64,000 nt of DNA from Streptomyces sp. NBC_00582. Its GTDB lineage: Bacteria; Actinomycetota; Actinomycetes; Streptomycetales; Streptomycetaceae. The notes under the pieces were generated by a model that saw only the letters and a program-made list of their open reading frames with translations, was not told the origin of the DNA and did not search any database. A program made the position numbers and the translations under genes. Below, in pieces: positions 1 to 64,000 of the stretch. Position 1 is the stretch's first letter. Every line of letters starts with the position of its first letter. The DNA lies in contig NZ_CP107772.1 in assembly GCF_036345155.1 (NCBI RefSeq), positions 682,001-746,000 on the forward strand, given 5' to 3'.

Positions 1-821
1 TTCGTGACCCGCAGGAACTCCAGCTTTTCCGCGTCGGCGGAACCCGCGGCCACCGTGTAGACGACGAGGCGGACGTCGCAGCCCGGGACGGTGAGCACGT
101 CGCAGTCGCACGTCACCTCGCCGACCTGGGGGTGCACGACGGTCTTGCGGGCCGAGACGTGCGGACCGACCGCACCCTCGTCCCACAGCCGGGTGAACTC
201 CGCGCTGTGGGAGCGCAGTTCCTCGACGAGGTCGATCAGTCCACGGTCGCGGGGGTAGGTGACGAGAGCCGTGCGCAGATCGGCGACGAGGGCGGGGCCC
301 AGGGCGTCGCCGGCCTGGTGCACGGGCCAGGCCGCGAGCCCTGAGGGCCCTGCGGTGAAGACAGCGCGCACCAGGTTCCGCTCGACGTGGGTCCGTGCGC
401 TGGGGTCGCCCAGCAGCACCGCCCATGCGGGGGTCCAGGACAGCAAGGTCCAGTCGGCGCTGAACACGCCCACGGGGAAGTCCCCGAGGCGAGCCAGCAT
501 CCGTTGGACCCCTGCTGGAACATGTGTGGAGATCGTCCCTTCCTGGGGAGGGAGGAGGCCGGCCAGCCGGTAGGCGTAATCGCGCTCCACCGGTTGCAGC
601 TGCAGGGCCCTGGCCAGGCTCGCGACGACCTGCGCCGAGGGGCTCGTGGCGCGCCCCTGCTCCAGTCGCACCACATAGTCGACCGACAGTCCTGCGAGCT
701 CGGCCAGCTCCTCGCGTCGCAACCCCACCGCACGGCGTCCGGGCCGCGAGGTCCGCCCGACGTCGAGGGGAGAAAGCCGGTCGCGCCAGCGGCGCAATGC
801 TGTGCCCAGGGTCTCGTCCAC
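1..821 (-). CDS. MmyB-type XRE-family transcriptional regulator (3' end cut by window edge)
   Basis: This open frame starts at a GTG (821-819) and runs off the left edge after 273 codons, so the C-terminus is missing. The N-terminal residues (about 1-70) form an XRE-type helix-turn-helix, with the family-typical stretch VGLRREELAELAGLSVDY and then RLEQGR. The rest matches the MmyB-like ligand-binding region of these actinobacterial regulators, for example GVFSADWTLLSWTPAWAVLLG and CDCDVLTVPG near the end. Family members are usually about 280-290 residues, so little should be lost. It lies divergently to the SDR gene with about 100 nt between them, the usual arrangement in which this family represses the neighbouring oxidoreductase in response to a small ligand. 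That regulatory link is an inference; the family assignment rests on motifs. Confidence 0.85.
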   Translation of the reverse strand, partial: MDETLGTALRRWRDRLSPLDVGRTSRPGRRAVGLRREELAELAGLSVDYVVRLEQGRATSPSAQVVASLARALQLQPVERDYAYRLAGLLPPQEGTISTHVPAGVQRMLARLGDFPVGVFSADWTLLSWTPAWAVLLGDPSARTHVERNLVRAVFTAGPSGLAAWPVHQAGDALGPALVADLRTALVTYPRDRGLIDLVEELRSHSAEFTRLWDEGAVGPHVSARKTVVHPQVGEVTCDCDVLTVPGCDVRLVVYTVAAGSADAEKLEFLRVT

Positions 822-923
822 TCGACCATTGTGTCCGCCGTGCAGCCGTCGTGCCTGGTACTGGCCGTCCTACCGTCGCAGGGGGCACTGGTTGTCCCCT
901 CGTCACGGGCCGAGAGTGAACGC

Positions 924-1619
924 ATGACCACCACATTCATCACAGGAGCCAACAAGTCCCTCGGGTACGAGACCGCCCGCCGATTGACCGAGGCCGGCCA
1001 CACCGTCCTCATCGGTGCGCGTGATCCGGAGCGCGGCCAGGCTGCCGCCGACGCGCTCGGTGCCCGTTTCGTCCAGATCGATGTGACGGACGACGCGTCG
1101 GTGGCTGCGGCCGCCGCCGACATCGAGGCGCGCGAGGGCAGCATCGACGTCCTGATCAACAACGCCGGTGTCTTCGGGACGCACAGCCCCGCCGACCGGA
1201 TCACGGCCGCTGACGCCAGTGAGGTGTTCGAGGTCAATGTCGTGGGGATCGTCCGGGTGACGCACGCGTTCCTGCCTCTGCTGCGCAAGTCAGCGAGCCC
1301 GGTGATCGTCAATGTGTCCAGCGGCATGGGGTCGTTCGCGGCCACCCACGACGCCGAGCGCGTCGAGTCGAGGAACCTCGCGCCGCTCTACACCGCGTCG
1401 AAGGCCGCGGTGACCATGCTGACCACGCAGTACGCGAAGTCGTGGCCGGACGTGAGAGTGAACGCGGCCGACCCGGGCTACACCGCGACCGACTTCAACG
1501 GGCACAGCGGCCCGCAGACGGTGACCGAGGGCACCGACGCGATCGTCGAACTCGCCACCATCGGGGCGGACGGCCCGACCGGAACCTTCCGGGACCGTCA
1601 CGGTGAGATGGCCTGGTGA
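924..1619 (+). CDS. SDR-family NAD(P)-dependent oxidoreductase
   Basis: A 231-residue classical short-chain dehydrogenase/reductase. It has the nucleotide-binding motif TGANKSLG (residues 7-14), the structural NNAG motif (79-82), a catalytic serine in NVSSG (about 132) and the YxxxK pair as Y156-K160 in YTASK. The PG motif after the active site is also present (ADPGYTATD). The ATG at 924 puts the TGxxxGxG-type loop at the usual distance from the N-terminus; the longer upstream frame reads across the divergent promoter region and is not used. Substrate cannot be told from sequence. Its divergent partner is the MmyB-type regulator, which probably controls it. There is no evident link to the ebo-like genes downstream beyond proximity. 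Confidence 0.9.
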   Translation: MTTTFITGANKSLGYETARRLTEAGHTVLIGARDPERGQAAADALGARFVQIDVTDDASVAAAAADIEAREGSIDVLINNAGVFGTHSPADRITAADASEVFEVNVVGIVRVTHAFLPLLRKSASPVIVNVSSGMGSFAATHDAERVESRNLAPLYTASKAAVTMLTTQYAKSWPDVRVNAADPGYTATDFNGHSGPQTVTEGTDAIVELATIGADGPTGTFRDRHGEMAW

Positions 1620-1654
1620 CCCGCCCCTGGGCCGGGGCCTTCCGGGCTCCAACT

Positions 1655-1671
1655 CCCCTGCACGGCAGGGG
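1655..1671 (+). terminator. Possible short terminator hairpin after the SDR gene
   Basis: CCCCTGC and GCAGGGG pair perfectly around a 3-nt loop, 36 nt after the SDR stop, followed by a short T-containing stretch (GTTGTTCG). It is a plausible factor-independent terminator but short. Confidence 0.4.
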
Positions 1672-1690
1672 CGTTGTTCGATCCGCCGTA

Positions 1691-1736
1691 CACACAGAGT
1701 CTTCACACAAAGGGCGATGTGAAGGTATCTGAAGGT
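1691..1736 (+). promoter_or_regulatory. Repeat-rich putative operator/promoter region upstream of the ebo-like operon
   Basis: Three overlapping symmetries sit 30-75 nt before the prenyltransferase ATG. CACACAGAG (1691-1699) recurs as CACACAAAG (1704-1712). CTTCACA (1701-1707) is mirrored by TGTGAAG (1718-1724). TGAAGGT occurs at 1720 and again at 1730, a 10-bp period. The stretch is clearly more AT-rich than its surroundings. This looks like a transcription-factor binding region; the factor is unknown. Confidence 0.4.
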
Positions 1737-1764
1737 TAAAGCAAGGGGCGTAGGGTGTCCGATC

Positions 1765-2700
1765 ATGCAAGGCCAGAACGACATCTCACGTTCCCCCCGT
1801 CTCGCCGATCTGGCGGCCCTCGTCCGCCTGCCCGCCGCGCTCAGCGTGCCCGGGGACGTGCTCGCCGGCGCGATGGCGAGCACCGGGCGCGTCCGCCCCC
1901 GTACCGCCGCCACGATGGCGTCGTCCGTCGCCCTCTACTGGGCCGGCATGGCGCTCAACGACTACGCGGACGCGACCGTGGACGCGGTGGAGCGCCCCGA
2001 GCGCCCCATACCCTCCGGCCGGGTCACCCGCCGCAGCGCACTGGCCACCGCCTGCGGGCTGACCGCCGCCGGTCTCGGCCTCGCCGCCCTGGCCGGCGGG
2101 CGCGCCGCGCTCGGGGTGGCGGTGCCGCTGACCGGGCTGGTCTGGGCGTACGACCTGCGTCTGAAGTCCACCGCCGCCGGGCCCGCCGCGATGGCGGGGG
2201 CGCGTGCGCTGAACGTGCTGGCCGGGGCCGAGCCCGGCCGCAGGGCCTCGGCACTCCCGGCCGCGATGCTGGTCGGCGCGCACACCTACACGGTCACGGC
2301 GCTGAGCCGCCACGAGGTGACGGGCGCGCCCCGTTCCGTACCGGCTTCGACGCTGGCCGGCACCGCGGCCACCGCCCTCGCCGCCGGGGCGCTCCCCCAC
2401 GCCGGGGCGCTTCCCTTACTACGGCGCACCGGACGCGGGAGGCCCGGCGGGCGGGCGGCCCGGATCGGTGCCGCCGCCGGGGCACTCGCCTATCTGACCA
2501 CGTACGGCGGCGCGCAGGCTCGGGCCGCCCACGACCCGTCCGCGGTGAACGTCCGGCAGGCCGTAGGCGCCGGCATCCTGTCGCTGATGCCCCTCCAGGC
2601 GGCGCTCACCGCGAGCGGCGGCGCCCCGGCCCTGGCCGGTCTGCTCGCCGCGGCCCATCCGGCGGCCCGTAGGCTGGCCCGGAAGGTGTCGCCCACGTGA
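1765..2700 (+). CDS. UbiA-family prenyltransferase, EboC-like (SCO3242-type)
   Basis: A 311-residue, Ala/Leu/Gly-rich, multi-spanning membrane protein. It carries the first aspartate-rich prenyl-diphosphate motif as NDYADATVD (around residues 64-72) and the second UbiA signature YDLRLKS (around 131-137). UbiA enzymes transfer a prenyl chain from a prenyl diphosphate to an acceptor within the membrane. In ebo clusters the EboC member is proposed to prenylate a small molecule so that it can be moved or anchored; that role is from family knowledge, not shown here. Codon 218 (2416-2418) is TTA, a rare codon that in Streptomyces makes translation depend on the bldA tRNA. The stop overlaps the next gene's GTG (GTGA), which implies translational coupling. 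Confidence 0.85.
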   Translation: MQGQNDISRSPRLADLAALVRLPAALSVPGDVLAGAMASTGRVRPRTAATMASSVALYWAGMALNDYADATVDAVERPERPIPSGRVTRRSALATACGLTAAGLGLAALAGGRAALGVAVPLTGLVWAYDLRLKSTAAGPAAMAGARALNVLAGAEPGRRASALPAAMLVGAHTYTVTALSRHEVTGAPRSVPASTLAGTAATALAAGALPHAGALPLLRRTGRGRPGGRAARIGAAAGALAYLTTYGGAQARAAHDPSAVNVRQAVGAGILSLMPLQAALTASGGAPALAGLLAAAHPAARRLARKVSPT

Positions 2701-3557
2701 GCGCTCCTCTCTCCCCGCCCGCGCGCCTGCGCTACGGCTTCGGGACCAACGGCTTCGCCCACCATCGGCTCGACGACGTCCTGACCGTCCTCGCCGACCT
2801 GGGCTACGACTCGGTCGGGCTCACCCTGGACCACGGCCATCTCGACCCCTTCGCCGTGGATCTGCCGCGCCGGGTCGATCGACTGGCGGCCAGGCTGGAC
2901 CGGTTGGGCCTCGCCGTCATGGTGGAGACCGGGGCGCCGTATCTGCTCGACCCCTGGCGGGGCCACGTCCCCACCCTCATGTGCGCACCCGGCGCCGAAC
3001 GGCGCCTGGACCTCCTCGCGCGGGCGGTGCGCATCGCGGCCGACCTGGGCGCCCCGGCCGTCCAGCTGGCCAGCGGGCCGGCTCCCGAAGGCGTCGCGGA
3101 GGAGGAGGCGTGGAAGCGGCTGGCCGCGGGCTGCGAGGAGATCCTGGAGGTCGCCCGCGAGCACGGGGTGGCACTCGGGTTCGAGCCCGAGCCGTACATG
3201 TTCGTCGACACCGTGCAGCGGGTGCTGGATCTGCGCCACCGCCTCGGCGAACCCGATCTGTTCGGTGTCACGCTCGACATCGGCCACGCCCACTGCGTCG
3301 AGGAAGCGCCCCTGCTCGACTGCGTGGCGCTGGCGGCACCGCACCTGGTCAACGTGCAGATCGAGGACATGCGGCGCGGGGTGCACCGGCACCTCGAACT
3401 CGGCACGGGCGAGATCGACTTCCCACCCGTCCTGGCAGCGCTGAAGGCCTCCGGCTATCACGGCCCCGTCTCGGTGGAGATCCAGGGCGCGTCGCTGAAC
3501 GCCCCCGAAGTCGCCCGGCGCTCACTGGAGTTCCTGCGGGCCGCCGAGCCGCGCTGA
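2697..3557 (+). CDS. Sugar phosphate isomerase/epimerase-like TIM-barrel protein
   Basis: 286 residues of the xylose-isomerase-like (AP endonuclease 2) TIM-barrel superfamily. Metal-ligand positions typical of the fold are visible: LGFEPEPY (glutamates in strand 5/6 region), VTLDIGHAHC (Asp/His), and VSVEIQG near the C-terminus (Glu). These enzymes use a divalent metal to isomerise or epimerise sugar-like substrates. The gene starts at a GTG overlapping the stop of the prenyltransferase and is cotranscribed with it. Actinobacterial ebo-like clusters often carry such a protein in addition to EboE; no EboD (dehydroquinate-synthase-like) gene is seen here, so this may take its place in making the sugar/cyclitol-type substrate. 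That substitution is an inference. Confidence 0.8.
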   Translation: MSAPLSPPARLRYGFGTNGFAHHRLDDVLTVLADLGYDSVGLTLDHGHLDPFAVDLPRRVDRLAARLDRLGLAVMVETGAPYLLDPWRGHVPTLMCAPGAERRLDLLARAVRIAADLGAPAVQLASGPAPEGVAEEEAWKRLAAGCEEILEVAREHGVALGFEPEPYMFVDTVQRVLDLRHRLGEPDLFGVTLDIGHAHCVEEAPLLDCVALAAPHLVNVQIEDMRRGVHRHLELGTGEIDFPPVLAALKASGYHGPVSVEIQGASLNAPEVARRSLEFLRAAEPR

Positions 3558-3597
3558 CGGCTCCCTCCTGTCCAATGGTTCGTCACTTCCTTTCCCG

Positions 3598-3615
3598 ATA
3601 CGGCTGTCGCCGTAT
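3598..3615. promoter_or_regulatory. Perfect inverted repeat upstream of the EboA-like gene
   Basis: ATACGGC and GCCGTAT form a perfect 7-bp dyad around TGTC in the only real gap inside the ebo-like run (3558-3642). It is followed by an AT-rich stretch and a strong GGAGG at 3630-3634. It could be an operator for an internal promoter or a small attenuating hairpin. Confidence 0.45.
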
Positions 3616-3642
3616 GCATATCCGACATAGGAGGCATGTGTC

Positions 3643-4374
3643 GTGGACCCACGCATCCCGATCGCCCTCGATCAGCGGCTAACCGCGGGCGCGGCGGCCT
3701 GGCTGGCCGACGCGGTCGCCCGGGTGGGCGCGGATCCGGCGGCCGTTCGCGGCATCTTCCCTGCTGTGGGCCGGCACTGCGGGCGCGGCCCGCTGATCGC
3801 CGGCTGGACGGTGGCGGACGCCGCCCGCGCCCGGCTGCTCGCCGCGCTGCCGCTCAGCGGCACGGCGCTCGTGGAGGAGATCACCGCCCTGCACCGGTAC
3901 GGCGACGGTGCCGAGCAACGGGCGGTGCTGCGCTCCCTGGACCTACTGGAGGAAACGGACGCGACCTTCGCCGATCGAGGGCTGCCCCTGGTGCGGGCGG
4001 CCCTGCGGAGCAACGACACCGACCTGATCGAGGCGGCCCTCGGACCGTACGCCGCCCGCCATCTGGACGACGGAAGCTACCGGCAGGCCGTGCTGAAGAG
4101 CGTCTTCTGCGGCATCCCGCTCGCCCGGGTCGCCGGAATGGCGGAGCGCGCCGACCGTGAACTCGCCCGCATGCTGGTCGACTTCGCCCATGAGCGGGTC
4201 GCCGCGGGCCGTGACGTCCCGGCCGACGTCTGGCCGGTCGTCCGCGCCCACCCCGGCACGCTGGAGGCCTCCGGGCTGCCCGCCGAGACCGAGTCCTCCC
4301 ATCCCGACCGCCGTGACGCGGCCGTACGGGCCCTGGCCGCCTTCTCCGCCACCGCACCCGCAGGAGCCGTCTGA
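3643..4374 (+). CDS. EboA-domain protein
   Basis: A 243-residue protein, predicted soluble and alpha-helical, matching the EboA family by its context and by helical blocks such as DEYAARHLDD-like and VFCGIPLARVAGMAERAD. In that family the latter conserved patch follows a KSVFCG element, seen here at residues 151-155. EboA has no assigned biochemical activity. It is a constant member of ebo clusters, which are thought to help carry a secondary-metabolite precursor across or to the membrane. The GTG start at 3643 is supported by GGAGG eight bases upstream. The stop codon shares one base with the ATG of the TatD-like gene (TGATG). Family assignment is moderate to strong; function is unknown. Confidence 0.75.
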   Translation: MDPRIPIALDQRLTAGAAAWLADAVARVGADPAAVRGIFPAVGRHCGRGPLIAGWTVADAARARLLAALPLSGTALVEEITALHRYGDGAEQRAVLRSLDLLEETDATFADRGLPLVRAALRSNDTDLIEAALGPYAARHLDDGSYRQAVLKSVFCGIPLARVAGMAERADRELARMLVDFAHERVAAGRDVPADVWPVVRAHPGTLEASGLPAETESSHPDRRDAAVRALAAFSATAPAGAV

Positions 4375-5228
4375 TGCGTATCTTCGACCCCCACATCCAC
4401 ATGACCTCCCGCACCACCGACGACTACGAGGCCCTGTACGCGGCCGGGGTCCGGGCGGTGGTCGAGCCGTCGTTCTGGCTCGGCCAGCCGCGCACCTCCG
4501 TGGACAGCTTCACCGACTACTTCGACGCGCTGCTCGGCTGGGAGCCGTACCGCGCCGCGCAGTTCGGCATCCGGCACCACTGCACGATCGCCCTCAATCC
4601 GAAGGAGGCCAACGACCCGCGCTGCGCCGGGGTGCTGGACGTGCTGCCGCGCTATCTCGCCAAGGACGGGGTGGTGGCCGTCGGGGAGATCGGCTACGAC
4701 TCCATGACGCCCGAGGAGGACGAGGCGCTGGCCCGTCAGCTGGCCCTCGCCGTCGAGCACGGACTGCCGGTGCTGGTGCACACCCCGCATCGCGACAAGG
4801 CCGCCGGTACCCGCCGCACGCTCGACGTGGTCCGCGAGTCCGGGATCCCGCCCGAGCACGTCCTCGTCGACCACCTCAACGAACTCACCGTCGCCATGGT
4901 GGCCGACAGCGGCTGCTGGATGGGCTTCTCCATCTACCCGGACACCAAGATGAGCGAGGACCGCATGGTGCGGATCCTCCAAGAGCACGGTACGGCGCGG
5001 ATGTTGGTCAACTCCGCCGCCGACTGGGGCCGCAGCGACCCCCTGAAGACCCGGAAGACCGCCGACGCGATGCTGGCCGCCGGTTTCGACGAGGACACCG
5101 TCGACCAGGTGATGTGGCGCAACCCGGTGGCGTTCTACGGGCAGAGCGGCCGGCTCGACCTCGAGGACGTCAAGGCCGACGACAGCGCCCTGTTCGAGGG
5201 CAACTCCGTCAAACGCGGCGGGGAGTGA
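4374..5228 (+). CDS. TatD-family metal-dependent hydrolase, EboB-like
   Basis: 284 residues of the amidohydrolase/TatD superfamily. Metal-binding motifs are in order: HIH at residues 7-9 (FDPHIHM), VGEIGYD around 102-108, HTPH around 138-141, DHLNE around 165-169, and SAADWG around 215-220 in place of the usual TDAP-type acidic end, with an Asp still present. TatD proteins are metal-dependent nucleases or hydrolases; the EboB branch is metabolically linked to the ebo cluster and its substrate is unknown. It begins one base inside the stop of the EboA-like gene and is followed by the EboE-like gene after 7 nt, so it is in the same transcript. Confidence 0.85.
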   Translation: MRIFDPHIHMTSRTTDDYEALYAAGVRAVVEPSFWLGQPRTSVDSFTDYFDALLGWEPYRAAQFGIRHHCTIALNPKEANDPRCAGVLDVLPRYLAKDGVVAVGEIGYDSMTPEEDEALARQLALAVEHGLPVLVHTPHRDKAAGTRRTLDVVRESGIPPEHVLVDHLNELTVAMVADSGCWMGFSIYPDTKMSEDRMVRILQEHGTARMLVNSAADWGRSDPLKTRKTADAMLAAGFDEDTVDQVMWRNPVAFYGQSGRLDLEDVKADDSALFEGNSVKRGGE

Positions 5229-5235
5229 GCCCGAG

Positions 5236-6441
5236 TTGCGCTTCCGACACGGCGACGGCACCACCGTCCACCTCGCCTACTGCAGCAACGTCCACCAGGC
5301 GGAGGACCTGGACGGGGTGGTACGCCAGCTCGCCTCCCACGCCGAGCCGGTCCGGGAGGCACTCGGCGCCGATCTGCTCGGCATCGGGCTGTGGCTGGCC
5401 CGGGACGTGGTCACCGAGCTGTCCGCCCGGCCCGGGGCCGTACGCCGGCTGCGCACCGAGCTGACCGCCCGCGGCCTGGAGACCGTCACCCTCAACGCCT
5501 TCCCCTACGAGGGCTTCCACCGCGAGGTGGTCAAGAAGGACGTCTACCGTCCCGACTGGACCGACCCCGCCCGGCTGCACTACACCGTCGACTGCGCCCG
5601 GGTCCTCGCCGGGCTGCTCCCCGACGACGCGCGGCGCGGCAGTGTCTCCACCCTCCCGCTGGCCTGGCGCACCCCCTGGCCGACGGAGGCGCGCGACACC
5701 GCACGTCGAGCACTGGACCAACTTGCCCTACAAATGGCTGAGTTGGAGCGTGAGACGGGTCGTGCGATCCGGGTCGGCTTCGAACCGGAGCCGGGCTGCG
5801 TGGTGGAGAACACCATCCAGGCAGCCCGTGAGCTCGGCGGGCTGGACCCCGAACGGCTCGGTGTCTGTCTGGACACCTGCCATCTCGCCGTGCAGTTCGA
5901 GAACCCGGCGCGGGCACTGCGCCGCCTCGCCGACGCCGGCCTCCCGGTCGTCAAGGTGCAGGCCTCCAGCGCCCTCCAGGCCGACGACCCCGCCGATCCC
6001 GAAGCACGCGGGGCCCTCGCCCGGTTCGCCGAACCCCGCTTCCTGCACCAGACGCGCACCGTCCCGCGCGGCAGCGACAGCGTCAGCGGAGTGGACGACC
6101 TCCCGGACGCCCTGGCCGGCGGCCTCGACCCCGGCGCCCCCTGGCGGGTGCACTTCCACGCGCCGCTGCACGCCGCACCCGAACCTCCCCTGAGCACCAC
6201 GGCTGCCGAACTGACCACCGCCCTGCGGGAATTGCTCGGCGGTCCGCAAGCGGTCTGTGACCACGTCGAGGTGGAGACCTACACCTGGTCCGTCCTGCCC
6301 GAACAGCTGCGGCCGCGTAACCGTGAGGGCCTGGTCGCCGGGATCGCCGCCGAACTGGCCTGGTCCCGCGACCGGTTCGAGGAACTCGGCCTCGTCGCGG
6401 CAGCCGGCCCCGCCCGCCCCCGAAAGGAGCCCGTCACATGA
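5236..6441 (+). CDS. Metabolite traffic protein EboE-like (TIM-barrel)
   Basis: 401 residues. Family-typical beginning MRFRHGDGTTVHLAYCSNVH, giving the TTG at 5236 as the start, with GGGGAG about ten bases upstream. Later motifs include NAFPYEGFH, VGFEPEPGCVVENT and GVCLDTCHLAVQFE, which match the metal-site strands of the xylose-isomerase-like barrel in EboE proteins. In studied ebo systems this protein is needed for movement of a natural-product intermediate rather than for a defined reaction. The stop overlaps the ATG of the next gene (ATGA). The TTG start is unusual, but no ATG or GTG lies at a better distance. Confidence 0.85.
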   Translation: MRFRHGDGTTVHLAYCSNVHQAEDLDGVVRQLASHAEPVREALGADLLGIGLWLARDVVTELSARPGAVRRLRTELTARGLETVTLNAFPYEGFHREVVKKDVYRPDWTDPARLHYTVDCARVLAGLLPDDARRGSVSTLPLAWRTPWPTEARDTARRALDQLALQMAELERETGRAIRVGFEPEPGCVVENTIQAARELGGLDPERLGVCLDTCHLAVQFENPARALRRLADAGLPVVKVQASSALQADDPADPEARGALARFAEPRFLHQTRTVPRGSDSVSGVDDLPDALAGGLDPGAPWRVHFHAPLHAAPEPPLSTTAAELTTALRELLGGPQAVCDHVEVETYTWSVLPEQLRPRNREGLVAGIAAELAWSRDRFEELGLVAAAGPARPRKEPVT

Positions 6442-7811
6442 CACGACTCGTCGTCCTCGACATCGTCGGCCTCACACCCCGCCTGCTGCGCCACATGCCG
6501 GCCGTCTCCGCCGTCGCCGAACAGGGTTTCCAGGCCCGGCTGGACACCGTTCTGCCCGCCGTGACCTGCTCCGTGCAGTCCACCCTCCTCACCGGCGCTC
6601 CGCCCTCCGAGCACGGTGTCGTCGGCAACGGCTGGTACTTCCGCGACCTCGGCGAGGTCCTGCTGTGGCGCCAGCACAACGCCCTGGTCGGCGGCGAGAA
6701 GCTCTGGGACGCCGCCCGCCGCTCCCGGCCCGACTACACGGTCGCCAACGTCTGCTGGTGGTACGCCATGGGCGCCGACGTGGACTTCACCGTCACCCCC
6801 CGCCCCGTGTACTACTCCGACGGCCGCAAGGAACCCGACTGCTACACCCGGCCGCCCGCGCTGCACGACGAACTCACCAGCAGACTGGGCACGTTCCCCC
6901 TCTTCACCTACTGGGGGCCCAACGCGGGCCTGCCCTCCACCCAGTGGATCCTCGCCGCCGCCCGCCAGATCTTCGACGAGCACCGCCCCGACCTGACGCT
7001 GGTCTACGTACCGCACCTGGACTACGAGCCCCAGCGCACCGGCCCCGGCTCGCCGCAGTCGGCGCGCGAGGCCCGCCGCCTCGACGACGCGCTGCGCCCC
7101 CTCCTGGAACACTTCCGCCGCGAGGACGCCACCGTCGTGATCCTCAGCGAGTACGGCATCGCGCCCGCGTCCCGCCCGGTCGACATCAACCGCGCACTGC
7201 GCCGGGCCGGACTGCTGGAGGTCCACACCCAGGACGGCATGGAGTACCTCGACCCGATGACGTCCCGCGCCTTCGCGGTCGCCGACCACCAGATCGCCCA
7301 TGTCTACGTCCGCGACCCCGCCGACCTCGCCAAGACCACCGAGATCGTCGCAGGACTCGACGGGGTGGACGAGGTGCTCGACGAGCAGGGCAAGGCCCGG
7401 CACGGGCTCGCGCACGAACGCTCGGGCGAACTGGTCGCGGTGGCGGAGTCCGACGCCTGGTTCACGTACTACTACTGGCTGGACGACGAGCGCGCCCCGG
7501 ACTTCGCCCGCCAGGTCGAGATCCACCGCAAACCCGGCTACGACCCCGCCGAACTCCTCTACGACCCCGCCGTCCCCGGCGTCAAGGCACGCGCCCTCGG
7601 CCAGGTCGCGCGCAAGAAGGCCGGCCTGCGCTACCGCATCCGGACCGTCCCGCTGGACCCCTCGGGCGTCCGCGGCAGCCACGGCCGGCTCCCCGAGGAC
7701 CCGCAGGACAGCCCCGTCCTGCTGTGCTCAAGGCCCGGCCCCGCGCGCGACAGGATCGCCGCGACCGAGGTCAAGGACCTGCTCCTCGGCCTGGCCGGCA
7801 TCACCGGCTGA
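6438..7811 (+). CDS. Alkaline phosphatase superfamily / nucleotide pyrophosphatase-like protein, EboF-like
   Basis: 457 residues related to the type I phosphodiesterase/nucleotide pyrophosphatase branch of the alkaline phosphatase superfamily. The first metal Asp is in LDIVG (residue 8). The nucleophile region is LPAVTCSVQSTLLTG (about 37-51), matching the TVTxPxHTTLLTG pattern with Thr as the likely nucleophile. A further metal-site segment is VPHLDYEPQ (about 194-202). The usual SDHG motif is replaced by SEYG (about 235-238), so the metal site differs from classical NPPs. It is the last gene of the ebo-like run and is translationally coupled to EboE. It may hydrolyse a phosphoester of the transported metabolite; that is inference. 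Confidence 0.8.
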   Translation: MTRLVVLDIVGLTPRLLRHMPAVSAVAEQGFQARLDTVLPAVTCSVQSTLLTGAPPSEHGVVGNGWYFRDLGEVLLWRQHNALVGGEKLWDAARRSRPDYTVANVCWWYAMGADVDFTVTPRPVYYSDGRKEPDCYTRPPALHDELTSRLGTFPLFTYWGPNAGLPSTQWILAAARQIFDEHRPDLTLVYVPHLDYEPQRTGPGSPQSAREARRLDDALRPLLEHFRREDATVVILSEYGIAPASRPVDINRALRRAGLLEVHTQDGMEYLDPMTSRAFAVADHQIAHVYVRDPADLAKTTEIVAGLDGVDEVLDEQGKARHGLAHERSGELVAVAESDAWFTYYYWLDDERAPDFARQVEIHRKPGYDPAELLYDPAVPGVKARALGQVARKKAGLRYRIRTVPLDPSGVRGSHGRLPEDPQDSPVLLCSRPGPARDRIAATEVKDLLLGLAGITG

Positions 7812-7851
7812 CTGCCGATCGCGCCCCCCGCGTCCGCAGTCGGATCACTCT

Positions 7852-7902
7852 CCGATCACGCCTCCCCCGATCGCCTCCCGATCGCCCTCCGATCCCCCGA
7901 CC
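7852..7902 (+). promoter_or_regulatory. 11-bp-phased CCGATC direct repeats upstream of the P450
   Basis: CCGATC starts at 7852, 7867, 7878 and 7889, with a degenerate CCGACC at 7897. The 7867, 7878 and 7889 copies are exactly 11 bp apart (CCGATCGCCTC then CCGATCGCCCT). Further GATC-containing copies occur at 7816 and 7842. Direct repeats at one helical turn are characteristic of SARP and some response-regulator sites. Together they fill most of the gap before the P450 ATG. Confidence 0.45.
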
Positions 7903-7920
7903 ACCGGAAGACCCCCCACC

Positions 7921-9117
7921 ATGCACACGACGGACACCACCCCACCTCCCCTCCCCCGCCACCGCCCCCTCCTCGACCCCGCCGCCGAGTACGGGCGCTG
8001 GATCACCGAGCGGCCGCTGGCCAGGATCTCCCTGTGGGGCGACACCCACCCCTGGCTCGTCACCCGGCACGAGGACGCCCGTGCCGTCCTCGGCGATCCG
8101 CGCTTCAGCGCGCGAAACGCCCGCCCCGGCTTCCCCGGTCTCCAGCCGACGCCCCCACCGCCCACCCCTGGCCAGCTCTTCGCCATGGACCCGCCGGACC
8201 ACACCCGGCTGCGCCGCATGCTGATCCCCGAGTTCACCTTCCGCCGCATCGAGCAACTGCGGCCGGCCATCAGGCGGATCACCGGCGAACTCCTCGACGG
8301 CCTGGTCAAGCAGGAGCGGCCGGCCGACCTGGTGGAACACTTCACCCTCCCGCTGCCGCTCCTCGTCATCTGCGAACTGCTCGGAGTGCCGTACAGCGAC
8401 CGGGAGTTCATCCACCGGCACGCCGCCGCCTTCGCCACCGTCTCGGCCGGACCGGAGGCGATGCGGGGCGGCTGGGCAGCCCTCTTCGGCTACCTCCAGG
8501 AGCTGCTGGAAGCCAAGTCGCGGGAACCCGGCGACGATCTGATCAGCAAGCTCGCCGTCGAGCGGGTCACCACCGGCGAGGCCACTGCGGCGGAGGCCGC
8601 CGGCATGCTGGTCCAGCTCCTCATCGCCGGGCACGAGACGACCGCGAGCATGCTCTCGCTCGGCGTCGTCGCCCTGCTGCGCCATCCCGACCAGCTGACC
8701 GCGCTGCGCTCCGACGACGACCTCGTCCCGGGCGCGATCGAGGAACTCCTGCGCTACCTCACCGTCGTCCACATCGGGCTGCGCCGCATCGCCGTCGAGG
8801 ACGTCGAGATCGGCGGGGTGACCATCCGCGCCGGCGAGGGTGTGGTGGTCGCCCTCCAAGCGGCCAACCGCGACCCCGCGGTGTTCGGCGACCCCGACAC
8901 CCTCGACCTCACCCGGGACGCCGGCCAGCACCTGGCCTTCGGCCACGGCCCGCACCACTGCCTCGGCCAGTCACTCGCCCGCGCCGAACTCCAGACCGCC
9001 CTGCCGATGCTCTTCGCCCGCCTGCCCACCCTCCACCTGACCGGCCCGCCCGCGGAAACCCACGGCTTCGAGGGCCGCGCCGTCCACGGCCTCTCGAAAC
9101 TGCCCGTGACCTGGTGA
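7921..9117 (+). CDS. Cytochrome P450
   Basis: 398 residues, normal length for a soluble bacterial class I P450. The I-helix oxygen-activation motif is AGHETT (about 236-241), the K-helix ExxR motif lies in IEELLRYL (about 273-280), and the heme loop is FGHGPHHCLGQ with the axial cysteine at residue 347. No redox partner gene is adjacent. The ATG at 7921 follows GGAAG ten bases upstream; the longer open frame overlaps EboF and is not used. It reads in the same direction as the ebo-like operon but is separated by 109 nt containing phased repeats, so it probably has its own promoter. It would hydroxylate or otherwise oxidise a metabolite; the substrate is unknown. Confidence 0.95.
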   Translation: MHTTDTTPPPLPRHRPLLDPAAEYGRWITERPLARISLWGDTHPWLVTRHEDARAVLGDPRFSARNARPGFPGLQPTPPPPTPGQLFAMDPPDHTRLRRMLIPEFTFRRIEQLRPAIRRITGELLDGLVKQERPADLVEHFTLPLPLLVICELLGVPYSDREFIHRHAAAFATVSAGPEAMRGGWAALFGYLQELLEAKSREPGDDLISKLAVERVTTGEATAAEAAGMLVQLLIAGHETTASMLSLGVVALLRHPDQLTALRSDDDLVPGAIEELLRYLTVVHIGLRRIAVEDVEIGGVTIRAGEGVVVALQAANRDPAVFGDPDTLDLTRDAGQHLAFGHGPHHCLGQSLARAELQTALPMLFARLPTLHLTGPPAETHGFEGRAVHGLSKLPVTW

Positions 9118-9119
9118 CC

Positions 9120-9184
9120 CGGGCCGGGCCCACCCGGGCCGGCCCAGCACTGAATACGCCGGGGCGGCCCAGGACGGTCGCCCC
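9120..9184. terminator. GC-rich hairpins between convergent P450 and hydrolase genes
   Basis: GGGCCGG pairs with CCGGCCC (about 9120-9145), and GGGGCG (9161-9166) pairs with CGCCCC (9179-9184). They lie in the short gap between two converging genes, so a bidirectional termination role is reasonable. There is no U-tract. Confidence 0.35.
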
Positions 9185-9221
9185 GCGCGCACCTCTCGCT
9201 TCCGGGCTGGGTGGTCGCCGT

Positions 9222-9899
9222 TCACCTCGACGAGGGCGGCAATGCGCGGAGGACGGCCGCGAGGTTGTGCGGGTCACGGCGGGCGATGTTGTGGCCGACG
9301 GGAATCTCGTGAACCCGCCAGCCCGGGTCCTCGCGCAACTGTTCGGTCAGGCTCACGAACGGGCTGCCCGGCCACGCGCCACCACTGATGTACGTTCGCC
9401 CGAGCGCGTGACCGCGGTCGCCTCCCAGCCTGATCGACTGGACGAAGCTCGCCAGCGGGTGCGGTCGCGCGCGAGGGTCGAGTCCTTCGGGGACCGCTAC
9501 CCATCGACCGTCGGCGCGGGCGCCGGCCATGAACAGCTCCCGGAAGCTGTCGCTGGTCAAAGACCAACACGAATCCCCGTCGTCCGGGACGTAGGCGTCG
9601 ATGAAGACGAGCTGATCGAGGCGGTCGCCGAGCCGATCCGCGACACCGGCGATCACCATCCCGCCGTAGCTGTGCCCGCACAGTGCGACGGGCGTTCCGT
9701 CGCCCCGTGCAATGACGTCGGCCACCTGGTCGACATGGGTGTCGAGGTTCGGCGGACGCTCCACATCGACCGGACCGTCCGACTCCAGCCCCGACAAGGT
9801 CACCGCCTCGACGTGGTGACCGTCTCGGTGGAGCTCGGCAGCCACCGCGTCGAACACCCACCCGCCTTGCCAACCGCCCGGCACCATCACGAACTTCAC
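9222..9899 (-). CDS. Alpha/beta hydrolase
   Basis: 225 residues of the alpha/beta hydrolase fold. The oxyanion region is VPGGWQGGWVFDAVA at the N-terminus, the nucleophile elbow is GHSYGG (Ser around residue 75), and the C-terminal HNIARRDP carries the likely catalytic His. It resembles the salicylate-esterase/EstC-like group of small hydrolases, but the substrate is unknown. The frame begins with a GTG at 9899, because an ATG three codons later would remove the first beta strand. It converges with the P450 and diverges from the large LuxR-type regulator, sharing a 166-nt intergenic region with it. Confidence 0.85.
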   Translation of the reverse strand: MKFVMVPGGWQGGWVFDAVAAELHRDGHHVEAVTLSGLESDGPVDVERPPNLDTHVDQVADVIARGDGTPVALCGHSYGGMVIAGVADRLGDRLDQLVFIDAYVPDDGDSCWSLTSDSFRELFMAGARADGRWVAVPEGLDPRARPHPLASFVQSIRLGGDRGHALGRTYISGGAWPGSPFVSLTEQLREDPGWRVHEIPVGHNIARRDPHNLAAVLRALPPSSR

Positions 9900-10065
9900 C
9901 GCGGCATCGTAGGTCAGCGGAAAGCCCCGCCGGTATCGGCGGAGCCTTCGCTCGGCTGGCGCTCGCCCTTCGGGATCCGTTCGTTCCGGTTCGTCGACGC
10001 GGCGGTTGCGGCGATCATCGGGAGAGAATGATGCTCAAGGGGATTGTAAAGACAAGGGGGCAACC

Positions 10066-13026
10066 GTGGGAGCGGACGCGGTCGTTGGGGACGGCGGGGG
10101 CGGGGCACCATTGCTGGGGCGCTCCGTCGAACTGGCCCGGTGCGACGCGCTGCTCGATCGTGCGGCAGCCGACGCGCGCGGCGGGGCGAGGGGGCGGGAG
10201 TTCCGTGACGGCGGCCGTTCCCGGCTCGTCGACATCACCGGTGAGGCCGGCATCGGCAAGAGCCGGCTGCTCGGCGAGGTCTGCGCAGGGGCGCGTCGGC
10301 GCGGAATGACGGTACTGCGCGGCAGAGCCACGGAGTACGAGCGGCAGGTGCCGTTCCAGGTGTTCACCGACGCGCTCGCCCACCTGGACCCGCACGTCCT
10401 GGACGGCTTCCCGGAGGTCGAGGCGGTGGCGCCGCTGCTTCAGCGCAGCGGCGCCGTCGACCGTTTCGGACTGCACCGGTCCACGGCCGTCCTGCTCGCC
10501 CGGCTCGCCGCCCCGTCCGGGCTGCTGCTGGCCCTCGACGACCTGCACTGGGCGGACCCGGCGTCACTGGAGCTGCTGGACCATCTGGTACGCCATCCCC
10601 TGCACGCCCCCGTCGTCCTGGCCGTGACCCGGCGTGACCGCCAGAGTCCCGAGTCCCTCGCCGCCCGGCTCACCCGAGGACTCGACACCGGCACGGTGGT
10701 CAGAGTCGGCCTGAGACCGCTGAGCGCACGCGACTGCGCCGAACTGGCCGGGCCCGGCCTGCCGCCCGCCGAGACCGCCGCGCTGTACGCCGCGAGCGAG
10801 GGCAACCCCTTCTACTTCCTGACCCTCCTTCAAGCCCACCGTGAGAGGGCGACGCCCGAGTCCTCCGCGCCGCCCGGGCTCGGCACCCTGCTGCTGGACG
10901 AACTGACCGTGCTCGCCCCCTCCCGGCGCCGTATCGTCGAGGCCGTGGCGGTACTGGGCGAGCACGCCACCCCGGCGATGGTGAGCCGGGTGACCGGCTG
11001 CTCCGGCGCCGCGTTCACCGCCGACGTCGACGCTCTCACCCGCCGCGACCTGCTGCGCTCGGCCCCGCAGGGCGTGCTGACCCTGCGTCATCCGGTCGTG
11101 CGGACCCTCGTCCACGAAAGCACGCCCTTCCTGCGGCGCGTCGAGATCCACCGGCTGGCCGCGCGGGAACTGGCCCGCGCGGGTGCCTCCGCCGCCGAGC
11201 GGGCCCACCATGTGGAACGGTCGCTGACCGCCTGGGACCCGGCAGCGGTGGCCGTGCTCGAGGAGGCCGCCGCACGAACCGCCCGAACGGCCCCGGCGAG
11301 CTGCGCCCATTGGCTCGACGTGGTACTGCGTCATCTTCCGCACACGCCCGAACACGACCCCCGGCGGCGGAAGTTGATGCTGAGGCGGGCTCGCGCCCTG
11401 GCCGCGTGCGGTGGTCTGCGCGAGAGCCGCGACCTGCTCCAGGAGCTGATCGCCACGCCGCGGCGGTCACCCGGTGGCCCGGTCACCGGCGAGGACCAGG
11501 GCCTGAGAGTGCGCGCGGTCGTGCTGTGCGCGCTGGTGGAGCGTCATCTGGGTCGCTGCACCGAGGCCGTCGCGCTGTTGCGCCGGGAGCTGGCCCGTGG
11601 CCCCGCACCGGCCGACGTCGTCCGGCTCGGCCTGGAGCTCGGCTCGGCCGCGCCCCAGGACAGCGACGCCTCGTACGCCCGGGTGCGTCATGAGGTCGAG
11701 GCGGCGCTCGCGGCGGCCCGGTCCACGGGGGACGAGGTCGGAGAGGCGGGCGTCCTCGCCGTCGCCGCCCTGGGGGAGGCGTACGAGGGCAACATGACCG
11801 CGGCGCACCGACTCGCCCGGCAGGCCGCAGCCCTGGTCGACTCCCTGCCCGACAACGACCTCACCGCGCTGTGCGAACCCCTGGCCCGGCTCGGCTGGGC
11901 GGAGGCCTTCCTGGAGCACTACCCGGACGCGGAGCGGCACGCGGAGCGCGGGCTCGACATCGCCCGCCGCAGCGGCCAGCTGTATGTGGTGCCGCATCTG
12001 CTGCTGTGTCTGTCCCATGTCCGGGTCCAGACCTGCCGGGTCTCCTCGGCTCTGGAACTCGCCGAGCAGGCCGAGGACATCGCCCGCGGGATCGGCAGCG
12101 ACCAGTTGCTCGCGTTCGTGCTGGCCAGTAAGGCCGCCGCGCTCGTCGCCGCCTGCCCCCCGGACGATCCGCGCCCTCTCGCCGTCGCCGAGGAGGCGGT
12201 GGCGGCGGCCGGCACAGGGGTCGGCTGGTGGGCGTCCACGGCCTGGTGCATCTACGCCTGGGCGGCGCTCATGGCCGGCGACCCGGTTCGCGCCCGGGAC
12301 GCGATGCTCCAGGCGGGTGGTCCCGAACTGCAGCGGATCCAGCCCTCGATGCGGCCGCTCTACCTGGAGATCCTGGTCACGTCCGCACTGGTGACGGACA
12401 GGTCCGAGGAGGCCCGGGGCTGGGCCGAGCGGGCACGTAAGGAGGCGGAGCAACTGGGGTTGCCGATGCAGCGGGCGTCCGCGCTGCGCAGCAGCGCCCA
12501 TCTGCCGCTGGCGCAGGGGGACACGGCAGCGGCGGCGGACCTGTTCGCCGAGGCAGCGGCCGAGAGCGCCCGCTGCGACGCGGTCTTCTGGGAGGCGTAT
12601 TCCCTGCTGCTCGGCGCCCCACTGGAAGCGGCGGCGGGCCGCGGCCGGGACGGCACGTACGCCTGGATCAGGGGGCGCCGGCTCGCCGAGGCGGGCGGCA
12701 GCGCACTGCTGGTCGGCCTCGCCGACGCCACCCGTCCGCCCGGTGGCGGCTCCGAGGCCGCGTACGGTTCTCAGGACCGCGTCGAGCTCACCGAGCGGCT
12801 GGCCGCTCTGACCGCCCGGGAGCTGGAGATAGCCGAACTGGTGGCTCAGGGGCTCACCAGCCAGGCCATCGCGGACCGGCTCTACGTCAGCCGGCGTACC
12901 GTCGAGACGCATGTCTCCCGCGCCTTCCGCAAGACCGGGGTCTCCTCGCGTACCGCCCTGGCCGCGCTGATGGCCCGCCGCCGCGCGGGGAGCCGTTTCG
13001 GGGAGGGCCGCGCGGAGCGGGACTGA
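10066..13026 (+). CDS. LAL-type LuxR-family transcriptional regulator (large ATPase)
   Basis: 986 residues. An N-terminal AAA/STAND ATPase has an intact Walker A GEAGIGKS (59-66) and Walker B LLLALDDLHWADP (around 150-162). A long helical TPR-like middle follows, and a C-terminal LuxR helix-turn-helix runs from LTARELEIAELVAQGLTSQ to VSRRTVETHVSRAF. Such regulators are common pathway-specific activators of polyketide clusters. The GTG at 10066 is chosen because AAGGGGG lies five bases upstream and the frame before it has no family character. It is divergent from the alpha/beta hydrolase. Target genes are not evident from sequence; it is some 30 kb from the PKS genes but within the same regulator-rich stretch. 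Confidence 0.92.
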   Translation: MGADAVVGDGGGGAPLLGRSVELARCDALLDRAAADARGGARGREFRDGGRSRLVDITGEAGIGKSRLLGEVCAGARRRGMTVLRGRATEYERQVPFQVFTDALAHLDPHVLDGFPEVEAVAPLLQRSGAVDRFGLHRSTAVLLARLAAPSGLLLALDDLHWADPASLELLDHLVRHPLHAPVVLAVTRRDRQSPESLAARLTRGLDTGTVVRVGLRPLSARDCAELAGPGLPPAETAALYAASEGNPFYFLTLLQAHRERATPESSAPPGLGTLLLDELTVLAPSRRRIVEAVAVLGEHATPAMVSRVTGCSGAAFTADVDALTRRDLLRSAPQGVLTLRHPVVRTLVHESTPFLRRVEIHRLAARELARAGASAAERAHHVERSLTAWDPAAVAVLEEAAARTARTAPASCAHWLDVVLRHLPHTPEHDPRRRKLMLRRARALAACGGLRESRDLLQELIATPRRSPGGPVTGEDQGLRVRAVVLCALVERHLGRCTEAVALLRRELARGPAPADVVRLGLELGSAAPQDSDASYARVRHEVEAALAAARSTGDEVGEAGVLAVAALGEAYEGNMTAAHRLARQAAALVDSLPDNDLTALCEPLARLGWAEAFLEHYPDAERHAERGLDIARRSGQLYVVPHLLLCLSHVRVQTCRVSSALELAEQAEDIARGIGSDQLLAFVLASKAAALVAACPPDDPRPLAVAEEAVAAAGTGVGWWASTAWCIYAWAALMAGDPVRARDAMLQAGGPELQRIQPSMRPLYLEILVTSALVTDRSEEARGWAERARKEAEQLGLPMQRASALRSSAHLPLAQGDTAAAADLFAEAAAESARCDAVFWEAYSLLLGAPLEAAAGRGRDGTYAWIRGRRLAEAGGSALLVGLADATRPPGGGSEAAYGSQDRVELTERLAALTARELEIAELVAQGLTSQAIADRLYVSRRTVETHVSRAFRKTGVSSRTALAALMARRRAGSRFGEGRAERD

Positions 13027-13053
13027 GCTCCGTCCGGGTGCCGTCGGCGGCGA

Positions 13054-13075
13054 CCGGTGAGCCTCAGCGCACCGG
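13054..13075. terminator. Weak hairpin between convergent genes
   Basis: CCGGTG (13054-13059) pairs with CACCGG (13070-13075) around a 10-nt loop, in the 75-nt gap between the LAL stop and the stop of the secreted-protein gene. Confidence 0.3.
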
Positions 13076-13101
13076 CCACCGCGGTCTCGACGGGAAGCTG
13101 C

Positions 13102-13959
13102 CTACTTCACGTCGACGAAGTCGGCGGATGCCGTCGCGGCGCCGGTCGTGCCGGTGCCGGCGTAGACGAAGCGGTAGTAGCCGTCGGAGCCGGCCTTGGT
13201 GGTGGTGCTCAGGGCGCCGGTGCTGCTGGTCTTCACCGTCTTGAGGGTGGTGTAGGTGCTGCTGCCCTTCTTGCGGAACTGCAACTGCACCGGCTGGGCC
13301 GCGTATCCCGCGTACTTGCCCTTGGTCCAGTCGGCGCGGCTCAGCTTGCCGGTGACCTTGATGGTCTTGCCCTTCTTCACCGGCTCCGGGGAGGCGTTGG
13401 CGGTCACCTTGGCGGCACGCTTGATCCTGGTCCTGGCGACGTCGTCGTCGTAACTGGCGTTCGCGTAGAGGTCGTAGGCGCCGAGGAAGAGTTTCCAGGT
13501 GCCCGCGGTGCCGTTGCCGTCCTTGAAGTCGACCGCGGGGTCGATGGTGAAGACCGTCTTGCAGCGGTAGCTGTAGCCGTCCTGGACCGGGGTCTCCGTG
13601 CAGGTGGGGTAGGCGTCCGACTCCAGGCCGCCGGTGATGGTGTCCGTGCTCGAACTGTCGGTGCCCTGCCACAGGAAGGCCTGGGTGATGGCCACGCCTT
13701 CCTCGTCGAAGGCGGTGAAGGTGACCGGGACGGCCTTCTTGCCCGTGACGCCGAGAACGATGTCCTTGCCGTTGTTGACGACCCCGTCCTTGAAGGTGGT
13801 GCCGCCCAGCGCGTCCCGCGGCTGGACGCGCTGCGAGGCGGTGGCTGCGAGATCCTTCGCCGCAGCCGGGTGCTCCGCCGCCTCGGCGGCACCCGGAAGG
13901 ACGAGCGCCGAGAGTACGACGGCGCCGGAAAGGACGGTGGCCGCGGTGTGTATACGCAT
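13102..13959 (-). CDS. Secreted protein with C-terminal Ig-like domain, function unknown
   Basis: 285 residues with a clear Sec signal peptide: MRIHTAATVL, then a hydrophobic core, and a probable AEA-AE cleavage around residue 27-28. The mature protein is Thr/Lys/Asp-rich. It includes a segment with two cysteines (PTCTETPVQDGYSYRCKTV) that may form a disulfide. The C-terminal third (KVTGKLSRADW through VQLQFRKKGSSTYTTLKTV) resembles the bacterial Ig-like repeat found in many Streptomyces exported proteins. The ATG is preceded by the common GGGGGAATCAC ribosome site. No enzymatic motif is seen. It is transcribed towards the LAL gene and is probably a stand-alone gene. Confidence 0.8.
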   Translation of the reverse strand: MRIHTAATVLSGAVVLSALVLPGAAEAAEHPAAAKDLAATASQRVQPRDALGGTTFKDGVVNNGKDIVLGVTGKKAVPVTFTAFDEEGVAITQAFLWQGTDSSSTDTITGGLESDAYPTCTETPVQDGYSYRCKTVFTIDPAVDFKDGNGTAGTWKLFLGAYDLYANASYDDDVARTRIKRAAKVTANASPEPVKKGKTIKVTGKLSRADWTKGKYAGYAAQPVQLQFRKKGSSTYTTLKTVKTSSTGALSTTTKAGSDGYYRFVYAGTGTTGAATASADFVDVK

Positions 13960-14082
13960 GTGATTCCCCCAAGACGAGGTCGGACGGCTCTGCCGAACTG
14001 TCCTTATGACAGGGTCTGTTGATGTGGTGAAGTGGTCGGAGCACGCTCGGCCCCGCGCGAGAGGGGCGCAGGGCGTGGGACC

Positions 14083-14366
14083 TCACCGGTCGAACCAGTT
14101 CCTTGCTTCCGTGGAGCTGAAGCCCCGCAGCACGGCGAGGGCGAAGGCGATGCCCGGCAGAACCGAGACTCCGCCGCCCTGAAGCAGGCCCAGCGCGCCG
14201 CTGAGGAGGCTCAGCGCCTCGATGACGATGACACGTCCGCCGCGTCGTTCGCCACGGCCGGCAACAGGGAGCCCGCCGCCAGGTTCAGCACGGCCTGGAC
14301 CCATACCCCCACCAGCGCCAGTCTCACATTCTTCGGCATCTGCTCTTTCACGCCAGGTGTCGTCAT
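14083..14366 (-). pseudogene. Broken small integral-membrane protein gene (internal deletion/frameshift)
   Basis: From ATG 14366 the frame reads MTTPGVKEQMPKNVRLALVG and then a hydrophobic helix (VWVQAVLNLAAGSLLPVVAND), and stops at 14211-14213 after 51 codons. Directly overlapping it, the next frame gives VIVIEALSLLSGALGLLQGG, PGIAFALAVLRGF and SSTEARNWFDR up to the stop at 14083-14085. These are the first and last parts of a family of about 120-150-residue Streptomyces membrane proteins whose middle helices are absent here. The junction lies near 14225-14245. It therefore looks like a decayed gene rather than a real 100-residue protein. The parent family is recalled by pattern, so it should be confirmed by search. 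Confidence 0.55.
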
Positions 14367-14451
14367 GAGCGCAAGGAAACGGCACGGGTGTCAGGGACGC
14401 ATCGGTAGAAACACAGATTCTCTATACGTACATCCCCAGATGGTTGGTCCC

Positions 14452-17400
14452 TCAGGTGCCGGCTCCTGCGGTGCGGGCGAGTTGGGCCACGTGGGACAGG
14501 GTCGGTTTGTCGATGATCGTGAGGAGGTTCGCCATGAACGCCTCCTCTCCGCCCTGGGCCAGAAGATCACGGCTGACTCCGGCGAGCATGGAGAGCAGCG
14601 CCAGGGAGTCCCCGCCCAGCCGGTGGAAGTCGGCCTGCTCGTCCAGTCGCTCCGGGGGGATGGCGAGGACCCGCGACCAGACCTCGGCCACGGCCCGGGT
14701 GACCGGGTCGGAGGTCGCGGATGCCGTACCCGCCGTCGGGCCGCCCTCGGTGGCGAAGGGATCGGGCAGCGCACGGGCGTCCACCTTTCCGCTGACGGTG
14801 TAGGCCAGTTCGGAGACGGTGACGAACGCCGCCGGCACCATGTAGGGCGGCAGCAGCCCTGCGGTGTGCTCCTCCAGTTCCTTCGCGGTGACGTGGGAAC
14901 GGGGGATGACGTACGCGCAGAGCGTCTTGCCCGTCCCACCGGGCCGGGTCCTGGCCACCACCACGGCGCGCTCCACCGCGGGATGCCGCTCCAGCGCTCG
15001 CGCCACCTCGGCGGGCTCGACCCGGTTGCCGCGCACCTTGACCTGGTCGTCGTTGCGGCCGACGTACGCGAGGTCGCCCGAGGGCAGGACGGTGGCCAGG
15101 TCCCCGGTCCGGTACACCCTGGTGCCGTCGGCCAGCCGGACGAACCGCTCGGCGTCCAGGTCGGGACGGCCCAGATAGCCGCGTGCCAGCTGGGCGCCGC
15201 CCAGGTACATCTCCCCCGTCTCGCCGGGCTCGACGAAGCGACCCCGTTCGTCGAGCAGGTACACCGAGGAGTTGTACCCGGGGAGCCCGATCGGCACCGC
15301 GGTCGCGCCGCCGTCCCTGGCCTCGTCGAAGACATGGGCGGTGCAGCCGACGGTGACCTCGGTCGGGCCGTACTGGTTGATGATCCGGCACTTCTGCCCG
15401 AACATCCGCTGCGCCCGGGCGGCGACCTCCACCCGGAGCTGCTCACCGGTGATGATCACGCCGGTGCAGTCGGTGGGACTGAGGTCCAGCTGGCCGATCA
15501 GATCGAGGTGGGAGGGGGTGAGGTTGAGCATGGTGGCGCCGGATCGTTCCAGCAGTCTGCGCAGCGTCAGGTGGTTGATGCGGTCGGGCACCAGCACGAT
15601 CGTCCCGCCCACCATGCCCGGCCCGAAGAGCGATGTCATGGAGACGTCGAAGGACAGCGAGGTCATCAGGGTGAGTCTGGTCTCCGGGCCGATCCGGAAC
15701 ATGTCCAGGGCCCAGTGCAGATAGTTCAGCAGGTTCCCGTGCTCGATCAGCACGCCCTTGGGCCGGCCGGTCGATCCGGAGGTGTAGATCACGTACGCCA
15801 GATCGTCGGGCCGCGGCCGGACGTCGTGGAATGCGGCCTGGTCGGGCCTGGCTCGGGAGAGGTCGTCGAGCGGCAGCGGTACGCAGCCGGACGGGAAGAG
15901 GTCCCGTCCCTCGTACCCCTGTTGGACCAGGCAGTGGCGCACGCCCGCATCGGCCAGGACGTCGGCGAGCCGGTGGTCCGGGTGCAACGGGTCCAGGGGA
16001 AGGAACGCCGCCCCGGCCCGGAGGACTCCCCAGATGCCCGCGACGGCCGCTACCGTGCGGTCGGCGAGCAGCCCCACGACGGAGCCCGGGCCCACGCCGA
16101 GGCGGTGCAGTTCATGGGCCACGGCGTCGGCGCGGCGACTGATCTCGTCGTACGTGACGTCGCCCTCGGGCCCGGTGAGCGCCACCTTGTCCGGCACCTG
16201 CCGTACCTGGGCGCGGATGAGCTCCATCAGGCTCTCGGTGCGCACCGCGTGGTCGGTCAGGTTGCCGTCCCAATGACGGTTCCGGGACGGCGAGAGCGCC
16301 TCCTCCACCGTGTCGAGCAGCGCCTCCGCGCGTTGCGCCACGCCGGGGCCGTCCAGCCAGGAGACCGTGACCTCGGTGCGGCCGCCGGAGTCCATCAGGT
16401 CGACGGCCGGAGGAGCGCCGGGGCCGGTGCCGCCCAGGGTGTACATCGCGGTGGCGCGGAAGCCGTCGGTGGAGAAGTCGGCGAGGTCGAAGCTGCCGAG
16501 GTGGGTGACGAAGGCCAGCCCCGAGTAGCGGTCCGAGCGGGCGGCCGCACGGGCGACGGCCTTGGAGAGCAGCCGGATGGCCGCCCTCGGCATCCGCATC
16601 ATGTTCGGCTCGGTGCGCAGGGCGACCTCTTCGCCGTCGGCCAGCGCCGCGAGGAGTCTGCGGTGGATGTGCTCCCAGTCGTCGCCGCTGTCGACGTCGA
16701 GGATCACCGCCTGCGACAGCCACGCCGTGGAGCGGATGTCCGGAGCGTGGCGGCGCAGGTCCACCGGGACGAAGAAGCTCCCTCTCCCCTGCGGCCCGTA
16801 TGCGGCCGCGAGTGCCGCGGCGACCTTGGCGGTGGCGGCCGGGTGGGTGCCGTCGACGGTCCTGTTGCGCCACATCACCTTGCGGCTGCCTCCTGGCAGG
16901 CGGCCCAGCGGGGACGGCCACTTCAGGGCACCGGCGCCGGGTGGGATCGGGGGCAGTCCCTGCGGATGCAGGGCCTCGAGGAACTGCGTGCTGTTGAGGG
17001 TCGCCGCCGCGCCCACGGGCTCCTGCCCGCGCAGGACGCGGAAGACGTCCTCGACCCACAGGGCGAGGCCGCGGGCGTCGGTCACCTCGTGCCGGCCCCT
17101 GAACACGACGGAGGCCGGGTCGCCGGGGAACAGCAGCACTTCCAGGGGTGTGCCGCGCCGGCCGGCGTGGGCCTGGAGGGCCTGGCAGTCCAGGTGTCGC
17201 CGGTCCAGGGGGCGGTCCATGACCCGCACGGCCGGGCTGACCCCGCTGTCCACCCACAGCTTGCCTTTTCGGACCAGCCGTGTGCCGGGTGACGCCTCCG
17301 AGGCGAGGCCGACGGCCCTGATCACGTCGTCCGGGGAAAGGTCGCCCTCGCCCTCGATCACATACTGGATGTCCTGGGGCATGGGCAGACCGAGATAGGT

Positions 17401-17457
17401 CCACTCGGCCGGGGTGATGGCGCGGTGATAGGGGCGGCCGACTGCTGTGTTCTTCAT
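14452..17457 (-). CDS. NRPS-like protein: condensation-type domain, adenylation domain, PCP
   Basis: 1001 residues. Residues about 10-400 form a condensation/acyltransferase-like domain whose HHxxxDG motif reads RHEVTDARG, so only the second His and the Asp remain. The A domain (about 415-890) is complete: YTSGSTGRPKG (A3), SFDVS (A4), NQYGPTE (A5), YRTGD (A7), DDQVKVRGNRVEP (A8) and VSGKVDARAL (A10). A PCP follows with FHRLGGDSLALL, the Ser being the phosphopantetheine site. The binding-pocket residues read by eye (D,V,T,N,I,T,Q,V,G,K) do not match a code I can name. The ATG at 17457 has GGAGAG upstream, while a start 27 nt earlier lacks one. It is monocistronic and could load an amino acid for the polyketide or act as an amide/ester-forming enzyme. 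Confidence 0.88.
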   Translation of the reverse strand: MKNTAVGRPYHRAITPAEWTYLGLPMPQDIQYVIEGEGDLSPDDVIRAVGLASEASPGTRLVRKGKLWVDSGVSPAVRVMDRPLDRRHLDCQALQAHAGRRGTPLEVLLFPGDPASVVFRGRHEVTDARGLALWVEDVFRVLRGQEPVGAAATLNSTQFLEALHPQGLPPIPPGAGALKWPSPLGRLPGGSRKVMWRNRTVDGTHPAATAKVAAALAAAYGPQGRGSFFVPVDLRRHAPDIRSTAWLSQAVILDVDSGDDWEHIHRRLLAALADGEEVALRTEPNMMRMPRAAIRLLSKAVARAAARSDRYSGLAFVTHLGSFDLADFSTDGFRATAMYTLGGTGPGAPPAVDLMDSGGRTEVTVSWLDGPGVAQRAEALLDTVEEALSPSRNRHWDGNLTDHAVRTESLMELIRAQVRQVPDKVALTGPEGDVTYDEISRRADAVAHELHRLGVGPGSVVGLLADRTVAAVAGIWGVLRAGAAFLPLDPLHPDHRLADVLADAGVRHCLVQQGYEGRDLFPSGCVPLPLDDLSRARPDQAAFHDVRPRPDDLAYVIYTSGSTGRPKGVLIEHGNLLNYLHWALDMFRIGPETRLTLMTSLSFDVSMTSLFGPGMVGGTIVLVPDRINHLTLRRLLERSGATMLNLTPSHLDLIGQLDLSPTDCTGVIITGEQLRVEVAARAQRMFGQKCRIINQYGPTEVTVGCTAHVFDEARDGGATAVPIGLPGYNSSVYLLDERGRFVEPGETGEMYLGGAQLARGYLGRPDLDAERFVRLADGTRVYRTGDLATVLPSGDLAYVGRNDDQVKVRGNRVEPAEVARALERHPAVERAVVVARTRPGGTGKTLCAYVIPRSHVTAKELEEHTAGLLPPYMVPAAFVTVSELAYTVSGKVDARALPDPFATEGGPTAGTASATSDPVTRAVAEVWSRVLAIPPERLDEQADFHRLGGDSLALLSMLAGVSRDLLAQGGEEAFMANLLTIIDKPTLSHVAQLARTAGAGT

Positions 17458-17500
17458 TCGATCTCTCCAGGCGGGCGTGCGCATGCCACACCGGCAGGCG

Positions 17501-17515
17501 CCCCCATCATGGGGG
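17501..17515. promoter_or_regulatory. Dyad CCCCCAT-C-ATGGGGG in the NRPS-like leader/promoter
   Basis: A perfect 7-bp inverted repeat around one central base lies between the PAS-LuxR-like box and the ATG of the NRPS-like gene. It may be a repressor operator or part of the promoter; a CATGAT element that could serve as a -10 falls inside it. Confidence 0.35.
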
Positions 17516-17523
17516 GCCGGTCG

Positions 17524-17539
17524 CTAGGGAAATCTTCAG
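17524..17539 (-). promoter_or_regulatory. PAS-LuxR-type operator before the NRPS-like gene
   Basis: CTAGGGAAATCTTCAG agrees with the PimM/NysRIV-family operator consensus CTVGGGAWWTCCCBAG at 14 of 16 positions (mismatches at positions 12 and 13). It is 66 nt upstream of the ATG, a position typical for such activator boxes. No PAS-LuxR regulator gene is in the window. Confidence 0.5.
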
Positions 17540-17649
17540 CTCTGACCGAAAAAGGTCAAGGAGTGGTATTGCGTCGACCATGAACCGGTATGGGGCCCTG
17601 GGCCTCGGGGTGTCGGGCTTGGCCGGGAACTCCTCATGAGGCGGCCGAA

Positions 17650-17876
17650 GCCGTGGGATGTCGACGACTAGTTGTGGGCGGTCATCGCGCCGCTGCCGCC
17701 CGAGGTGGAGCGTCGCACCCGGTATCAGGGCGCGAACGGCATCCGGACCGGCTGGTGTTCCAGGGCATCCTGCTCGTCCCGCACACTGGGATCGCCTGGG
17801 ACCACTTGCCGTGGGCACTCGGCCTCGGTTCGGGGATGACCTGCTGGCGGCGCCTGGCTGAGTGGACCGAGACCCG
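17650..17876 (+). pseudogene. IS5-family transposase remnant (N-terminal part)
   Basis: Read in two frames, this piece gives the N-terminal domain of an IS5-type DDE transposase. WDVDD, a TAG stop, then LWAVIAPLPPEVERRTRYQG lies in one frame. After a shift near 17745 the other frame gives DRLVFQGILLVPHTGIAWDH, then LPWALGLGSGMTCWRRL and AEWTE. The internal stop, the frameshift and the missing catalytic C-terminal part show it is dead. No terminal inverted repeats were found. Confidence 0.75.
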
Positions 17877-17877
17877 T

Positions 17878-17965
17878 GGATGTCGGAGCCGCGCTCGATG
17901 CCGCGGCGGGCGGTCCGGTCTTGGTGGAGCTCGCCGAGCAGGACCTCGTGGAAGTCTTCCTCACC
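17878..17965 (-). pseudogene. Second, inverted transposase fragment
   Basis: On the minus strand the frame gives EEDFHEVLLGELHQ, then DRTARRGIERGSDIHG. FHEVLLGELHQ resembles the segment that directly follows the AEWTE region in IS5-type transposases (LHEVLLAELH). It lies back to back with the plus-strand remnant, so one half of the relic appears inverted. The match is short and could be chance. Confidence 0.35.
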
Positions 17966-18030
17966 CTCGGATGCGCACTCATCTGCTTGCGCCGACTGGC
18001 AGAATCCCCTGTGTCTCGAAGAGGGCTGGA

Positions 18031-18327
18031 TCAGCGCACGGCGGGCGTCCCGTGCTCTTCGTTGAGCGCCCGCACCTGGATGTCAGGGCTGCGGTCGTCG
18101 TCCGTCCGGCAGACGTCACCGCCGGCGGCAAGTGTGTCCAGAGCCTCCGACCAGCCGGCCAGGTCCTTGGGAGACAGCGACAGTGCCGAGCGACCGTTCA
18201 CAAAGCCGCTCTCGATGAGGACCTCCGCATCGAGTAGGTCGTGGAGTGGCAGCACCCCTGGCATACGACGGCCCAGCACTCTTACTCGGAAGCGGTTGTC
18301 ACCATCCGAGAGATGGATCAGATCCAC
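18031..18327 (-). pseudogene. Truncated DUF5959-like protein
   Basis: 98 codons starting MDLIHLSDGDNRFRVRVLGR, then MPGVLPLHDLLDAEVLIESG and LSLSPKDLAGWSEALDTLA. The pattern matches the N-terminal two-thirds of the DUF5959 family (about 140-150 residues in Streptomyces, unknown function). The family's C-terminal part (a conserved valine-rich strand and a Trp-Pro region) is missing; the frame ends next to the transposase relics. Loss of the 3' end by the insertion event is the simplest reading. A shortened functional protein cannot be excluded. Confidence 0.6.
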
Positions 18328-18448
18328 GGTGGTACCACCGCCCTGCCTCAGCCGTCACGGCACATGGTGCGGGCAGGCGCCTTCCGCCACCAGCACATCG
18401 CCAGAGCGGCGTCCGTCGTGGCGGGCTTTCGCGCCGTTCAGGAGGGAG

Positions 18449-19759
18449 CTAGGCCGTGGCGGTCTGGGGCGCGCCGTGGCGGGCTCGGACCTGGTGGGCC
18501 GCCGTGTGCAGCGGCGACGGGAGGGACATGCCTCGGGGAGCCGGGATGAGAGGGCGGGGCGCGACCGCGGCGGGGGCGGGCGGACCGTCCGCGACGGCAG
18601 CGTGGTCGCCGACGACAGAGGGGTCCCAGGGGTCCGACGCGTCCGTCGTAGCCGTCGGTTCGGACCAGGTCAGACCCGCGCTGCGCTGGAACCGGGTGAC
18701 GGCGGCGACGGCGAGGGCCGCTCGCAGGGTGCACAGGCCACGCAGCCCGTCGAGGCGCTGGCCGGTGAGCAGGCCGATCCGCTGAAGGCGCCGGTCGAGT
18801 GTGTTGCGGTGGATGCCCAGCCGCTCACAGGCGCGGTGACGGACACCGTCGGCGGCGATGAGGGCGGTCAGGGTGTCCCAGAGGACGGGCTGCTCGTTCA
18901 ACGGCTCGACCATTTTGAGCAGCCGCTCGGAAACGGCCGGGGTCTCCGCCGCGCCGTACTCGACCAGGACGTCGTCGAGGCCGTACACCCCGGGCGGACA
19001 GTCGAGGGCGAGGAGCGTGGCGCAGATCCCGTCGGCGACCGTCACTCCGCCCGCCTCCTGTTCCGCCCCTGCGTCCGACGCGCGGACGGACGGGTCCTGC
19101 CAGTGCACCGCGATCCAGACGTCGCCCGGGAGATCCTTGTGTGCTTCGCGGGCGAGGGCGACGGCCTCTTCCTGAGAGGCCGCCGTCAGCAGCACGTGGG
19201 CCCCTTCGTCGGAGACCGGCACCACCGCGGCAGCCAGACCTCGGAAGACGCGGTCGATGTCGGCGATCGTGCAGGACAGGGCGCGCACGGCCAGCAGCGC
19301 CCGGGCCGTGCCCGCCACCTCCTGGGTGGGGTGCGCGGGGACCTCCTCCCGGGGAGGCTCCGGCTCGTACTCACCGCCGGTCCCCACCTCGAAGAAGCCG
19401 CAGTTCAGCTCCCGGGCCACGAGTCGGCCGGCGTCGCCGAGCCGCAGCACCATCACCTCGTGGGTCAGGGCGTCCGTGTCGCGGGCGCCCACCGTGCACC
19501 GGTTGATGAGATGGCGGGTCAAGCCGCCCACCATGCCGAGCAGTTCGTCGAGCGAGCGGCCGCGTCGCGCCCACGCCCGCCCCTCCGCACGGATACGAGC
19601 CGCGCTCTGCCAGCTCCAGTCCCCTTGGCCGGACACCACCTCGGTCAGCGCCGAGAAGATCTCCCACCGGACTCTGCGGCGTCCTTCGTCGACATCCTCG
19701 ATCCCCTCCGGGGTGAAGAGAGGATGAAGGTCAGGTACGGCCTCCGCGTATGTGGTCAT
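18449..19759 (-). CDS. PucR-family transcriptional regulator
   Basis: 436 residues. The C-terminal helix-turn-helix of the PucR/CdaR type is seen in RACERLGIHRNTLDRRLQRIG (around 300-320), preceded by LWDTLTALIAADGVRHRA. The N-terminal two-thirds is a helical sensor region (RAWARRGRSLDELLGMVGG) followed by a GGDEF-like diverged linker typical of Streptomyces PucR proteins. A long Pro/Ala-rich, probably disordered tail (about 355-436) follows the HTH, which is unusual because the HTH normally ends these proteins. It is divergent from the response-regulator operon with a 186-nt shared upstream region. It may act in the cluster, but its targets are not visible. Confidence 0.85.
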   Translation of the reverse strand: MTTYAEAVPDLHPLFTPEGIEDVDEGRRRVRWEIFSALTEVVSGQGDWSWQSAARIRAEGRAWARRGRSLDELLGMVGGLTRHLINRCTVGARDTDALTHEVMVLRLGDAGRLVARELNCGFFEVGTGGEYEPEPPREEVPAHPTQEVAGTARALLAVRALSCTIADIDRVFRGLAAAVVPVSDEGAHVLLTAASQEEAVALAREAHKDLPGDVWIAVHWQDPSVRASDAGAEQEAGGVTVADGICATLLALDCPPGVYGLDDVLVEYGAAETPAVSERLLKMVEPLNEQPVLWDTLTALIAADGVRHRACERLGIHRNTLDRRLQRIGLLTGQRLDGLRGLCTLRAALAVAAVTRFQRSAGLTWSEPTATTDASDPWDPSVVGDHAAVADGPPAPAAVAPRPLIPAPRGMSLPSPLHTAAHQVRARHGAPQTATA

Positions 19760-19945
19760 GTCGGGAGAGCAAAGTCCACGAACTTCAGAGGTACATCAAA
19801 GTCTCCTCAGAGCACGATCGGAGAACGATCTGCGGGATCATCCCTGTGCCATCATGACGAGGACAGCAGGTGATCCCGTCTTCCTCGATTCCGCGGGCAG
19901 ATCTCGACAACAATGGGTTCTTACCGACTTCATGGTGCGCACACG

Positions 19946-20671
19946 ATGAACCAGAGCGACACGTCCTCGAAAACGACCGTGCTCGTCGTGGAGGACGAGT
20001 CCAGCATCGCCTCCATGCTCTCCATGGCGCTGCAATTCCTCGGATTCGAGGTCGTCACCGCCGGCCGGGGAAGCGAGGCTCTCGCCCTGGCGACCCACCG
20101 TGCCCCGGACGTGATACTGCTCGACATCGTCCTTCCGGACATGGACGGATTCGCGGTCTGCCGGGGGCTGCGGGGCGCGGGCGTCAATGCCCCCGTCCTG
20201 TTCGTGACCGCCCGCGACGCGATGGAGGACAAGGTCCGGGGCCTCGAACTCGCCGACGACTACGTCACCAAGCCGTTCGACCTCAACGAGGTGGTGGCCC
20301 GGATCCGGGCCGTCATGCGCCGCGGACGTGAGCTCGTGCCGGTCAACGGCCGCAGGTTGCGCGCCGGTTGGGTGGAGCTGGACCAGGACACGCGCGAGGT
20401 CTGGCGGCACGGCGAGCTCGTGCAGCTGTCGTCGACGGAATTCGCGTTATTGCGCTATCTCCTGAAGAACGCGGACCAGGTCATCTCCAAGGCACAGATG
20501 CTGGACCACGTGTGGAGCTACGACTTCCGGGGGGAGTCGGGAATCGTCGAGACGTACATCTACTACCTGCGCCGCAAACTGGGCGACACCGACCAGACGC
20601 TGATACACACCGTTCGCGGGGCGGGCTATCTCGTGCGGTCGACCCCTCCCGAGCCCGTCAGGGAGGACTGA
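19946..20671 (+). CDS. OmpR/PhoB-family response regulator
   Basis: 241 residues. The receiver domain has acidic residues E16/D17, the phospho-acceptor D60 in LLDIVLPDMDG, Thr in FVTARD and K109 in VTKPF. The winged-helix output domain has STEFALLRYLLKN and YLRRKLGDTDQTLIHTVRG. Codon 168 (20447-20449) is TTA, which implies bldA control of the whole two-component system. The segment before the conserved Lys is one residue shorter than usual (GLELADDY), a small deletion at a place that contacts the phosphorylation site. The ATG at 19946 fits the family N-terminus; an in-frame ATG at 19913 would add 11 residues, and neither has a good ribosome site. The kinase gene follows after 1 nt. Confidence 0.9.
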   Translation: MNQSDTSSKTTVLVVEDESSIASMLSMALQFLGFEVVTAGRGSEALALATHRAPDVILLDIVLPDMDGFAVCRGLRGAGVNAPVLFVTARDAMEDKVRGLELADDYVTKPFDLNEVVARIRAVMRRGRELVPVNGRRLRAGWVELDQDTREVWRHGELVQLSSTEFALLRYLLKNADQVISKAQMLDHVWSYDFRGESGIVETYIYYLRRKLGDTDQTLIHTVRGAGYLVRSTPPEPVRED

Positions 20672-20672
20672 G

Positions 20673-22157
20673 GTGTCCACCGCCGCGTGCGCCGCCCCGA
20701 GGCGTCGCAAGGGCCGGGACGCCCGGGTCCGTCCCGCCCCCAAGTCCGCGGTCCGCAGGCTCACCTGGGGCTTCCTCGTCATCGCGGCGCTCAGTGTGCT
20801 CGGTGCCGACCTCTACTGCGCGTCCGCACTGGCGCACCGTCTGAGGGAGCGCACCGACGAGCAGATCACCCAGAGCCACCGCTTCCGGCTGGAGGCACTG
20901 CGTGCGGGGCGGGGCCTGTCTCCGGCGCAGGACGGCTCGGCGTCCCTGGTGACCGACGGCCGGGGTGCCGTACGTCTGTCGACGGGGCCCGCGACCCTGC
21001 TCGACTCCCTTCCGGAATCGGCGAAGCAGTTGCGTGAGCGGGCCGGCACCGATCACCCGCTGCCGGTGGAGGGCCGAGCGGCCCGGGCGATCGTGGACCG
21101 GCTGCCGGACGGCGCGTACCTGGTGACCGCGCGGTCGACGAGCGCGGACGCGGCGACTGTGCGGACGCTGGTGGGCATCGAGACCGTCACCGGCGTCCCC
21201 CTGATCGTCGTCCTCTCCCTGGCCGTCCTGTGGGGCAGTCGGCGGGCCTTCGTCTCCGTGCGCGAGATGTCGTGTGACGCCCGGCGGATCGCGGAGGGCC
21301 GTGCCGAGCCCTCGGAGGGCGTTCCGGTCGTGACGCACCCGCTCAGGGAGTTGCGGAGCGCCGCCGACACGTACAACTACCTGCTGCGGCGCATCGAGGA
21401 GGACTCGGTGCGCCGGCGTCGGGAGGAGCACTGGCTGTGCGAACTCGTGGACGCCGCCAGTCATGAACTGCGCACCCCTCTCACCACCATCACCGGATAC
21501 ACGCAACTGGCCCTGATCAGGGCACTGGACGACCCGAATCGACGGGACCAGGCGATGGAGCAGGTCCAGAAGGAGTCCCAGCGCCTGAGCGGCCTGGTCG
21601 AGGACATGTTGCTGCTGGCGCGGCTGGGGCTCGGCGGGGTGCTCGACCAACGGCCTGTGGACCTGGCCCAACTCTGCCATCAGGCGGTGACCCGGGCCCA
21701 GACCCCGGGCACTCCGCGCACGCTGCGCTGCGTGGTGGAGTCCTTCCCCCACTGGGTGAAGGGGGATCTGCTAACGCTGCAGCGGGCGATCGACAACCTG
21801 CTCTCCAACGTGCTGGCCCACACCCCAGAGGAGACCTCCGCCCAGGTCCGGTTGGGACTGGACGGTGACCGCCATGTCATCGATGTGATCGACGACGGCC
21901 CCGGCGTGGCCGAGTCCGTGCGGGACCGCATCTTCGAACCCTTCTTCCGCGCGGCGAGCGCCACGCCGAAGGATCCTCAGGTGCCCCCGCGCCCCGGCCG
22001 CGGACTCGGGCTGAGCGTGGCGGCCGCGGTGGTCACCGCACACGGCGGTTCGATCGGTCTCGAACCGTCCGAACGGGGCGCGTGGTTCCGTGTCAGTCTG
22101 CCCGCCACGGGAAGAGGGCGGCTCCTCGACACCGCCTCACCGGGGCAGCGGCCCTGA
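20673..22157 (+). CDS. Sensor histidine kinase (partner of the upstream response regulator)
   Basis: 494 residues. Two membrane spans (about 30-50 and 168-190) flank an extracytoplasmic loop of about 120 residues. A HAMP-like linker follows (REMSCDARRIAEGRAEPSEG). The dimerisation domain has H264 in ASHELRTPLTTITGY, and the ATPase domain has NLLSNVLAHTPEE (N box), IDDGPGV (G1) and RGLGLSVAAAV (G2). The GTG at 20673 is one base after the response regulator stop, with GGGAGG in front. It is homologous to the orphan kinase 540 bp downstream, sharing LARLGLGG and PVDLAQLCHQAV, which implies a tandem duplication. The ligand is unknown. Confidence 0.92.
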   Translation: MSTAACAAPRRRKGRDARVRPAPKSAVRRLTWGFLVIAALSVLGADLYCASALAHRLRERTDEQITQSHRFRLEALRAGRGLSPAQDGSASLVTDGRGAVRLSTGPATLLDSLPESAKQLRERAGTDHPLPVEGRAARAIVDRLPDGAYLVTARSTSADAATVRTLVGIETVTGVPLIVVLSLAVLWGSRRAFVSVREMSCDARRIAEGRAEPSEGVPVVTHPLRELRSAADTYNYLLRRIEEDSVRRRREEHWLCELVDAASHELRTPLTTITGYTQLALIRALDDPNRRDQAMEQVQKESQRLSGLVEDMLLLARLGLGGVLDQRPVDLAQLCHQAVTRAQTPGTPRTLRCVVESFPHWVKGDLLTLQRAIDNLLSNVLAHTPEETSAQVRLGLDGDRHVIDVIDDGPGVAESVRDRIFEPFFRAASATPKDPQVPPRPGRGLGLSVAAAVVTAHGGSIGLEPSERGAWFRVSLPATGRGRLLDTASPGQRP

Positions 22158-22696
22158 TCCGGACCGACGCGGCAGGGCCCGGCACACGGGCCGGACCGGC
22201 ACCACGCATCCCGGTGAAATCCAGGGATTCCCCTAGATCCACGCAGCGGCAGTGCGTCACGGACGCGCGTGTTGCCTGCAATCCGGCCGTGGGGGGCAGC
22301 CGGGGACCCCGGGGACCGCGTGCCGGTCCACCCCGCGCCCCAACGACGCCTTTGACCAGCGCTTTCCTTCCGAGAGCCGCCGTGCGGGCAGGCGGCCGCG
22401 GGTGCCTCACTGCCGGACGTACGGTCGGCTGGGCTCCCGCGCCAGGAGGATCGGTGCCGTGCCGCCCCGAATCCGCGGCGCCACGCCTCCATGTCCGCCT
22501 CCGCCCTTCCCACCTGGCTTTATGTCGTCGTCGACACCCATAGCTCGTTGTAACGTCCTCATCACGCGAGACTTGCCGACACGAGTAGGCGCTTGGGTAT
22601 CGTGCCGCCAAGCAAGGCTTGATTTCGTTGTGTTGGCGCAAGGCACCTGGAACGGGCGGTGAGGTGTACCTTCGACAGACCAGCGAGGAGGCCGCG
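22158..22696. other. 539-bp gap between the two sensor kinases
   Basis: No convincing gene on either strand. It contains the PAS-LuxR-like box at 22221-22236 and, nearer the downstream kinase, a more AT-rich stretch around 22520-22640. The open frames on both strands are GC-driven and lack ribosome sites or family features. Confidence 0.6.
22221..22236 (+). promoter_or_regulatory. PAS-LuxR-type operator between the kinases
   Basis: CCAGGGATTCCCCTAG agrees with CTVGGGAWWTCCCBAG at 14 of 16 positions on either strand (mismatches at positions 2 and 10 on the plus strand). It is 63 nt after the stop of the first kinase and about 460 nt before the second kinase, so the regulated transcript would have a long leader or begin at an unseen small RNA or gene. 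Confidence 0.45.
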
Positions 22697-23749
22697 ATGC
22701 CGGTGCCTCAGCTCCTGACCCCGCCTCGGACCCGGTACAGACGTGCGGCGGTCCATGTCCTGTCCCTCGTGGTCGTTCTCTTCGCCCTGTCCACCGGGCC
22801 TACGCCGGGCCGAGGGCCGGCTCCGACGGTCGGGGCGGGCACCGCGTACGCGACGAACCGCCACCCGGTCGTGACCGGTCGCGGCGAGCGGGTGGCCGTG
22901 ATCGACGTCGGCGCGTCGACCTTGGGAGCGATGGGGCCGATGTCGACGCTGCGCGCCCCTGGTTCCGGAGCGTTGCTCAAACTGGCGCTGCTCTCCGTGC
23001 CGTTGTTGTTCGCCGTCGGGCTCGGCGCCGAACTGCTCAGGGAGCGCGACCGACGACGCAAGTCCGAGCAGCGCCTGCTGGCGTTCGTGGCGACCGCCTG
23101 CCATGAGCTGCGCAATCCGCTCACCGCGATATCCGGGTATGTCCAGTTGGCCCGACTCAGCGGGCTCACCGACGTGGAGAAGTTCGACCTGGTCATGGCC
23201 CGCATGTCGGACGAGACCCGCCGCATGTCGGGCCTCCTGGACGAGTTGATGCTGCTCGCCCGGCTCGACCTGGGCCAGCCGCTGCGTCGCGAACCGGTCA
23301 ACCTCGCGCAGTTGTGCCGCGAGGCGGTGGCCGACGCCCAGGCCTGCTCCCCGCACCATCCGATCCGGCTCACGATCCTGCCGGGCACCCACGGGGTCCA
23401 CGGTGACCGGGACCGTCTCTACCAGGCGGTCGCCAACCTGCTGGCGAACGTGCGGCATCACACGCCCGGTGGCACCCGCACCGCTCTGGGCCTGGGCACC
23501 GAGGACGGCTTCCGGGTCATCGAGGTCATCGACGACGGACCGGGCATACCCGCCGAGTTGCGCCAGTCGGCCTTCGAACGGTTCGTCCACGGCGGGCAGG
23601 CGGCACCCCCGGCGGGACAGGCGGACGCCGGCGGCGGAAACGGCCTGGGCCTCAGTGTCGTGGCGGCCATCGTCAGCGCGCACGGCGGCACGGTGTCCCT
23701 GGAACCCGGCCGCCGGGGGGCGTGGTTCCGCATCCGGCTGCCCGCCTGA
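22697..23749 (+). CDS. Orphan sensor histidine kinase
   Basis: 350 residues from the ATG at 22697, chosen because GAGGAGG lies five bases upstream. Hydrophobic spans occur at about 18-35 and 95-115. The phosphorylatable H136 is in ACHELRNPLTAISGY. The ATPase motifs are NLLANVRHHTPGG, VIDDGPGIP and GNGLGLSVVAAI. No HAMP domain is evident and no response regulator is adjacent, so it may signal to the upstream regulator or to a distant partner. It shares characteristic blocks with the upstream kinase (LARLDLGQ, PVNLAQLCREAV and GRRGAWFRIRLPA against SERGAWFRVSLPA), which shows common origin. Its extracytoplasmic part is shorter than that of its paralogue. Confidence 0.9.
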   Translation: MPVPQLLTPPRTRYRRAAVHVLSLVVVLFALSTGPTPGRGPAPTVGAGTAYATNRHPVVTGRGERVAVIDVGASTLGAMGPMSTLRAPGSGALLKLALLSVPLLFAVGLGAELLRERDRRRKSEQRLLAFVATACHELRNPLTAISGYVQLARLSGLTDVEKFDLVMARMSDETRRMSGLLDELMLLARLDLGQPLRREPVNLAQLCREAVADAQACSPHHPIRLTILPGTHGVHGDRDRLYQAVANLLANVRHHTPGGTRTALGLGTEDGFRVIEVIDDGPGIPAELRQSAFERFVHGGQAAPPAGQADAGGGNGLGLSVVAAIVSAHGGTVSLEPGRRGAWFRIRLPA

Positions 23750-24228
23750 GCCGAATTCCCGGCTGCATCGGTACGGGAAATGCCTGCGCGCAATGCCCGC
23801 AAGTCAGCCGCCCGTGAAATTGGACTCAATTCAAGGTTATTCACACACCGCGCCCCGTTCACACCACCTCCGCACCCGAGCGAATTGGATGAACCGGACA
23901 CAATGCCCGCCGGCGCCGACACTTCAGGACTTTTTCCGGCGCCGCCGCGACACGCTCCCAAACCATTCCCCTCACCGGTCCTTCACAGCGCACACATGTT
24001 GACAGAGCGAATCGGCTACAATCCAGAGCGTTGTGTGTGCTGACCGTGAACCAAGAACAAAGCGCTGTAGACCGTTTACGAAACGGTGCGCGCCTAATGC
24101 CCTTCACCCATGGGCCCTTGTGAGCTGAACCCCCAGCTCCCGTTGTCCGCACCCAACCTCCCCGCTCCTTTTCCCTCCCCGCACAGAGCCCATCAAGTGT
24201 CCGTCCCCACAGAACATTCGGTGGCCCC
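23750..24228. other. 479-bp AT-richer promoter region before the three-gene LAL run
   Basis: No gene is supported. The region is distinctly less GC-rich than its flanks around 23820-24080. It holds TTGACA (23999-24004) and TACAAT (24017-24022), but these are only 12 bp apart, too close for one normal sigma-70-type promoter. It probably contains the promoter(s) of the LAL operon. Confidence 0.5.
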
Positions 24229-26982
24229 GTGAACCTCACCTCGGCCTTACCGGCCCATCGATCACCGAGCACGAGTGAGACCCCGGCCGAACCCCTGGTG
24301 GGCAGATCCGCGCTGCTCTCGGCGCTGATCGACCTCATCCCCCGGACCGGCTCGGGCTCAGTCCCCGGCGTGATGCTGACAGGCCCCGTAGGAATCGGCC
24401 GCAGCGCGGTACTGCGCGCCTTCTGCGACCTTGTGCCACCCCAGACGTCCGTGCTGCGCGCCGGCCTCGCGGACGGAACCTGGTACGACTCCCTCGGTGC
24501 CGCACGCGGGCACGAACCCCCCGGCCGGCATCCGCGGGCCGAGGGCCCTCTGTCCTGCCACCAGCTCCACGAGACGGTGGTGGCACTGTGCCGGCGCGGA
24601 CCCGTGGTCCTGGCCGTGGACGACGCACACCTGTCCCGCCCGCAGACACTGCGCGCCCTCGACTACGTCCTCCGCAGATCCCTCGGGCTGCCGCTGCTGC
24701 CGGTCATCACCGCGGCCCCCGTCGCCGAACCACCGGCCCTCGTCTCGCTGCTCACCCACCATGCGTGGACCACGGTCGCGTTGGCCCCCCTGCCCGACAG
24801 CGACATCGCCGAACTGCTCACCCGGAGGCTGGGGCACACTCCCTGCCCGGTCCTGCTGCGTGCCTGCCTGGAGCGCTCCGAGGGCATCCCCTCGGCCGTA
24901 CACGCCTTCGTCGACCGGCACTCCGGTGCCCAACGTGCGACAGGCGACGGGACGGGCCCCACGGCGTACCAAAGCCCGGAAGCTCTCCCCTCCTCCGCCT
25001 CCACCGTCCTGTCCGCCGTGGCCGTACTGGGGTGCTCCGACGCGGAGTTGGTGAGCGAACTGATCCGGATGCCGCTGCCCGCCGTACGGCGCGCTCTGGA
25101 CCACCTCACCGAACGCCGCCTCCTACCCCTCCCCCCGGGAGCGCCGGCGGAGGGCCCCACCGACCACGTACCGGACGGCCTGTCCGGCGACGACCTCATT
25201 CCGCTGTACGCCCGCGCCGCCCGCCTCCTGGAGGACGCCGGCCGCCCGCCGGCCCAGGTGGCGGACGTACTCCTGCGGATCCGCTACGGCGGCGCGCCGT
25301 GGATGCTGGAGACCCTCTACAGCGCGGCCCTGTCCGCCGCGTCACCGAGGGCCGCCGTACGCTACCTGTCACACGCCCTGGACATCGGTGCCGGCGAGAA
25401 CACCCGCATGCTCCGCCGGATCAGGGCCCTGCTGGCCGACACGCTCAGCACCACCGCGCCGAACCTGGCGGTCCACCACCTGAGCACCCTGCTGACGAGC
25501 AGCACCGACGGACACGAACTCGCCGCCATCGCCCTGCGGTACGCCGACACCCTCGTCGTGCTCGGCCGCGGCGACGACGCGGCCCGGCTGCTGGCCGACG
25601 TGCTGGAGCACCGGCCCGGTTCCGGGAAGGTCGTCGTTCCTCCGGACTGCAGACCCGCCCTGGAGTCCGCCCTGCTGCTCACCGGCGCGCTGGGCCCCGA
25701 AACCATGCACTGGGTCAGGGAACGCTCCCGGATGTGCGGCGAGCCCGTCGGCAACAGCCCCGGCGACCGCCGGCTGCGGCTCGCCCGCGCCGCGCTGTCG
25801 GTGCTCAGCGGCCGCCCCGTGAGCGAGCCCCCCCGCCCTCCCGCGGTCGAGGGCCCGGGCACCCCCCTCGACGATCTGTCGCTGATCGCCTCCGCGGTCG
25901 TCACCAACCTCACCGACGACAACACCACGGCACTCGAGACGCTCGACCGGCTCCTGGCCAACCCGCTCAGAGGGGAGCTCGACCCCAGCCGGATCCACGC
26001 CCTCACGGTCCGGGCCCTGGTCCTGAGCGCGACAGGAGACCTGCCCGCGGCGGAACGGGACAGTCGGCACGCCCTGGAACTCGAACGCCGGCGCGGGGGC
26101 CCCGCCGTCACATCCGCCGTCGTCTTCGCCTATGTGCTCGCCCAGCGCGGCACCACGGCGGCCGCCGCGGCCGTCCTCTCGCAGGTGGACTGCGCGGAAC
26201 TGCGACGACTCTCCTACATCCACCCCGTGTACTACTGGGCGACGGCCGCCGTGCGACGCGCCCGGGACGACCTGCGCGGCGCGCTGATCGCGCTGCGCGC
26301 CAGCGGCCGGGCGCTCGGCCCTCAGGGCGCCGAGTCCCCTCTGGTGCTGCCGTGGTGGCTGGAGGCAGCGGATCTGCTGACGGAACTGGGCCGCCCGGCC
26401 GAGGCCCGCCAGGTCGCCGCCCAGGGCGGCGCACTCGGCGCCCGCTCCGACACCCCGCGTGGCGCCGGACTGATCCTGCTGGCCCGCGGCCTGGCCACGC
26501 CGGGGCGCGCAGGGCACCGGCTCCTCGACGACGCCTGCGCGCGACTGGCCGAATCCCCCGCCCGGCTGCTGCGGGCGCGCGCCGAGTACGCGCTGGGCGC
26601 CGCCCTGCTCGACGACGGCGACCCCCTGGCCGCCCGGCCCCGGCTCCGGACCGCGCTGGATCTCATGATCGGGTGCGGGGCGGGCAACGCCGCCGAAGGC
26701 ATCCGGCTCCGGCTCACCGAGGCGGGCGGGCGGCCCCGTCGGCTCACCAACCTCCCGGACGACGCGTTGACGGCACGGGAGCGCCGGGTCGCCGCCCTCG
26801 CGATGGCCGGCCGCTCCAACCGGGAGATAGCCGAAGCGCTCTACATCACGCGGCGCACGGTCGAACTGCACCTGACCCACACCTATCAGAAGCTCGGCGT
26901 GAGCGGCCGGGAGGAGCTCCCGGACGTCCTGCGGGCCCCCTCCCGGCCCCGTGCGACCCGGGCCCGTGAGGGGGAGCTGTGA
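24229..26982 (+). CDS. LAL-type LuxR-family regulator with Arg in Walker A
   Basis: 917 residues. The N-terminal ATPase has GPVGIGRSAVL (residues 52-62), in which Arg replaces the invariant Walker A Lys, and a Walker B-like VVLAVDDAH (about 126-134). A long helical middle leads to a C-terminal LuxR helix-turn-helix (LTARERRVAALAMAGRSN, then ITRRTVELHLTHTYQKLGV). Codon 7 (24247-24249) is TTA, so synthesis should depend on bldA; TTA codons near the start of cluster activators are a known pattern. It starts with GTG at 24229. The stop overlaps the GTG of the next gene (GTGA). It probably controls polyketide genes nearby. Nucleotide hydrolysis may be weak or lost; binding may remain. Confidence 0.9.
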   Translation: MNLTSALPAHRSPSTSETPAEPLVGRSALLSALIDLIPRTGSGSVPGVMLTGPVGIGRSAVLRAFCDLVPPQTSVLRAGLADGTWYDSLGAARGHEPPGRHPRAEGPLSCHQLHETVVALCRRGPVVLAVDDAHLSRPQTLRALDYVLRRSLGLPLLPVITAAPVAEPPALVSLLTHHAWTTVALAPLPDSDIAELLTRRLGHTPCPVLLRACLERSEGIPSAVHAFVDRHSGAQRATGDGTGPTAYQSPEALPSSASTVLSAVAVLGCSDAELVSELIRMPLPAVRRALDHLTERRLLPLPPGAPAEGPTDHVPDGLSGDDLIPLYARAARLLEDAGRPPAQVADVLLRIRYGGAPWMLETLYSAALSAASPRAAVRYLSHALDIGAGENTRMLRRIRALLADTLSTTAPNLAVHHLSTLLTSSTDGHELAAIALRYADTLVVLGRGDDAARLLADVLEHRPGSGKVVVPPDCRPALESALLLTGALGPETMHWVRERSRMCGEPVGNSPGDRRLRLARAALSVLSGRPVSEPPRPPAVEGPGTPLDDLSLIASAVVTNLTDDNTTALETLDRLLANPLRGELDPSRIHALTVRALVLSATGDLPAAERDSRHALELERRRGGPAVTSAVVFAYVLAQRGTTAAAAAVLSQVDCAELRRLSYIHPVYYWATAAVRRARDDLRGALIALRASGRALGPQGAESPLVLPWWLEAADLLTELGRPAEARQVAAQGGALGARSDTPRGAGLILLARGLATPGRAGHRLLDDACARLAESPARLLRARAEYALGAALLDDGDPLAARPRLRTALDLMIGCGAGNAAEGIRLRLTEAGGRPRRLTNLPDDALTARERRVAALAMAGRSNREIAEALYITRRTVELHLTHTYQKLGVSGREELPDVLRAPSRPRATRAREGEL

Positions 26983-29528
26983 GCAGCCCGCCGGACCGTC
27001 TGACGACACCCCAAAAGCCCTTCCTGCTCCAGTTGGCGTCGCTGGACGGCTTCACACCGCTGTACGGACGGCAGGCCGAGCAAGCGGCGCTGCTGCGCAT
27101 GACGAACCGGCTGGCCGTCGGACAACCGGGCGTGACGGTGGTCCACGGTGTCCCGGGCGCCGGACGCAGCCGTCTGCTGCGGCGGGGCATGTCCCTCGCC
27201 CGGGTCGCCGGTGTCCAGGTGCTCACCGCGGTGGGCACGGCCCCGTCCCCGCCCGCCCCGTACGCCTTCGTACGACAGCTGCGGACGATCCGGTCCGCGG
27301 CGGGCGGCCCGGCCCCCGCCGCGGAGCCGCCCACGGAGGACTCGGTGCAGGGGTGGTGCCGCTACCTCCTGGCCGCGAGCCGGCCGACCCTCCTCGTCCT
27401 GGACGACGTCCAGTGGGCGGACCCGGAGTCGGTGCGGGTGATCTCGGGGCTGCTGCGGCGGCTCGCCTCGGCGCCGCTCGGGGTGCTGCTGTCGGTCACC
27501 AGCGCCGACGGCGAGTTCCCCGACACCTGCGCGGAGCTCCTGGACCAGGCGGCCGCCTTCCCGGACGGCCTCGGACTGTCACTCGGACTGGGACCGCTCG
27601 GTCTGCCCGAGCTCCACGCGATGTGCACCGCGTCAGGGCTGCCCGTCCCGGAGGCATCCGACGGCACCTGGTGGGAGAGCGTCTTCCGCCTCACCCGTGG
27701 CAGTCCCTGGGTGATGGTGCGGGCCCTGGACACACTGCGCCGCGAGCCCGCCCTGGTGTCCGCCGTCGGCCTGCGGACGGCGCTCTCCCAGCAGATCGCG
27801 GCAGCGGACGGGGACCGGGCCACCGAGTCGGCCGCGAAACTGCGCTCTGGACCGCTCGCGCTGATCCAGGGTCTCGCCGTCTGCCGGGGGCTGCTCCCGC
27901 TGGACCGGGTCGCGGCCCTCGTAGGCCTGGACGACACCGAACTTCCGTGCGCTGTGAGGACGTTGCGGGTGCACGGTCTGATCGGCCCGGATGATCCGCC
28001 GCAGCTGCGGATGACCGGCTGCGCGGCGGGGCTGCTGACCGGTGTGGACGGCGACGAGCGTAAGCGGCTGCACGCGCAGGCGGCCCGCTGGGCGCACCGC
28101 TGTGACGCCGACGAGGAGGCGCTGGCCGCTCTGCTCCTGAACACCGTGCCGCTGGGTGAACCCTGGGTTCCGTCGGTGTTGCGCCGCGCCTCCCGCACCC
28201 TGCTCGCGCGCGGTCGGCACGCCGAGGCCGCGGAACTGCTGGAGCGGGCGCTGCGCGAGCCGCTGCACCCGGCGGAGCGCGCCGAAGTGCTCCTGGAGGC
28301 CGCCGAGGCGTACGCGGTGATCGCGCCCGAGGCGTCGGACCGCAGGATCGCGGAGCTGTTGTCCGCGACGCAGGTCCGTCGGCAGGTACGTGCCGCCGCC
28401 ACAGACCTCCTGCTCAGCCGCGGCGAACCCCATCCCATGCTCACCGGGTCGGCCCGGTTCCGCGCACGGTACGGCCTGGGGCCGACGGGTGTCCCCCCGG
28501 TGAGCTCCCCGAGCCGGCCCACGGACGTCCTGCGCCCCGGGCCGTCCACGGCACACGAGGCCGGGACGGCTGCCGAGTCCGAGCCGGGTCCGGACACCCG
28601 TGCGGCCCTGCTCGCGGTGAAGGCGTGGCGGCAGACGGCGTGTGGACACGACGCGGCCGCAGTGCGCGAGATCGCTCTGGAGGCGTTGCGCGAGCCGCTC
28701 GACGAGGCGCTGTCCCCCCGGTTCACCGCCTGCTGGGCGTTGTCCGTCGCGGACGCCCACGACGCCGCTCGCGACGCGCTGGACGTGGCGCTCGCCGAGG
28801 CCGGACGTCGCCGCAGCCCCGCCCTCGTGGGGTGGGGACGGCTGCTGCGCGCTCAGCTGAATCTCCAGGCGGGTGCCCCGGACACGGCCGCGCACGACCT
28901 CAACTCGTGCCGCTCCCTGGCACCGGCCGAGGTGTGGGGTCCCAGACGGCTCCCCTTGCTCCGGGCGATGGAGATCCGCCTGCTCGTGGCGCGGGAACGC
29001 TACGCGGAGGCCGGCCGGCTGGCCGGTGAGGAATTGCCGCCCGGTGCGGACGAGAGCGGAACCTGGATTCATCTGCTCTACGCACGCGCACAGTTGTACC
29101 TCTGCCAGGGGCGCCCCCGGCAGGCGCTGGTCGAAGCCGAGGAGTGCGGTCGGCGCACGGCGGCCCGTGGGTGGTCCAACCCCGGGCTGGTGGCCTGGCG
29201 TTCCCTGGCCGCCTTGGCCCACCTGGGCTGTGGTGACTCCGATCGGGCTGCGGAGCTCTTCGCCGAGGAGTCGTGGCTGGCCGAGCGGTGGGGCACCGGC
29301 TCCGCCCGGGCCTGGGCCGACCTGCGCCGTGGTTTCGGCTCTCCGGCGCCGCAGACGGCCCGGCTGACCGACCGCGCGCTGCGCGGGCTCGGGCCCGACC
29401 TCGCGTCCCGGCGTTACGTCCAGGCCGTCGTCGCCCGGGAGGCGGCCGGATCGCGCCAGGGGCGACGGGCCGACAGCGCGTCTCCGGCATCCGAGACCCA
29501 GGACGGCGGCCCTTCGAGGGGCCCATGA
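26979..29528 (+). CDS. LAL-like STAND ATPase lacking the LuxR DNA-binding domain
   Basis: 849 residues with the N-terminal arrangement of LAL regulators: LYGRQAEQAALL, then a Walker A-like GVPGAGRSRLL (57-67) with Arg for Lys, Walker B LLVLDDVQWADPE (about 135-147), and a long TPR-like middle (about 400-800). The C-terminus ends in a Ser/Pro/Gly-rich tail (SASPASETQDGGPSRGP), and no LuxR helix-turn-helix can be found in any frame before the next gene. It is translationally coupled to the TTA-containing LAL upstream and followed by a complete LAL. It may be a DNA-binding-deficient partner that forms mixed oligomers or titrates its neighbours; a recent C-terminal loss is the other reading. Confidence 0.85.
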   Translation: MSSPPDRLTTPQKPFLLQLASLDGFTPLYGRQAEQAALLRMTNRLAVGQPGVTVVHGVPGAGRSRLLRRGMSLARVAGVQVLTAVGTAPSPPAPYAFVRQLRTIRSAAGGPAPAAEPPTEDSVQGWCRYLLAASRPTLLVLDDVQWADPESVRVISGLLRRLASAPLGVLLSVTSADGEFPDTCAELLDQAAAFPDGLGLSLGLGPLGLPELHAMCTASGLPVPEASDGTWWESVFRLTRGSPWVMVRALDTLRREPALVSAVGLRTALSQQIAAADGDRATESAAKLRSGPLALIQGLAVCRGLLPLDRVAALVGLDDTELPCAVRTLRVHGLIGPDDPPQLRMTGCAAGLLTGVDGDERKRLHAQAARWAHRCDADEEALAALLLNTVPLGEPWVPSVLRRASRTLLARGRHAEAAELLERALREPLHPAERAEVLLEAAEAYAVIAPEASDRRIAELLSATQVRRQVRAAATDLLLSRGEPHPMLTGSARFRARYGLGPTGVPPVSSPSRPTDVLRPGPSTAHEAGTAAESEPGPDTRAALLAVKAWRQTACGHDAAAVREIALEALREPLDEALSPRFTACWALSVADAHDAARDALDVALAEAGRRRSPALVGWGRLLRAQLNLQAGAPDTAAHDLNSCRSLAPAEVWGPRRLPLLRAMEIRLLVARERYAEAGRLAGEELPPGADESGTWIHLLYARAQLYLCQGRPRQALVEAEECGRRTAARGWSNPGLVAWRSLAALAHLGCGDSDRAAELFAEESWLAERWGTGSARAWADLRRGFGSPAPQTARLTDRALRGLGPDLASRRYVQAVVAREAAGSRQGRRADSASPASETQDGGPSRGP

Positions 29529-29594
29529 CGCCGCGCACCGAAACACCCCGCACCGCTCCCAGGCTCAACCACACCGCGCAAGGAGGCCGCTGGC

Positions 29595-32477
29595 ATGCTG
29601 CTCGAGCGGCAGAACGAACTGCAAGAGGCAGCCGAGGCTCTCCGGCTCGCCGCGCACGGCAATGGATCCATGGTCGTGATCAGCGGGCCGCCCGGAATCG
29701 GAAAGTCGGCCGTCCTGTCGGAGATCGGTGAACTCGCCGCGGGCCTGGCCACCGGTCCCGCGGCCGGCTCCGCGGCGCCTGGCCGCCCCCTGGTGATGCG
29801 TGCCTATGCCGCTCCCTCGGAGCGTTCCTTCTCCTTGGGTGTCACCCGCCAACTGCTGGAACCGGTGCTCAAGTCGGGTGCGTTCGTCGGCCGATGGTGC
29901 TCGGGGCCGGCCCGGCCCGCGCTCGCCTTCCTCCAGGGCGACCCCGAGTCGCCCCGGCAGCACACGGCGACGACGGTCCGCGCTCTGCTGTCCATGGTGG
30001 AGAACATGAGCCAGGACCGCACCCCGGTCCTGCTCATCGACGATCTTCACTGGGCGGACGAGGGCACCCTGGACTGGCTGGACCAGTTGGCGCACCAGGT
30101 GCCCCATCGGGGAATCCTGGTCGCCGCGACCGTCTGCGAGGGAGAGCCCCCGGCGGAGCCGCCCGGTGTCCGCCCGGTCGCCGCCGCCGAGCACACCCTG
30201 TTCCCGGCCCCGCTCGGCACGGCGTCGGTGGACGCCCTGATCCTGGAGCGCCTGGGCGTGCCGGCCGACGCCGAGTTCACCGTCGCGTGTCACGACGCCA
30301 CGCGCGGGAATCCGCTGCACCTCGTATCGCTCCTCCAGGAGTGTCAGTCCCGCGGCATCGCCCCGGTGGCCGCCGAGGCGCCCAAGGTGGCCACGCTGGT
30401 GCCGCCGGCGCTGCGCAGGCGGCTGCTGCTGTGTCTTCGGGAACAGCCGCCGTCCGTGCTGGCCGCGGCGCGCGCGTTGCAGGTCCTCGGGGACGAGGCC
30501 GATCCGCAGGTGGTGGGTGAACTGGCCGGTCTCGACCGGGTGGACCAGGAGAGCAGTCTCTGCCGGCTGCGCCGGCTCACGCTGCTCGTCCGTCGGGGCA
30601 CCACCCTCGGACTGGCCCATCGGGCGGTGCACGAGGTGATCGAGGACTCCATGCCACCGGGCGAACGCAACCGGCTGCATCTGAGGGCCGCCGCACTGCT
30701 GCGTTACCGGGGCAGCGCGCCCGAGCGGGTGGCCCGCCATCTCCTCGCCACCACCGCCCCGCTCGACGACGACTCGTTGGCGGCGCTGCGCGGCGCCGCC
30801 AAGGCGGCCACGCTGCGCGGGGCCCCGGAGACGGCGGCGCGTTATCTGCGCCGGGCGCTGCGCGACGTACCGCCGCACAGCGAGGAGCGTGCCCTGTTGC
30901 TCGTGGAACTGGCGACGGTGGAGCGCAGTTTCGCACCGTCGGTGGCGGTCCGGCACATCACCCAGGCGTTCCCGCTGCTGGCCGGCGCCCGGGCCCGGGC
31001 CGAGGCGCTGCTGACGCTGACGCCGGTGGCGACCGGTGCCACGCTGCTGTCGCTGGGTGACGCGATGCGGCAGACGGCGCAGGAGCTGACCGCCGCGGAG
31101 GCGCGGACTCTCGGCGGGCAGTCGCTGGAACCGCGGCTGGAGGCCCGGCTGCACCGTCTCTGCGACATCGATCCGTCGGTGCTCGCCTCGGCGTCGGACC
31201 GGCTGACCGGACTGGGCCCGCGGCCGGAGATGACGGACGCGGGGCAGCGGGAGTTGCTGGTGGCCCTGCTGTACACCCTGACGGTGTCCGCCGCGCTGCC
31301 CGCCGCGCAGATCAGGACGCTCGCGGCCCGGGTACTGGAACACGAGCCGGCGCGCGCGGCCCATGTGCACACCATGCTGCCGCTGGTGGTGCCGGTCTCG
31401 GTCACCGTCGACTTCATCGCGGGACTGATGCCCTGGCTGGACACGGCCCTGGCCGACGCGGAGCGCCGGGGCGGCCTGCTGGAACAGTCGGTGGTGCTCA
31501 GTGAGCAGGCGCTGGTCCTGCTCGCCCAGGGCAGGCTGACGGCGGCGCGGGAGCGGGCGGTGCGGGCCTGGTCGCTGATCGGCCCCGAGGAGGCGAGCGC
31601 GCTCTCGATCATCGCCCTGGCCATGGTGGCGCTGCGCACCCGCGAGGCGGAACTGGTCGACGGGCTGCCCGAGCGGATCCGCGCGGTGCACGAGAACTGC
31701 GTGCTGACCGGGCTGCTCACCATGGTGCGGGGCATGCAGGCGGAGCGGCGGCACGAGCCGGCCATGGCCGTGGAGTACTTCCTCGACGCCGAGTACGCCC
31801 TGGAACGCACCGGCTGGCGCAATCCGGTGCTCGCGCCGTCGGCGTACTGGGCGGCACGCGCCTTGCACCGCGCGGGTGAGGCCGGGCGAGCCGAGCAGAT
31901 GTGCGAGCGGCACCTCGAACAGGCGCGGGCCTGGGGTGCCCCCTCGGGTCTCGGCCGCGCGCTGGCGCTCCAGGCGGCCGTGACGGGCGCGGCCTCGGCA
32001 CCGAGGCTGCTGCGGGAGGCCGCCGGGGTGCTGGAGGGTTCCGCCGACCTCCTCACGAGGGCGTCGGTTCTGCTGCGGCTCGCGGAGGCGGTGGCGCCCC
32101 GCCACGAGGCGGAGGCGGAGGCGGCGCTGCGTACGTCGTACGAGCTGGCCGTGGAGTGCGGCGCCTCGCGGATCGCTGATCGCGCGCAGGAGCTGCTGGG
32201 ACCGGCGGCGGCCGGTGTCCCGACGCGGGGGCGGCTGACGGCGGCGGAGCGGATGGTGGCGCAGATGGCCGTGGAGGGCCTGACCAATCAGGCCATCGCG
32301 GACACCCTCGGTGTCTCCCGGCGGGCCGTGGAGAAACATCTGACGAGCTGCTACCGCAAGATGTCCACGTCCGGCCGTTCCGGACTCGCGAGCGCCCTCG
32401 AGGAGGCGGGCCTGTTGGAACCGACGGGCTCGTCGGTTCCGCCCGCCGAAACGATCCGCCCCCAGGGAGCGGCCTGA
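29595..32477 (+). CDS. LAL-type LuxR-family regulator
   Basis: 960 residues with a canonical Walker A GPPGIGKS (31-38) and Walker B VLLIDDLHWADEG (about 144-156). A helical TPR-like middle leads to a C-terminal helix-turn-helix (LTAAERMVAQMAVEGLTNQ, then VSRRAVEKHLTSCYRKM). The ATG at 29595 has AGGAGG eight bases upstream. It is the third gene of the LAL run, 66 nt after the HTH-less member. It ends 50 nt from the convergent type II thioesterase. In polyketide clusters such genes are usually activators; of the three it is the only one with both an intact P-loop and an intact DNA-binding domain. Confidence 0.92.
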   Translation: MLLERQNELQEAAEALRLAAHGNGSMVVISGPPGIGKSAVLSEIGELAAGLATGPAAGSAAPGRPLVMRAYAAPSERSFSLGVTRQLLEPVLKSGAFVGRWCSGPARPALAFLQGDPESPRQHTATTVRALLSMVENMSQDRTPVLLIDDLHWADEGTLDWLDQLAHQVPHRGILVAATVCEGEPPAEPPGVRPVAAAEHTLFPAPLGTASVDALILERLGVPADAEFTVACHDATRGNPLHLVSLLQECQSRGIAPVAAEAPKVATLVPPALRRRLLLCLREQPPSVLAAARALQVLGDEADPQVVGELAGLDRVDQESSLCRLRRLTLLVRRGTTLGLAHRAVHEVIEDSMPPGERNRLHLRAAALLRYRGSAPERVARHLLATTAPLDDDSLAALRGAAKAATLRGAPETAARYLRRALRDVPPHSEERALLLVELATVERSFAPSVAVRHITQAFPLLAGARARAEALLTLTPVATGATLLSLGDAMRQTAQELTAAEARTLGGQSLEPRLEARLHRLCDIDPSVLASASDRLTGLGPRPEMTDAGQRELLVALLYTLTVSAALPAAQIRTLAARVLEHEPARAAHVHTMLPLVVPVSVTVDFIAGLMPWLDTALADAERRGGLLEQSVVLSEQALVLLAQGRLTAARERAVRAWSLIGPEEASALSIIALAMVALRTREAELVDGLPERIRAVHENCVLTGLLTMVRGMQAERRHEPAMAVEYFLDAEYALERTGWRNPVLAPSAYWAARALHRAGEAGRAEQMCERHLEQARAWGAPSGLGRALALQAAVTGAASAPRLLREAAGVLEGSADLLTRASVLLRLAEAVAPRHEAEAEAALRTSYELAVECGASRIADRAQELLGPAAAGVPTRGRLTAAERMVAQMAVEGLTNQAIADTLGVSRRAVEKHLTSCYRKMSTSGRSGLASALEEAGLLEPTGSSVPPAETIRPQGAA

Positions 32478-32495
32478 GCGCGCGGCGGGTCGTGG

Positions 32496-32515
32496 GCCGA
32501 GGACGGCCGCTCGGC
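32496..32515. terminator. Short hairpin between LAL and thioesterase genes
   Basis: GCCGAG (32496-32501) and CTCGGC (32510-32515) pair around 8 nt between two convergent stops. Weak but well placed. Confidence 0.35.
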
Positions 32516-32527
32516 AGCGGGCGACGG

Positions 32528-33298
32528 TCAGGTGTCCTGGAGCGCGGTGTGTGAGGTGACGTGCTCGTCGAGGATCTTCAGCACGTCCGCGGCTCGGCTG
32601 TTGAGGTAGAAGTGGCCGCCCGGCATGACGCGCAGCTCGAAGTCCGCGGTGGTGTGCTTCTCCCAGTCCTGGGCCTCGTCGAGAGATGTCTTGGGGTCGC
32701 TGTCGCCGACGAGCGCGGTGACCGGGCAGTCCACCGTCGCGTCGGGAGCACACCGGTAGGTCTCCACGGCCCGGTAGTCGCCCCGGAGCGCCGGAAGGAT
32801 CATGCGGATCAGTTCCTCGTCCTCCAGCAGCCGGTCGTCGGTGCCGCTCATGGACTTGACTTCGGCGATGATGCCGTCGTCGTCGCGGCGGTGGACGTTC
32901 TCGTCGCGGTGGCGGGACGGAGCGCGCCGGCCCGAGGCGAACAGCCGTACCGGGCCGCTTCCCTCCCGCTCGAACCGCCGGGCGACCTCGAAGGCGACGA
33001 GGGCTCCCATGCTGTGACCGAAGAAGGTCAGCGGGCGGTCGTCCCAGGCGCGCAGCACCTGGTGGACCTGGTCCGCCAGGGTGCCGATGTCGTCGATCAG
33101 CGGCTCGTGGCGCCGGTCCTGACGGCCCGGGTACTGCACGGCGACGACATCGACGCGCGGGCTGAGCGCGGTGGCCACGGGGCTGTAGTAGCTGGCCGAG
33201 CCGCCGGCGTGGGGGAAGCAGACCAGGCGGTGGGCGGCCTCGGGAGCCGGGGCGAACCGTCGGCACCACAGGCCGTCGTCTGCGGGGAAGGCACTCAC
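32528..33298 (-). CDS. Type II thioesterase (editing thioesterase)
   Basis: 256 residues from the GTG at 33298; the longer frame upstream has no family features. The alpha/beta-hydrolase thioesterase signatures are VCFPHAGGSASYY (oxyanion region, residues 26-38), GHSMGA with nucleophile Ser96, GDSDPKTS (Asp) and GGHFYLNS with the catalytic His near residue 231. Stand-alone type II thioesterases remove wrong or stalled acyl groups from PKS/NRPS carrier proteins. Because the visible PKS genes have no thioesterase domain, it could also release product, but by family its main role is proofreading. It is divergent from the metallophosphoesterase gene. Confidence 0.9.
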   Translation of the reverse strand: MSAFPADDGLWCRRFAPAPEAAHRLVCFPHAGGSASYYSPVATALSPRVDVVAVQYPGRQDRRHEPLIDDIGTLADQVHQVLRAWDDRPLTFFGHSMGALVAFEVARRFEREGSGPVRLFASGRRAPSRHRDENVHRRDDDGIIAEVKSMSGTDDRLLEDEELIRMILPALRGDYRAVETYRCAPDATVDCPVTALVGDSDPKTSLDEAQDWEKHTTADFELRVMPGGHFYLNSRAADVLKILDEHVTSHTALQDT

Positions 33299-33541
33299 GC
33301 TGTTCGTCCGTCCTCTGTCAGGTGGATTGCGTCGCTCTGGATCACTGGTGTGCTCCAACGGGTGTGTCGCCACTATCGGGCACCGGTCGCCCGCACCGGC
33401 CCGCGCGGCCCGAAGTCTGGTCGTTTCCCCCGTACTTGAGGCCGTGGGGCGGCTGCGCGTTGTGCGGCGGGAGGGGACGGTGGCATAAAGCTGAGCGCCG
33501 GACGCGCATTCGAGGCGCCGGACCGCCAGCAAGGAGCTCCC

Positions 33542-33595
33542 ATGCCCACCAGCACCGATCCACGGCCCCCGACGGGCGAAGTACGCACACGGTGA
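33542..33595 (+). CDS. Short upstream ORF (17 codons) coupled to the metallophosphoesterase
   Basis: ATG at 33542 with AAGGAG six bases upstream encodes MPTSTDPRPPTGEVRTR and stops at a TGA overlapping the GTG start of the next gene (GTGA). The main gene's own GTG lacks a clear ribosome site, so this leader is probably what brings ribosomes to it. It may have no function as a peptide. A frame error joining it to the next gene is a less likely alternative. Confidence 0.45.
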   Translation: MPTSTDPRPPTGEVRTR

Positions 33596-34443
33596 GCCGT
33601 GTCCCGGGCGGCAGGCTCTACGCGGTCAGTGACCTGCACGTCGCCTACGAGCAGAACCGCGCCGTGGTGCGGCGGCTGCGCCCGTCCGATCCCTCCGACT
33701 GGCTGATCGTCGCCGGGGACATCGGGGAGCTGACGGCGGACGTCGAGTGGGTGCTGCGGCTGCTCGCGGAGCGGTTCTCGACCGTGGTGTGGGTACCGGG
33801 CAACCACGAGCTGTGGACGCACCCCGACGATCCGGTGCCCCTGCGCGGCGAGGCCCGCTATCGCGGCCTGGTCGAACTGTGCCGCTCGCTGGGCGTGCTG
33901 ACCCCGGAGGACCCGTACGTCCAGTGGCCCGGCCCGGACGGACCGGTGGTGATCGCGCCGCTGTTCCTGCTGTACGACTACTCCTTCCTGCCGCCGGGCG
34001 CCACCGGCACCGCGGACGCGCTGGCCCGGGCGGAGAAGGCGGGGGTGGTCGCCACCGACGAGTTCCTGCTGCACAGCGACCCCTACCCGGACCGCGCGGC
34101 CTGGTGCCGGGCCCGGGTGGCGTACACCCGCGGGCGGCTGGACGCCTGTCCGCCCGACCTGCCGACCGTGCTGGTGAACCACTTCCCGCTGGTCCGCGAG
34201 CCCACCCGCATCCTGCGGTACCCGGAGTTCGCGCTGTGGTGCGGCACCACCGCCACCCACGACTGGCACCGGCGCTACCGGGCGGCCACCGTCGTCTACG
34301 GCCATCTGCACATCCCCCGCACCACCTGGCACGACGGGGTACCGCACCGCGAGGTGTCGCTGGGCTACCCGCGCGAGTGGCAGGCCCGCGGCATGCCCGA
34401 TCCGTTGCTGCGCGAGATCCTGCCCCGGCGAGGTGCCCGATGA
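33592..34443 (+). CDS. Calcineurin-like metallophosphoesterase
   Basis: 283 residues. Metal-site motifs appear in the usual order: SDLHVAY (DxH), VAGDIGE (GD), VPGNHELW (GNH[ED]), LVNHFPL (H) and VYGHLHIP (GHxH). These make a dinuclear-metal phosphoesterase. It is coupled (ATGA) to the phosphopantetheinyl transferase that follows. This pair is recurrent in Streptomyces secondary-metabolite clusters, which suggests it acts on a 4'-phosphopantetheine-related or nucleotide substrate; that is inference from synteny. Start by coupling to the short upstream ORF. Confidence 0.88.
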   Translation: MSRVPGGRLYAVSDLHVAYEQNRAVVRRLRPSDPSDWLIVAGDIGELTADVEWVLRLLAERFSTVVWVPGNHELWTHPDDPVPLRGEARYRGLVELCRSLGVLTPEDPYVQWPGPDGPVVIAPLFLLYDYSFLPPGATGTADALARAEKAGVVATDEFLLHSDPYPDRAAWCRARVAYTRGRLDACPPDLPTVLVNHFPLVREPTRILRYPEFALWCGTTATHDWHRRYRAATVVYGHLHIPRTTWHDGVPHREVSLGYPREWQARGMPDPLLREILPRRGAR

Positions 34444-35198
34444 CGTCGCTGATGCGCCGCCTGCTGCCGGACACCGTCGAAGTGACGGAGGTGCGGGGGG
34501 AGTTGACCGCACCGCCGCTGTTCGCGGAGGAGGAGGCGGTGGTGGCGCGGGCCGTGGACAAGCGCCGGCGCGAGTTCGCCACCGGGCGGCGCTGCGCCCG
34601 TCTGTCGCTGGCCGCGCTGGGACTTCCGGCGCAACCACTGCTGCCCGGACCGCAGGGAGAGCCCGGCTGGCCCGCCGGAGTGGTCGGCGCGATGTCCCAC
34701 TGCGAGGGCTACCGGGTGGCGGCGGTCGCCAGGGCCACCGATCTGGCGGCGCTGGGCGTCGACGCCGAGACGGCGGCCCGGCTGCCGGACGGCGTGCTGG
34801 AGGCGGTGTCGTTGCCCGAGGAACGCGACGACCTGGCCCGGCACGGGCGAACGGCGCCGGAAGTGCCCTGGGACCGGCTGCTGTTCAGCGCCAAGGAATC
34901 CGTCTACAAGGTGTGGTTCCCGCTCGCCCGCCGGCCGCTGGGGTTCGAGGAGGCGCGGCTGCGCTTCACCCGGGAGCGGGACGTCGCCGGCGCGGCGTGC
35001 GGCACGTTCCAGGTCGGGCTGCTGGTGCCGGTTCCCCCGGAGTTCTCGGGTCCGGTGGGCGGCGCCGGGCTCACCGGCCGATGGCTGGTCGACGAGGGGC
35101 TGGTGCTGACCGCGCTGGCGCCCGCCGCGCGCCGGTCCGGTGACGGGCCGCGCCCCGTCGAGCCGACCGGCCGGGCCGCGGTCCGGCACCCGGGGTGA
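34440..35198 (+). CDS. Sfp-type 4'-phosphopantetheinyl transferase
   Basis: 252 residues of the Sfp/EntD type. Signatures: AMSHCEGYRVAAVA, LGVDAE (the Mg-binding Asp-x-Glu) and FSAKESVYKVWFPL (KExxxK). It moves 4'-phosphopantetheine from CoA to the serine of carrier proteins. Likely clients are the ACPs of the adjacent PKS and the PCP of the NRPS-like protein. The ATG overlaps the stop of the metallophosphoesterase. The C-terminal 20 residues are Pro/Arg-rich and look like an unstructured extension. Confidence 0.93.
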   Translation: MTSLMRRLLPDTVEVTEVRGELTAPPLFAEEEAVVARAVDKRRREFATGRRCARLSLAALGLPAQPLLPGPQGEPGWPAGVVGAMSHCEGYRVAAVARATDLAALGVDAETAARLPDGVLEAVSLPEERDDLARHGRTAPEVPWDRLLFSAKESVYKVWFPLARRPLGFEEARLRFTRERDVAGAACGTFQVGLLVPVPPEFSGPVGGAGLTGRWLVDEGLVLTALAPAARRSGDGPRPVEPTGRAAVRHPG

Positions 35199-35305
35199 GG
35201 GTTCACCCCGGCACCTGACGCCCGCCGCGTCGGCCCCGGCTCCACAGGCCCCGGGCAGCTGCCGGGGGCGCCTCGATCCGATGACGATCCGATGGAGAGG
35301 CAGCG

Positions 35306-36790
35306 ATGCCCCAGCTCAACACGACCGGTCCCGAGCCCGACACCGACGCGGTCCTCGCCGCTCGGCTCGCCCTCTCCGCGACGGCCGTCGGGGGCGAGGT
35401 GATGTCCGACGTCGAGTTCTTCGACTGGTTCGACCAGCGCCGCCGCACCCACAGCCAACAGGTGCGCCGCAGCACCTTCGCCGACATGTCCGGCTGGGAC
35501 TTCGTCCCGGACACCGGCGATCTGGCGCATCGCAGCGGACGGTTCTTCACCGTGCGCGGCATGCGGGTGCGCACCGACTTCGGTCCGGTGCCGGAGTGGA
35601 CCCAGCCGATCATCAGGCAGCCGGAGATAGGCATCCTCGGTCTCGCGGTCCGCGAGACCAACGGGGTGCTCCACTGTCTGATGCAGGCCAAGTCCGAGCC
35701 GGGCAACGTCAACGGGGTGCAGCTGTCGCCGACCGTGCAGGCGACCAGGAGCAACTACACCAGGGTGCACGGTGGTGCGTCGGTGCCCTATCTGGACTTC
35801 TTCCGGGAACCGGAGGCACGGGGCCGCCGGGTGCTGGCCGATGTTCTCCAGTCCGAGCAGGGCTCGTGGTTCTTCTGCAAGCGCAACCGCAACATGATCG
35901 TGGAGGTCGGCCCGGAGGTGGAGGCGGACGAGGACTTCTGCTGGCTGACGCTACGGCAGGTCAACGCATTGCTGCACTACGAGAACCTGGTCAACATGGA
36001 CGCGCGCACGGTGCTCTCCTGTCTGCCGGACTGGCACCACGGCGCCGGGCCGGCCACCGGTGTCCACTCGGACGTGGCGATCCGCAGCTGGATCACCACC
36101 CAGCAGAGCGAACGCGAGGTCAGCGCCTCCCTGTTGCCCCTGAGCGAGGTCGAGGGACGCGACTGGTTCCGCGCGGAGGACCGTATCTCCCACGCGCGGG
36201 GCCTGTTCTTCAGCATCGTGCCGGTGGACGTCCTGTCCAACTCGCGTGAGGTGGCCTCCTGGTCGCAGCCGCTGCTCGAACCGCACGGCATCGGGGTGGT
36301 GGCGATGCTGGTGCGCCGGATCGACGGCGTGGCGCACTGTCTGGTGCAGGCCCGGGTCGAGCCGGGGTATCTGGATGTCGTCGAACTCGGCGCCACCGTG
36401 CAGTGCACCCCCGAGAACTACGCCCATCTGCCGGCGGCGGCCCGTCCCCGCTTCCTCGACCTGGTGACGGAGGCCCGTCCGGAGCAGGTGCTCTTCGACA
36501 CGGTGCTGTCCGAGGAGGGCGGCCGGTTCCTGAACGCGCAGAACCGGTACCTGATCATCGAGGTCGACGACAGTGTTCCCGCCGAGGTCCCGGCCGACTA
36601 CCGCTGGGTGACGCTGCGTCAGCTCGGTGAGCTGCTGAAGTACAGCCACTACGTCAATGTGCAGGCCCGGACGCTGGTCGCGGCCCTGCGCAGCGTCGCG
36701 GGGATCTCGCCCGGCCTGCCGCTGGCGGAAGTGCGGGGAAGCGGGGCGGTCTCCGCCGGGGAGGGGGCCGGCCGTGCGGATCATCGGTGA
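35306..36790 (+). CDS. NDP-hexose 2,3-dehydratase
   Basis: 494 residues made of two homologous halves (about 30-230 and 250-480). Each half holds an H/G-L-x-Q-A-[RK]-x-E-P-G signature: HCLMQAKSEPGNVNGVQLSPTVQ in the first and HCLVQARVEPGYLDVVELGATVQ in the second (each read here in parts). This is the TylCVI/EvaA family, which removes water from NDP-4-keto-6-deoxyglucose to give the 2,6-dideoxy route. The ATG has GGAGAGG eight bases upstream. The next gene overlaps it by 17 nt. It indicates that the cluster makes a 2-deoxysugar; the synthase, 4,6-dehydratase and glycosyltransferase genes are not in this window. Confidence 0.92.
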   Translation: MPQLNTTGPEPDTDAVLAARLALSATAVGGEVMSDVEFFDWFDQRRRTHSQQVRRSTFADMSGWDFVPDTGDLAHRSGRFFTVRGMRVRTDFGPVPEWTQPIIRQPEIGILGLAVRETNGVLHCLMQAKSEPGNVNGVQLSPTVQATRSNYTRVHGGASVPYLDFFREPEARGRRVLADVLQSEQGSWFFCKRNRNMIVEVGPEVEADEDFCWLTLRQVNALLHYENLVNMDARTVLSCLPDWHHGAGPATGVHSDVAIRSWITTQQSEREVSASLLPLSEVEGRDWFRAEDRISHARGLFFSIVPVDVLSNSREVASWSQPLLEPHGIGVVAMLVRRIDGVAHCLVQARVEPGYLDVVELGATVQCTPENYAHLPAAARPRFLDLVTEARPEQVLFDTVLSEEGGRFLNAQNRYLIIEVDDSVPAEVPADYRWVTLRQLGELLKYSHYVNVQARTLVAALRSVAGISPGLPLAEVRGSGAVSAGEGAGRADHR

Positions 36791-37556
36791 CGGCTTCCTG
36801 GCCCGTAGCCTGAGCGAGGCCTTCGGGGACCGTTTCCCCGACGTGACCGCGCTCGCCTCCGGGGTCTCCAGCACGTCCACCACGGAACCCGCCGCGTACG
36901 ACCGTGAGGCCGGACTCCTCTACGACGTACTGGACGAGTGCCGGGCGGGCGGCCGCAGACTGCTGTTCTTCTCCACCGCCTCCTTCTCCCTGTACGGCTT
37001 CACGGACCAAGCGGTGGACGAGACGGGCCCCCTGCGGCCGCCGACCACGTACGGCCGGCACAAGCTGGCGCTGGAGAGCGTGGTGCGCCACTCGGGCGTC
37101 GACCACCTGATCCTGCGGGTGAGCCACGCGGTGGGCCACCATCAGCGGCCGCACCAACTGCTGCCGACCCTCGTACGGCACGTCACGGAAGGCCGGGTGA
37201 CGATCCATCAGGGCGCCCACCGTGACCTGCTGGACGTACGGGATCTCGTGCACGCGGTCGACAGGCTGCTGACGGACGGCGTGTCCGGCGAGGTGGTGAA
37301 CGTGGCCTCGGGCGTCCCGCAGCCGGTGGAGTCGATCGTGACGGCCATCGAGGACCGTCTGGGCGTCAGGGCCCACCGTGTGCACCGCCCCGGCCCCACA
37401 GCCGTGACGCGGGCGTCCGTCGGACGCCTACGGCAGTTGGTGCCGGACTTCCGCGCCGCGGTCGCGGATCAGGACTATCTGGGCGCGTTGCTCGACGCGT
37501 ATCTGCCGTACTACACCGCCCAGTCGCAGGACCTGACGGCGCTGCCCTCGCGATGA
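36774..37556 (+). CDS. NAD-dependent epimerase/dehydratase-family protein (probable NDP-hexose 4-ketoreductase)
   Basis: 260 residues of the extended SDR type, with a shortened Rossmann start RIIGDGFLARSL, the catalytic Ser in FFSTASFSLYG and YGRHK as YxxxK. Its place directly after the 2,3-dehydratase, overlapping it by 17 nt, and its short length fit the deoxysugar 4-ketoreductases. A 4-epimerase or related role is possible. The GTG at 36774 is used because GAGGGGG precedes it and the frame begins with the Rossmann strand immediately. It should work on NDP-sugar intermediates for the polyketide's sugar. Confidence 0.82.
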   Translation: MRIIGDGFLARSLSEAFGDRFPDVTALASGVSSTSTTEPAAYDREAGLLYDVLDECRAGGRRLLFFSTASFSLYGFTDQAVDETGPLRPPTTYGRHKLALESVVRHSGVDHLILRVSHAVGHHQRPHQLLPTLVRHVTEGRVTIHQGAHRDLLDVRDLVHAVDRLLTDGVSGEVVNVASGVPQPVESIVTAIEDRLGVRAHRVHRPGPTAVTRASVGRLRQLVPDFRAAVADQDYLGALLDAYLPYYTAQSQDLTALPSR

Positions 37557-37569
37557 CCGCGCCGAAGTC

Positions 37570-37585
37570 TGGGAGAACCCCTGGA
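37570..37585 (+). promoter_or_regulatory. Weak dyad resembling the PAS-LuxR box before the ABC exporter
   Basis: CTGGGAGAACCCCTGG matches the CTVGGGAWWTCCCBAG pattern at about 12 of 16 positions and has its own imperfect symmetry. It is 53 nt upstream of the ATPase ATG. Much weaker than the two boxes at 17524 and 22221. Confidence 0.2.
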
Positions 37586-37625
37586 CAAATCCCCACCGGC
37601 ACCGGCTGGAAGCGGTGGCTCCGCC

Positions 37626-37631
37626 TAGCGT
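37626..37631 (+). promoter_or_regulatory. Candidate -10 element of a leaderless ABC-exporter transcript
   Basis: TAGCGT is seven bases before the ATG at 37639, and no Shine-Dalgarno sequence is present in between. This is the layout of leaderless Streptomyces transcripts, in which transcription starts at the A of ATG. No good -35 is seen. Confidence 0.4.
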
Positions 37632-37638
37632 GGACCGC

Positions 37639-38607
37639 ATGATCGAGCTTGCGGGAGTGACCAAGCGGTACGGCGAGAAGGTGGTGGTCGACGACCTCAC
37701 CTTCACCGTCCGGCCGGGCTGTGTCACCGGTTTCCTCGGCCCCAACGGAGCGGGCAAGTCCACCACGATGCGGATGATGCTCGGTCTGGACCGCCCCACG
37801 GGCGGGCGGGTCCTCATCGACGGCGAGCCCTACGCCCGGCTCAGGCAGCCGCTGCGCCGCATCGGCGCCCTGCTCGACGCGAAGGCGATGCACGGCGGCC
37901 GCAGCGCCTACCAGAACCTCAGGTGTCTGGCCCTCAGCAACGACATACCGCTGTCACGGGTCGGCGAGGTGCTCGAGGAGGTCGGGCTCGGCGCGGTCGC
38001 CACGAAGCGGCCCAAGGGCTTCTCGCTGGGCATGGGGCAGCGGCTCGGTATCGCCGCGGCGCTGCTCGGTGATCCGGAGATCGTGATGCTGGACGAGCCG
38101 GTCAACGGTCTCGACCCCGAGGGCATCCACTGGATCCGGACCCTGATGAAACGGCTCGCGGCGGAGGGCCGCACGGTGTTCGTCTCCAGCCATCTGATGA
38201 GCGAGATGGCGCTGACCGCCGATCACCTGGTCGTCATCGGCCGCGGCAGGCTGCTCGCCGACACCGGTATGCAGGAGTTCATCGACCACAACTCCCGTTC
38301 GTCCGTGCGGATCCGCACCCCCGAGCCGGAGAAGTTGCGGGACGCCCTCGCGGCGGCCGGCATCCCGGCCACCGAGACCGCCGCTGGGGCCTTCGAGGTG
38401 ACCGGGACCCCGGTGGAGCGGCTCGGTGAGCTGGCCCTGGAGCACCAGGTCCTGCTGCACGAACTGAGCCCGCAGCACGCCTCGCTGGAAGAAGCGTTCA
38501 TCGCCCTGACCGGTGAGGCGGCCGAGTACCGCACGGGCGGGCCCGCCGCCGACAGCGCGTCGAGCGCCGGCGAGAGCACGCCGCAGTCCACCGGAACGGA
38601 GTCCTGA
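37639..38607 (+). CDS. ABC transporter ATP-binding protein
   Basis: 322 residues. Walker A GPNGAGKS (about 37-44), the Q-loop region is replaced by ALLDAKAMHG (a diverged Q-loop typical of the antibiotic-exporter BcrA/NatA group), signature motif FSLGMGQRLG (about 133-142), Walker B IVMLDEP (about 154-160) and the switch His in SSHLM. The C-terminal 100 residues form the regulatory extension of this class, ending in a Ser/Thr/Gly-rich tail. It pairs with the permease 3 nt downstream to make a drug/lipid exporter. In this context it may export the polyketide or give self-resistance, but similar systems occur outside clusters. Start by conservation; there is no ribosome site. Confidence 0.92.
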   Translation: MIELAGVTKRYGEKVVVDDLTFTVRPGCVTGFLGPNGAGKSTTMRMMLGLDRPTGGRVLIDGEPYARLRQPLRRIGALLDAKAMHGGRSAYQNLRCLALSNDIPLSRVGEVLEEVGLGAVATKRPKGFSLGMGQRLGIAAALLGDPEIVMLDEPVNGLDPEGIHWIRTLMKRLAAEGRTVFVSSHLMSEMALTADHLVVIGRGRLLADTGMQEFIDHNSRSSVRIRTPEPEKLRDALAAAGIPATETAAGAFEVTGTPVERLGELALEHQVLLHELSPQHASLEEAFIALTGEAAEYRTGGPAADSASSAGESTPQSTGTES

Positions 38608-38610
38608 CCC

Positions 38611-39378
38611 ATGTCCGCACCCACCGCGACCCTGCGCTCCGAGTGGGCCAAACTCACCACCGTCCGCTCCACGGGGTGGACCCTGTTCGCCGCGTTCGCC
38701 GTGACCGTGGCCTTCGGCACGCTGGTGAGCGCGCTCTCCAACGCCAACTACGACGATCTGTCGCAGCAGGACAAGCTCGCCTTCGACCCCGCCGGGACCA
38801 GCTTCACCGGCGGCCTCCTCGGCCAGCTGGCGTTGATCGCGTTCGGGGTGATGGTCATCGGCGGCGAGTACAGCACCGGAGCGATCCGCAACTCGCTGGC
38901 GGCGGTGCCTCGGCGCGGCCTCTTCTACGCCAGCAAGGTGACGGTGGCGGCGGGGGCCGCCCTCGTCGTCAGCGTCGCCACCAGCTTCGTGACGTTCTTC
39001 GCCGGGCAGGCCGTGCTCGGGTCGCACAGCACCACCATCGGCGCGCACAACGTGCTCCGCGCGACACTGGGCGCGGGGCTCTACATGACGCTGATGGCCG
39101 TGTTCTCGATGGGCGTGGCCACCATGCTGCGCAGCTCCATGCTGTCCATGGGCATCCTGATGCCGTTCTTCTTCCTCGTCACCCAGATCCTCGCCTCGGT
39201 GCCGGGCGCGAAGAAGGTGGCGCACTACCTTCCCGACCAGGCCGGTGAGGCGATGGCGCGCGTGGTGCCGAGGTCGGACGTGCCCTATGGGCCGGGCGGC
39301 GGTCTGGTCATCATGCTGCTGTGGGTGGCCGCGGCGGTGCTCGGCGGGTACCTCGTGCTGCGCAACCGGGACGCGTGA
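38611..39378 (+). CDS. ABC transporter permease
   Basis: 255 residues with six predicted membrane spans, for example WTLFAAFAVTVAFGTLV, FTGGLLGQLALIAFGVMVIG, VSVATSFVTFFAG, LGAGLYMTLMAVFSMGVATM, ILMPFFFLVTQILASV and VIMLLWVAAAVLGGYLVL. The start ETSEWAKL-like (LRSEWAKLTTVRST) and the GGEYSTGAIRNSL block are typical of the ABC-2 permeases that pair with BcrA-like ATPases. It is cotranscribed with the ATPase and ends at the strong hairpin. Substrate unknown. Confidence 0.9.
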   Translation: MSAPTATLRSEWAKLTTVRSTGWTLFAAFAVTVAFGTLVSALSNANYDDLSQQDKLAFDPAGTSFTGGLLGQLALIAFGVMVIGGEYSTGAIRNSLAAVPRRGLFYASKVTVAAGAALVVSVATSFVTFFAGQAVLGSHSTTIGAHNVLRATLGAGLYMTLMAVFSMGVATMLRSSMLSMGILMPFFFLVTQILASVPGAKKVAHYLPDQAGEAMARVVPRSDVPYGPGGGLVIMLLWVAAAVLGGYLVLRNRDA

Positions 39379-39387
39379 CCTTCCCTC

Positions 39388-39423
39388 AGGACCCGGCACC
39401 ACGTCCTCGTGGTGCCGGGTCCT
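39388..39423. terminator. Strong bidirectional terminator between permease and PKS operon
   Basis: AGGACCCGGCACCACG (39388-39403) and its perfect reverse complement (39408-39423) flank a TCCT loop: a 16-bp stem without mismatch. It starts 10 nt after the permease stop and ends 7 nt before the stop of the convergent KASIII-like gene, so it should end both transcripts. Confidence 0.85.
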
Positions 39424-39429
39424 GCCGTG

Positions 39430-40476
39430 TCAGGCCCGGGCCCAGTCCGGGATCTCCAGGACGGTCAGCACGGCCGAGGTGGAGACCCAGCCGGCCGCCG
39501 ACGTCGTCATGAGGATGTTGTCGCCCGGCGCCACCAGCCCGTTGACGAGCAGGTGGTTCAGGGAGACCGCCATGTCGCAGGCGCCCATGTGCCCGTACTC
39601 CTTGCCGAAGTGGGCGGTGGAGCGCGACATCGGCAGACCCAGCGGCTGCATCTTCGTCTGCTCGACCATGAGGGAGTCGCTGTTCGCGGCGACCACCCAG
39701 CGCAGGTCCGACGCGTTGAGCCCGGCGTCCACCAGCGAGCGGTGCACCAGATCCAGCTCGAAGTCCCGGATCATCTCCATGCACTTGTCGAGCGGCATCA
39801 CGTGCTGGTTGAAGTACATCAGCAGGTCCAGCGTGCCGGAGGCCTTGCGCTCCTCCCCGCGGAACGGCAGCAGCGACTCCTCCCCGCGGTGCCACTGCTC
39901 CAGCTCCGGCATGGTGCCGGAGTTCACCGCCCGCAGCGCCGCGAACCCGCCCTCGCCACTGAGCAGGACGGCGGCGCCGCCGTCACTGGCGGTGAAGCCG
40001 GTGCCGAAGCCGCGCCACCGGTCGATCAGCGGGCTGGTGAAGTTCTCCGCGGCCGTCACCAGCGCGGTCTCGGCGCCCGCAGCGCCCGTCAGTTGCCCGA
40101 CGGCGACCTCGATCCCGGCCAGTAGCCCGTTGGAGTGCTGTCGCACGTCCGTGCTCGCCACTCCGCTCGCGCCCAGCTCGCGCAGCACGTACCCGGGCGG
40201 GTAGAACCCCTCGGGGCCGTGCTGGACGGCGGTGCAGTGGACATGGAAGTCGAGGTCGTCGATCTCGCTGCCGGACCGGCGGAACGCGTTCCGGGCGGCG
40301 AGTACGGCCATGTCCAGCGCGGGCAGGTCGCCGGCGATGTAGGCGGTGGTCAGCCCGGTGGCGTACTGGATGGAGAACTCGTCGTAGAGACCCTGTGCGA
40401 CGGCCTCCTCGACGGTCACCCGCTGCTCCGGGATGTACACCCCGACCGTGTCGACGTAGACGCCGTTCGTCTTCAT
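39430..40476 (-). CDS. KASIII-like acyltransferase with Ser in place of the active-site Cys (CerJ/DpsC-type)
   Basis: 348 residues of the thiolase fold. The segment that holds the FabH nucleophile reads [12 protein letters not shown], with Ser115 at the Cys position. The FabH VPHQAN site reads VAANSD, so the usual His is Ala264. The FabH GNTSAAS site reads GHMGACD, giving His296 and Asp301. A Ser/Cys-His-(x4)-Asp set is the pattern recalled for KASIII relatives that transfer acyl groups without condensation (CerJ) or use Ser (DpsC). The gene's ATG overlaps the stop of the last PKS gene (ATGA), so it is made together with a synthase that has no thioesterase domain. It may offload the polyketide as an ester or acylate the product. 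Confidence 0.85.
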
Positions 40477-43400
40477 GAGTGGTTGTTCTCCTTGGTTGTC
40501 GTCAGCAGTTCTTCCTTGAGGCGCGACACCAGCAGTACGGGCGTGTCGGCCTCGAACAGCAGGGCGGCGGGCAGCCGGAGCCCCGTGGTCTCGCGCAGCC
40601 GGTTGCGCAGGGCGAAGGCGGTCAGCGAGTTGAGGCCGATGTCGCGGAAGGCACGGGTGTCCTCGACGGCTTCGGGCGAGGCGTAGTCGAGCACCGCCGC
40701 CACGTCCGCGCGCACGAGGTCCATGAGGACGGCGTCGCGCTCCGCGTCGGCCAGCCCGGCGAGACGGCGCCGGAGCATGCTGAGGGCGCCCGCGTCCCCC
40801 GGCCGGCCGGCCCGGCGTCGCGCCGGTGGTCCGGCCAGGCCCCGCAGCGGGGCCGGCAGGCTCGCGTCACCCGCCCGGCCGAGGAGCGTCCCGGTGTCCG
40901 GACGGAGCAGGACGGCGGTGGGGGCGTCCGTTGCGCACGCGGCGTCGAACAGGTCCCGGCACGCGGCCCCGGACAGCAGGCCGACTCCCTTCGGCGCCGC
41001 GCCCGCGGCCCGGTCCTGGCCGTCCCAGGGTCCCCAGGCCACCGACAGCCCCGGCAGCCCCTCGGCACGGCGGCGCCGGGCGAGCGCGTCGAGGAAAGCG
41101 CCCAGGGCGGCCTCGTCGCCCCGCCCCGCGGCCCCCAGTGTGCCGGCGGCGGACGAGAGGAGGACCAGGGGCACCGCGGCGGGGCCGGACCGGCCGGGCG
41201 CCGTCAGCTCGCAGAGGCGCAGTGCCGCCCTCAGCTCCGCCTCCAGCGGTTCTCCGTCCGTGTCCGCCGCGCCGTCCGCCTCCCGGCGCTCCGGCACCTG
41301 CGCCGCGTGGACGACCGCGGTCAGCGGGTGCCCGGCGGGGACCGCGGCGAGGAGCGCGGCCGGCGCCGCCTGGGACGCCGGGTCGCACTCGGCGACGGTC
41401 ACCTCGGCGCCCCGCTCGGTCAGTTCTACCTTGAGGCGGGCAAGTTCCTCCGTCTTCCCCCGGCCGGCGAGCAGCAGACGGCGCGTGTCTCCACGCTCCA
41501 CCAGGTGCCGGGCGATCTCCGCGCCGGCCGCCCGGTCGGCGCCGGTGACCAGGACGGTTCCCTCCGGGTCGACCGGCAGGCCCGTCCCGTCGGCGGTGGC
41601 GGGGACGGGTGTCAGCCTGGGAACCCGCACGGCGCCCTGGACCAGGGCCAGTTGGGGTTCGGGGAGGGCCAGCGCCGACGGCAGGGCCCGCCAGGAGGCG
41701 CGCTTGCCGTCCAGATCGGCCAGCACCAACCGGTCGGGGTCGGCGGGCTGGGCGGAGCGGACGAGGCCCCAGACGGCGGCGACCGCCGGGTCCGGCGCCC
41801 GGGTGCCGTCCTCGGCGAGCGAGCCGGAGGTCAGGACGGCGAGCCGGGCGTCGGCGAACCGGTCGTCGGACAGCCACTCCCCCACCAGTGCGGCGACGTC
41901 GCGCACCGCGGTCGCACCGGTGAGGTCCCCCGGTGCGGGCACGCAGCCGGTCAGGACCGCCTCGGGCACGGCCGCGCCGGAGTCCAGCGCCTTGGCGAGC
42001 GCGGTGAGGCTGTCGTACGCCTCGGTGTAGACACCCGCCTTCATCAGCGCGGCGCGGGCGCCGAGCGGATCGGGTCCGACGAGCGCCCAGCGGGGCTTCT
42101 CCGCCGGGGCCGCGCACTCGATCTCGGGCCATGCGAGCCGGAACAGCGGACCGTGGTGTGCGGTGCGGGCGCGGGTGAGCCGTGCCGGGTCGACGGTCCC
42201 GAGCCGTATCCCGTCGATCGTCGCGACGGGCCGCCCGGTGTCGTCGGCGGCCTCCACGGCGACGGTGTCGGTCCCGGTACGGGTCAGCCGGACGCGCAAC
42301 GACGAGGCGCCCACGGCGTGGAGCGTCATCCCGTGCCAGGCGTCGGGCAGGTACGGCGTGTCGGCGCCGGGGGCCTCCCCGCCGAGGGTGAGGGTGCGCA
42401 GGGCCGTGTCCAGCAGCGCCGGGTGCAGGCAGTAGGAGGCGCCCTCCGGCCGCTGTTCGGCGGTCAGGGCGACCTCGGCGAACAGGTCGTCACCACTGCG
42501 CCACAGACCCAGCAGCCCCTCGCCGGCCCGCACCGGCAGGCCGGCCGGGTCGGCGGGCTCGGCGTCGGCGGGCGGCCAGACCTCCAGGTCGAAGGCGGCC
42601 GGGCCGTCCGCGGGGCACAGCACCGCCCGGGCGTGGCACGTCCAGGGCGTGCCGGGCAGGGCGCCCGCGCGCCGGGAGTACACCCGCAGGAGGCGCTCCC
42701 CCGACGGCTCCGCCTCTCCGACCGTGACCCGCAGTCGGACCTCGTCCCGTTCGGGCAGGACCAGGGGATCCACCGCGGTCAGTTCCACGACGCGGTCGCA
42801 CCCGACCCGTTCGCCGGCCTGGAGGGCGAGTTCGACGAGCACCGTCCCGGGCACGGTCTCCGGGACGGCGGCGGCGCCGGAGAGCGTGCCGGTCAGGACG
42901 AGCCCGCCCGGCTCGGGCAGTTCGACGACCGCGTCCAGCAGCGGGTGCCGGTCCGCCGGGCCGGTGGTGGCGTCGGCGCCGGAGTGCGGGGCGGCGGCCA
43001 TCCAGTAGGGGCGGCGGTGGAAGGCGTAGGTGGGCAGCGGGATCCGGCGTGCCCCGGTGGGTGCCAGCACGGTGTCCCAACGGACCTCGACGCCCCGCAC
43101 GTGCAGCTGCGCGAGGAGGGGCACGAGGCCGAGTCCGTCCGGCCCGGTGAGCGGCAGCAGGTCCGCACGCGCGTCGGGCTCGGCGCCGCCGTCGGGGGAA
43201 TCGCCCTCGGTGTCCGGCCCGCCGAGGACGACCAGGGTGCGGTGACCGCTGTCCAGCAGCGCTCTCAGCGCCTGCTCGGGCCGGCCGCCCTCTCGCGTCA
43301 GACCGTCGGCCCACCGGGCGGCGCCGGTCTCCTCCCCGTCCAGCCAGCCACCGGTCGCGGACGAGAAGAACGGCGTGGCGGCGGGCGTGAAGCCGACCGG

Positions 43401-46400
43401 TGGTGCGGGCTCGTCCGTCGTCCGGGCGTGGTGGACCGCGAGCCGGGCGCCGGCTTCGAGCGGGAGCAGTCCGGCGGCGCAGGCCGCCGCGATCTCGCCG
43501 TCTCCCCGGCCGGTCGTCGCCGCGGGCTCGATGCCGTACGAGCGCAGCAGGGCGGTCATCGCGACGGCCACGGCCCAGCCGAGGGGTCCGGCGATCTCCG
43601 GCCGGCCCCGCCAGTCGGGTTCGGCCCGACCGGCCAGGACGTCGGCGGGGGTCCAGTCGACCAGCCCGGACAGGGCCCGTCCGCAGGCTTCCAGTGCCTC
43701 GGCGAACACGGGGGCGGAGTCGGCCAGCGGTGCGGTGCTCGCCGTCCACCCGGCGTCGGCGGCCGGGAAGGCGAGGACGAGGGCGGGCAGGGCGGAGCCG
43801 GTCGGGGCGGTGCCGCTGACGACCGGGGTGTCGGGCTCGGTCCCGTCCGCCAGCGCCTTCAGGGTGCGCAGCGCCGTGGCGTGGTCCGGGACGGTGAGCA
43901 CCGCGCGGTGTTCCAGGGCGGAGCGGGTCGTGGCGAGCGAGAGGGCCACGTCCGTCAGCCTGGTCGCCGGTTCGTCCGTCAGGAACGTGTGCAGGCGGGC
44001 CGCCTGGCCGCGCAGCGCCTCGGCGCCGCGCGCGGACAGCGCCAGCGGGATGCCGCCGGGCGGCATCGGAGCCCCGGCCTCGGTGCCGTCGGCGGTCCGG
44101 GTGTCGACAGGGGTGTCGGTGCCGCCCACGGCCCCGTCCCGGGGCGGCTCTTCGATGATCACGTGGGCGTTGGTGCCGCTGATGCCGAAGGAGGACACAC
44201 CGGCCCGGCGCGGTCGGTCGCCCGGCGGCCAGGCCACGTCCTCACTCAACAGCTCCACCGCGCCCGCCGACCAGTCGACGTGCGGGGAGGGCGGGCCGGT
44301 GTGCGGGGTGCGGGGCAGGACGCCGTACCGCATCGCCATGATCATTTTGATGATCCCGCCGGCTCCGGAGGCCGCCTGGGTGTGACCGATGTTGGCCTTC
44401 ATCGAGCCCAGCCACAAGGGCCGCTCGCGCTCCTGCCCGTAGGTGGCGAGGAGGGCCTGTGCCTCGATCGGGTCGCCGAGCGGGGTGCCCGTGCCGTGGG
44501 CCTCGACGGCGTCCACGTCGGCGGCGGCGAGTCCTGCGGAGCGCAGCACCTGGCGGATCAGGCGCTGTTGGGCCGGTCCGCTCGGGGCGGTCAGTCCGTT
44601 GGAGGCACCGTCCTGGTTGATGCCGCTGCCGGCGACCCGGGCGAGGACGGTGTGGCCGCGCCGCCGGGCGTCGGAGAGCCGTTCGAGGAGGAGCAGGGCG
44701 ACGCCCTCGGCCCAGTTGGTGCCGTCGGCGTCGGCCGAGAACGGCTTGCACCGGCCGTCGGCGGCCAGGGTGCGCTCCCGGCTGAAGGCCAGGTAGGGGT
44801 CCGGCTGGGACATGACCGCCACACCGCCGGCGAGCGCCAGGTCGCACTCCCCGGCGCGCAGGGCCTGCGCCGCCAGGTGCAGCGCGACCAGCGAGGACGA
44901 GCAGGCGGTGTCCACCGCCACCGAGGGGCCCTCCAGACCGAAGGCGTACGACACCCTGCCCGCGGCCACGTTGCCGGCCGTCCCGTTCTGCATGCCGGAC
45001 GCGTAGTCGTGATAGGTCACGCCCGCGAACACGCCGGTGCGGCTGCCCTGGAGGGAGGTGGGGGCGATCCCGGCCCGTTCGAACACCTCCCAGGAGGTCT
45101 CCAGCAGCAGTCGCTGCTGCGGGTCCATGGTGAGCGCCTCCCGGGGGGAGATGCCGAAGAGCTCGGCGTCGAACTCGCCCGCGTCGTGGAGGAATCCGGC
45201 CTCCCGGACATAGGTGGTGCCGGGGCGGTCGGAGTCCGGGTCGTACAGCGCGTCGAGGTCCCAGCCCCGGTCGGCGGGAAACGGGCCCAGGCCCTCGGCT
45301 CCCGCGGCGACCAGACGCCACAGTGCCTCGGGCGAGTCGGCGCCGCCGGGGAAACGGCAGCCCATGCCGACGATCACCACGGGGTCGTCGTCGGGCCCGG
45401 CGGGGCCGAGGCGGGCGGGGGTGTCCTCGTCCTCGGCCCGCTCCCCGCCCAGGCCCAGTTCGGTCGCCAGGTGCCGGATCAGGGCGCCGGAGGTGGGGTG
45501 GTCGTACACGAGGGTGGCGGGCAGACGCAGTCCGGTCTCCTGCCCGAGCCGGTTGCGCAGGTTCACGGCGGCGAGCGAGTCGAAGCCCAGCTCCTTGAAC
45601 GGCTTGTCGGAGCCGACGAGGTCGGCGCTGTCGTACCCGAGGATCGCGGCGACCTGGCCGGTGACGAGTTCGGCCACCGCGCGGTGCCGCCGGGCGCGGG
45701 GCAGGGAGGCGAGCCGACGGGCGAATCCACCGCCCTCGCCGTCCCCGCCCGCGGCGCCGCGCCGGACGGTGACCCGCAGCAGTCCGCGCAGCAGCGGCGG
45801 CAGTTCACCGGTTTCGGCGCGCGAGCGCAGGGCGCGCCGGTCGAGACGCATCGCGAGCAGGAGCGCCCGCTCGGCGGCGGTGCCGGCGTCGAACAGGGAC
45901 AGGCCCCGCTCGGCGGAGAGGGCGATGACGCCCTGGGCGGCCGCTCGGGCGGTGTGGCCGGGGTCCAGGGCGGCGGTCATGCCGCCGAACCGCTCCCACG
46001 GTCCCCACGCCAGTGAGGTCGCCGGAAGCCCGGCCGCGCGACGATGCTGGGCGAGGGCGTCGAGGAAGGTGTTGGCGGCCGCGTAGCCGGCCTGGCCGGG
46101 ATTGCCGAGCAGGCCCGCCGCCGACGAGAACATCACGAACGCGGAGAGGCTCTGCCGCCGGGTCAGTTCGTGCAGATGGGCGGCGGCGGTGGCCTTTGCG
46201 TGGAAGACCGTGGCCAGGCGCTCCGGTGTGAGCGAGGTGAGCAGACCGTCGTCGAGCACACCGGCGGTGTGCACGACCGCGGTGACCGGGTGCTCGGCAG
46301 GGACGGCGGCGAGGAGGGCCGCCAGCGCGGCGCGGTCGGAGACGTCGCACGCCTCGACCGTGACCTCGGCGCCGAGCGCGGTCAGTTCTTCGCGCAGCCC

Positions 46401-49400
46401 GGCCGCGCCCGGTGCCCCGGCCCCGGACCGGCTGACCAGCAGCAGCCGCCGTACGCCGTGCCCGGCCACCAGATGCCGGGCGGTCAGGGCGCCCAGCCCG
46501 CCGGTGCCGCCGGTGATCAGCACGGTCCCCTCGGCTCCGAACGCCGGCGGCGTTCCTTCGGCCGGACGCGGCGCGCGCACGGCCCTGGGCGCCAGGAACA
46601 CATCGTCGCGGACGGCGAGTTGGGGCTCCTCGCCCTGGAGAGCGGGCAGGGGCGCGGAGTCGGGCGTGTCACGGTCGACGAGCAGGAAGCGGCCGGGGTG
46701 CTCCGACTGGGCCGTCCGCACCAGCCCCCAGACGGGGGCGTGGACGAGGTCGGGTACGCGGTCCTCGGGCGCGGCCGCCACGCCGTGGCAGGTGAGCACC
46801 ACCAGCCGGGATCCGTCGAGCCGCTCGTCGCCCAGCCACTCCTGGAGGGTCGCCAGGACGGCGGCGGTCGCGTCCCGCGCGGCCGTGGCGAGACCCGGAC
46901 CGTCGTCGGGGTCGTCGGCGGAGGCGACCGGCAGCAGCACGGTCGTGGGCGCCGCCGTGCCCTCGTCCAGGGCGGCCCGCAGCGCGGTGAGGTCGTGGTG
47001 GACGCGGACGGGGACGCCCTGCTCGGCGAGGTGGGCGGCGAGGGCCGTGCCGTCCGGGGCGAGCACCGCCCAGTCGCCGTCCCCGCCCGCCGTGAGTCCC
47101 CGGTCGGCGGCCTGACCGGCCACCGGCGCCCACTCCAGCACGTACAGCCCGTCGGGCGGCCCGTCGGCGGCCGACGAGGAGACGTCGGAGAAGGTCAGGG
47201 AGACGGAGTCGACGGTGGCCAGCGGCCGCCCGTGGGTGTCCGCCAGGGTGAGCGCGACGCGGTCGGTGCCCGCGCCCGTGACCCGCAGCCTGGCGGTGCC
47301 CGCTCCGGTGGCGTGCGCGGTCACGCCGTGCCAGCCCCGCGGCAGTGCGACACGGCCCTCGCCCGCCTCGGGCGCGGCCCACAGGACGGTCTGCAGCGCG
47401 GCGTCCAGCAGGACGGGGTGCAGGCCGAAGGCAGCGGAGTCTCCCGCGTGCGCCTCGTCCGGGACGGCCAGTTCGGCGAAGAGTTCATCGCCGCGGCGCC
47501 ACAGGGCGCGCACCCCGCGGAAGGCCGGGCCGCGGACGTGGCCGCGCAGCGCCAGCAGGTCGTACAGGTCGTCCACGTCGACGGGTTCGGCCTGCTCGGG
47601 CGGCCAGACGTCGCTCTCCGGCGCGTTCGCGGCGGGCTGGGCGGTGGTGGTGAGGATGCCCTCGGCGTGGCAGCGCCAGGGCTGGTCGCCCTCGTCGTCG
47701 TCCGGGCGGGAGTGCACCGTCACCGTACGGCGTCCCGTGTCGTCGGCGGCTCCGACCAGGATCTGCATCCGTACCGCGCCCTGCGGGGGCAGCGGCAGCG
47801 GTTCACGGAGGGTCAGTTCCTCCAGGGAGGTACAGCCGGCCTCGTCGCCCGCCCGTACGGCCAGTTCGACGATTACGGACGCGGGCAGCCGCGCGTCGCC
47901 CGCCTCCTCCAGGTCGGCGAGCCAGGAGGGGGAGCGCAGGGACAGCCGCCCGGTGAGGAGCACGCCACCGGCGTCGGCGAGTTCGACGGTGGCACCGAGC
48001 AGCGGGTGCCGCGCGGCCCCGAGGCCCGCGGCACGGATCCCGGCTGCGCCGGAGGCCGCGGCGGGCAGCCAGGCGCGGCGCCGCTGGAAGGCGTAGGTCG
48101 GCAGCGCTTCCGGCGGCGGGGCGGGGGTGTCCGTGTCCGGGCCCGTGCCCTCGCCCCTGAGGAGGCCGGCCCAGTCGACGTCGGCGCCGCGGGTGTGCAG
48201 CGCGGCGAGGGCGGTCTCGAAGACGCGGGGTCCCGGCTGGTCCTTGTGCAGGGCCGGAACGGCGAGCACCTCGTCCTGGGCCGGCAGGCTCTGCGCCGCG
48301 AGGGCGGACAGGGTGCCGTCCGGGCCGAGTTCCAGGCAGCGGGTGACGCCCAGGTCGGCCAGGGCGCGGACGCCGTCGGAGAAGCGGACGGCGTGCCGGA
48401 CGTGCCGCACCCAGTACTCGGGGCCGGCCAGGTCGTCGGGGTCGGCCGGGCGGCCCGTGAGGTCGGAGACGACGGTCAGGCGCGGCGGGTGGAACTCCAG
48501 CGACTCGGCGACCCGCCGGAAGTCGCGCAGCATCGGGTCCATCAGGGGCGAGTGGAAGGCGTGACTCACCCGGAGGGCGGTGGCGCGGTGGCCGTCCGCC
48601 CGGGCCTGTTCCGCGATCTCCTCGACGTCGGCGGCGACGCCGGCGATCACCGTGGCGCGGGGCGCGTTGACGGCGGCGACGCCGACCCGGTCGCTGCGTC
48701 CCTCCAGCAGGGGGAGCACCTCGGCCTCGGAGAGCTGGAGGGAGAGCATGGCGCCGCCCTCGGGGAGCGCCTGCATCAGCCGGCCGCGGGCCACCACCAG
48801 CCGGCAGGCGTCGGCGAGGGACCAGACCCCCGCCACATGTGCGGCCGCCAACTCGCCGACGGAGTGCCCGAGAAGCACGTCGGGACGTACGCCGAAGGAC
48901 TCGGCGAGCCGGAACAGGGCGACTTCCAGGGCGAACAGCGCGGGCTGGGCGTACTCGGTGCGGTTCAGCAGCTCGGCGTCCGTGCCGAACACCACGTCCT
49001 GCAAGGGGCGTTGGAGTGTGGTGTCGACCTGGGCGCACACCTCGTCGAAGGCGTCCGCGAACACCTCGTACGTCTCGTGCAGTTCCCGTCCCATGCCGAG
49101 GCGCTGGGAGCCCTGCCCGGCGAAGAGGAACGCGGTCCGGCCGCTTCCCGAGGCCGAGCCCGTGACCAGGCCGGGCCGGGCGTGACCGGCGGCCAGGGCG
49201 TCCAGGCCGCGCAGCAGTTCGTCGCGGTCGGTGCCGAGCGCCACCGCGCGCTCCTCGAACACGGACCGGGTGGTCAGCAGCGCGGCGGCGGTGCGTGCCG
49301 GGTCCGTCACCGGGCGGGACCGCACGAAGTCGGCGAGCCGCCGGGCCTGGTCGCGCAGGGCGGCGGGGGTACGGCCGCTGACCCGCCAGGGCACCGCCCC

Positions 49401-50843
49401 GGACGGCAGGCGCAGGGCCCGCGGCGCGGGACCGGGCTCGCCGGGGTCGACGGTGACCTCGTCCGGGGCCTGTTCCAGCACGACGTGGGCATTGGTGCCG
49501 GAGACACCGAACGCGGACACCCCCGCCCGGCGCGGACGGTCCGCCGACCGGGGCCAGTCGGTGTTCTGATGGACCAGCCCGACGGCACCGGCCGTCCAGT
49601 CCACGCGGCTGGTGGGCTCGTCGGCGTGCAGGGTCCGCGGGAGCAGGCCGTGGTTCATGGCCAACACCATCTTGATCACACCCGCCACACCCGCGGCGGC
49701 CTGCGTGTGCCCGATGTTCGACTTCACCGACCCCAGCCACAACGGCCGCTCACGGTCCTGCCCATACGTCGCGATCAGCGCCTGCGCCTCGATCGGATCA
49801 CCCAGAGCCGTACCCGTGCCATGCGCCTCCACCGCGTCCACGTCCGCCGGCGTGAGCCCCGCACCCGCCAGCGCGGCCCGGATCACCCTCTGCTGCGACG
49901 GACCATTCGGCGCCGTCAGACCATTCGACGCGCCGTCCTGATTGACCGCACTGCCCCGCACCACCGCCAAAACCCGGTGCCCGTTGCGCCGCGCGTCCGA
50001 CAACCGCTCCACCACCAGCACACCCACACCCTCACCCCACCCCGTACCATCCGCACCCTCCGCGAACGCCTTGCACCGACCGTCCACCGCAAGCCCCCGC
50101 TGCCGCGAGAACTCCACAAACGCCCCCGGCGTCGACATCACCGTCACACCACCGGCCAACGCCAGATCACACTCACCCGAACGCAACGCCTGCACCGCCA
50201 GATGCAACGCCACCAACGACGACGAACACGCCGTGTCCACCGTCACCGCAGGACCCTCCAGCCCCAGCACATACGACACCCGACCCGACAACACCGACGC
50301 GGTGATGCCGGTGGTCAGGTGCCCGTCGGACTCCTCGGGCCGGTCGAGCATGAGCGCGAGGTAGTCCTGGCCGTTGGTGCCCGTGAACACGCCGGTGCGG
50401 CTGCCGCGCAGCGCGCCCGGGTCGATGCCCGCGCGTTCCAGTGCCTCCCAGGAGGTCTCCAGCAGCAGCCGCTGCTGGGGGTCCATGGTCGTGGCCTCGC
50501 GGGGCGATATGTCGAAGAACGTGGAGTCGAACAGCGGTGCGTCGTAGAGGAACGCTCCCTGGCGGGCGTACGTGGTGCCGACACCGCCCGCCGCGTCGAG
50601 GACGCCGTCGAGGTCCCAGCCGCGGTCGGCGGGGAAGTCGGCGACGGCGTCCCGGCCCTCGGTGAGCAGCCGCCAGAACTCCTCGGGCGTGTCCGCTCCA
50701 CCGGGAAAGCGGCAGCCGAGACCGACGATCGCCACCGGCTCCTGGCGGCTCGTCTCGACGTCATGAAGACGCTTGCGGGTCTGGCGGAGGTCGGCCGTCA
50801 CCCTTTTCAGGTAGTCCCGCAGCTTCTCTTCATTGCTCGCCAT
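40473..50843 (-). CDS. Type I modular polyketide synthase, two modules (last module degenerate, no thioesterase)
   Basis: 3456 residues from the ATG at 50843 ([18 protein letters not shown]). The N-terminal coiled coil (1-32) is a docking element. First module: KS about 35-455 (Cys in DTACSSS), AT about 570-860 (GHSVGE, HAFH: malonyl), DH about 940-1220 whose HxxxGxxxxP motif reads [10 protein letters not shown] without His (inactive), KR about 1435-1620 ([16 protein letters not shown]: active, B-type), ACP about 1718-1790 (GFDSL). Second module: KS about 1818-2230 intact, then AT about 2350-2600 with GRGDGE for GHSxGE, DH without motif, KR about 3095-3270 with TGADRAAG and Glu for Tyr (all inactive), and ACP about 3365-3448 (GLNSL, Ser kept). 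No TE. The stop overlaps the KASIII-like gene. Confidence 0.95.
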
Positions 50844-50900
50844 CGTGCTCCACTTCCTCGCCAAAAAGCCGTGAACGGTCCCGTCGCCCGAGCCGGGTGG

Positions 50901-53900
50901 TCAGATCCCGAATTCCTTGTCGATCAGGTCGAACATCTCGTCGTCCGTGGCCCCGTCCAGTTCGGCGATCGCGTCGTCCGTCTCGTCGGCGGTGTCGGCG
51001 CCGGTCCACATCGCCAGCAGTCCACGCAGCTTCGCCGTGATCTCCGGGTGGGCCTCGCCGCCGCCCCCGGCCTCGGTCGCGAGGACCCCCGCCAGCCGGT
51101 CGATCTCGGCGACGACCCCGGACGTCCCGGCCCGCCCCTCTTCCGAGCCCAGGAGTTCGGCGCCCAGATACCGCGCGATGTCCACCGGCGCCGGGTAGTC
51201 GAACACCAGGGTCGCCGGCAGCCGGAGTCCGGTGGCCGCGCCGAGCCGGTTGCGCAGCTCCACCGCGGTCAGCGAGTCGAACCCGGCCTCCCGGAACGCG
51301 CGGCCCGGATCCACCGCGTCGGACCTGGCGTGTCCCAGGACCACGGCCGCCTGCTCGCGCACCAACTCGACCAGCGCCGCAGGACGTTCGTCGGCTCCCA
51401 GGCCGGCCAGCCGCTGCCGCAGCGCGTCGGCGTCCGCCCCGGACGCGACGTCCCGCAGCGCGGTCTCGGCCTCCGGGATCTCTCCCAGCAGGGCGGTACC
51501 GCGTCCGGCGGTGAACGCGGGGGCGAACCGCGTCCAGTCGACCCGTGCCACCACGCCGGCCGGATCGCCGGCGCCCACCAGTCGCTCCATCGCCACCAGG
51601 GCGGGCTCGGCGTCGAGTCCGGTGAGGCCGCGGCGGCGCAGATACTCCTCGACACCGCCGTCGGCCGCCATGCCGTCCTGTGCCCACGGCCCCCAGGCCA
51701 CGGACGTGGCCGGAAGCCCGGCCGCCCCGCGCCGCTCGGCGAGGGTGTCCAGGTAGGCGTTGGCGGCGGCGTAGTTGCCCTGGCCCGGCGATCCGACGGA
51801 ACCCGCGAAGGAGGAGAACAGCACGAAAGCCGACAGCTCCCGGTCCCGGGTCAGCACGTCGAGGTTGTGCGCGGCGACGGCCTTGGCGCGCAGGACGGCC
51901 GCGAAACGCTCCGCGGTGAGCGCCTCCACGAGCCCGTCGTCGAGGACGCCCGCCGTGTGCACCACCGCGTCCACGGGATGCTCGGCCAGCAGCGCCGCGA
52001 GAGCGTCCCGGTCGGCCGCGTCGCAGGCGGCCACGGTCACCCGTACGCCCGAGGCGGCGAGTTCGTCGCGCAGATCCGGCGCACCGGGCGCGTCGAGGCC
52101 GCGTCGGCTGATCAGGACGAGGTGCTCGGCGCCCTGCGCGGCGGCCCAGTGGGCCACCCGGGCGCCCAGCGCGCCCGTCCCGCCCGTGATCAGCACGGTG
52201 CCCGAGGGACGCCATCCCGCGCCGAGGTCGCCGGGTGCCGTCCGGCCGAGCCGTCGCCCGAAGACACCGGTCGCCCGGATCGCCACCTGGTCCTCTCCCG
52301 AGCGGCCCGCGAGGACGCCGACGAGACGGCCCGCGGTGCGCCGGTCCACGGCCTCGGGCAGGTCGACCAGACCACCCCAGGTTTCCGGGTGCTCCAGCGC
52401 CGCGACCCGGCCCAGTCCCCATACCGCGCCCTGCGCCGGGTCGGGCGCCCGGTCGGACCGGTTCACCGAGACCGCCCCCCTGGTCAGCGCCCACAGCGGC
52501 GCCGCGAGGTGGGCATCGCCCAGCGCTTGCAGGAGTACGGCGGTGGCGGCGGGGCCGACCGGAACACCGTCACCGGCGTCCGGGCGCCCGACGTCCGCGG
52601 CGTGCTCGCCGTGCGGCCCGGGCACACCGAGGAAGGACAGGACACCGGCGAGAGGCTCCTCCCCGGCCGCCGTGACCAGCAGCGAGGCCAGCGCGACCCG
52701 GTCGGTGCCGGGCTCGTACACGACCGGCACCAACTCGGCGCCGTACGCAGCGAGACCCTCCAGCACGGCATCGCTCCAGGTGTCTTCCGCCGGCCCGGCG
52801 GGCAGCACGGCCAGCCAGCGGCCCGGCAGCGCGCCGCCGGACACCGCGCCGAGCGGCTTCCACGTGATGCCGTAGAGCCAGTCGTCGACCCTGGACTGCT
52901 CCTGCTGTCCGCGCCACCACGACGACAGCGCCGGCAACAGCCCGTCCAGCGCGTCCGGTGCCACGCCGAGCGAGTCGGCCAGCGTACGGGCGTCGCCCCG
53001 CTCGACCGCGGTCCAGAACCCGGCGTCCGCGCGGTCGGCGGAGCCCGCCGTCGACTGGCCTCCCAGCCGCGCGCCCTCGGGCCAGAAGCGCTCACGCTCG
53101 AAGGCGTAGGTCGGCAGGTCCACCACGGTGGCCCCGGCCGGAGCGAAGACGGCCCGCCAGTCCACCTGGCCGCCGTGCAGATGCAGCCGCGCGATCGCGG
53201 AGAGGATCGAGTGGGTCTCGGAGCGGTCCTTGCGCAGGGCCGGGGTCAGCAGGCGCCCCTCCGCGTCACCCTCGAGACCGGCCTGGGCCAGCGCGGTCAA
53301 CGTGCCGTCCGCACCCAGCTCCACGAACCGGGAGACACCCTGCCCGTCCAGACACCCCACCGCAGCCGCGAACCGCACCGGCCGACGCACATGCTCCACC
53401 CAGTAATCCGACGACGTCAGCTCCTCGACCGTCGCCGCCTCACCCGTGACCGTCGACACGACCGGTATCCGCGGCAGCCCGTACGACAGCCCCTCGGCCA
53501 CCACCCGGAAGTCCTCCAGCATCGGCTCCATGAGCGGCGAGTGGAAGGCGTGGCTCACCCGCAACGCCGTGACCTTGCGGCCCTGGACGCGGAAGCCCTC
53601 CGCGATCTCCTCGACCGCGGACTCCGTACCGGAGATCACCACGGCCTGGGGGCCGTTGACCGCGGCGATGCCCACCTCGTCGCCGAGGAGGGGCAGCACC
53701 TCGTCCTCGGTGGCCTGGAGCGCCACCATCGCACCGCCGGCGGGAAGGGCCTGCATCAGCCGGCCCCGCGCCACCACCAGACGGCACGCGTCCGCCAGCG
53801 ACCACACCCCGGCGACGTGAGCGGCCGCGATCTCACCGATCGAATGCCCGGCGAGGACGTCCGGACGCACACCCCACGACTCCAGCAGCCGGAACAGCGC

Positions 53901-56900
53901 CACTTCGAGGGCGAACAGGGCCGGTTGGGTGAACTCCGTGCGGTTCAGCAGGTCGGCGTCCTCACCGAACACCACCTCCCGCAGATCGAAGGGGAGTTCC
54001 GCGTCCACCGCGTCGAAGGCCTCGGCGAAGACGGGATATGTGGCGTACAACTCCCCGCCCATGCCCAGGCGTTGCGAGCCCTGGCCCGCGAACAGGAAGG
54101 CGAGCCGTCGGCCCGAGCGGCCGGGTGTGCCGGTGAGGACGGTGGTGTCGTGCTCGCCGATCGCCAGTGCGCGCAGTCCACGCAGCACTTCGGCGCGGTC
54201 GGTGCCCAGGACGACGGCGCGGTGCTCCAGCCAGGGCCGGAGGGTCGACGAGAGGCCGAGGTCGCTCAGGCGCAGTCCGGGGTCGGCGTCGAGGTGAGCC
54301 CACAGCCGTTCGGCCTGGCCGCGCAGAGCGCCCTCGGAAGCGGCGGACAGCGCGATCGGAGTGAGGAGCCGCTCATCCGGCACCGGGGCCGGTTCGGGGG
54401 TGTCCGTGTCGGGTGACTGCTCGATGATGACGTGGGCGTTGGTGCCGCTGATACCGAAGGACGACACGCCTGCGCGCCGGGGACGCTCCTCCGGCTCAGG
54501 CCACGGCCTGTTCTCCGTGAGCAGCGTGATGTCGCCGGCCGACCAGTCGACGAAGGGCGACGGCTCCTCGGCGTGCAGGGTGCGCGGCAGGACTCCGTGC
54601 CGCATCGCCATCACCATCTTGATCACACCACCGACACCGGCCGCCGCCTGCGTGTGACCGATGTTGGACTTCAACGAGCCCATCCACAGGGTCTGTTCGC
54701 GGTCTTGGCCATAGGTCGCCAGCAGCGCCTGCGCCTCGATCGGGTCACCCAGCGGCGTCCCCGTACCGTGCGCCTCCACCGCGTCCACATCGGCGGGCCG
54801 CAGACCGGCACCCGCCAGCGCCTGCCGGATCACGCGCTCCTGCGAGGGACCGTTGGGGGCGGTCAGGCCGTTGGAGGCGCCGTCCTGGTTGACCGCCGAA
54901 CCCGCCACCACCGCGAGCACGCGATGACCGTTGCGCCGCGCGTCCGACAGGCGCTCCAGCACCAGCATGCCGATGCCCTCGGACCAGGCGGTGCCGTCGG
55001 CTCCGGCACCGAAGGACTTGCAGCGGCCGTCGGAGGCGAGGCCACGCTGCTGGCTGAAGTCGACGAAGGTGTCCGGCGTGGACATCACCATGACACCGCC
55101 GGTGAGGGCGAGATCGCACTCGCCGGACCGCAGCGACTGCGCGGCCAGATGCAGGGTGACCAGGGAGGAGGAGCAGGCGGTGTCGACCGTCATCGCCGGG
55201 CCCTCCAGGCCGAAGGTGTAGGCGATACGGCCGGAGTGGACGCTGCTGGTGTTGCCGGTGAGCAGGTAGCCGTCGGAGTCGTGCTCCCCCTCGCGCAGGC
55301 AGGAGTTGTAGTCCTGGCCCATGACACCGGCGAACACCCCGGTGCGGCTGCCGCGCAGTGCGGTCGGGTCGATGCCGGCCCGTTCCAGGACCTCCCAGGA
55401 CACCTCCAGCAGCAGCCGCTGCTGCGGGTCCATCGCCAGTGCCTCGCGCGGCGAGATCCCGAAGAGTCCGGCGTCGAAGTCCGCCGCGTCGTAGAGGAAA
55501 CCGCCTCGCCGGACGTAGGTCGTGCCCAGCCGGCCGGGCTCGGGGTCGTACAGCTCCTCCAGGTCCCATCCGCGGTCGGTCGGGAAGTCACCGATCGCGT
55601 CGCCGCCCTCGCTGACCAGTCGCCACAGGTCCTCGGGCGACTCGACGCCGCCGGGGAACCGGCAGGCCATGCCGACGATGACCACGGGGTCGTCGTCCGT
55701 GCCCTTCCAGGCGGGCAGCCCCGCGCCCCGGGCCTCGGCTGTGTCGCCGGCGAGCGCGGTCAGCAGGTGCCGGGCGAGCGCGAGGGGCGAGGGGTGGTCG
55801 AACACCAGCGTGGCGGGCAGGCGCAGCCCGGTGGTGGCGTTGACGCGGTTGCGGAGCTCGACCGAGGTCAGTGAGTCGAAGCCCAGTGTCTTGAACGCCT
55901 GGCCCGGCTCCACGTCGGTGGCGGAGGCGTGTCCGAGCACATGGGCCACCAGGCCGGAGACCAGTTCCAGCAGGAACGGTTCGCGCTCGGCGGAGGGCAG
56001 GGCCAGCAGCCGGGCGCGCAGCTCGTCGCCACCGGTGCCGTGACCGCCGGTGTACGCGGTGCGCCGGGCGGGGTCGCGCACCAGCCCTCGTACCAGCGCG
56101 GGCGGGTCGGGGAGTTCGCGCAGCGCCCGGAGGTCGAGGTCGACGGGGAGGAGGAAGGCGGGTTCGCGGTCCCGGAGCACGGCGTCGAGCACCGCGAGGC
56201 CCTGCTCGGCGGCGAGCGGTCGTACGCCGCCGCGTGCCATGCGCTTCAGGTCCGCTTCGGTCAGCTCGGCGGTCATGCCCGCGCCTGGAGCCCAGGGGCC
56301 CCAGGCGAGTGAGACCGCGGGCAGACCGAGGTTGCGACGGCACCGGGCGAGGGCGTCCAGGTAGGCGTTGGCCGCGGCGTAGTTGGCCTGTCCGGCGCCG
56401 CCGAAGGTGGCCGACACCGAGGAGAACAGCACGAACGCGGCCAGGTCCAGGTCACGGGTGAGCGCGTCGAGGTGCGCGGCCGCGTCCGCCTTGGGACGCA
56501 GCACCGTGAGCAGTCGTTCCTCGGTCAGCGAGGCGAGTACGCCGTCGTCGACGACACCGGCGGTGTGGATCACTCCGCTCAGCGGGCGGTCGTCCGGGAC
56601 CGACGCCAGCAGGCTCTCCAGGGCCTGCCGGTCGGCCACGTCACAGGCAGCGACGGTGACGTCGGCGCCCAACGCGGTGAGCGCCGTGGTGAGTTCGTCC
56701 GCGCCCGGCGCCTCGGGTCCGCGTCGGCCGGCCAGCAGCAGGTGGCGTACGCCGTGCTCGGTGACGAGGTGACGCGCGACCAGGGCGCCCAGGCCGCCGG
56801 TGCCGCCGGTGACGAGGACGGTGCCGTCCGCGAGGCGCCGCGAGGCGCTCTCGCCACCGGTGGGGGCGGGTGAGGAGGGGCTGGGCAGGGGGGCGTGGAC

Positions 56901-59900
56901 CAAGCGGGGTACGAGTATCTCGTCGCCTCGGACGACCAGTTCGGCTTCGGCGGCGGGGAGATCCGGTCCGGTGAGAAGCGCGACCAGTGTGTTCCAGGAC
57001 CCCGGCGTGCCGTCCAGGTCGGCCAGCGCGATACGGCCGGGGTTCTCCGTGCGGGCCGAGCGCAGGAGACCCCACAGAGCGGCCAGCGCCGGATCGGACT
57101 CCTCGTTCGGCCGCGCTGCCACCGCTCCCCGGGTGACGACGACGAGCCGGGCCTCCGCGAGTTCGTCGGCCGCCAGCCACTCCTGTACGAAGGTGAGCGC
57201 GGCGGCGGTGACGGCGTGGGCCGCGGCGGCGGAGCCGCACAGCGAGGCGTCGGCCGGCCCGCTCCACGGCAGCAGCACGGTCTCGGGGACGGGGTCGCCG
57301 TCGTGCACGGCTCGGGTCAGCTCCGACCAGGTACGGGCGGGGACGACTGGGTGTACGGCGGTCGGGTGGTCGTCGGGGGCCGCGTGGTCCGTCAGCAGGA
57401 CCGTACGGCCGTCCGCGGTCAGGGCCGTCCCGGAAGGGGGCGGAGCCGAGGGCAGGGCCGCCGACCGCAGGGGCGTCCAGTCGATCACGTACGTTCCGGC
57501 GGAGGCGCCCGCGCCCACGGAGGAGGCGTCGCCCACCCCCTCGGTGGGCACCTCGCGCAGGACCAGCGATTCGACCGTCGCGACCGCGCCACCCGACGGG
57601 TCGGCCACGTGCAGGGACACCGCGTCGGGGCCGGCCGGAGCCACCCGCACCCGCAGGGCGCGGGCCCCGGACGCGTGCAGCGACAGCCCGCGCCAGGAGA
57701 AGGGCAGTCGTCCGGCGCCCGCGTCACCGAGGGGACCGAAGAGGACGGCGTGCAGGGCTGAGTCCAGCAGCGCGGGGTGCACTCCGAAACGGCCCGCGAG
57801 CCCCTCGTGCTCCTCCGGCAGGACGACCTCGGCGAACACCTCGTCGCCCCGCCGCCACACGGTGCGCAGCCCCTGGAACACCGGCCCGTACGCCAGCCCG
57901 GCGGCGGCGAACCGGTCGTACACGTCGGCCACGGGGCGGGGCTCGGCACCCTGCGGGGGCCAGACGGCAAGGTCGGATCCGGCGCCCGTGGGTGCCTCCG
58001 CCGCCGTGTCCGAAGCGAGCAGACCGTCGGCGTGCAGCACCCACGGTGTGTGGTCCGAGGCGTCCTCGGGGCGTGAGTGCACCTCCACCGTGCGGCGTCC
58101 CGTGTCGTCGGCCTCGCCGACCGTGACCCGCAGGCGGACCATGCCCTGCTCCGGCACCAGCAGCGGCCTCGCGATCGTCAGCTCCTCGACCCTGGTGCAA
58201 CCCACCTGGTCACCGGCGCGCAGTGCCAGCTCGGCCCAGCCCGTCCCCGGGAAGACCACCGCGCCCAGGACGTCGTGGTCCCGCAGCCACGGGTGGGAGT
58301 TCAGCGCGACGCGCCCGGTCAACACCGCTCCCCCGTCGGCGAGTTCCACGGCGGCGCCGAGCAGCGGGTGCCCGGCGGCGTCGAGACCGGCGGCGGCCAG
58401 GTCGCCGGGACGGCTGTGCGACGCCTCGGGCCAGAACCGCTTCCGCTGGAAGGCGTACGTCGGCAGCTCCACGGCGTCGGCACCGCGGGCGGGCAGGACG
58501 GCACGCCAGTTCACGTCGGCGCCCGCGGTGAACAGCGTGGCGAGGGCGGCGAGGGCGGCCGGTGCCTCGGGCCGGTCCTTGCGCAGCACCGGCACGAGGA
58601 CCGTGCCCTCGGTGTCGTCGAGGGAGGCCTGCGCGAGGGCGGTCAGGGTGCCGTCCGGACCGAGCTCGAGGGAGCGGGTGACGTTCTGGCCGGCGAGAGT
58701 CCGCACGGCGTCGGCGAAACGCACCGGGCGGCGCACATGACTGACCCAGTAGTCCGCCGACATCAACTCCTCGGCGGTGGCCGCCTCACCCGTCACCGTC
58801 GACACCAGGGGAAGCTTCGGCCGCTCGTACGTCAGCCCCTCCGCGACCTTGCGGAAGTCCGCGAGCATCGGCTCCATCAGCGGCGAGTGGAAGGCATGGC
58901 TGACCCGCAGCGCGGTGACCTTGCGGCCCTGTGCGCGGAAGCCCTCCGCGATCTCCTCGACCGCGGGCGCAGCGCCCGAGATCACCACGGCCTGGGGTCC
59001 GTTGACCGCGGCGATGCCGACCTCGTCGTCGAGGAGGGGCAGCACCTCGTCCTCGGACGCCTGGAGCGCCACCATCGCACCGCCCGCGGGAAGGGCCTGC
59101 ATCAGCCGGCCCCGCGCCACCACCAGACGGCACGCGTCCGCCAGCGACCACACCCCCGCCACATGCGCGGCCGCGATCTCACCGATCGAATGCCCGGCGA
59201 GGACGTCCGGACGCACACCCCACGACTCCAGCAGCCGGAACAGCGCCACTTCGAGGGCGAACAGAGCGGGCTGCGTGAACTCCGTGCGATTCAGACGCTC
59301 GGCGTCCTCACCGAACACCACCTCCCGCAGATCGAAGGGCAGTTCCGCGTCCACGGCATCGAAAGCCTCGGCGAACACCGGGTAGGCGTCGTACAACTCC
59401 CGCCCCATCCCGAGGCGTTGGGAACCCTGTCCGGCGAAGAGCAGAGCCGTCTTCCCCGCCCGCGTCAGCCCTGGGGCGTCGGAGCCCTCCGTCAGCGCGC
59501 GCAACCCCCTCAGCAGTTCGTCCCGGTCGGCGGCCAGGACGACCGCTCGGTGCTCCAGGACGGTGCGTGTGGTGGCCAGCGCGAAGGCGGCATCGGCGAG
59601 GGAGAGGTCGGGTTGTGCTTCTACGAAGGCCGCCAGGCTCTCGGCCTGGGCGGGCAGTCCAGTGCCGGCCGCGGACAGCACCCACGGCAGGACTCCCGGG
59701 CGCGTCTGCCCCTCGTCCGTACCGGGGATGGTCTCCGTGTCGGGGGCCTGTTCGAGGATGACGTGGGCGTTGGTGCCACTGATGCCGAACGACGAGACAC
59801 CGGCACGGCGGGGACGGTCGGCCGACCCGGGCCACTCGGTGGTGTCGGTCAGCAGGGTGATCTCCCCTGCCGTCCAGTCGACGTGCGAGGAGGGCTCGTC

Positions 59901-62900
59901 CACGTGGAGGGTGCGGGGCAGCACACCGTGCCGCATCGCCATCACCATCTTGATCACACCACCGACACCGGCCGCCGCCTGCGCATGACCGATGTTCGAC
60001 TTCAACGAGCCCAACAGGAGGGGCTGTTCACGGTCCTGGCCGTAGGTCGCCAGCAGCGCCTGCGCCTCGATCGGGTCACCCAGCGGTGTGCCGGTGCCGT
60101 GTGCTTCCACCGCGTCCACATCGGCGGGCCGCAGCCCGGCACCCGCCAGCGCCTGCCGGATCACCCGCTGCTGCGAAGGACCGTTCGGCGCGGTCAGACC
60201 GTTGGACGCGCCGTCCTGGTTGACCGCCGAACCAGCCACCACCGCGAGCACACGATGGCCGTTGCGTCGGGCGTCCGACAGGCGCTCCACCAGCAGCAGG
60301 CCCACACCCTCGGACCAGGCCGTGCCGTCCGCGCCGTCCGAGAACGCCTTGCACCTGCCATCCATCGCAAGCCCCCGCTGCCGCGAGAACTCCACGAACA
60401 TCTCCGGACCGGCCATCACCGTCACACCACCGGCCAGCGCCAGATCGCACTCACCCGAGCGCAGCGCCTGCGCCGCCAGGTGCAGGGCCACCAGCGACGA
60501 CGAACACGCCGTATCGACCGTCACCGCAGGACCCTCGAAACCGAAGGTGTACGCGATACGGCCCGAAGCCACACTGCCCGTCGAACCGGTCAGCAGATAG
60601 CCGTCGGAGTCGTGTTCCCCGGCGCGCATGCAGGAGCCGTAGTCCTGGGTGATCGCGCCGGCGAAGACACCGGTACGGCTGCCCCGCAGGGTCGCCGGGT
60701 CGATCCCGGCCCGCTCCAGCACCTCCCACGACGTCTCCAGCAGCAACCGCTGCTGCGGATCCATCGCCAATGCCTCACGCGGCGAGATGCCGAAGAGCGT
60801 GGAATCGAACAGGGCGGCGTCATAGAGGAAACCGCCCTCACGGACGTAGGTACGACCGACCGTGCCCGGCTCGGGATCGTAGAGCCCGTCGAGATCCCAC
60901 CCACGGTCTGTGGGGAACCCGCCGATCGCGTCGCCACCCTCGCTCACCAGCCGCCACAGGTCTTCGGGCGAACCCACCCCGCCCGGGAAACGGCACGCCA
61001 TGCCGACGATCACGACCGGATCGTCGGTCACACTCGTCGGCGCGGGCAGTACGGACGCCGTGTCGTCGGTCTCGTCCCCGTCCGACACCTCGGACAGGAG
61101 GTACCGGGCCAGGGCGGCCGGGGTCGGGTAGTCGAAGACCAGCGTGGCGGGGAGCCTCATGCCGGTGGCGGCGCTCACGCGATTACGGAGCTCCACCGAG
61201 GTCAGCGAGTCGAAACCGAGGGCCTTGAAAGCCTGCTCGGCCTCCAGGTCGGCGGCGGACGCGTGGCCCAGGACGGCGGCGGCCTGTCCGCACACCAGGT
61301 CCAGCAGGAATTTCTCCCGCTCGGTCTCGGGAAGCTCTCTGACCTTGCGGCCGAGGTCGGCCGCCCCTCCGACCGCCGCCCGTGCCTCAGCAGCCCGGCG
61401 CCCGGGCGCACGCACGAGCGAGCGCAGCAGATCAGGGACCTGGCCTCGCCTGCGGAGCACTGCGAGGTCGAGATTGATCGGCAGCACCGCCGCCCGTTCG
61501 AGTGCCGGGCCGATCTTCAGCGCGGCATCGAACAACCCGAGGCCCTGCTCGGGAGCAAGGGGCTGCATGCCCTCGCGTGCCATGCGGCGCAGGTCCGCCT
61601 CGGTCAGCTCGGCGGTCATACCCGCGCCCGGCGCCCAGGGGCCCCAGGCGAGTGCGGTCGCGGGCAGGCCGGAGGAGCGACGCATGGTCGCGAAAGCGTC
61701 CAGGAACGCGTTCGCGGCGGCGTAGTTCGCCTGTCCCGGGCTGCCGAAGCTACCGGCGACGGAGGAGAAGACGACGAAGGCGGACAGGTCGGCGTCGCGC
61801 GTCAGCTCGTGCAGGTGCGCGACGGCATCGACCTTCGGCCGCATGACCTTCGCCAGCCGGTCGGGGGTGAGCGAGGCGACCACACCGTCGTCGAGGACAC
61901 CCGCCGTGTGGACCACCGCGGTCAGCGAACGCGCGGCGAGCACCGCGGCGAGCTGGTCACGATCAGCCACATCCAGTGCAGCGACCTCGACCTCGGCACC
62001 CAAGCTCCCGAGTTCCGCTATGAGTTCGGTCGCGCCCGGCGCGTCGAGGCCGCGCCGGCTGGCCAGCAGCAGATGCCGTACGCCGTGCTCGGTCACCAGA
62101 CGGCGGGCCACCAGCGCGCCCAGACCACCGGTACCACCCGTCACCAGCACCGTCCCGTCCGGATCCAGCGGCGCCGGAACGGTCAGAACCACCTTGCCGA
62201 CATGCCGCGCCTGCGACAGATACCGGAACGCCTCCGCAGCCCGCCGCACATCCCAGCAGGTGACCGGCAGCGGCTTGAGCACCCCCGCCTCGAACAACAC
62301 CACCAACTCGGCCAGCATCCGGCCGATCCGCTCCGGATCCACATCCATCAGATCGAACGCCTGATAAACCACACCCGCATGCTCGGCAGCCACGACCTGC
62401 GGGTCCCGGACATCGGTCTTGCCCATCTCCAGGAACCGGCCACCACGCGGCAGCAGCCGCAGGGAGGCATCCACGAATTCCCCGGCGAGCGAGTCCAGGA
62501 CGACGTCCATGCCCCGGCCACCGGTGGCCGCGAGGAAGGCCGCCTCGAAGCCGGTGTCGCGGGACGAGGCGATGTGCGCCTCGTCCAGGCCCAGACCCCG
62601 CAACGTGTCCCACTTGCCGGCACTCGCCGTACCGAACACCTCCGCGCCCAGGTGCCGAGCCAGCTGCACCGCCGCCATACCCACACCACCGGCCGCCGCA
62701 TGCACCAGCACCGACTCGCCCGACCGCACCGAGCCGAGCTCGGTCAGCGCGTGGTACGCCGTCAGGAACACCACCGGCGCCGACGCCGCCTCAGCGAACG
62801 TCCAACCCGCCGGAATACGCGCCACCTTCCGCGCATCCGCCACCGCCACCGGCCCGAACGAACCCGAGAACAGGCCCATCACCCGGTCACCGACCGCCAG

Positions 62901-64000
62901 CCCCGAAACACCCGGGCCGACCTCGGTGACCACACCCGCACCCTCCAGACCGAAGTCCTTCGCGTCGCCGGGGTACATGCCCAGCGTGTTCAGCACATCA
63001 CGGAAGTTGACACCCGCCGCACGCACGGCGATACGAACCTGCTGCTCCGCCAGTTCGTCCGAGGAAACCCCCCGCAACGCCAGGCCCTCCAGCGTCCCCT
63101 TCTCCGCGATGTCCAGCCGCCACGCAGACTCCCCCGCCGGAACCGCCAGCCCCGCGTCCGACACCGCACGCACCAGACGCGGAACGAAGACGCCCCCCGC
63201 ACGTACCGCGTACTCGGACTCGCCGGAGGCCAGCGCACCGTTCACCACGGCCCACGACTCGTCCGTGCCGTCCACGTCGAGCAGCGCGAACCGCCCCGGA
63301 TTCTCCGCCCGCGCCGACCGCACCAGACCCCACACCGCCGACAGCACCGGATCCACCGCCGCGCCGTCCCACGCCACCGCACCCTCGGTGACGACCACCA
63401 GACGGCCACCCTCGAACCGCTCCTCCGCCAGCCACTCGGTGAGGAGGCCGAGCACCTGCCGGGTCATCGTGTGGGCGGACTCGGCCGTGTCGTCGGCCGG
63501 GCGCTCGACTCGAACGAGCACATCGGCGGGCAGGGTCTCGTCGGGTTCCGGCAGGGCGGTACGGACAGGCGCCGGGACGGGGCCCGGGCTCGCGGGGATC
63601 TTCACCCAGTCGGTCTGGAAGAGGTGGTCGACGTGACCGTTGTCCACCGCCACCAGGTCACCCGAAGCCTCCCGCAACACCAGCGACTCCACCGACGCCA
63701 CCAACCCACCCGCCGGATCCGCCAACTCCAACGCCACCGCATCCGACCCTACCACCACCATCCGCACACGCAACCCACGCGCACCCGCAGCCCACCACGA
63801 CACACCCGACCACGAGAACGGCAACCGCGCCCGCCCATCACCCAACACCGACGTGAAGCCCACCGCATGCAACGCCGCATCCACCAACGCCGGATGCGCC
63901 CCGAACCGCTCCGCAACCCCTTCCTGCTCCTCCGGCAACCCCACCTCGGCGAACACCTCGTCCCCACGCCGCCACACCCCACGCAACCCCCGGAACACAG
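50901..64000 (-). CDS. Type I modular polyketide synthase (5' end beyond window), at least three modules
   Basis: At least 4365 residues; the N-terminus lies beyond the right edge. In order on the minus strand: end of a DH, ER (about 63160-62190, [15 protein letters not shown]), KR ([16 protein letters not shown]) and ACP (GFDSL near 61200). Next, KS (DTACSSS, 61030-59750), AT (GHSIGE/HAFH, malonyl), DH with intact [12 protein letters not shown] with VDD, ACP (near 55850). Last, KS (55690-54420), AT (GHSIGE/HAFH, malonyl), KR ([11 protein letters not shown]), ACP (GFDSL near 51280). An acidic C-terminal tail ([20 protein letters not shown]) fits a class 1 docking domain for the N-terminal coiled coil of the next PKS gene, 57 nt downstream. 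Predicted products per module: saturated, alkene, hydroxyl. Confidence 0.96.
53500..54060 (-). repeat. Near-identical AT segment, copy 1 (third visible module)
   Basis: The AT coding stretch around the nucleophile and the first half of the domain is almost base-for-base the same as 58840-59400. For example, the run from the [14 protein letters not shown] codons through [14 protein letters not shown] to [14 protein letters not shown] has only scattered substitutions. Recent duplication or gene conversion between modules is likely. Confidence 0.75.
58840..59400 (-). repeat. Near-identical AT segment, copy 2 (second visible module)
   Basis: Partner of the 53500-54060 segment; identity is high at the DNA level including third codon positions. 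Both copies encode the malonyl-type GHSIGE and HAFH motifs. Confidence 0.75.

Follow-up and report, generated by a model that had tools for sequence, protein, structure and literature searches.

A reduced terminal polyketide synthase module paired with a KASIII-like protein points to ester release of a side chain in Streptomyces

Results

A KASIII-like protein as the probable release enzyme of a side-chain PKS

In Streptomyces sp. NBC_00582 we examined a stretch of 64,000 nucleotides (hereafter the window) in which a modular polyketide synthase (PKS) line without a thioesterase (TE) ends in a module reduced by selection to its KS and ACP, and is followed directly by a gene for a KASIII-like protein. 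We consider it probable that this protein releases the side chain by ester formation with the macrolide of the adjacent line or with that macrolide's sugar, in the manner of CerJ, ChlB3 and the step proposed for MUP045 in mycolactone biosynthesis. The window covers the end of this independent side-chain PKS, which consists of a KSQ loader, seven elongating modules and the reduced module 8. The predicted chain is an unbranched C16 3,5-dihydroxy-6-enoyl; KS8 would receive it in finished form from ACP7 and pass it to ACP8 without extension. In the KASIII-like protein, His296-Asp301 would activate Ser115, which would then take the acyl group from ACP8 and transfer it to a hydroxyl. This hydroxyl would most likely belong to the macrolide made by a second PKS, or to its deoxysugar. 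Release would therefore be a trans-esterification coupling two polyketides and not a TE reaction.

The original prediction had the terminal KS-ACP holding the finished chain and the KASIII-like protein moving it to an acceptor. A part in release or transfer fits, because selection acts on KS8, on ACP8 and on the KASIII-like protein, and because 33 of 36 loci have the KASIII-like gene behind a terminal ACP. Nothing was found that points to a PCP-bound amino acid, one of the acceptors originally put forward.

Selection retains only the KS and ACP of the last module

The terminal PKS protein (40473..50864, minus strand, as are all its domains; likely start ATG at 50843) carries modules 7 and 8, the latter at residues 1827-3453, and no TE. 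The KS of module 8 (44148..45386) has all its catalytic motifs intact (DTACSSS, AHGTGT and KANIGH), and the ACP (40506..40730) keeps its serine within a GLNSL motif. The other three domains are remnants: the AT (42951..44147) reads GRGDGE and misses the HAFHS region, the DH (42195..42950) has no HxxxGxxxxP and thus no catalytic His, and the KR (40854..42092) reads TGADRAAG with its Tyr replaced by Glu. The protein ends 10 residues past the ACP match, too soon for either a TE or a docking domain to follow. Its stop overlaps the start of the KASIII-like gene by 4 nt (ATGA at 40473-40476), with AAGGAG upstream of that start. The intact KS and ACP serine, the losses in AT, DH and KR, the missing TE and the overlapping stop had been predicted from the window and were borne out.

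The same pattern, KS and ACP intact and AT, DH and KR dead, occurs in 11/11 full homologous modules (the window and 10 loci), all from loci of the Ser clade described below. All 11 retain the KS Cys and both His, and in all 11 the AT has lost its catalytic Ser and/or His together with its C-terminal part. The suggestion that AT8 and KR8 might be active variants fails on this motif alignment, in which both are dead in every module. The GLNSL motif is found in 14/14 Ser-clade ACPs (the window and 13 loci); L025, L029 and L031, which hold fragments of module 8 only, were left out of the module, omega and KS counts. Mean omega against the 10 loci indicates purifying selection on KS8 (0.13) and ACP8 (0.21) and relaxed selection on AT8 (0.49), DH8 (0.53) and KR8 (0.44). 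Selection retains just the KS and ACP within module 8, and the pattern of loss is not local decay. A pseudogene or an assembly error is ruled out by the equal losses in open frames in 11/11 modules and by the constraint on KS8 and ACP8.

For comparison, module 7 (45450..50741, minus strand) has a KS, a malonyl-type AT (HAFHS), a DH, a KR with active motifs and an ACP, with omega values of 0.11 for KS7 (n=4), 0.23 for ACP7, 0.25 for AT7 (n=9), 0.34 for KR7 and 0.48 for the dead DH7. This DH likewise lacks its His, which was overlooked in the original prediction. The upstream PKS protein (50901..63998, minus strand) encodes modules 4-6, continues beyond the window to G000:C1:749319 and has a long tail past its last ACP with the look of a docking region. 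The AT signature of module 4 is HAFHS, and the predicted chain is therefore given as unbranched.

Could module 8 still elongate the chain? AT7, or some other AT working in trans, might load ACP8 and KS8 might condense; KR8 being dead, the result would be a beta-keto chain, released by the KASIII-like protein or cyclised. The KS8 Cys and both His kept in 11/11 modules, and an omega close to that of KS7 (0.13 versus 0.11), speak for this. However, AT8 is dead in all 11, and across the ORFs called in the surrounding 322 kb the AT seed matched only KS-containing frames, with no free-standing AT. Passing the chain on un-elongated requires no added supplier, and we regard elongation as unlikely, at perhaps one chance in a handful; it shares the release step with ester release by the KASIII-like protein, and the two probabilities are not exclusive.

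It is a good deal more doubtful that release is the work of KS8, which would pass the chain straight to a nucleophile, with the AT, DH and KR kept as scaffold and the KASIII-like protein doing some other job. The precedent is CalA3, described as having a terminal KS that catalyzes amidation and an AT-DH-KR part that is likely nonenzymatic (PMC10006239). CalA3 has no ACP, whereas ACP8 is present and constrained, and so is the KASIII-like protein.

The KASIII-like protein probably belongs with acyltransferases

The KASIII-like protein (P0001; 39430..40476, minus strand) has 348 residues, and residue alignment places Ser115, His296 and Asp301 where they had been predicted. The columns of His296 and Asp301 hold His and Asp in 70/71 alignment rows, as against Asn and Ser in a FabH-like control, and both residues are invariant in 23/23 aligned sequences. 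The triad is thus of the DpsC type, Ser-His-Asp; P0001 has neither the FabH-type Cys-His-Asn triad nor the active-site Cys of the CerJ/ChlB3 group, Ser115 taking its place. Among Pfam models PF08541 scores above its cut-off and PF08545 marginally below (23.5 versus 24 bits), while the scores against the seven listed NCBIfam families, FabH included, are all far below their cut-offs.

The AlphaFold model (pLDDT 85.2) has a thiolase fold. Among the best 50 of 1007 structural matches, the top PDB folds are ChlB3, NatS, DpsC and CerJ, with TM scores by query of 0.84-0.90, and the first FabH appears at rank 21. Mean omega against the 10 loci is 0.18, indicating purifying selection. On sequence, modelled fold and the His-Asp pair, P0001 is probably a member of the CerJ/ChlB3 group of acyltransferases, with a predicted activity in acyl transfer to a hydroxyl, an amine or an ACP.

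A phylogeny, called for at the outset, recovers the 17 Ser-type KASIII-like proteins as a single clade nested inside a Cys-type family. Common ancestry of this Ser clade is established, and the remaining linked relatives have Cys-His-Asp. DpsC groups elsewhere, with P0054 (99/88) among Cys-type rows, a placement that carries a long-branch warning; its Ser appears, on sequence, to be of separate origin from that of the Ser clade. The Ser triad had been taken to suggest transfer, and it does match the ‘AT-like’ Ser-His-Asp triad described for DpsC (PMC12664062). Yet Ser itself is no mark of transfer, because the linked relatives are Cys types and so are CerJ and ChlB3, which are reported to transfer acyl groups with a Cys nucleophile (PMC9573744). 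The C116S mutant of CerJ is described there as inactive, and a working Ser therefore requires further changes.

A second PKS line with its own TE

The second PKS starts about 63 kb away and has its own KSQ loader, TE, glycosyltransferase and dTDP-sugar genes. A search with a TE seed gave no match in the side-chain line; the TE of the wider cluster ends the second line, which is loaded separately, and was rejected as the release enzyme for the side chain that had been considered. With two modular lines, a loader in each, a TE on the core line and a linked KASIII-like gene, the layout is of the mycolactone type. Within the window, sugar genes include an NDP-hexose 2,3-dehydratase for a deoxysugar (35306..36790, plus strand) and a member of the NAD-dependent epimerase/dehydratase family with a putative role in sugar tailoring (36657..37556, plus strand).

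The macrolide TE has a match of 76-90% identity in 9/10 Ser-clade genomes searched; the match in the tenth (G008) is only 40%. The linkage distance is some 58 kb in G134 (2 contigs) and 43 kb in G009, and linkage is seen in three genomes. AT-motif readings for G030 and G127 were not used. As to the identity of the macrolide, the accessible part of the notonesomycin paper has no mention of ‘ketoacyl’ (PMC7081687).

A possible recurrent cassette in other genomes

The protein in front of the KASIII-like gene in the 33 loci lacks a TE and ends in an ACP; 17 of these proteins have a visible KS (in one its Cys is changed to Ser), three have an AMP ligase and 13 are cut short. In the three with an AMP ligase (L042, L044 and L056) the ligase replaces KS-AT before DH-KR-ACP, and the constant part is therefore the ACP plus the KASIII-like protein. 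The gene has no preceding PKS ACP in L039, L040 and L045. Only this strain shows the 4-nt overlap: the PKS stop lies 47-88 nt before the KASIII start in the 13 Ser-clade loci, and spacing among PKS-linked loci runs from -233 (L044) to +11 bp. Motif alignment of modules took in 16/23 Cys-clade loci, and GHSxGE is kept in 8/8 of those with an aligned AT; loss of the AT is thus not required for the presence of the KASIII-like gene.

In a tree of DH-KR-ACP blocks from 26 loci and eight proteins of the window's genome, a single branch divides all 27 KASIII-linked blocks from 15 others (support 51/89 only). They form a single group in 50% of bootstraps, and the KS domains require four changes. We tentatively read this as a recurrent cassette in which a terminal DH-KR-ACP and a KASIII-like acyltransferase may stand in place of a TE and form an ester to a second polyketide. 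Its fronts may, with the same reserve, vary among a full KS-AT, a KS-AT0 that transfers, a Cys-to-Ser KS beside an intact malonyl-type AT, and an AMP ligase. The Ser-clade front could, no more firmly, be a KS-ACP relay with a GLNSL-marked ACP and a Ser-type enzyme.

Evolutionary distances of the KASIII-like protein correlate with those of DH-KR-ACP (r 0.955) and of the terminal KS (0.953) across 18 loci (17 and the window), values too close for co-variation by itself to point to the ACP; in seven Cys-clade loci the correlations are 0.92 and 0.74, respectively. A Mantel test of the KASIII-like protein against the ACP gave r 0.91 (n=33, 32 loci and the window; 0/2000 permutations), but specific KASIII-ACP co-evolution was dropped as an explanation, the KS control equalling DH-KR-ACP on the 18 shared loci.

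These loci also bear on whether the KASIII-like protein handles a starter unit in the way of DpsC, a role that had been raised against release. The triad that it has in common with DpsC (PMC12664062) would suit this role, and the AMP ligases fused to the adjoining ACP in L042, L044 and L056 could be starter modules. With KSQ loaders in both lines, the gene at the PKS end in the 17 loci with a visible KS, and DpsC branching elsewhere, we consider a starter role very unlikely. Slighter still is the chance that the chain leaves as a free acid, hydrolysed off by a discrete thioesterase, and that the KASIII-like protein is a relic. A gene of type II look (32567..33229, minus strand), for an editing enzyme or a rival release enzyme, does lie in the window, and weak TE-seed matches occur downstream of the KASIII-like gene in 10/13 Ser-clade loci; a relic would hardly keep an omega of 0.18 and an invariant His-Asp pair. 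Tetronate release is ruled out, there being no local FkbH and the sole genome match over the cut-off lying at 6.95 Mb, 6.2 Mb away.

Discussion

Chain release determines the fate of a polyketide. Mycolactone provides the outline of a TE-less ending in which a modular chain is handed to a second polyketide; the joining step is still a suggestion in the accounts available to us. The Streptomyces system offers natural variants for testing (Cys or Ser, AT kept or lost, AMP-ligase fronts), and module 8 is a clean case of selection keeping a KS and an ACP alone. If portable, the ACP and acyltransferase pair could serve to attach designed polyketide chains to alcohols of choice. Among the titles and abstract openings listed from a mainly open-access library, in capped listings, none describes KASIII-like release of a modular PKS chain via a reduced KS-ACP module, which leaves novelty unproven.

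Several known systems resemble parts of this one. PtmR, LovD and PapA5 are discrete acyltransferases that take a chain from a type I PKS ACP; their partners are iterative PKSs, and LovD and PapA5 have other folds. The terminal module of CalA3, as described, resembles module 8 in that the KS alone is catalytic, but it has no ACP and the KS itself performs amide release (PMC10006239). Mad16 is reported as a FabH-like enzyme releasing a chain from a TE-less modular type I PKS, as predicted here, but requires glyceryl-ACP made by FkbH (PMC7489565), and the P0001 cluster has no FkbH. DpsC has the Ser-His-Asp triad in common with P0001 and is described as self-acylating and transferring its acyl group to an ACP (PMC12664062); it differs in serving a type II PKS as starter enzyme, and its Ser is of apparently separate origin. 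ChlB3, CerJ and NatS rank with the best matches both by sequence and by fold and have the KASIII fold and the nucleophile-His-Asp arrangement in common with P0001. CerJ is reported to make a malonyl ester on a sugar, and ChlB3 to take 6-MSA off a PKS and load it on an ACP (PMC9573744). P0001 differs from these three in its Ser nucleophile, in its predicted long chain and in its partner, the ACP that closes a modular type I PKS made up of several proteins. In mycolactone biosynthesis a macrolactone line and a separate acyl-chain line occur, as here, and the FabH-like MUP045 is reported to be essential, with a suggested role in joining their products (PMC2569948). The likeness to MUP045 is by description, and the account of that system describes no reduced terminal module such as the one that precedes P0001.

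The terminal PKS protein and the adjoining KASIII-like gene

In this 11.1 Mb genome, a single open frame (window 40473-50864, minus strand) encodes a two-module PKS protein. Module 7 (M7) has the order KS-AT-DH-KR-ACP, and domain matches place module 8 (M8) at residues 1827-3453. The original prediction held that M8 has kept an intact KS and its ACP serine and that the catalytic motifs of its AT, DH and KR are gone; motif alignment bears out both points. The protein ends 10 residues past the ACP match. There, in ATGA, the start codon of the KASIII-like gene (39430-40476, minus strand) overlaps the stop codon of the PKS frame, and AAGGAG precedes it. The residues first proposed for its product, Ser115, His296 and Asp301, are correctly positioned by alignment. 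Also within the window are an NDP-hexose 2,3-dehydratase (domain match), a frame matching 4'-phosphopantetheinyl transferase that adjoins the cluster (33747-35198, plus strand), and a 1010-aa protein with AMP-binding and PP-binding domains whose ~420 N-terminal residues have no Pfam match (14452-17484, minus strand). Six genes in a row (1765-7811, plus strand) may form an Ebo-type operon (UbiA-like, TIM barrel, TatD-like, phosphodiesterase-like).

Motif loss and selection in module 8

The Ser clade, named for the nucleophile, comprises the window and its 13 closest loci (L022-L034; L022 is S. griseoruber). M8 is complete in 11 (the window, L022, L023, L024, L026, L027, L028, L030, L032, L033 and L034), and its KS motifs are intact in all of them. 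The AT has lost its catalytic Ser in 9/11 and its His in 10/11, with at least one of the two missing in every row and the HAFHS region absent throughout (11/11); neither the DH His nor the KR Tyr survives in any of the 11. All 14 Ser-clade ACPs carry the motif GLNSL. Of 20 Cys-clade loci with an ACP-ending upstream protein, 19 have GFDSL and the remaining one, L050, has GLESL. Across the nine rows that cover this stretch of the M7 DH (all of the above except L024 and L030), its His is lost in the window, L022, L023, L026, L027, L028, L032 and L033, and L034 retains HKVAGAVLLP.

Mean omega (pairwise Nei-Gojobori, window versus 10 loci, with the window in every pair so that pairs are not independent) is 0.13 for KS8, 0.21 for ACP8 and 0.18 for KASIII, and 0.49, 0.53 and 0.44 for the AT8, DH8 and KR8 remnants. 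M7 values are 0.11 for KS7 (4 loci), 0.23 for ACP7, 0.25 for AT7 (9 loci), 0.34 for KR7 and 0.48 for the dead DH7. On these values, KS8, ACP8 and the KASIII-like protein are the parts that matter. M8 might still elongate, as the retention of both catalytic His residues in KS8 would allow; the ORFs called across the 322 kb region include no free AT, but AT7 could supply the extender.

Two PKS lines on one strand

The 322 kb around the cluster carry two PKS lines that share one strand. Block A (contig 722473-771707), the proposed side-chain line, consists of a loader whose KS has Gln in place of Cys (DAGQSSS), M1-M4 with DH, ER and KR, M5 with DH-KR, M6 with KR, and M7 with its dead DH, followed by M8. 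All ATs of the loader and M1-M7 have the malonyl-type signature HAFHS. Read literally by the usual AT and KR rules, these domains predict an unbranched C16 3,5-dihydroxy-6-enoyl chain. The module 2 ER is split over two frames (~757446-757827, outside the window) and its homologue in genome G134 is one open frame; the split reflects either misassembly or a lesion peculiar to this strain.

A TE elsewhere in the cluster, which the original prediction named as evidence against itself, does exist (785408-786046, domain match), but it terminates the other line, the macrolide one (blocks C and B, 785333-910123), which has its own KSQ loader (DSAQSSS). Adjoining this TE are an EryCIII-like glycosyltransferase, a nucleotidyltransferase and a frame that is presumably a dTDP-glucose 4,6-dehydratase. 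Between blocks B and C of this line, outside the window (870875-881756), lie an AfsA-like gene, a PPDK_N/PEP-utiliser protein, a P450 and a Cys-type FabH-like gene.

The block B TE has a 76-90% identical match in 9/10 Ser-clade genomes searched, and only a 40% match in G008. KASIII and TE are ~63 kb apart in the window's genome, ~43 kb on one contig in G009, and ~58 kb on one strand in G134 (two contigs, completeness 100), which shares the loader-M1-M8 order and has dead AT, DH and KR in M8 as well. Distances cover these three genomes; among the remainder, the TE is on a separate contig where examined.

Distribution and variants of the KASIII-like gene

A protein search found 52 relatives of the KASIII-like protein, and a scan of genome contigs 36 loci; matches at E 1e-60 or better occur in 14/199 sampled genomes of the genus, counting the window's. 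A TE-less, ACP-ending protein directly precedes the gene in 33/36 loci, its stop ranging from 233 nt ahead of the KASIII start to 11 nt beyond it. The front of this protein is a KS in 17 of the 33, an AMP ligase in 3 and cut by the contig end in 13. The preceding ACP is absent in L039, L040 and L045, with sugar genes there instead in L040. Downstream, 10/13 Ser-clade loci have a weak TE-seed match.

Wherever a Cys-clade AT was aligned (8/8 loci), GHSxGE is intact, so AT loss is unnecessary for having the KASIII-like gene. In L050 (Streptomyces marokkonensis, 4564-9966), a single module with a Cys-to-Ser KS (DTASSAS) and an intact malonyl-type AT (HAFHS) adjoins the gene; it is possibly a malonyl-ester maker like CerJ. 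In L042, L044 and L056, an AMP ligase is fused directly to PKS DH-KR-ACP, with neither KS nor AT, upstream of the gene (sequence reading; Pfam for L042). In L046, the stretch 11417-15244 (minus strand), convergent to the KASIII-like gene, has a PKS DH N-terminal domain and a SpnB-type Rossmann domain behind an AMP ligase; a domain search at E 1e-5 matched no KR or ACP in it.

In a tree of DH-KR-ACP blocks, one change parts the 27 terminal ones from 15 others (support 51/89; 50% of bootstrap trees likewise require just one). Terminal KS domains, by contrast, take 4 changes, and the Ser-clade KS8 has five KSs from its own line as neighbours (87/84). This weakly suggests that DH-KR-ACP and KASIII move together and the front is exchanged. 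Distances correlate with those of KASIII at 0.953 for KS and 0.955 for DH-KR-ACP over 18 loci, where KS does equally well and no specific support is added for the pairing; among 7 Cys-clade loci the values are 0.74 and 0.92.

Proposed acyl transfer and comparison with known systems

A tree of 71 KASIII-like rows unites 17 Ser rows, the window's among them, in one clade (100/100). DpsC, the sole further Ser row, pairs with P0054 among Cys-type rows (99/88), subject to a long-branch warning. The other solved relatives included were ChlB3, 9z38 and NatS (7vyu), with CerJ left out. The AlphaFold model (pLDDT 85.2, pTM 0.88) matches ChlB3, NatS, DpsC and CerJ with TM 0.84-0.92 by either length; among the best 50 of 1007 matches, the first FabH ranks 21, behind these four.

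Most likely, KS8 would pass the chain from ACP7 to ACP8, Ser115 of the KASIII-like protein would accept the acyl chain, and a hydroxyl on the macrolide or its sugar would be the final receiver. The same Ser-His-Asp triad is termed AT-like in DpsC, an enzyme that acylates itself and transfers acyl groups (PMC12664062). CerJ esterifies a sugar and loses activity when C116 is changed to Ser (PMC9573744), so Ser-clade enzymes must carry compensating changes. In CalA3, terminal-module AT, DH and KR are described as likely nonenzymatic scaffold (PMC10006239); such a role for AT8, DH8 and KR8 would explain the open M8 frame. The nearest system-level parallel to block A, the macrolide line and the KASIII-like protein is the mycolactone system, in which one line builds the core and another the side chain, and a FabH-like protein is reported essential and suggested to join both (PMC2569948); this protein is called an atypical acyltransferase by resemblance (PMC3720922).
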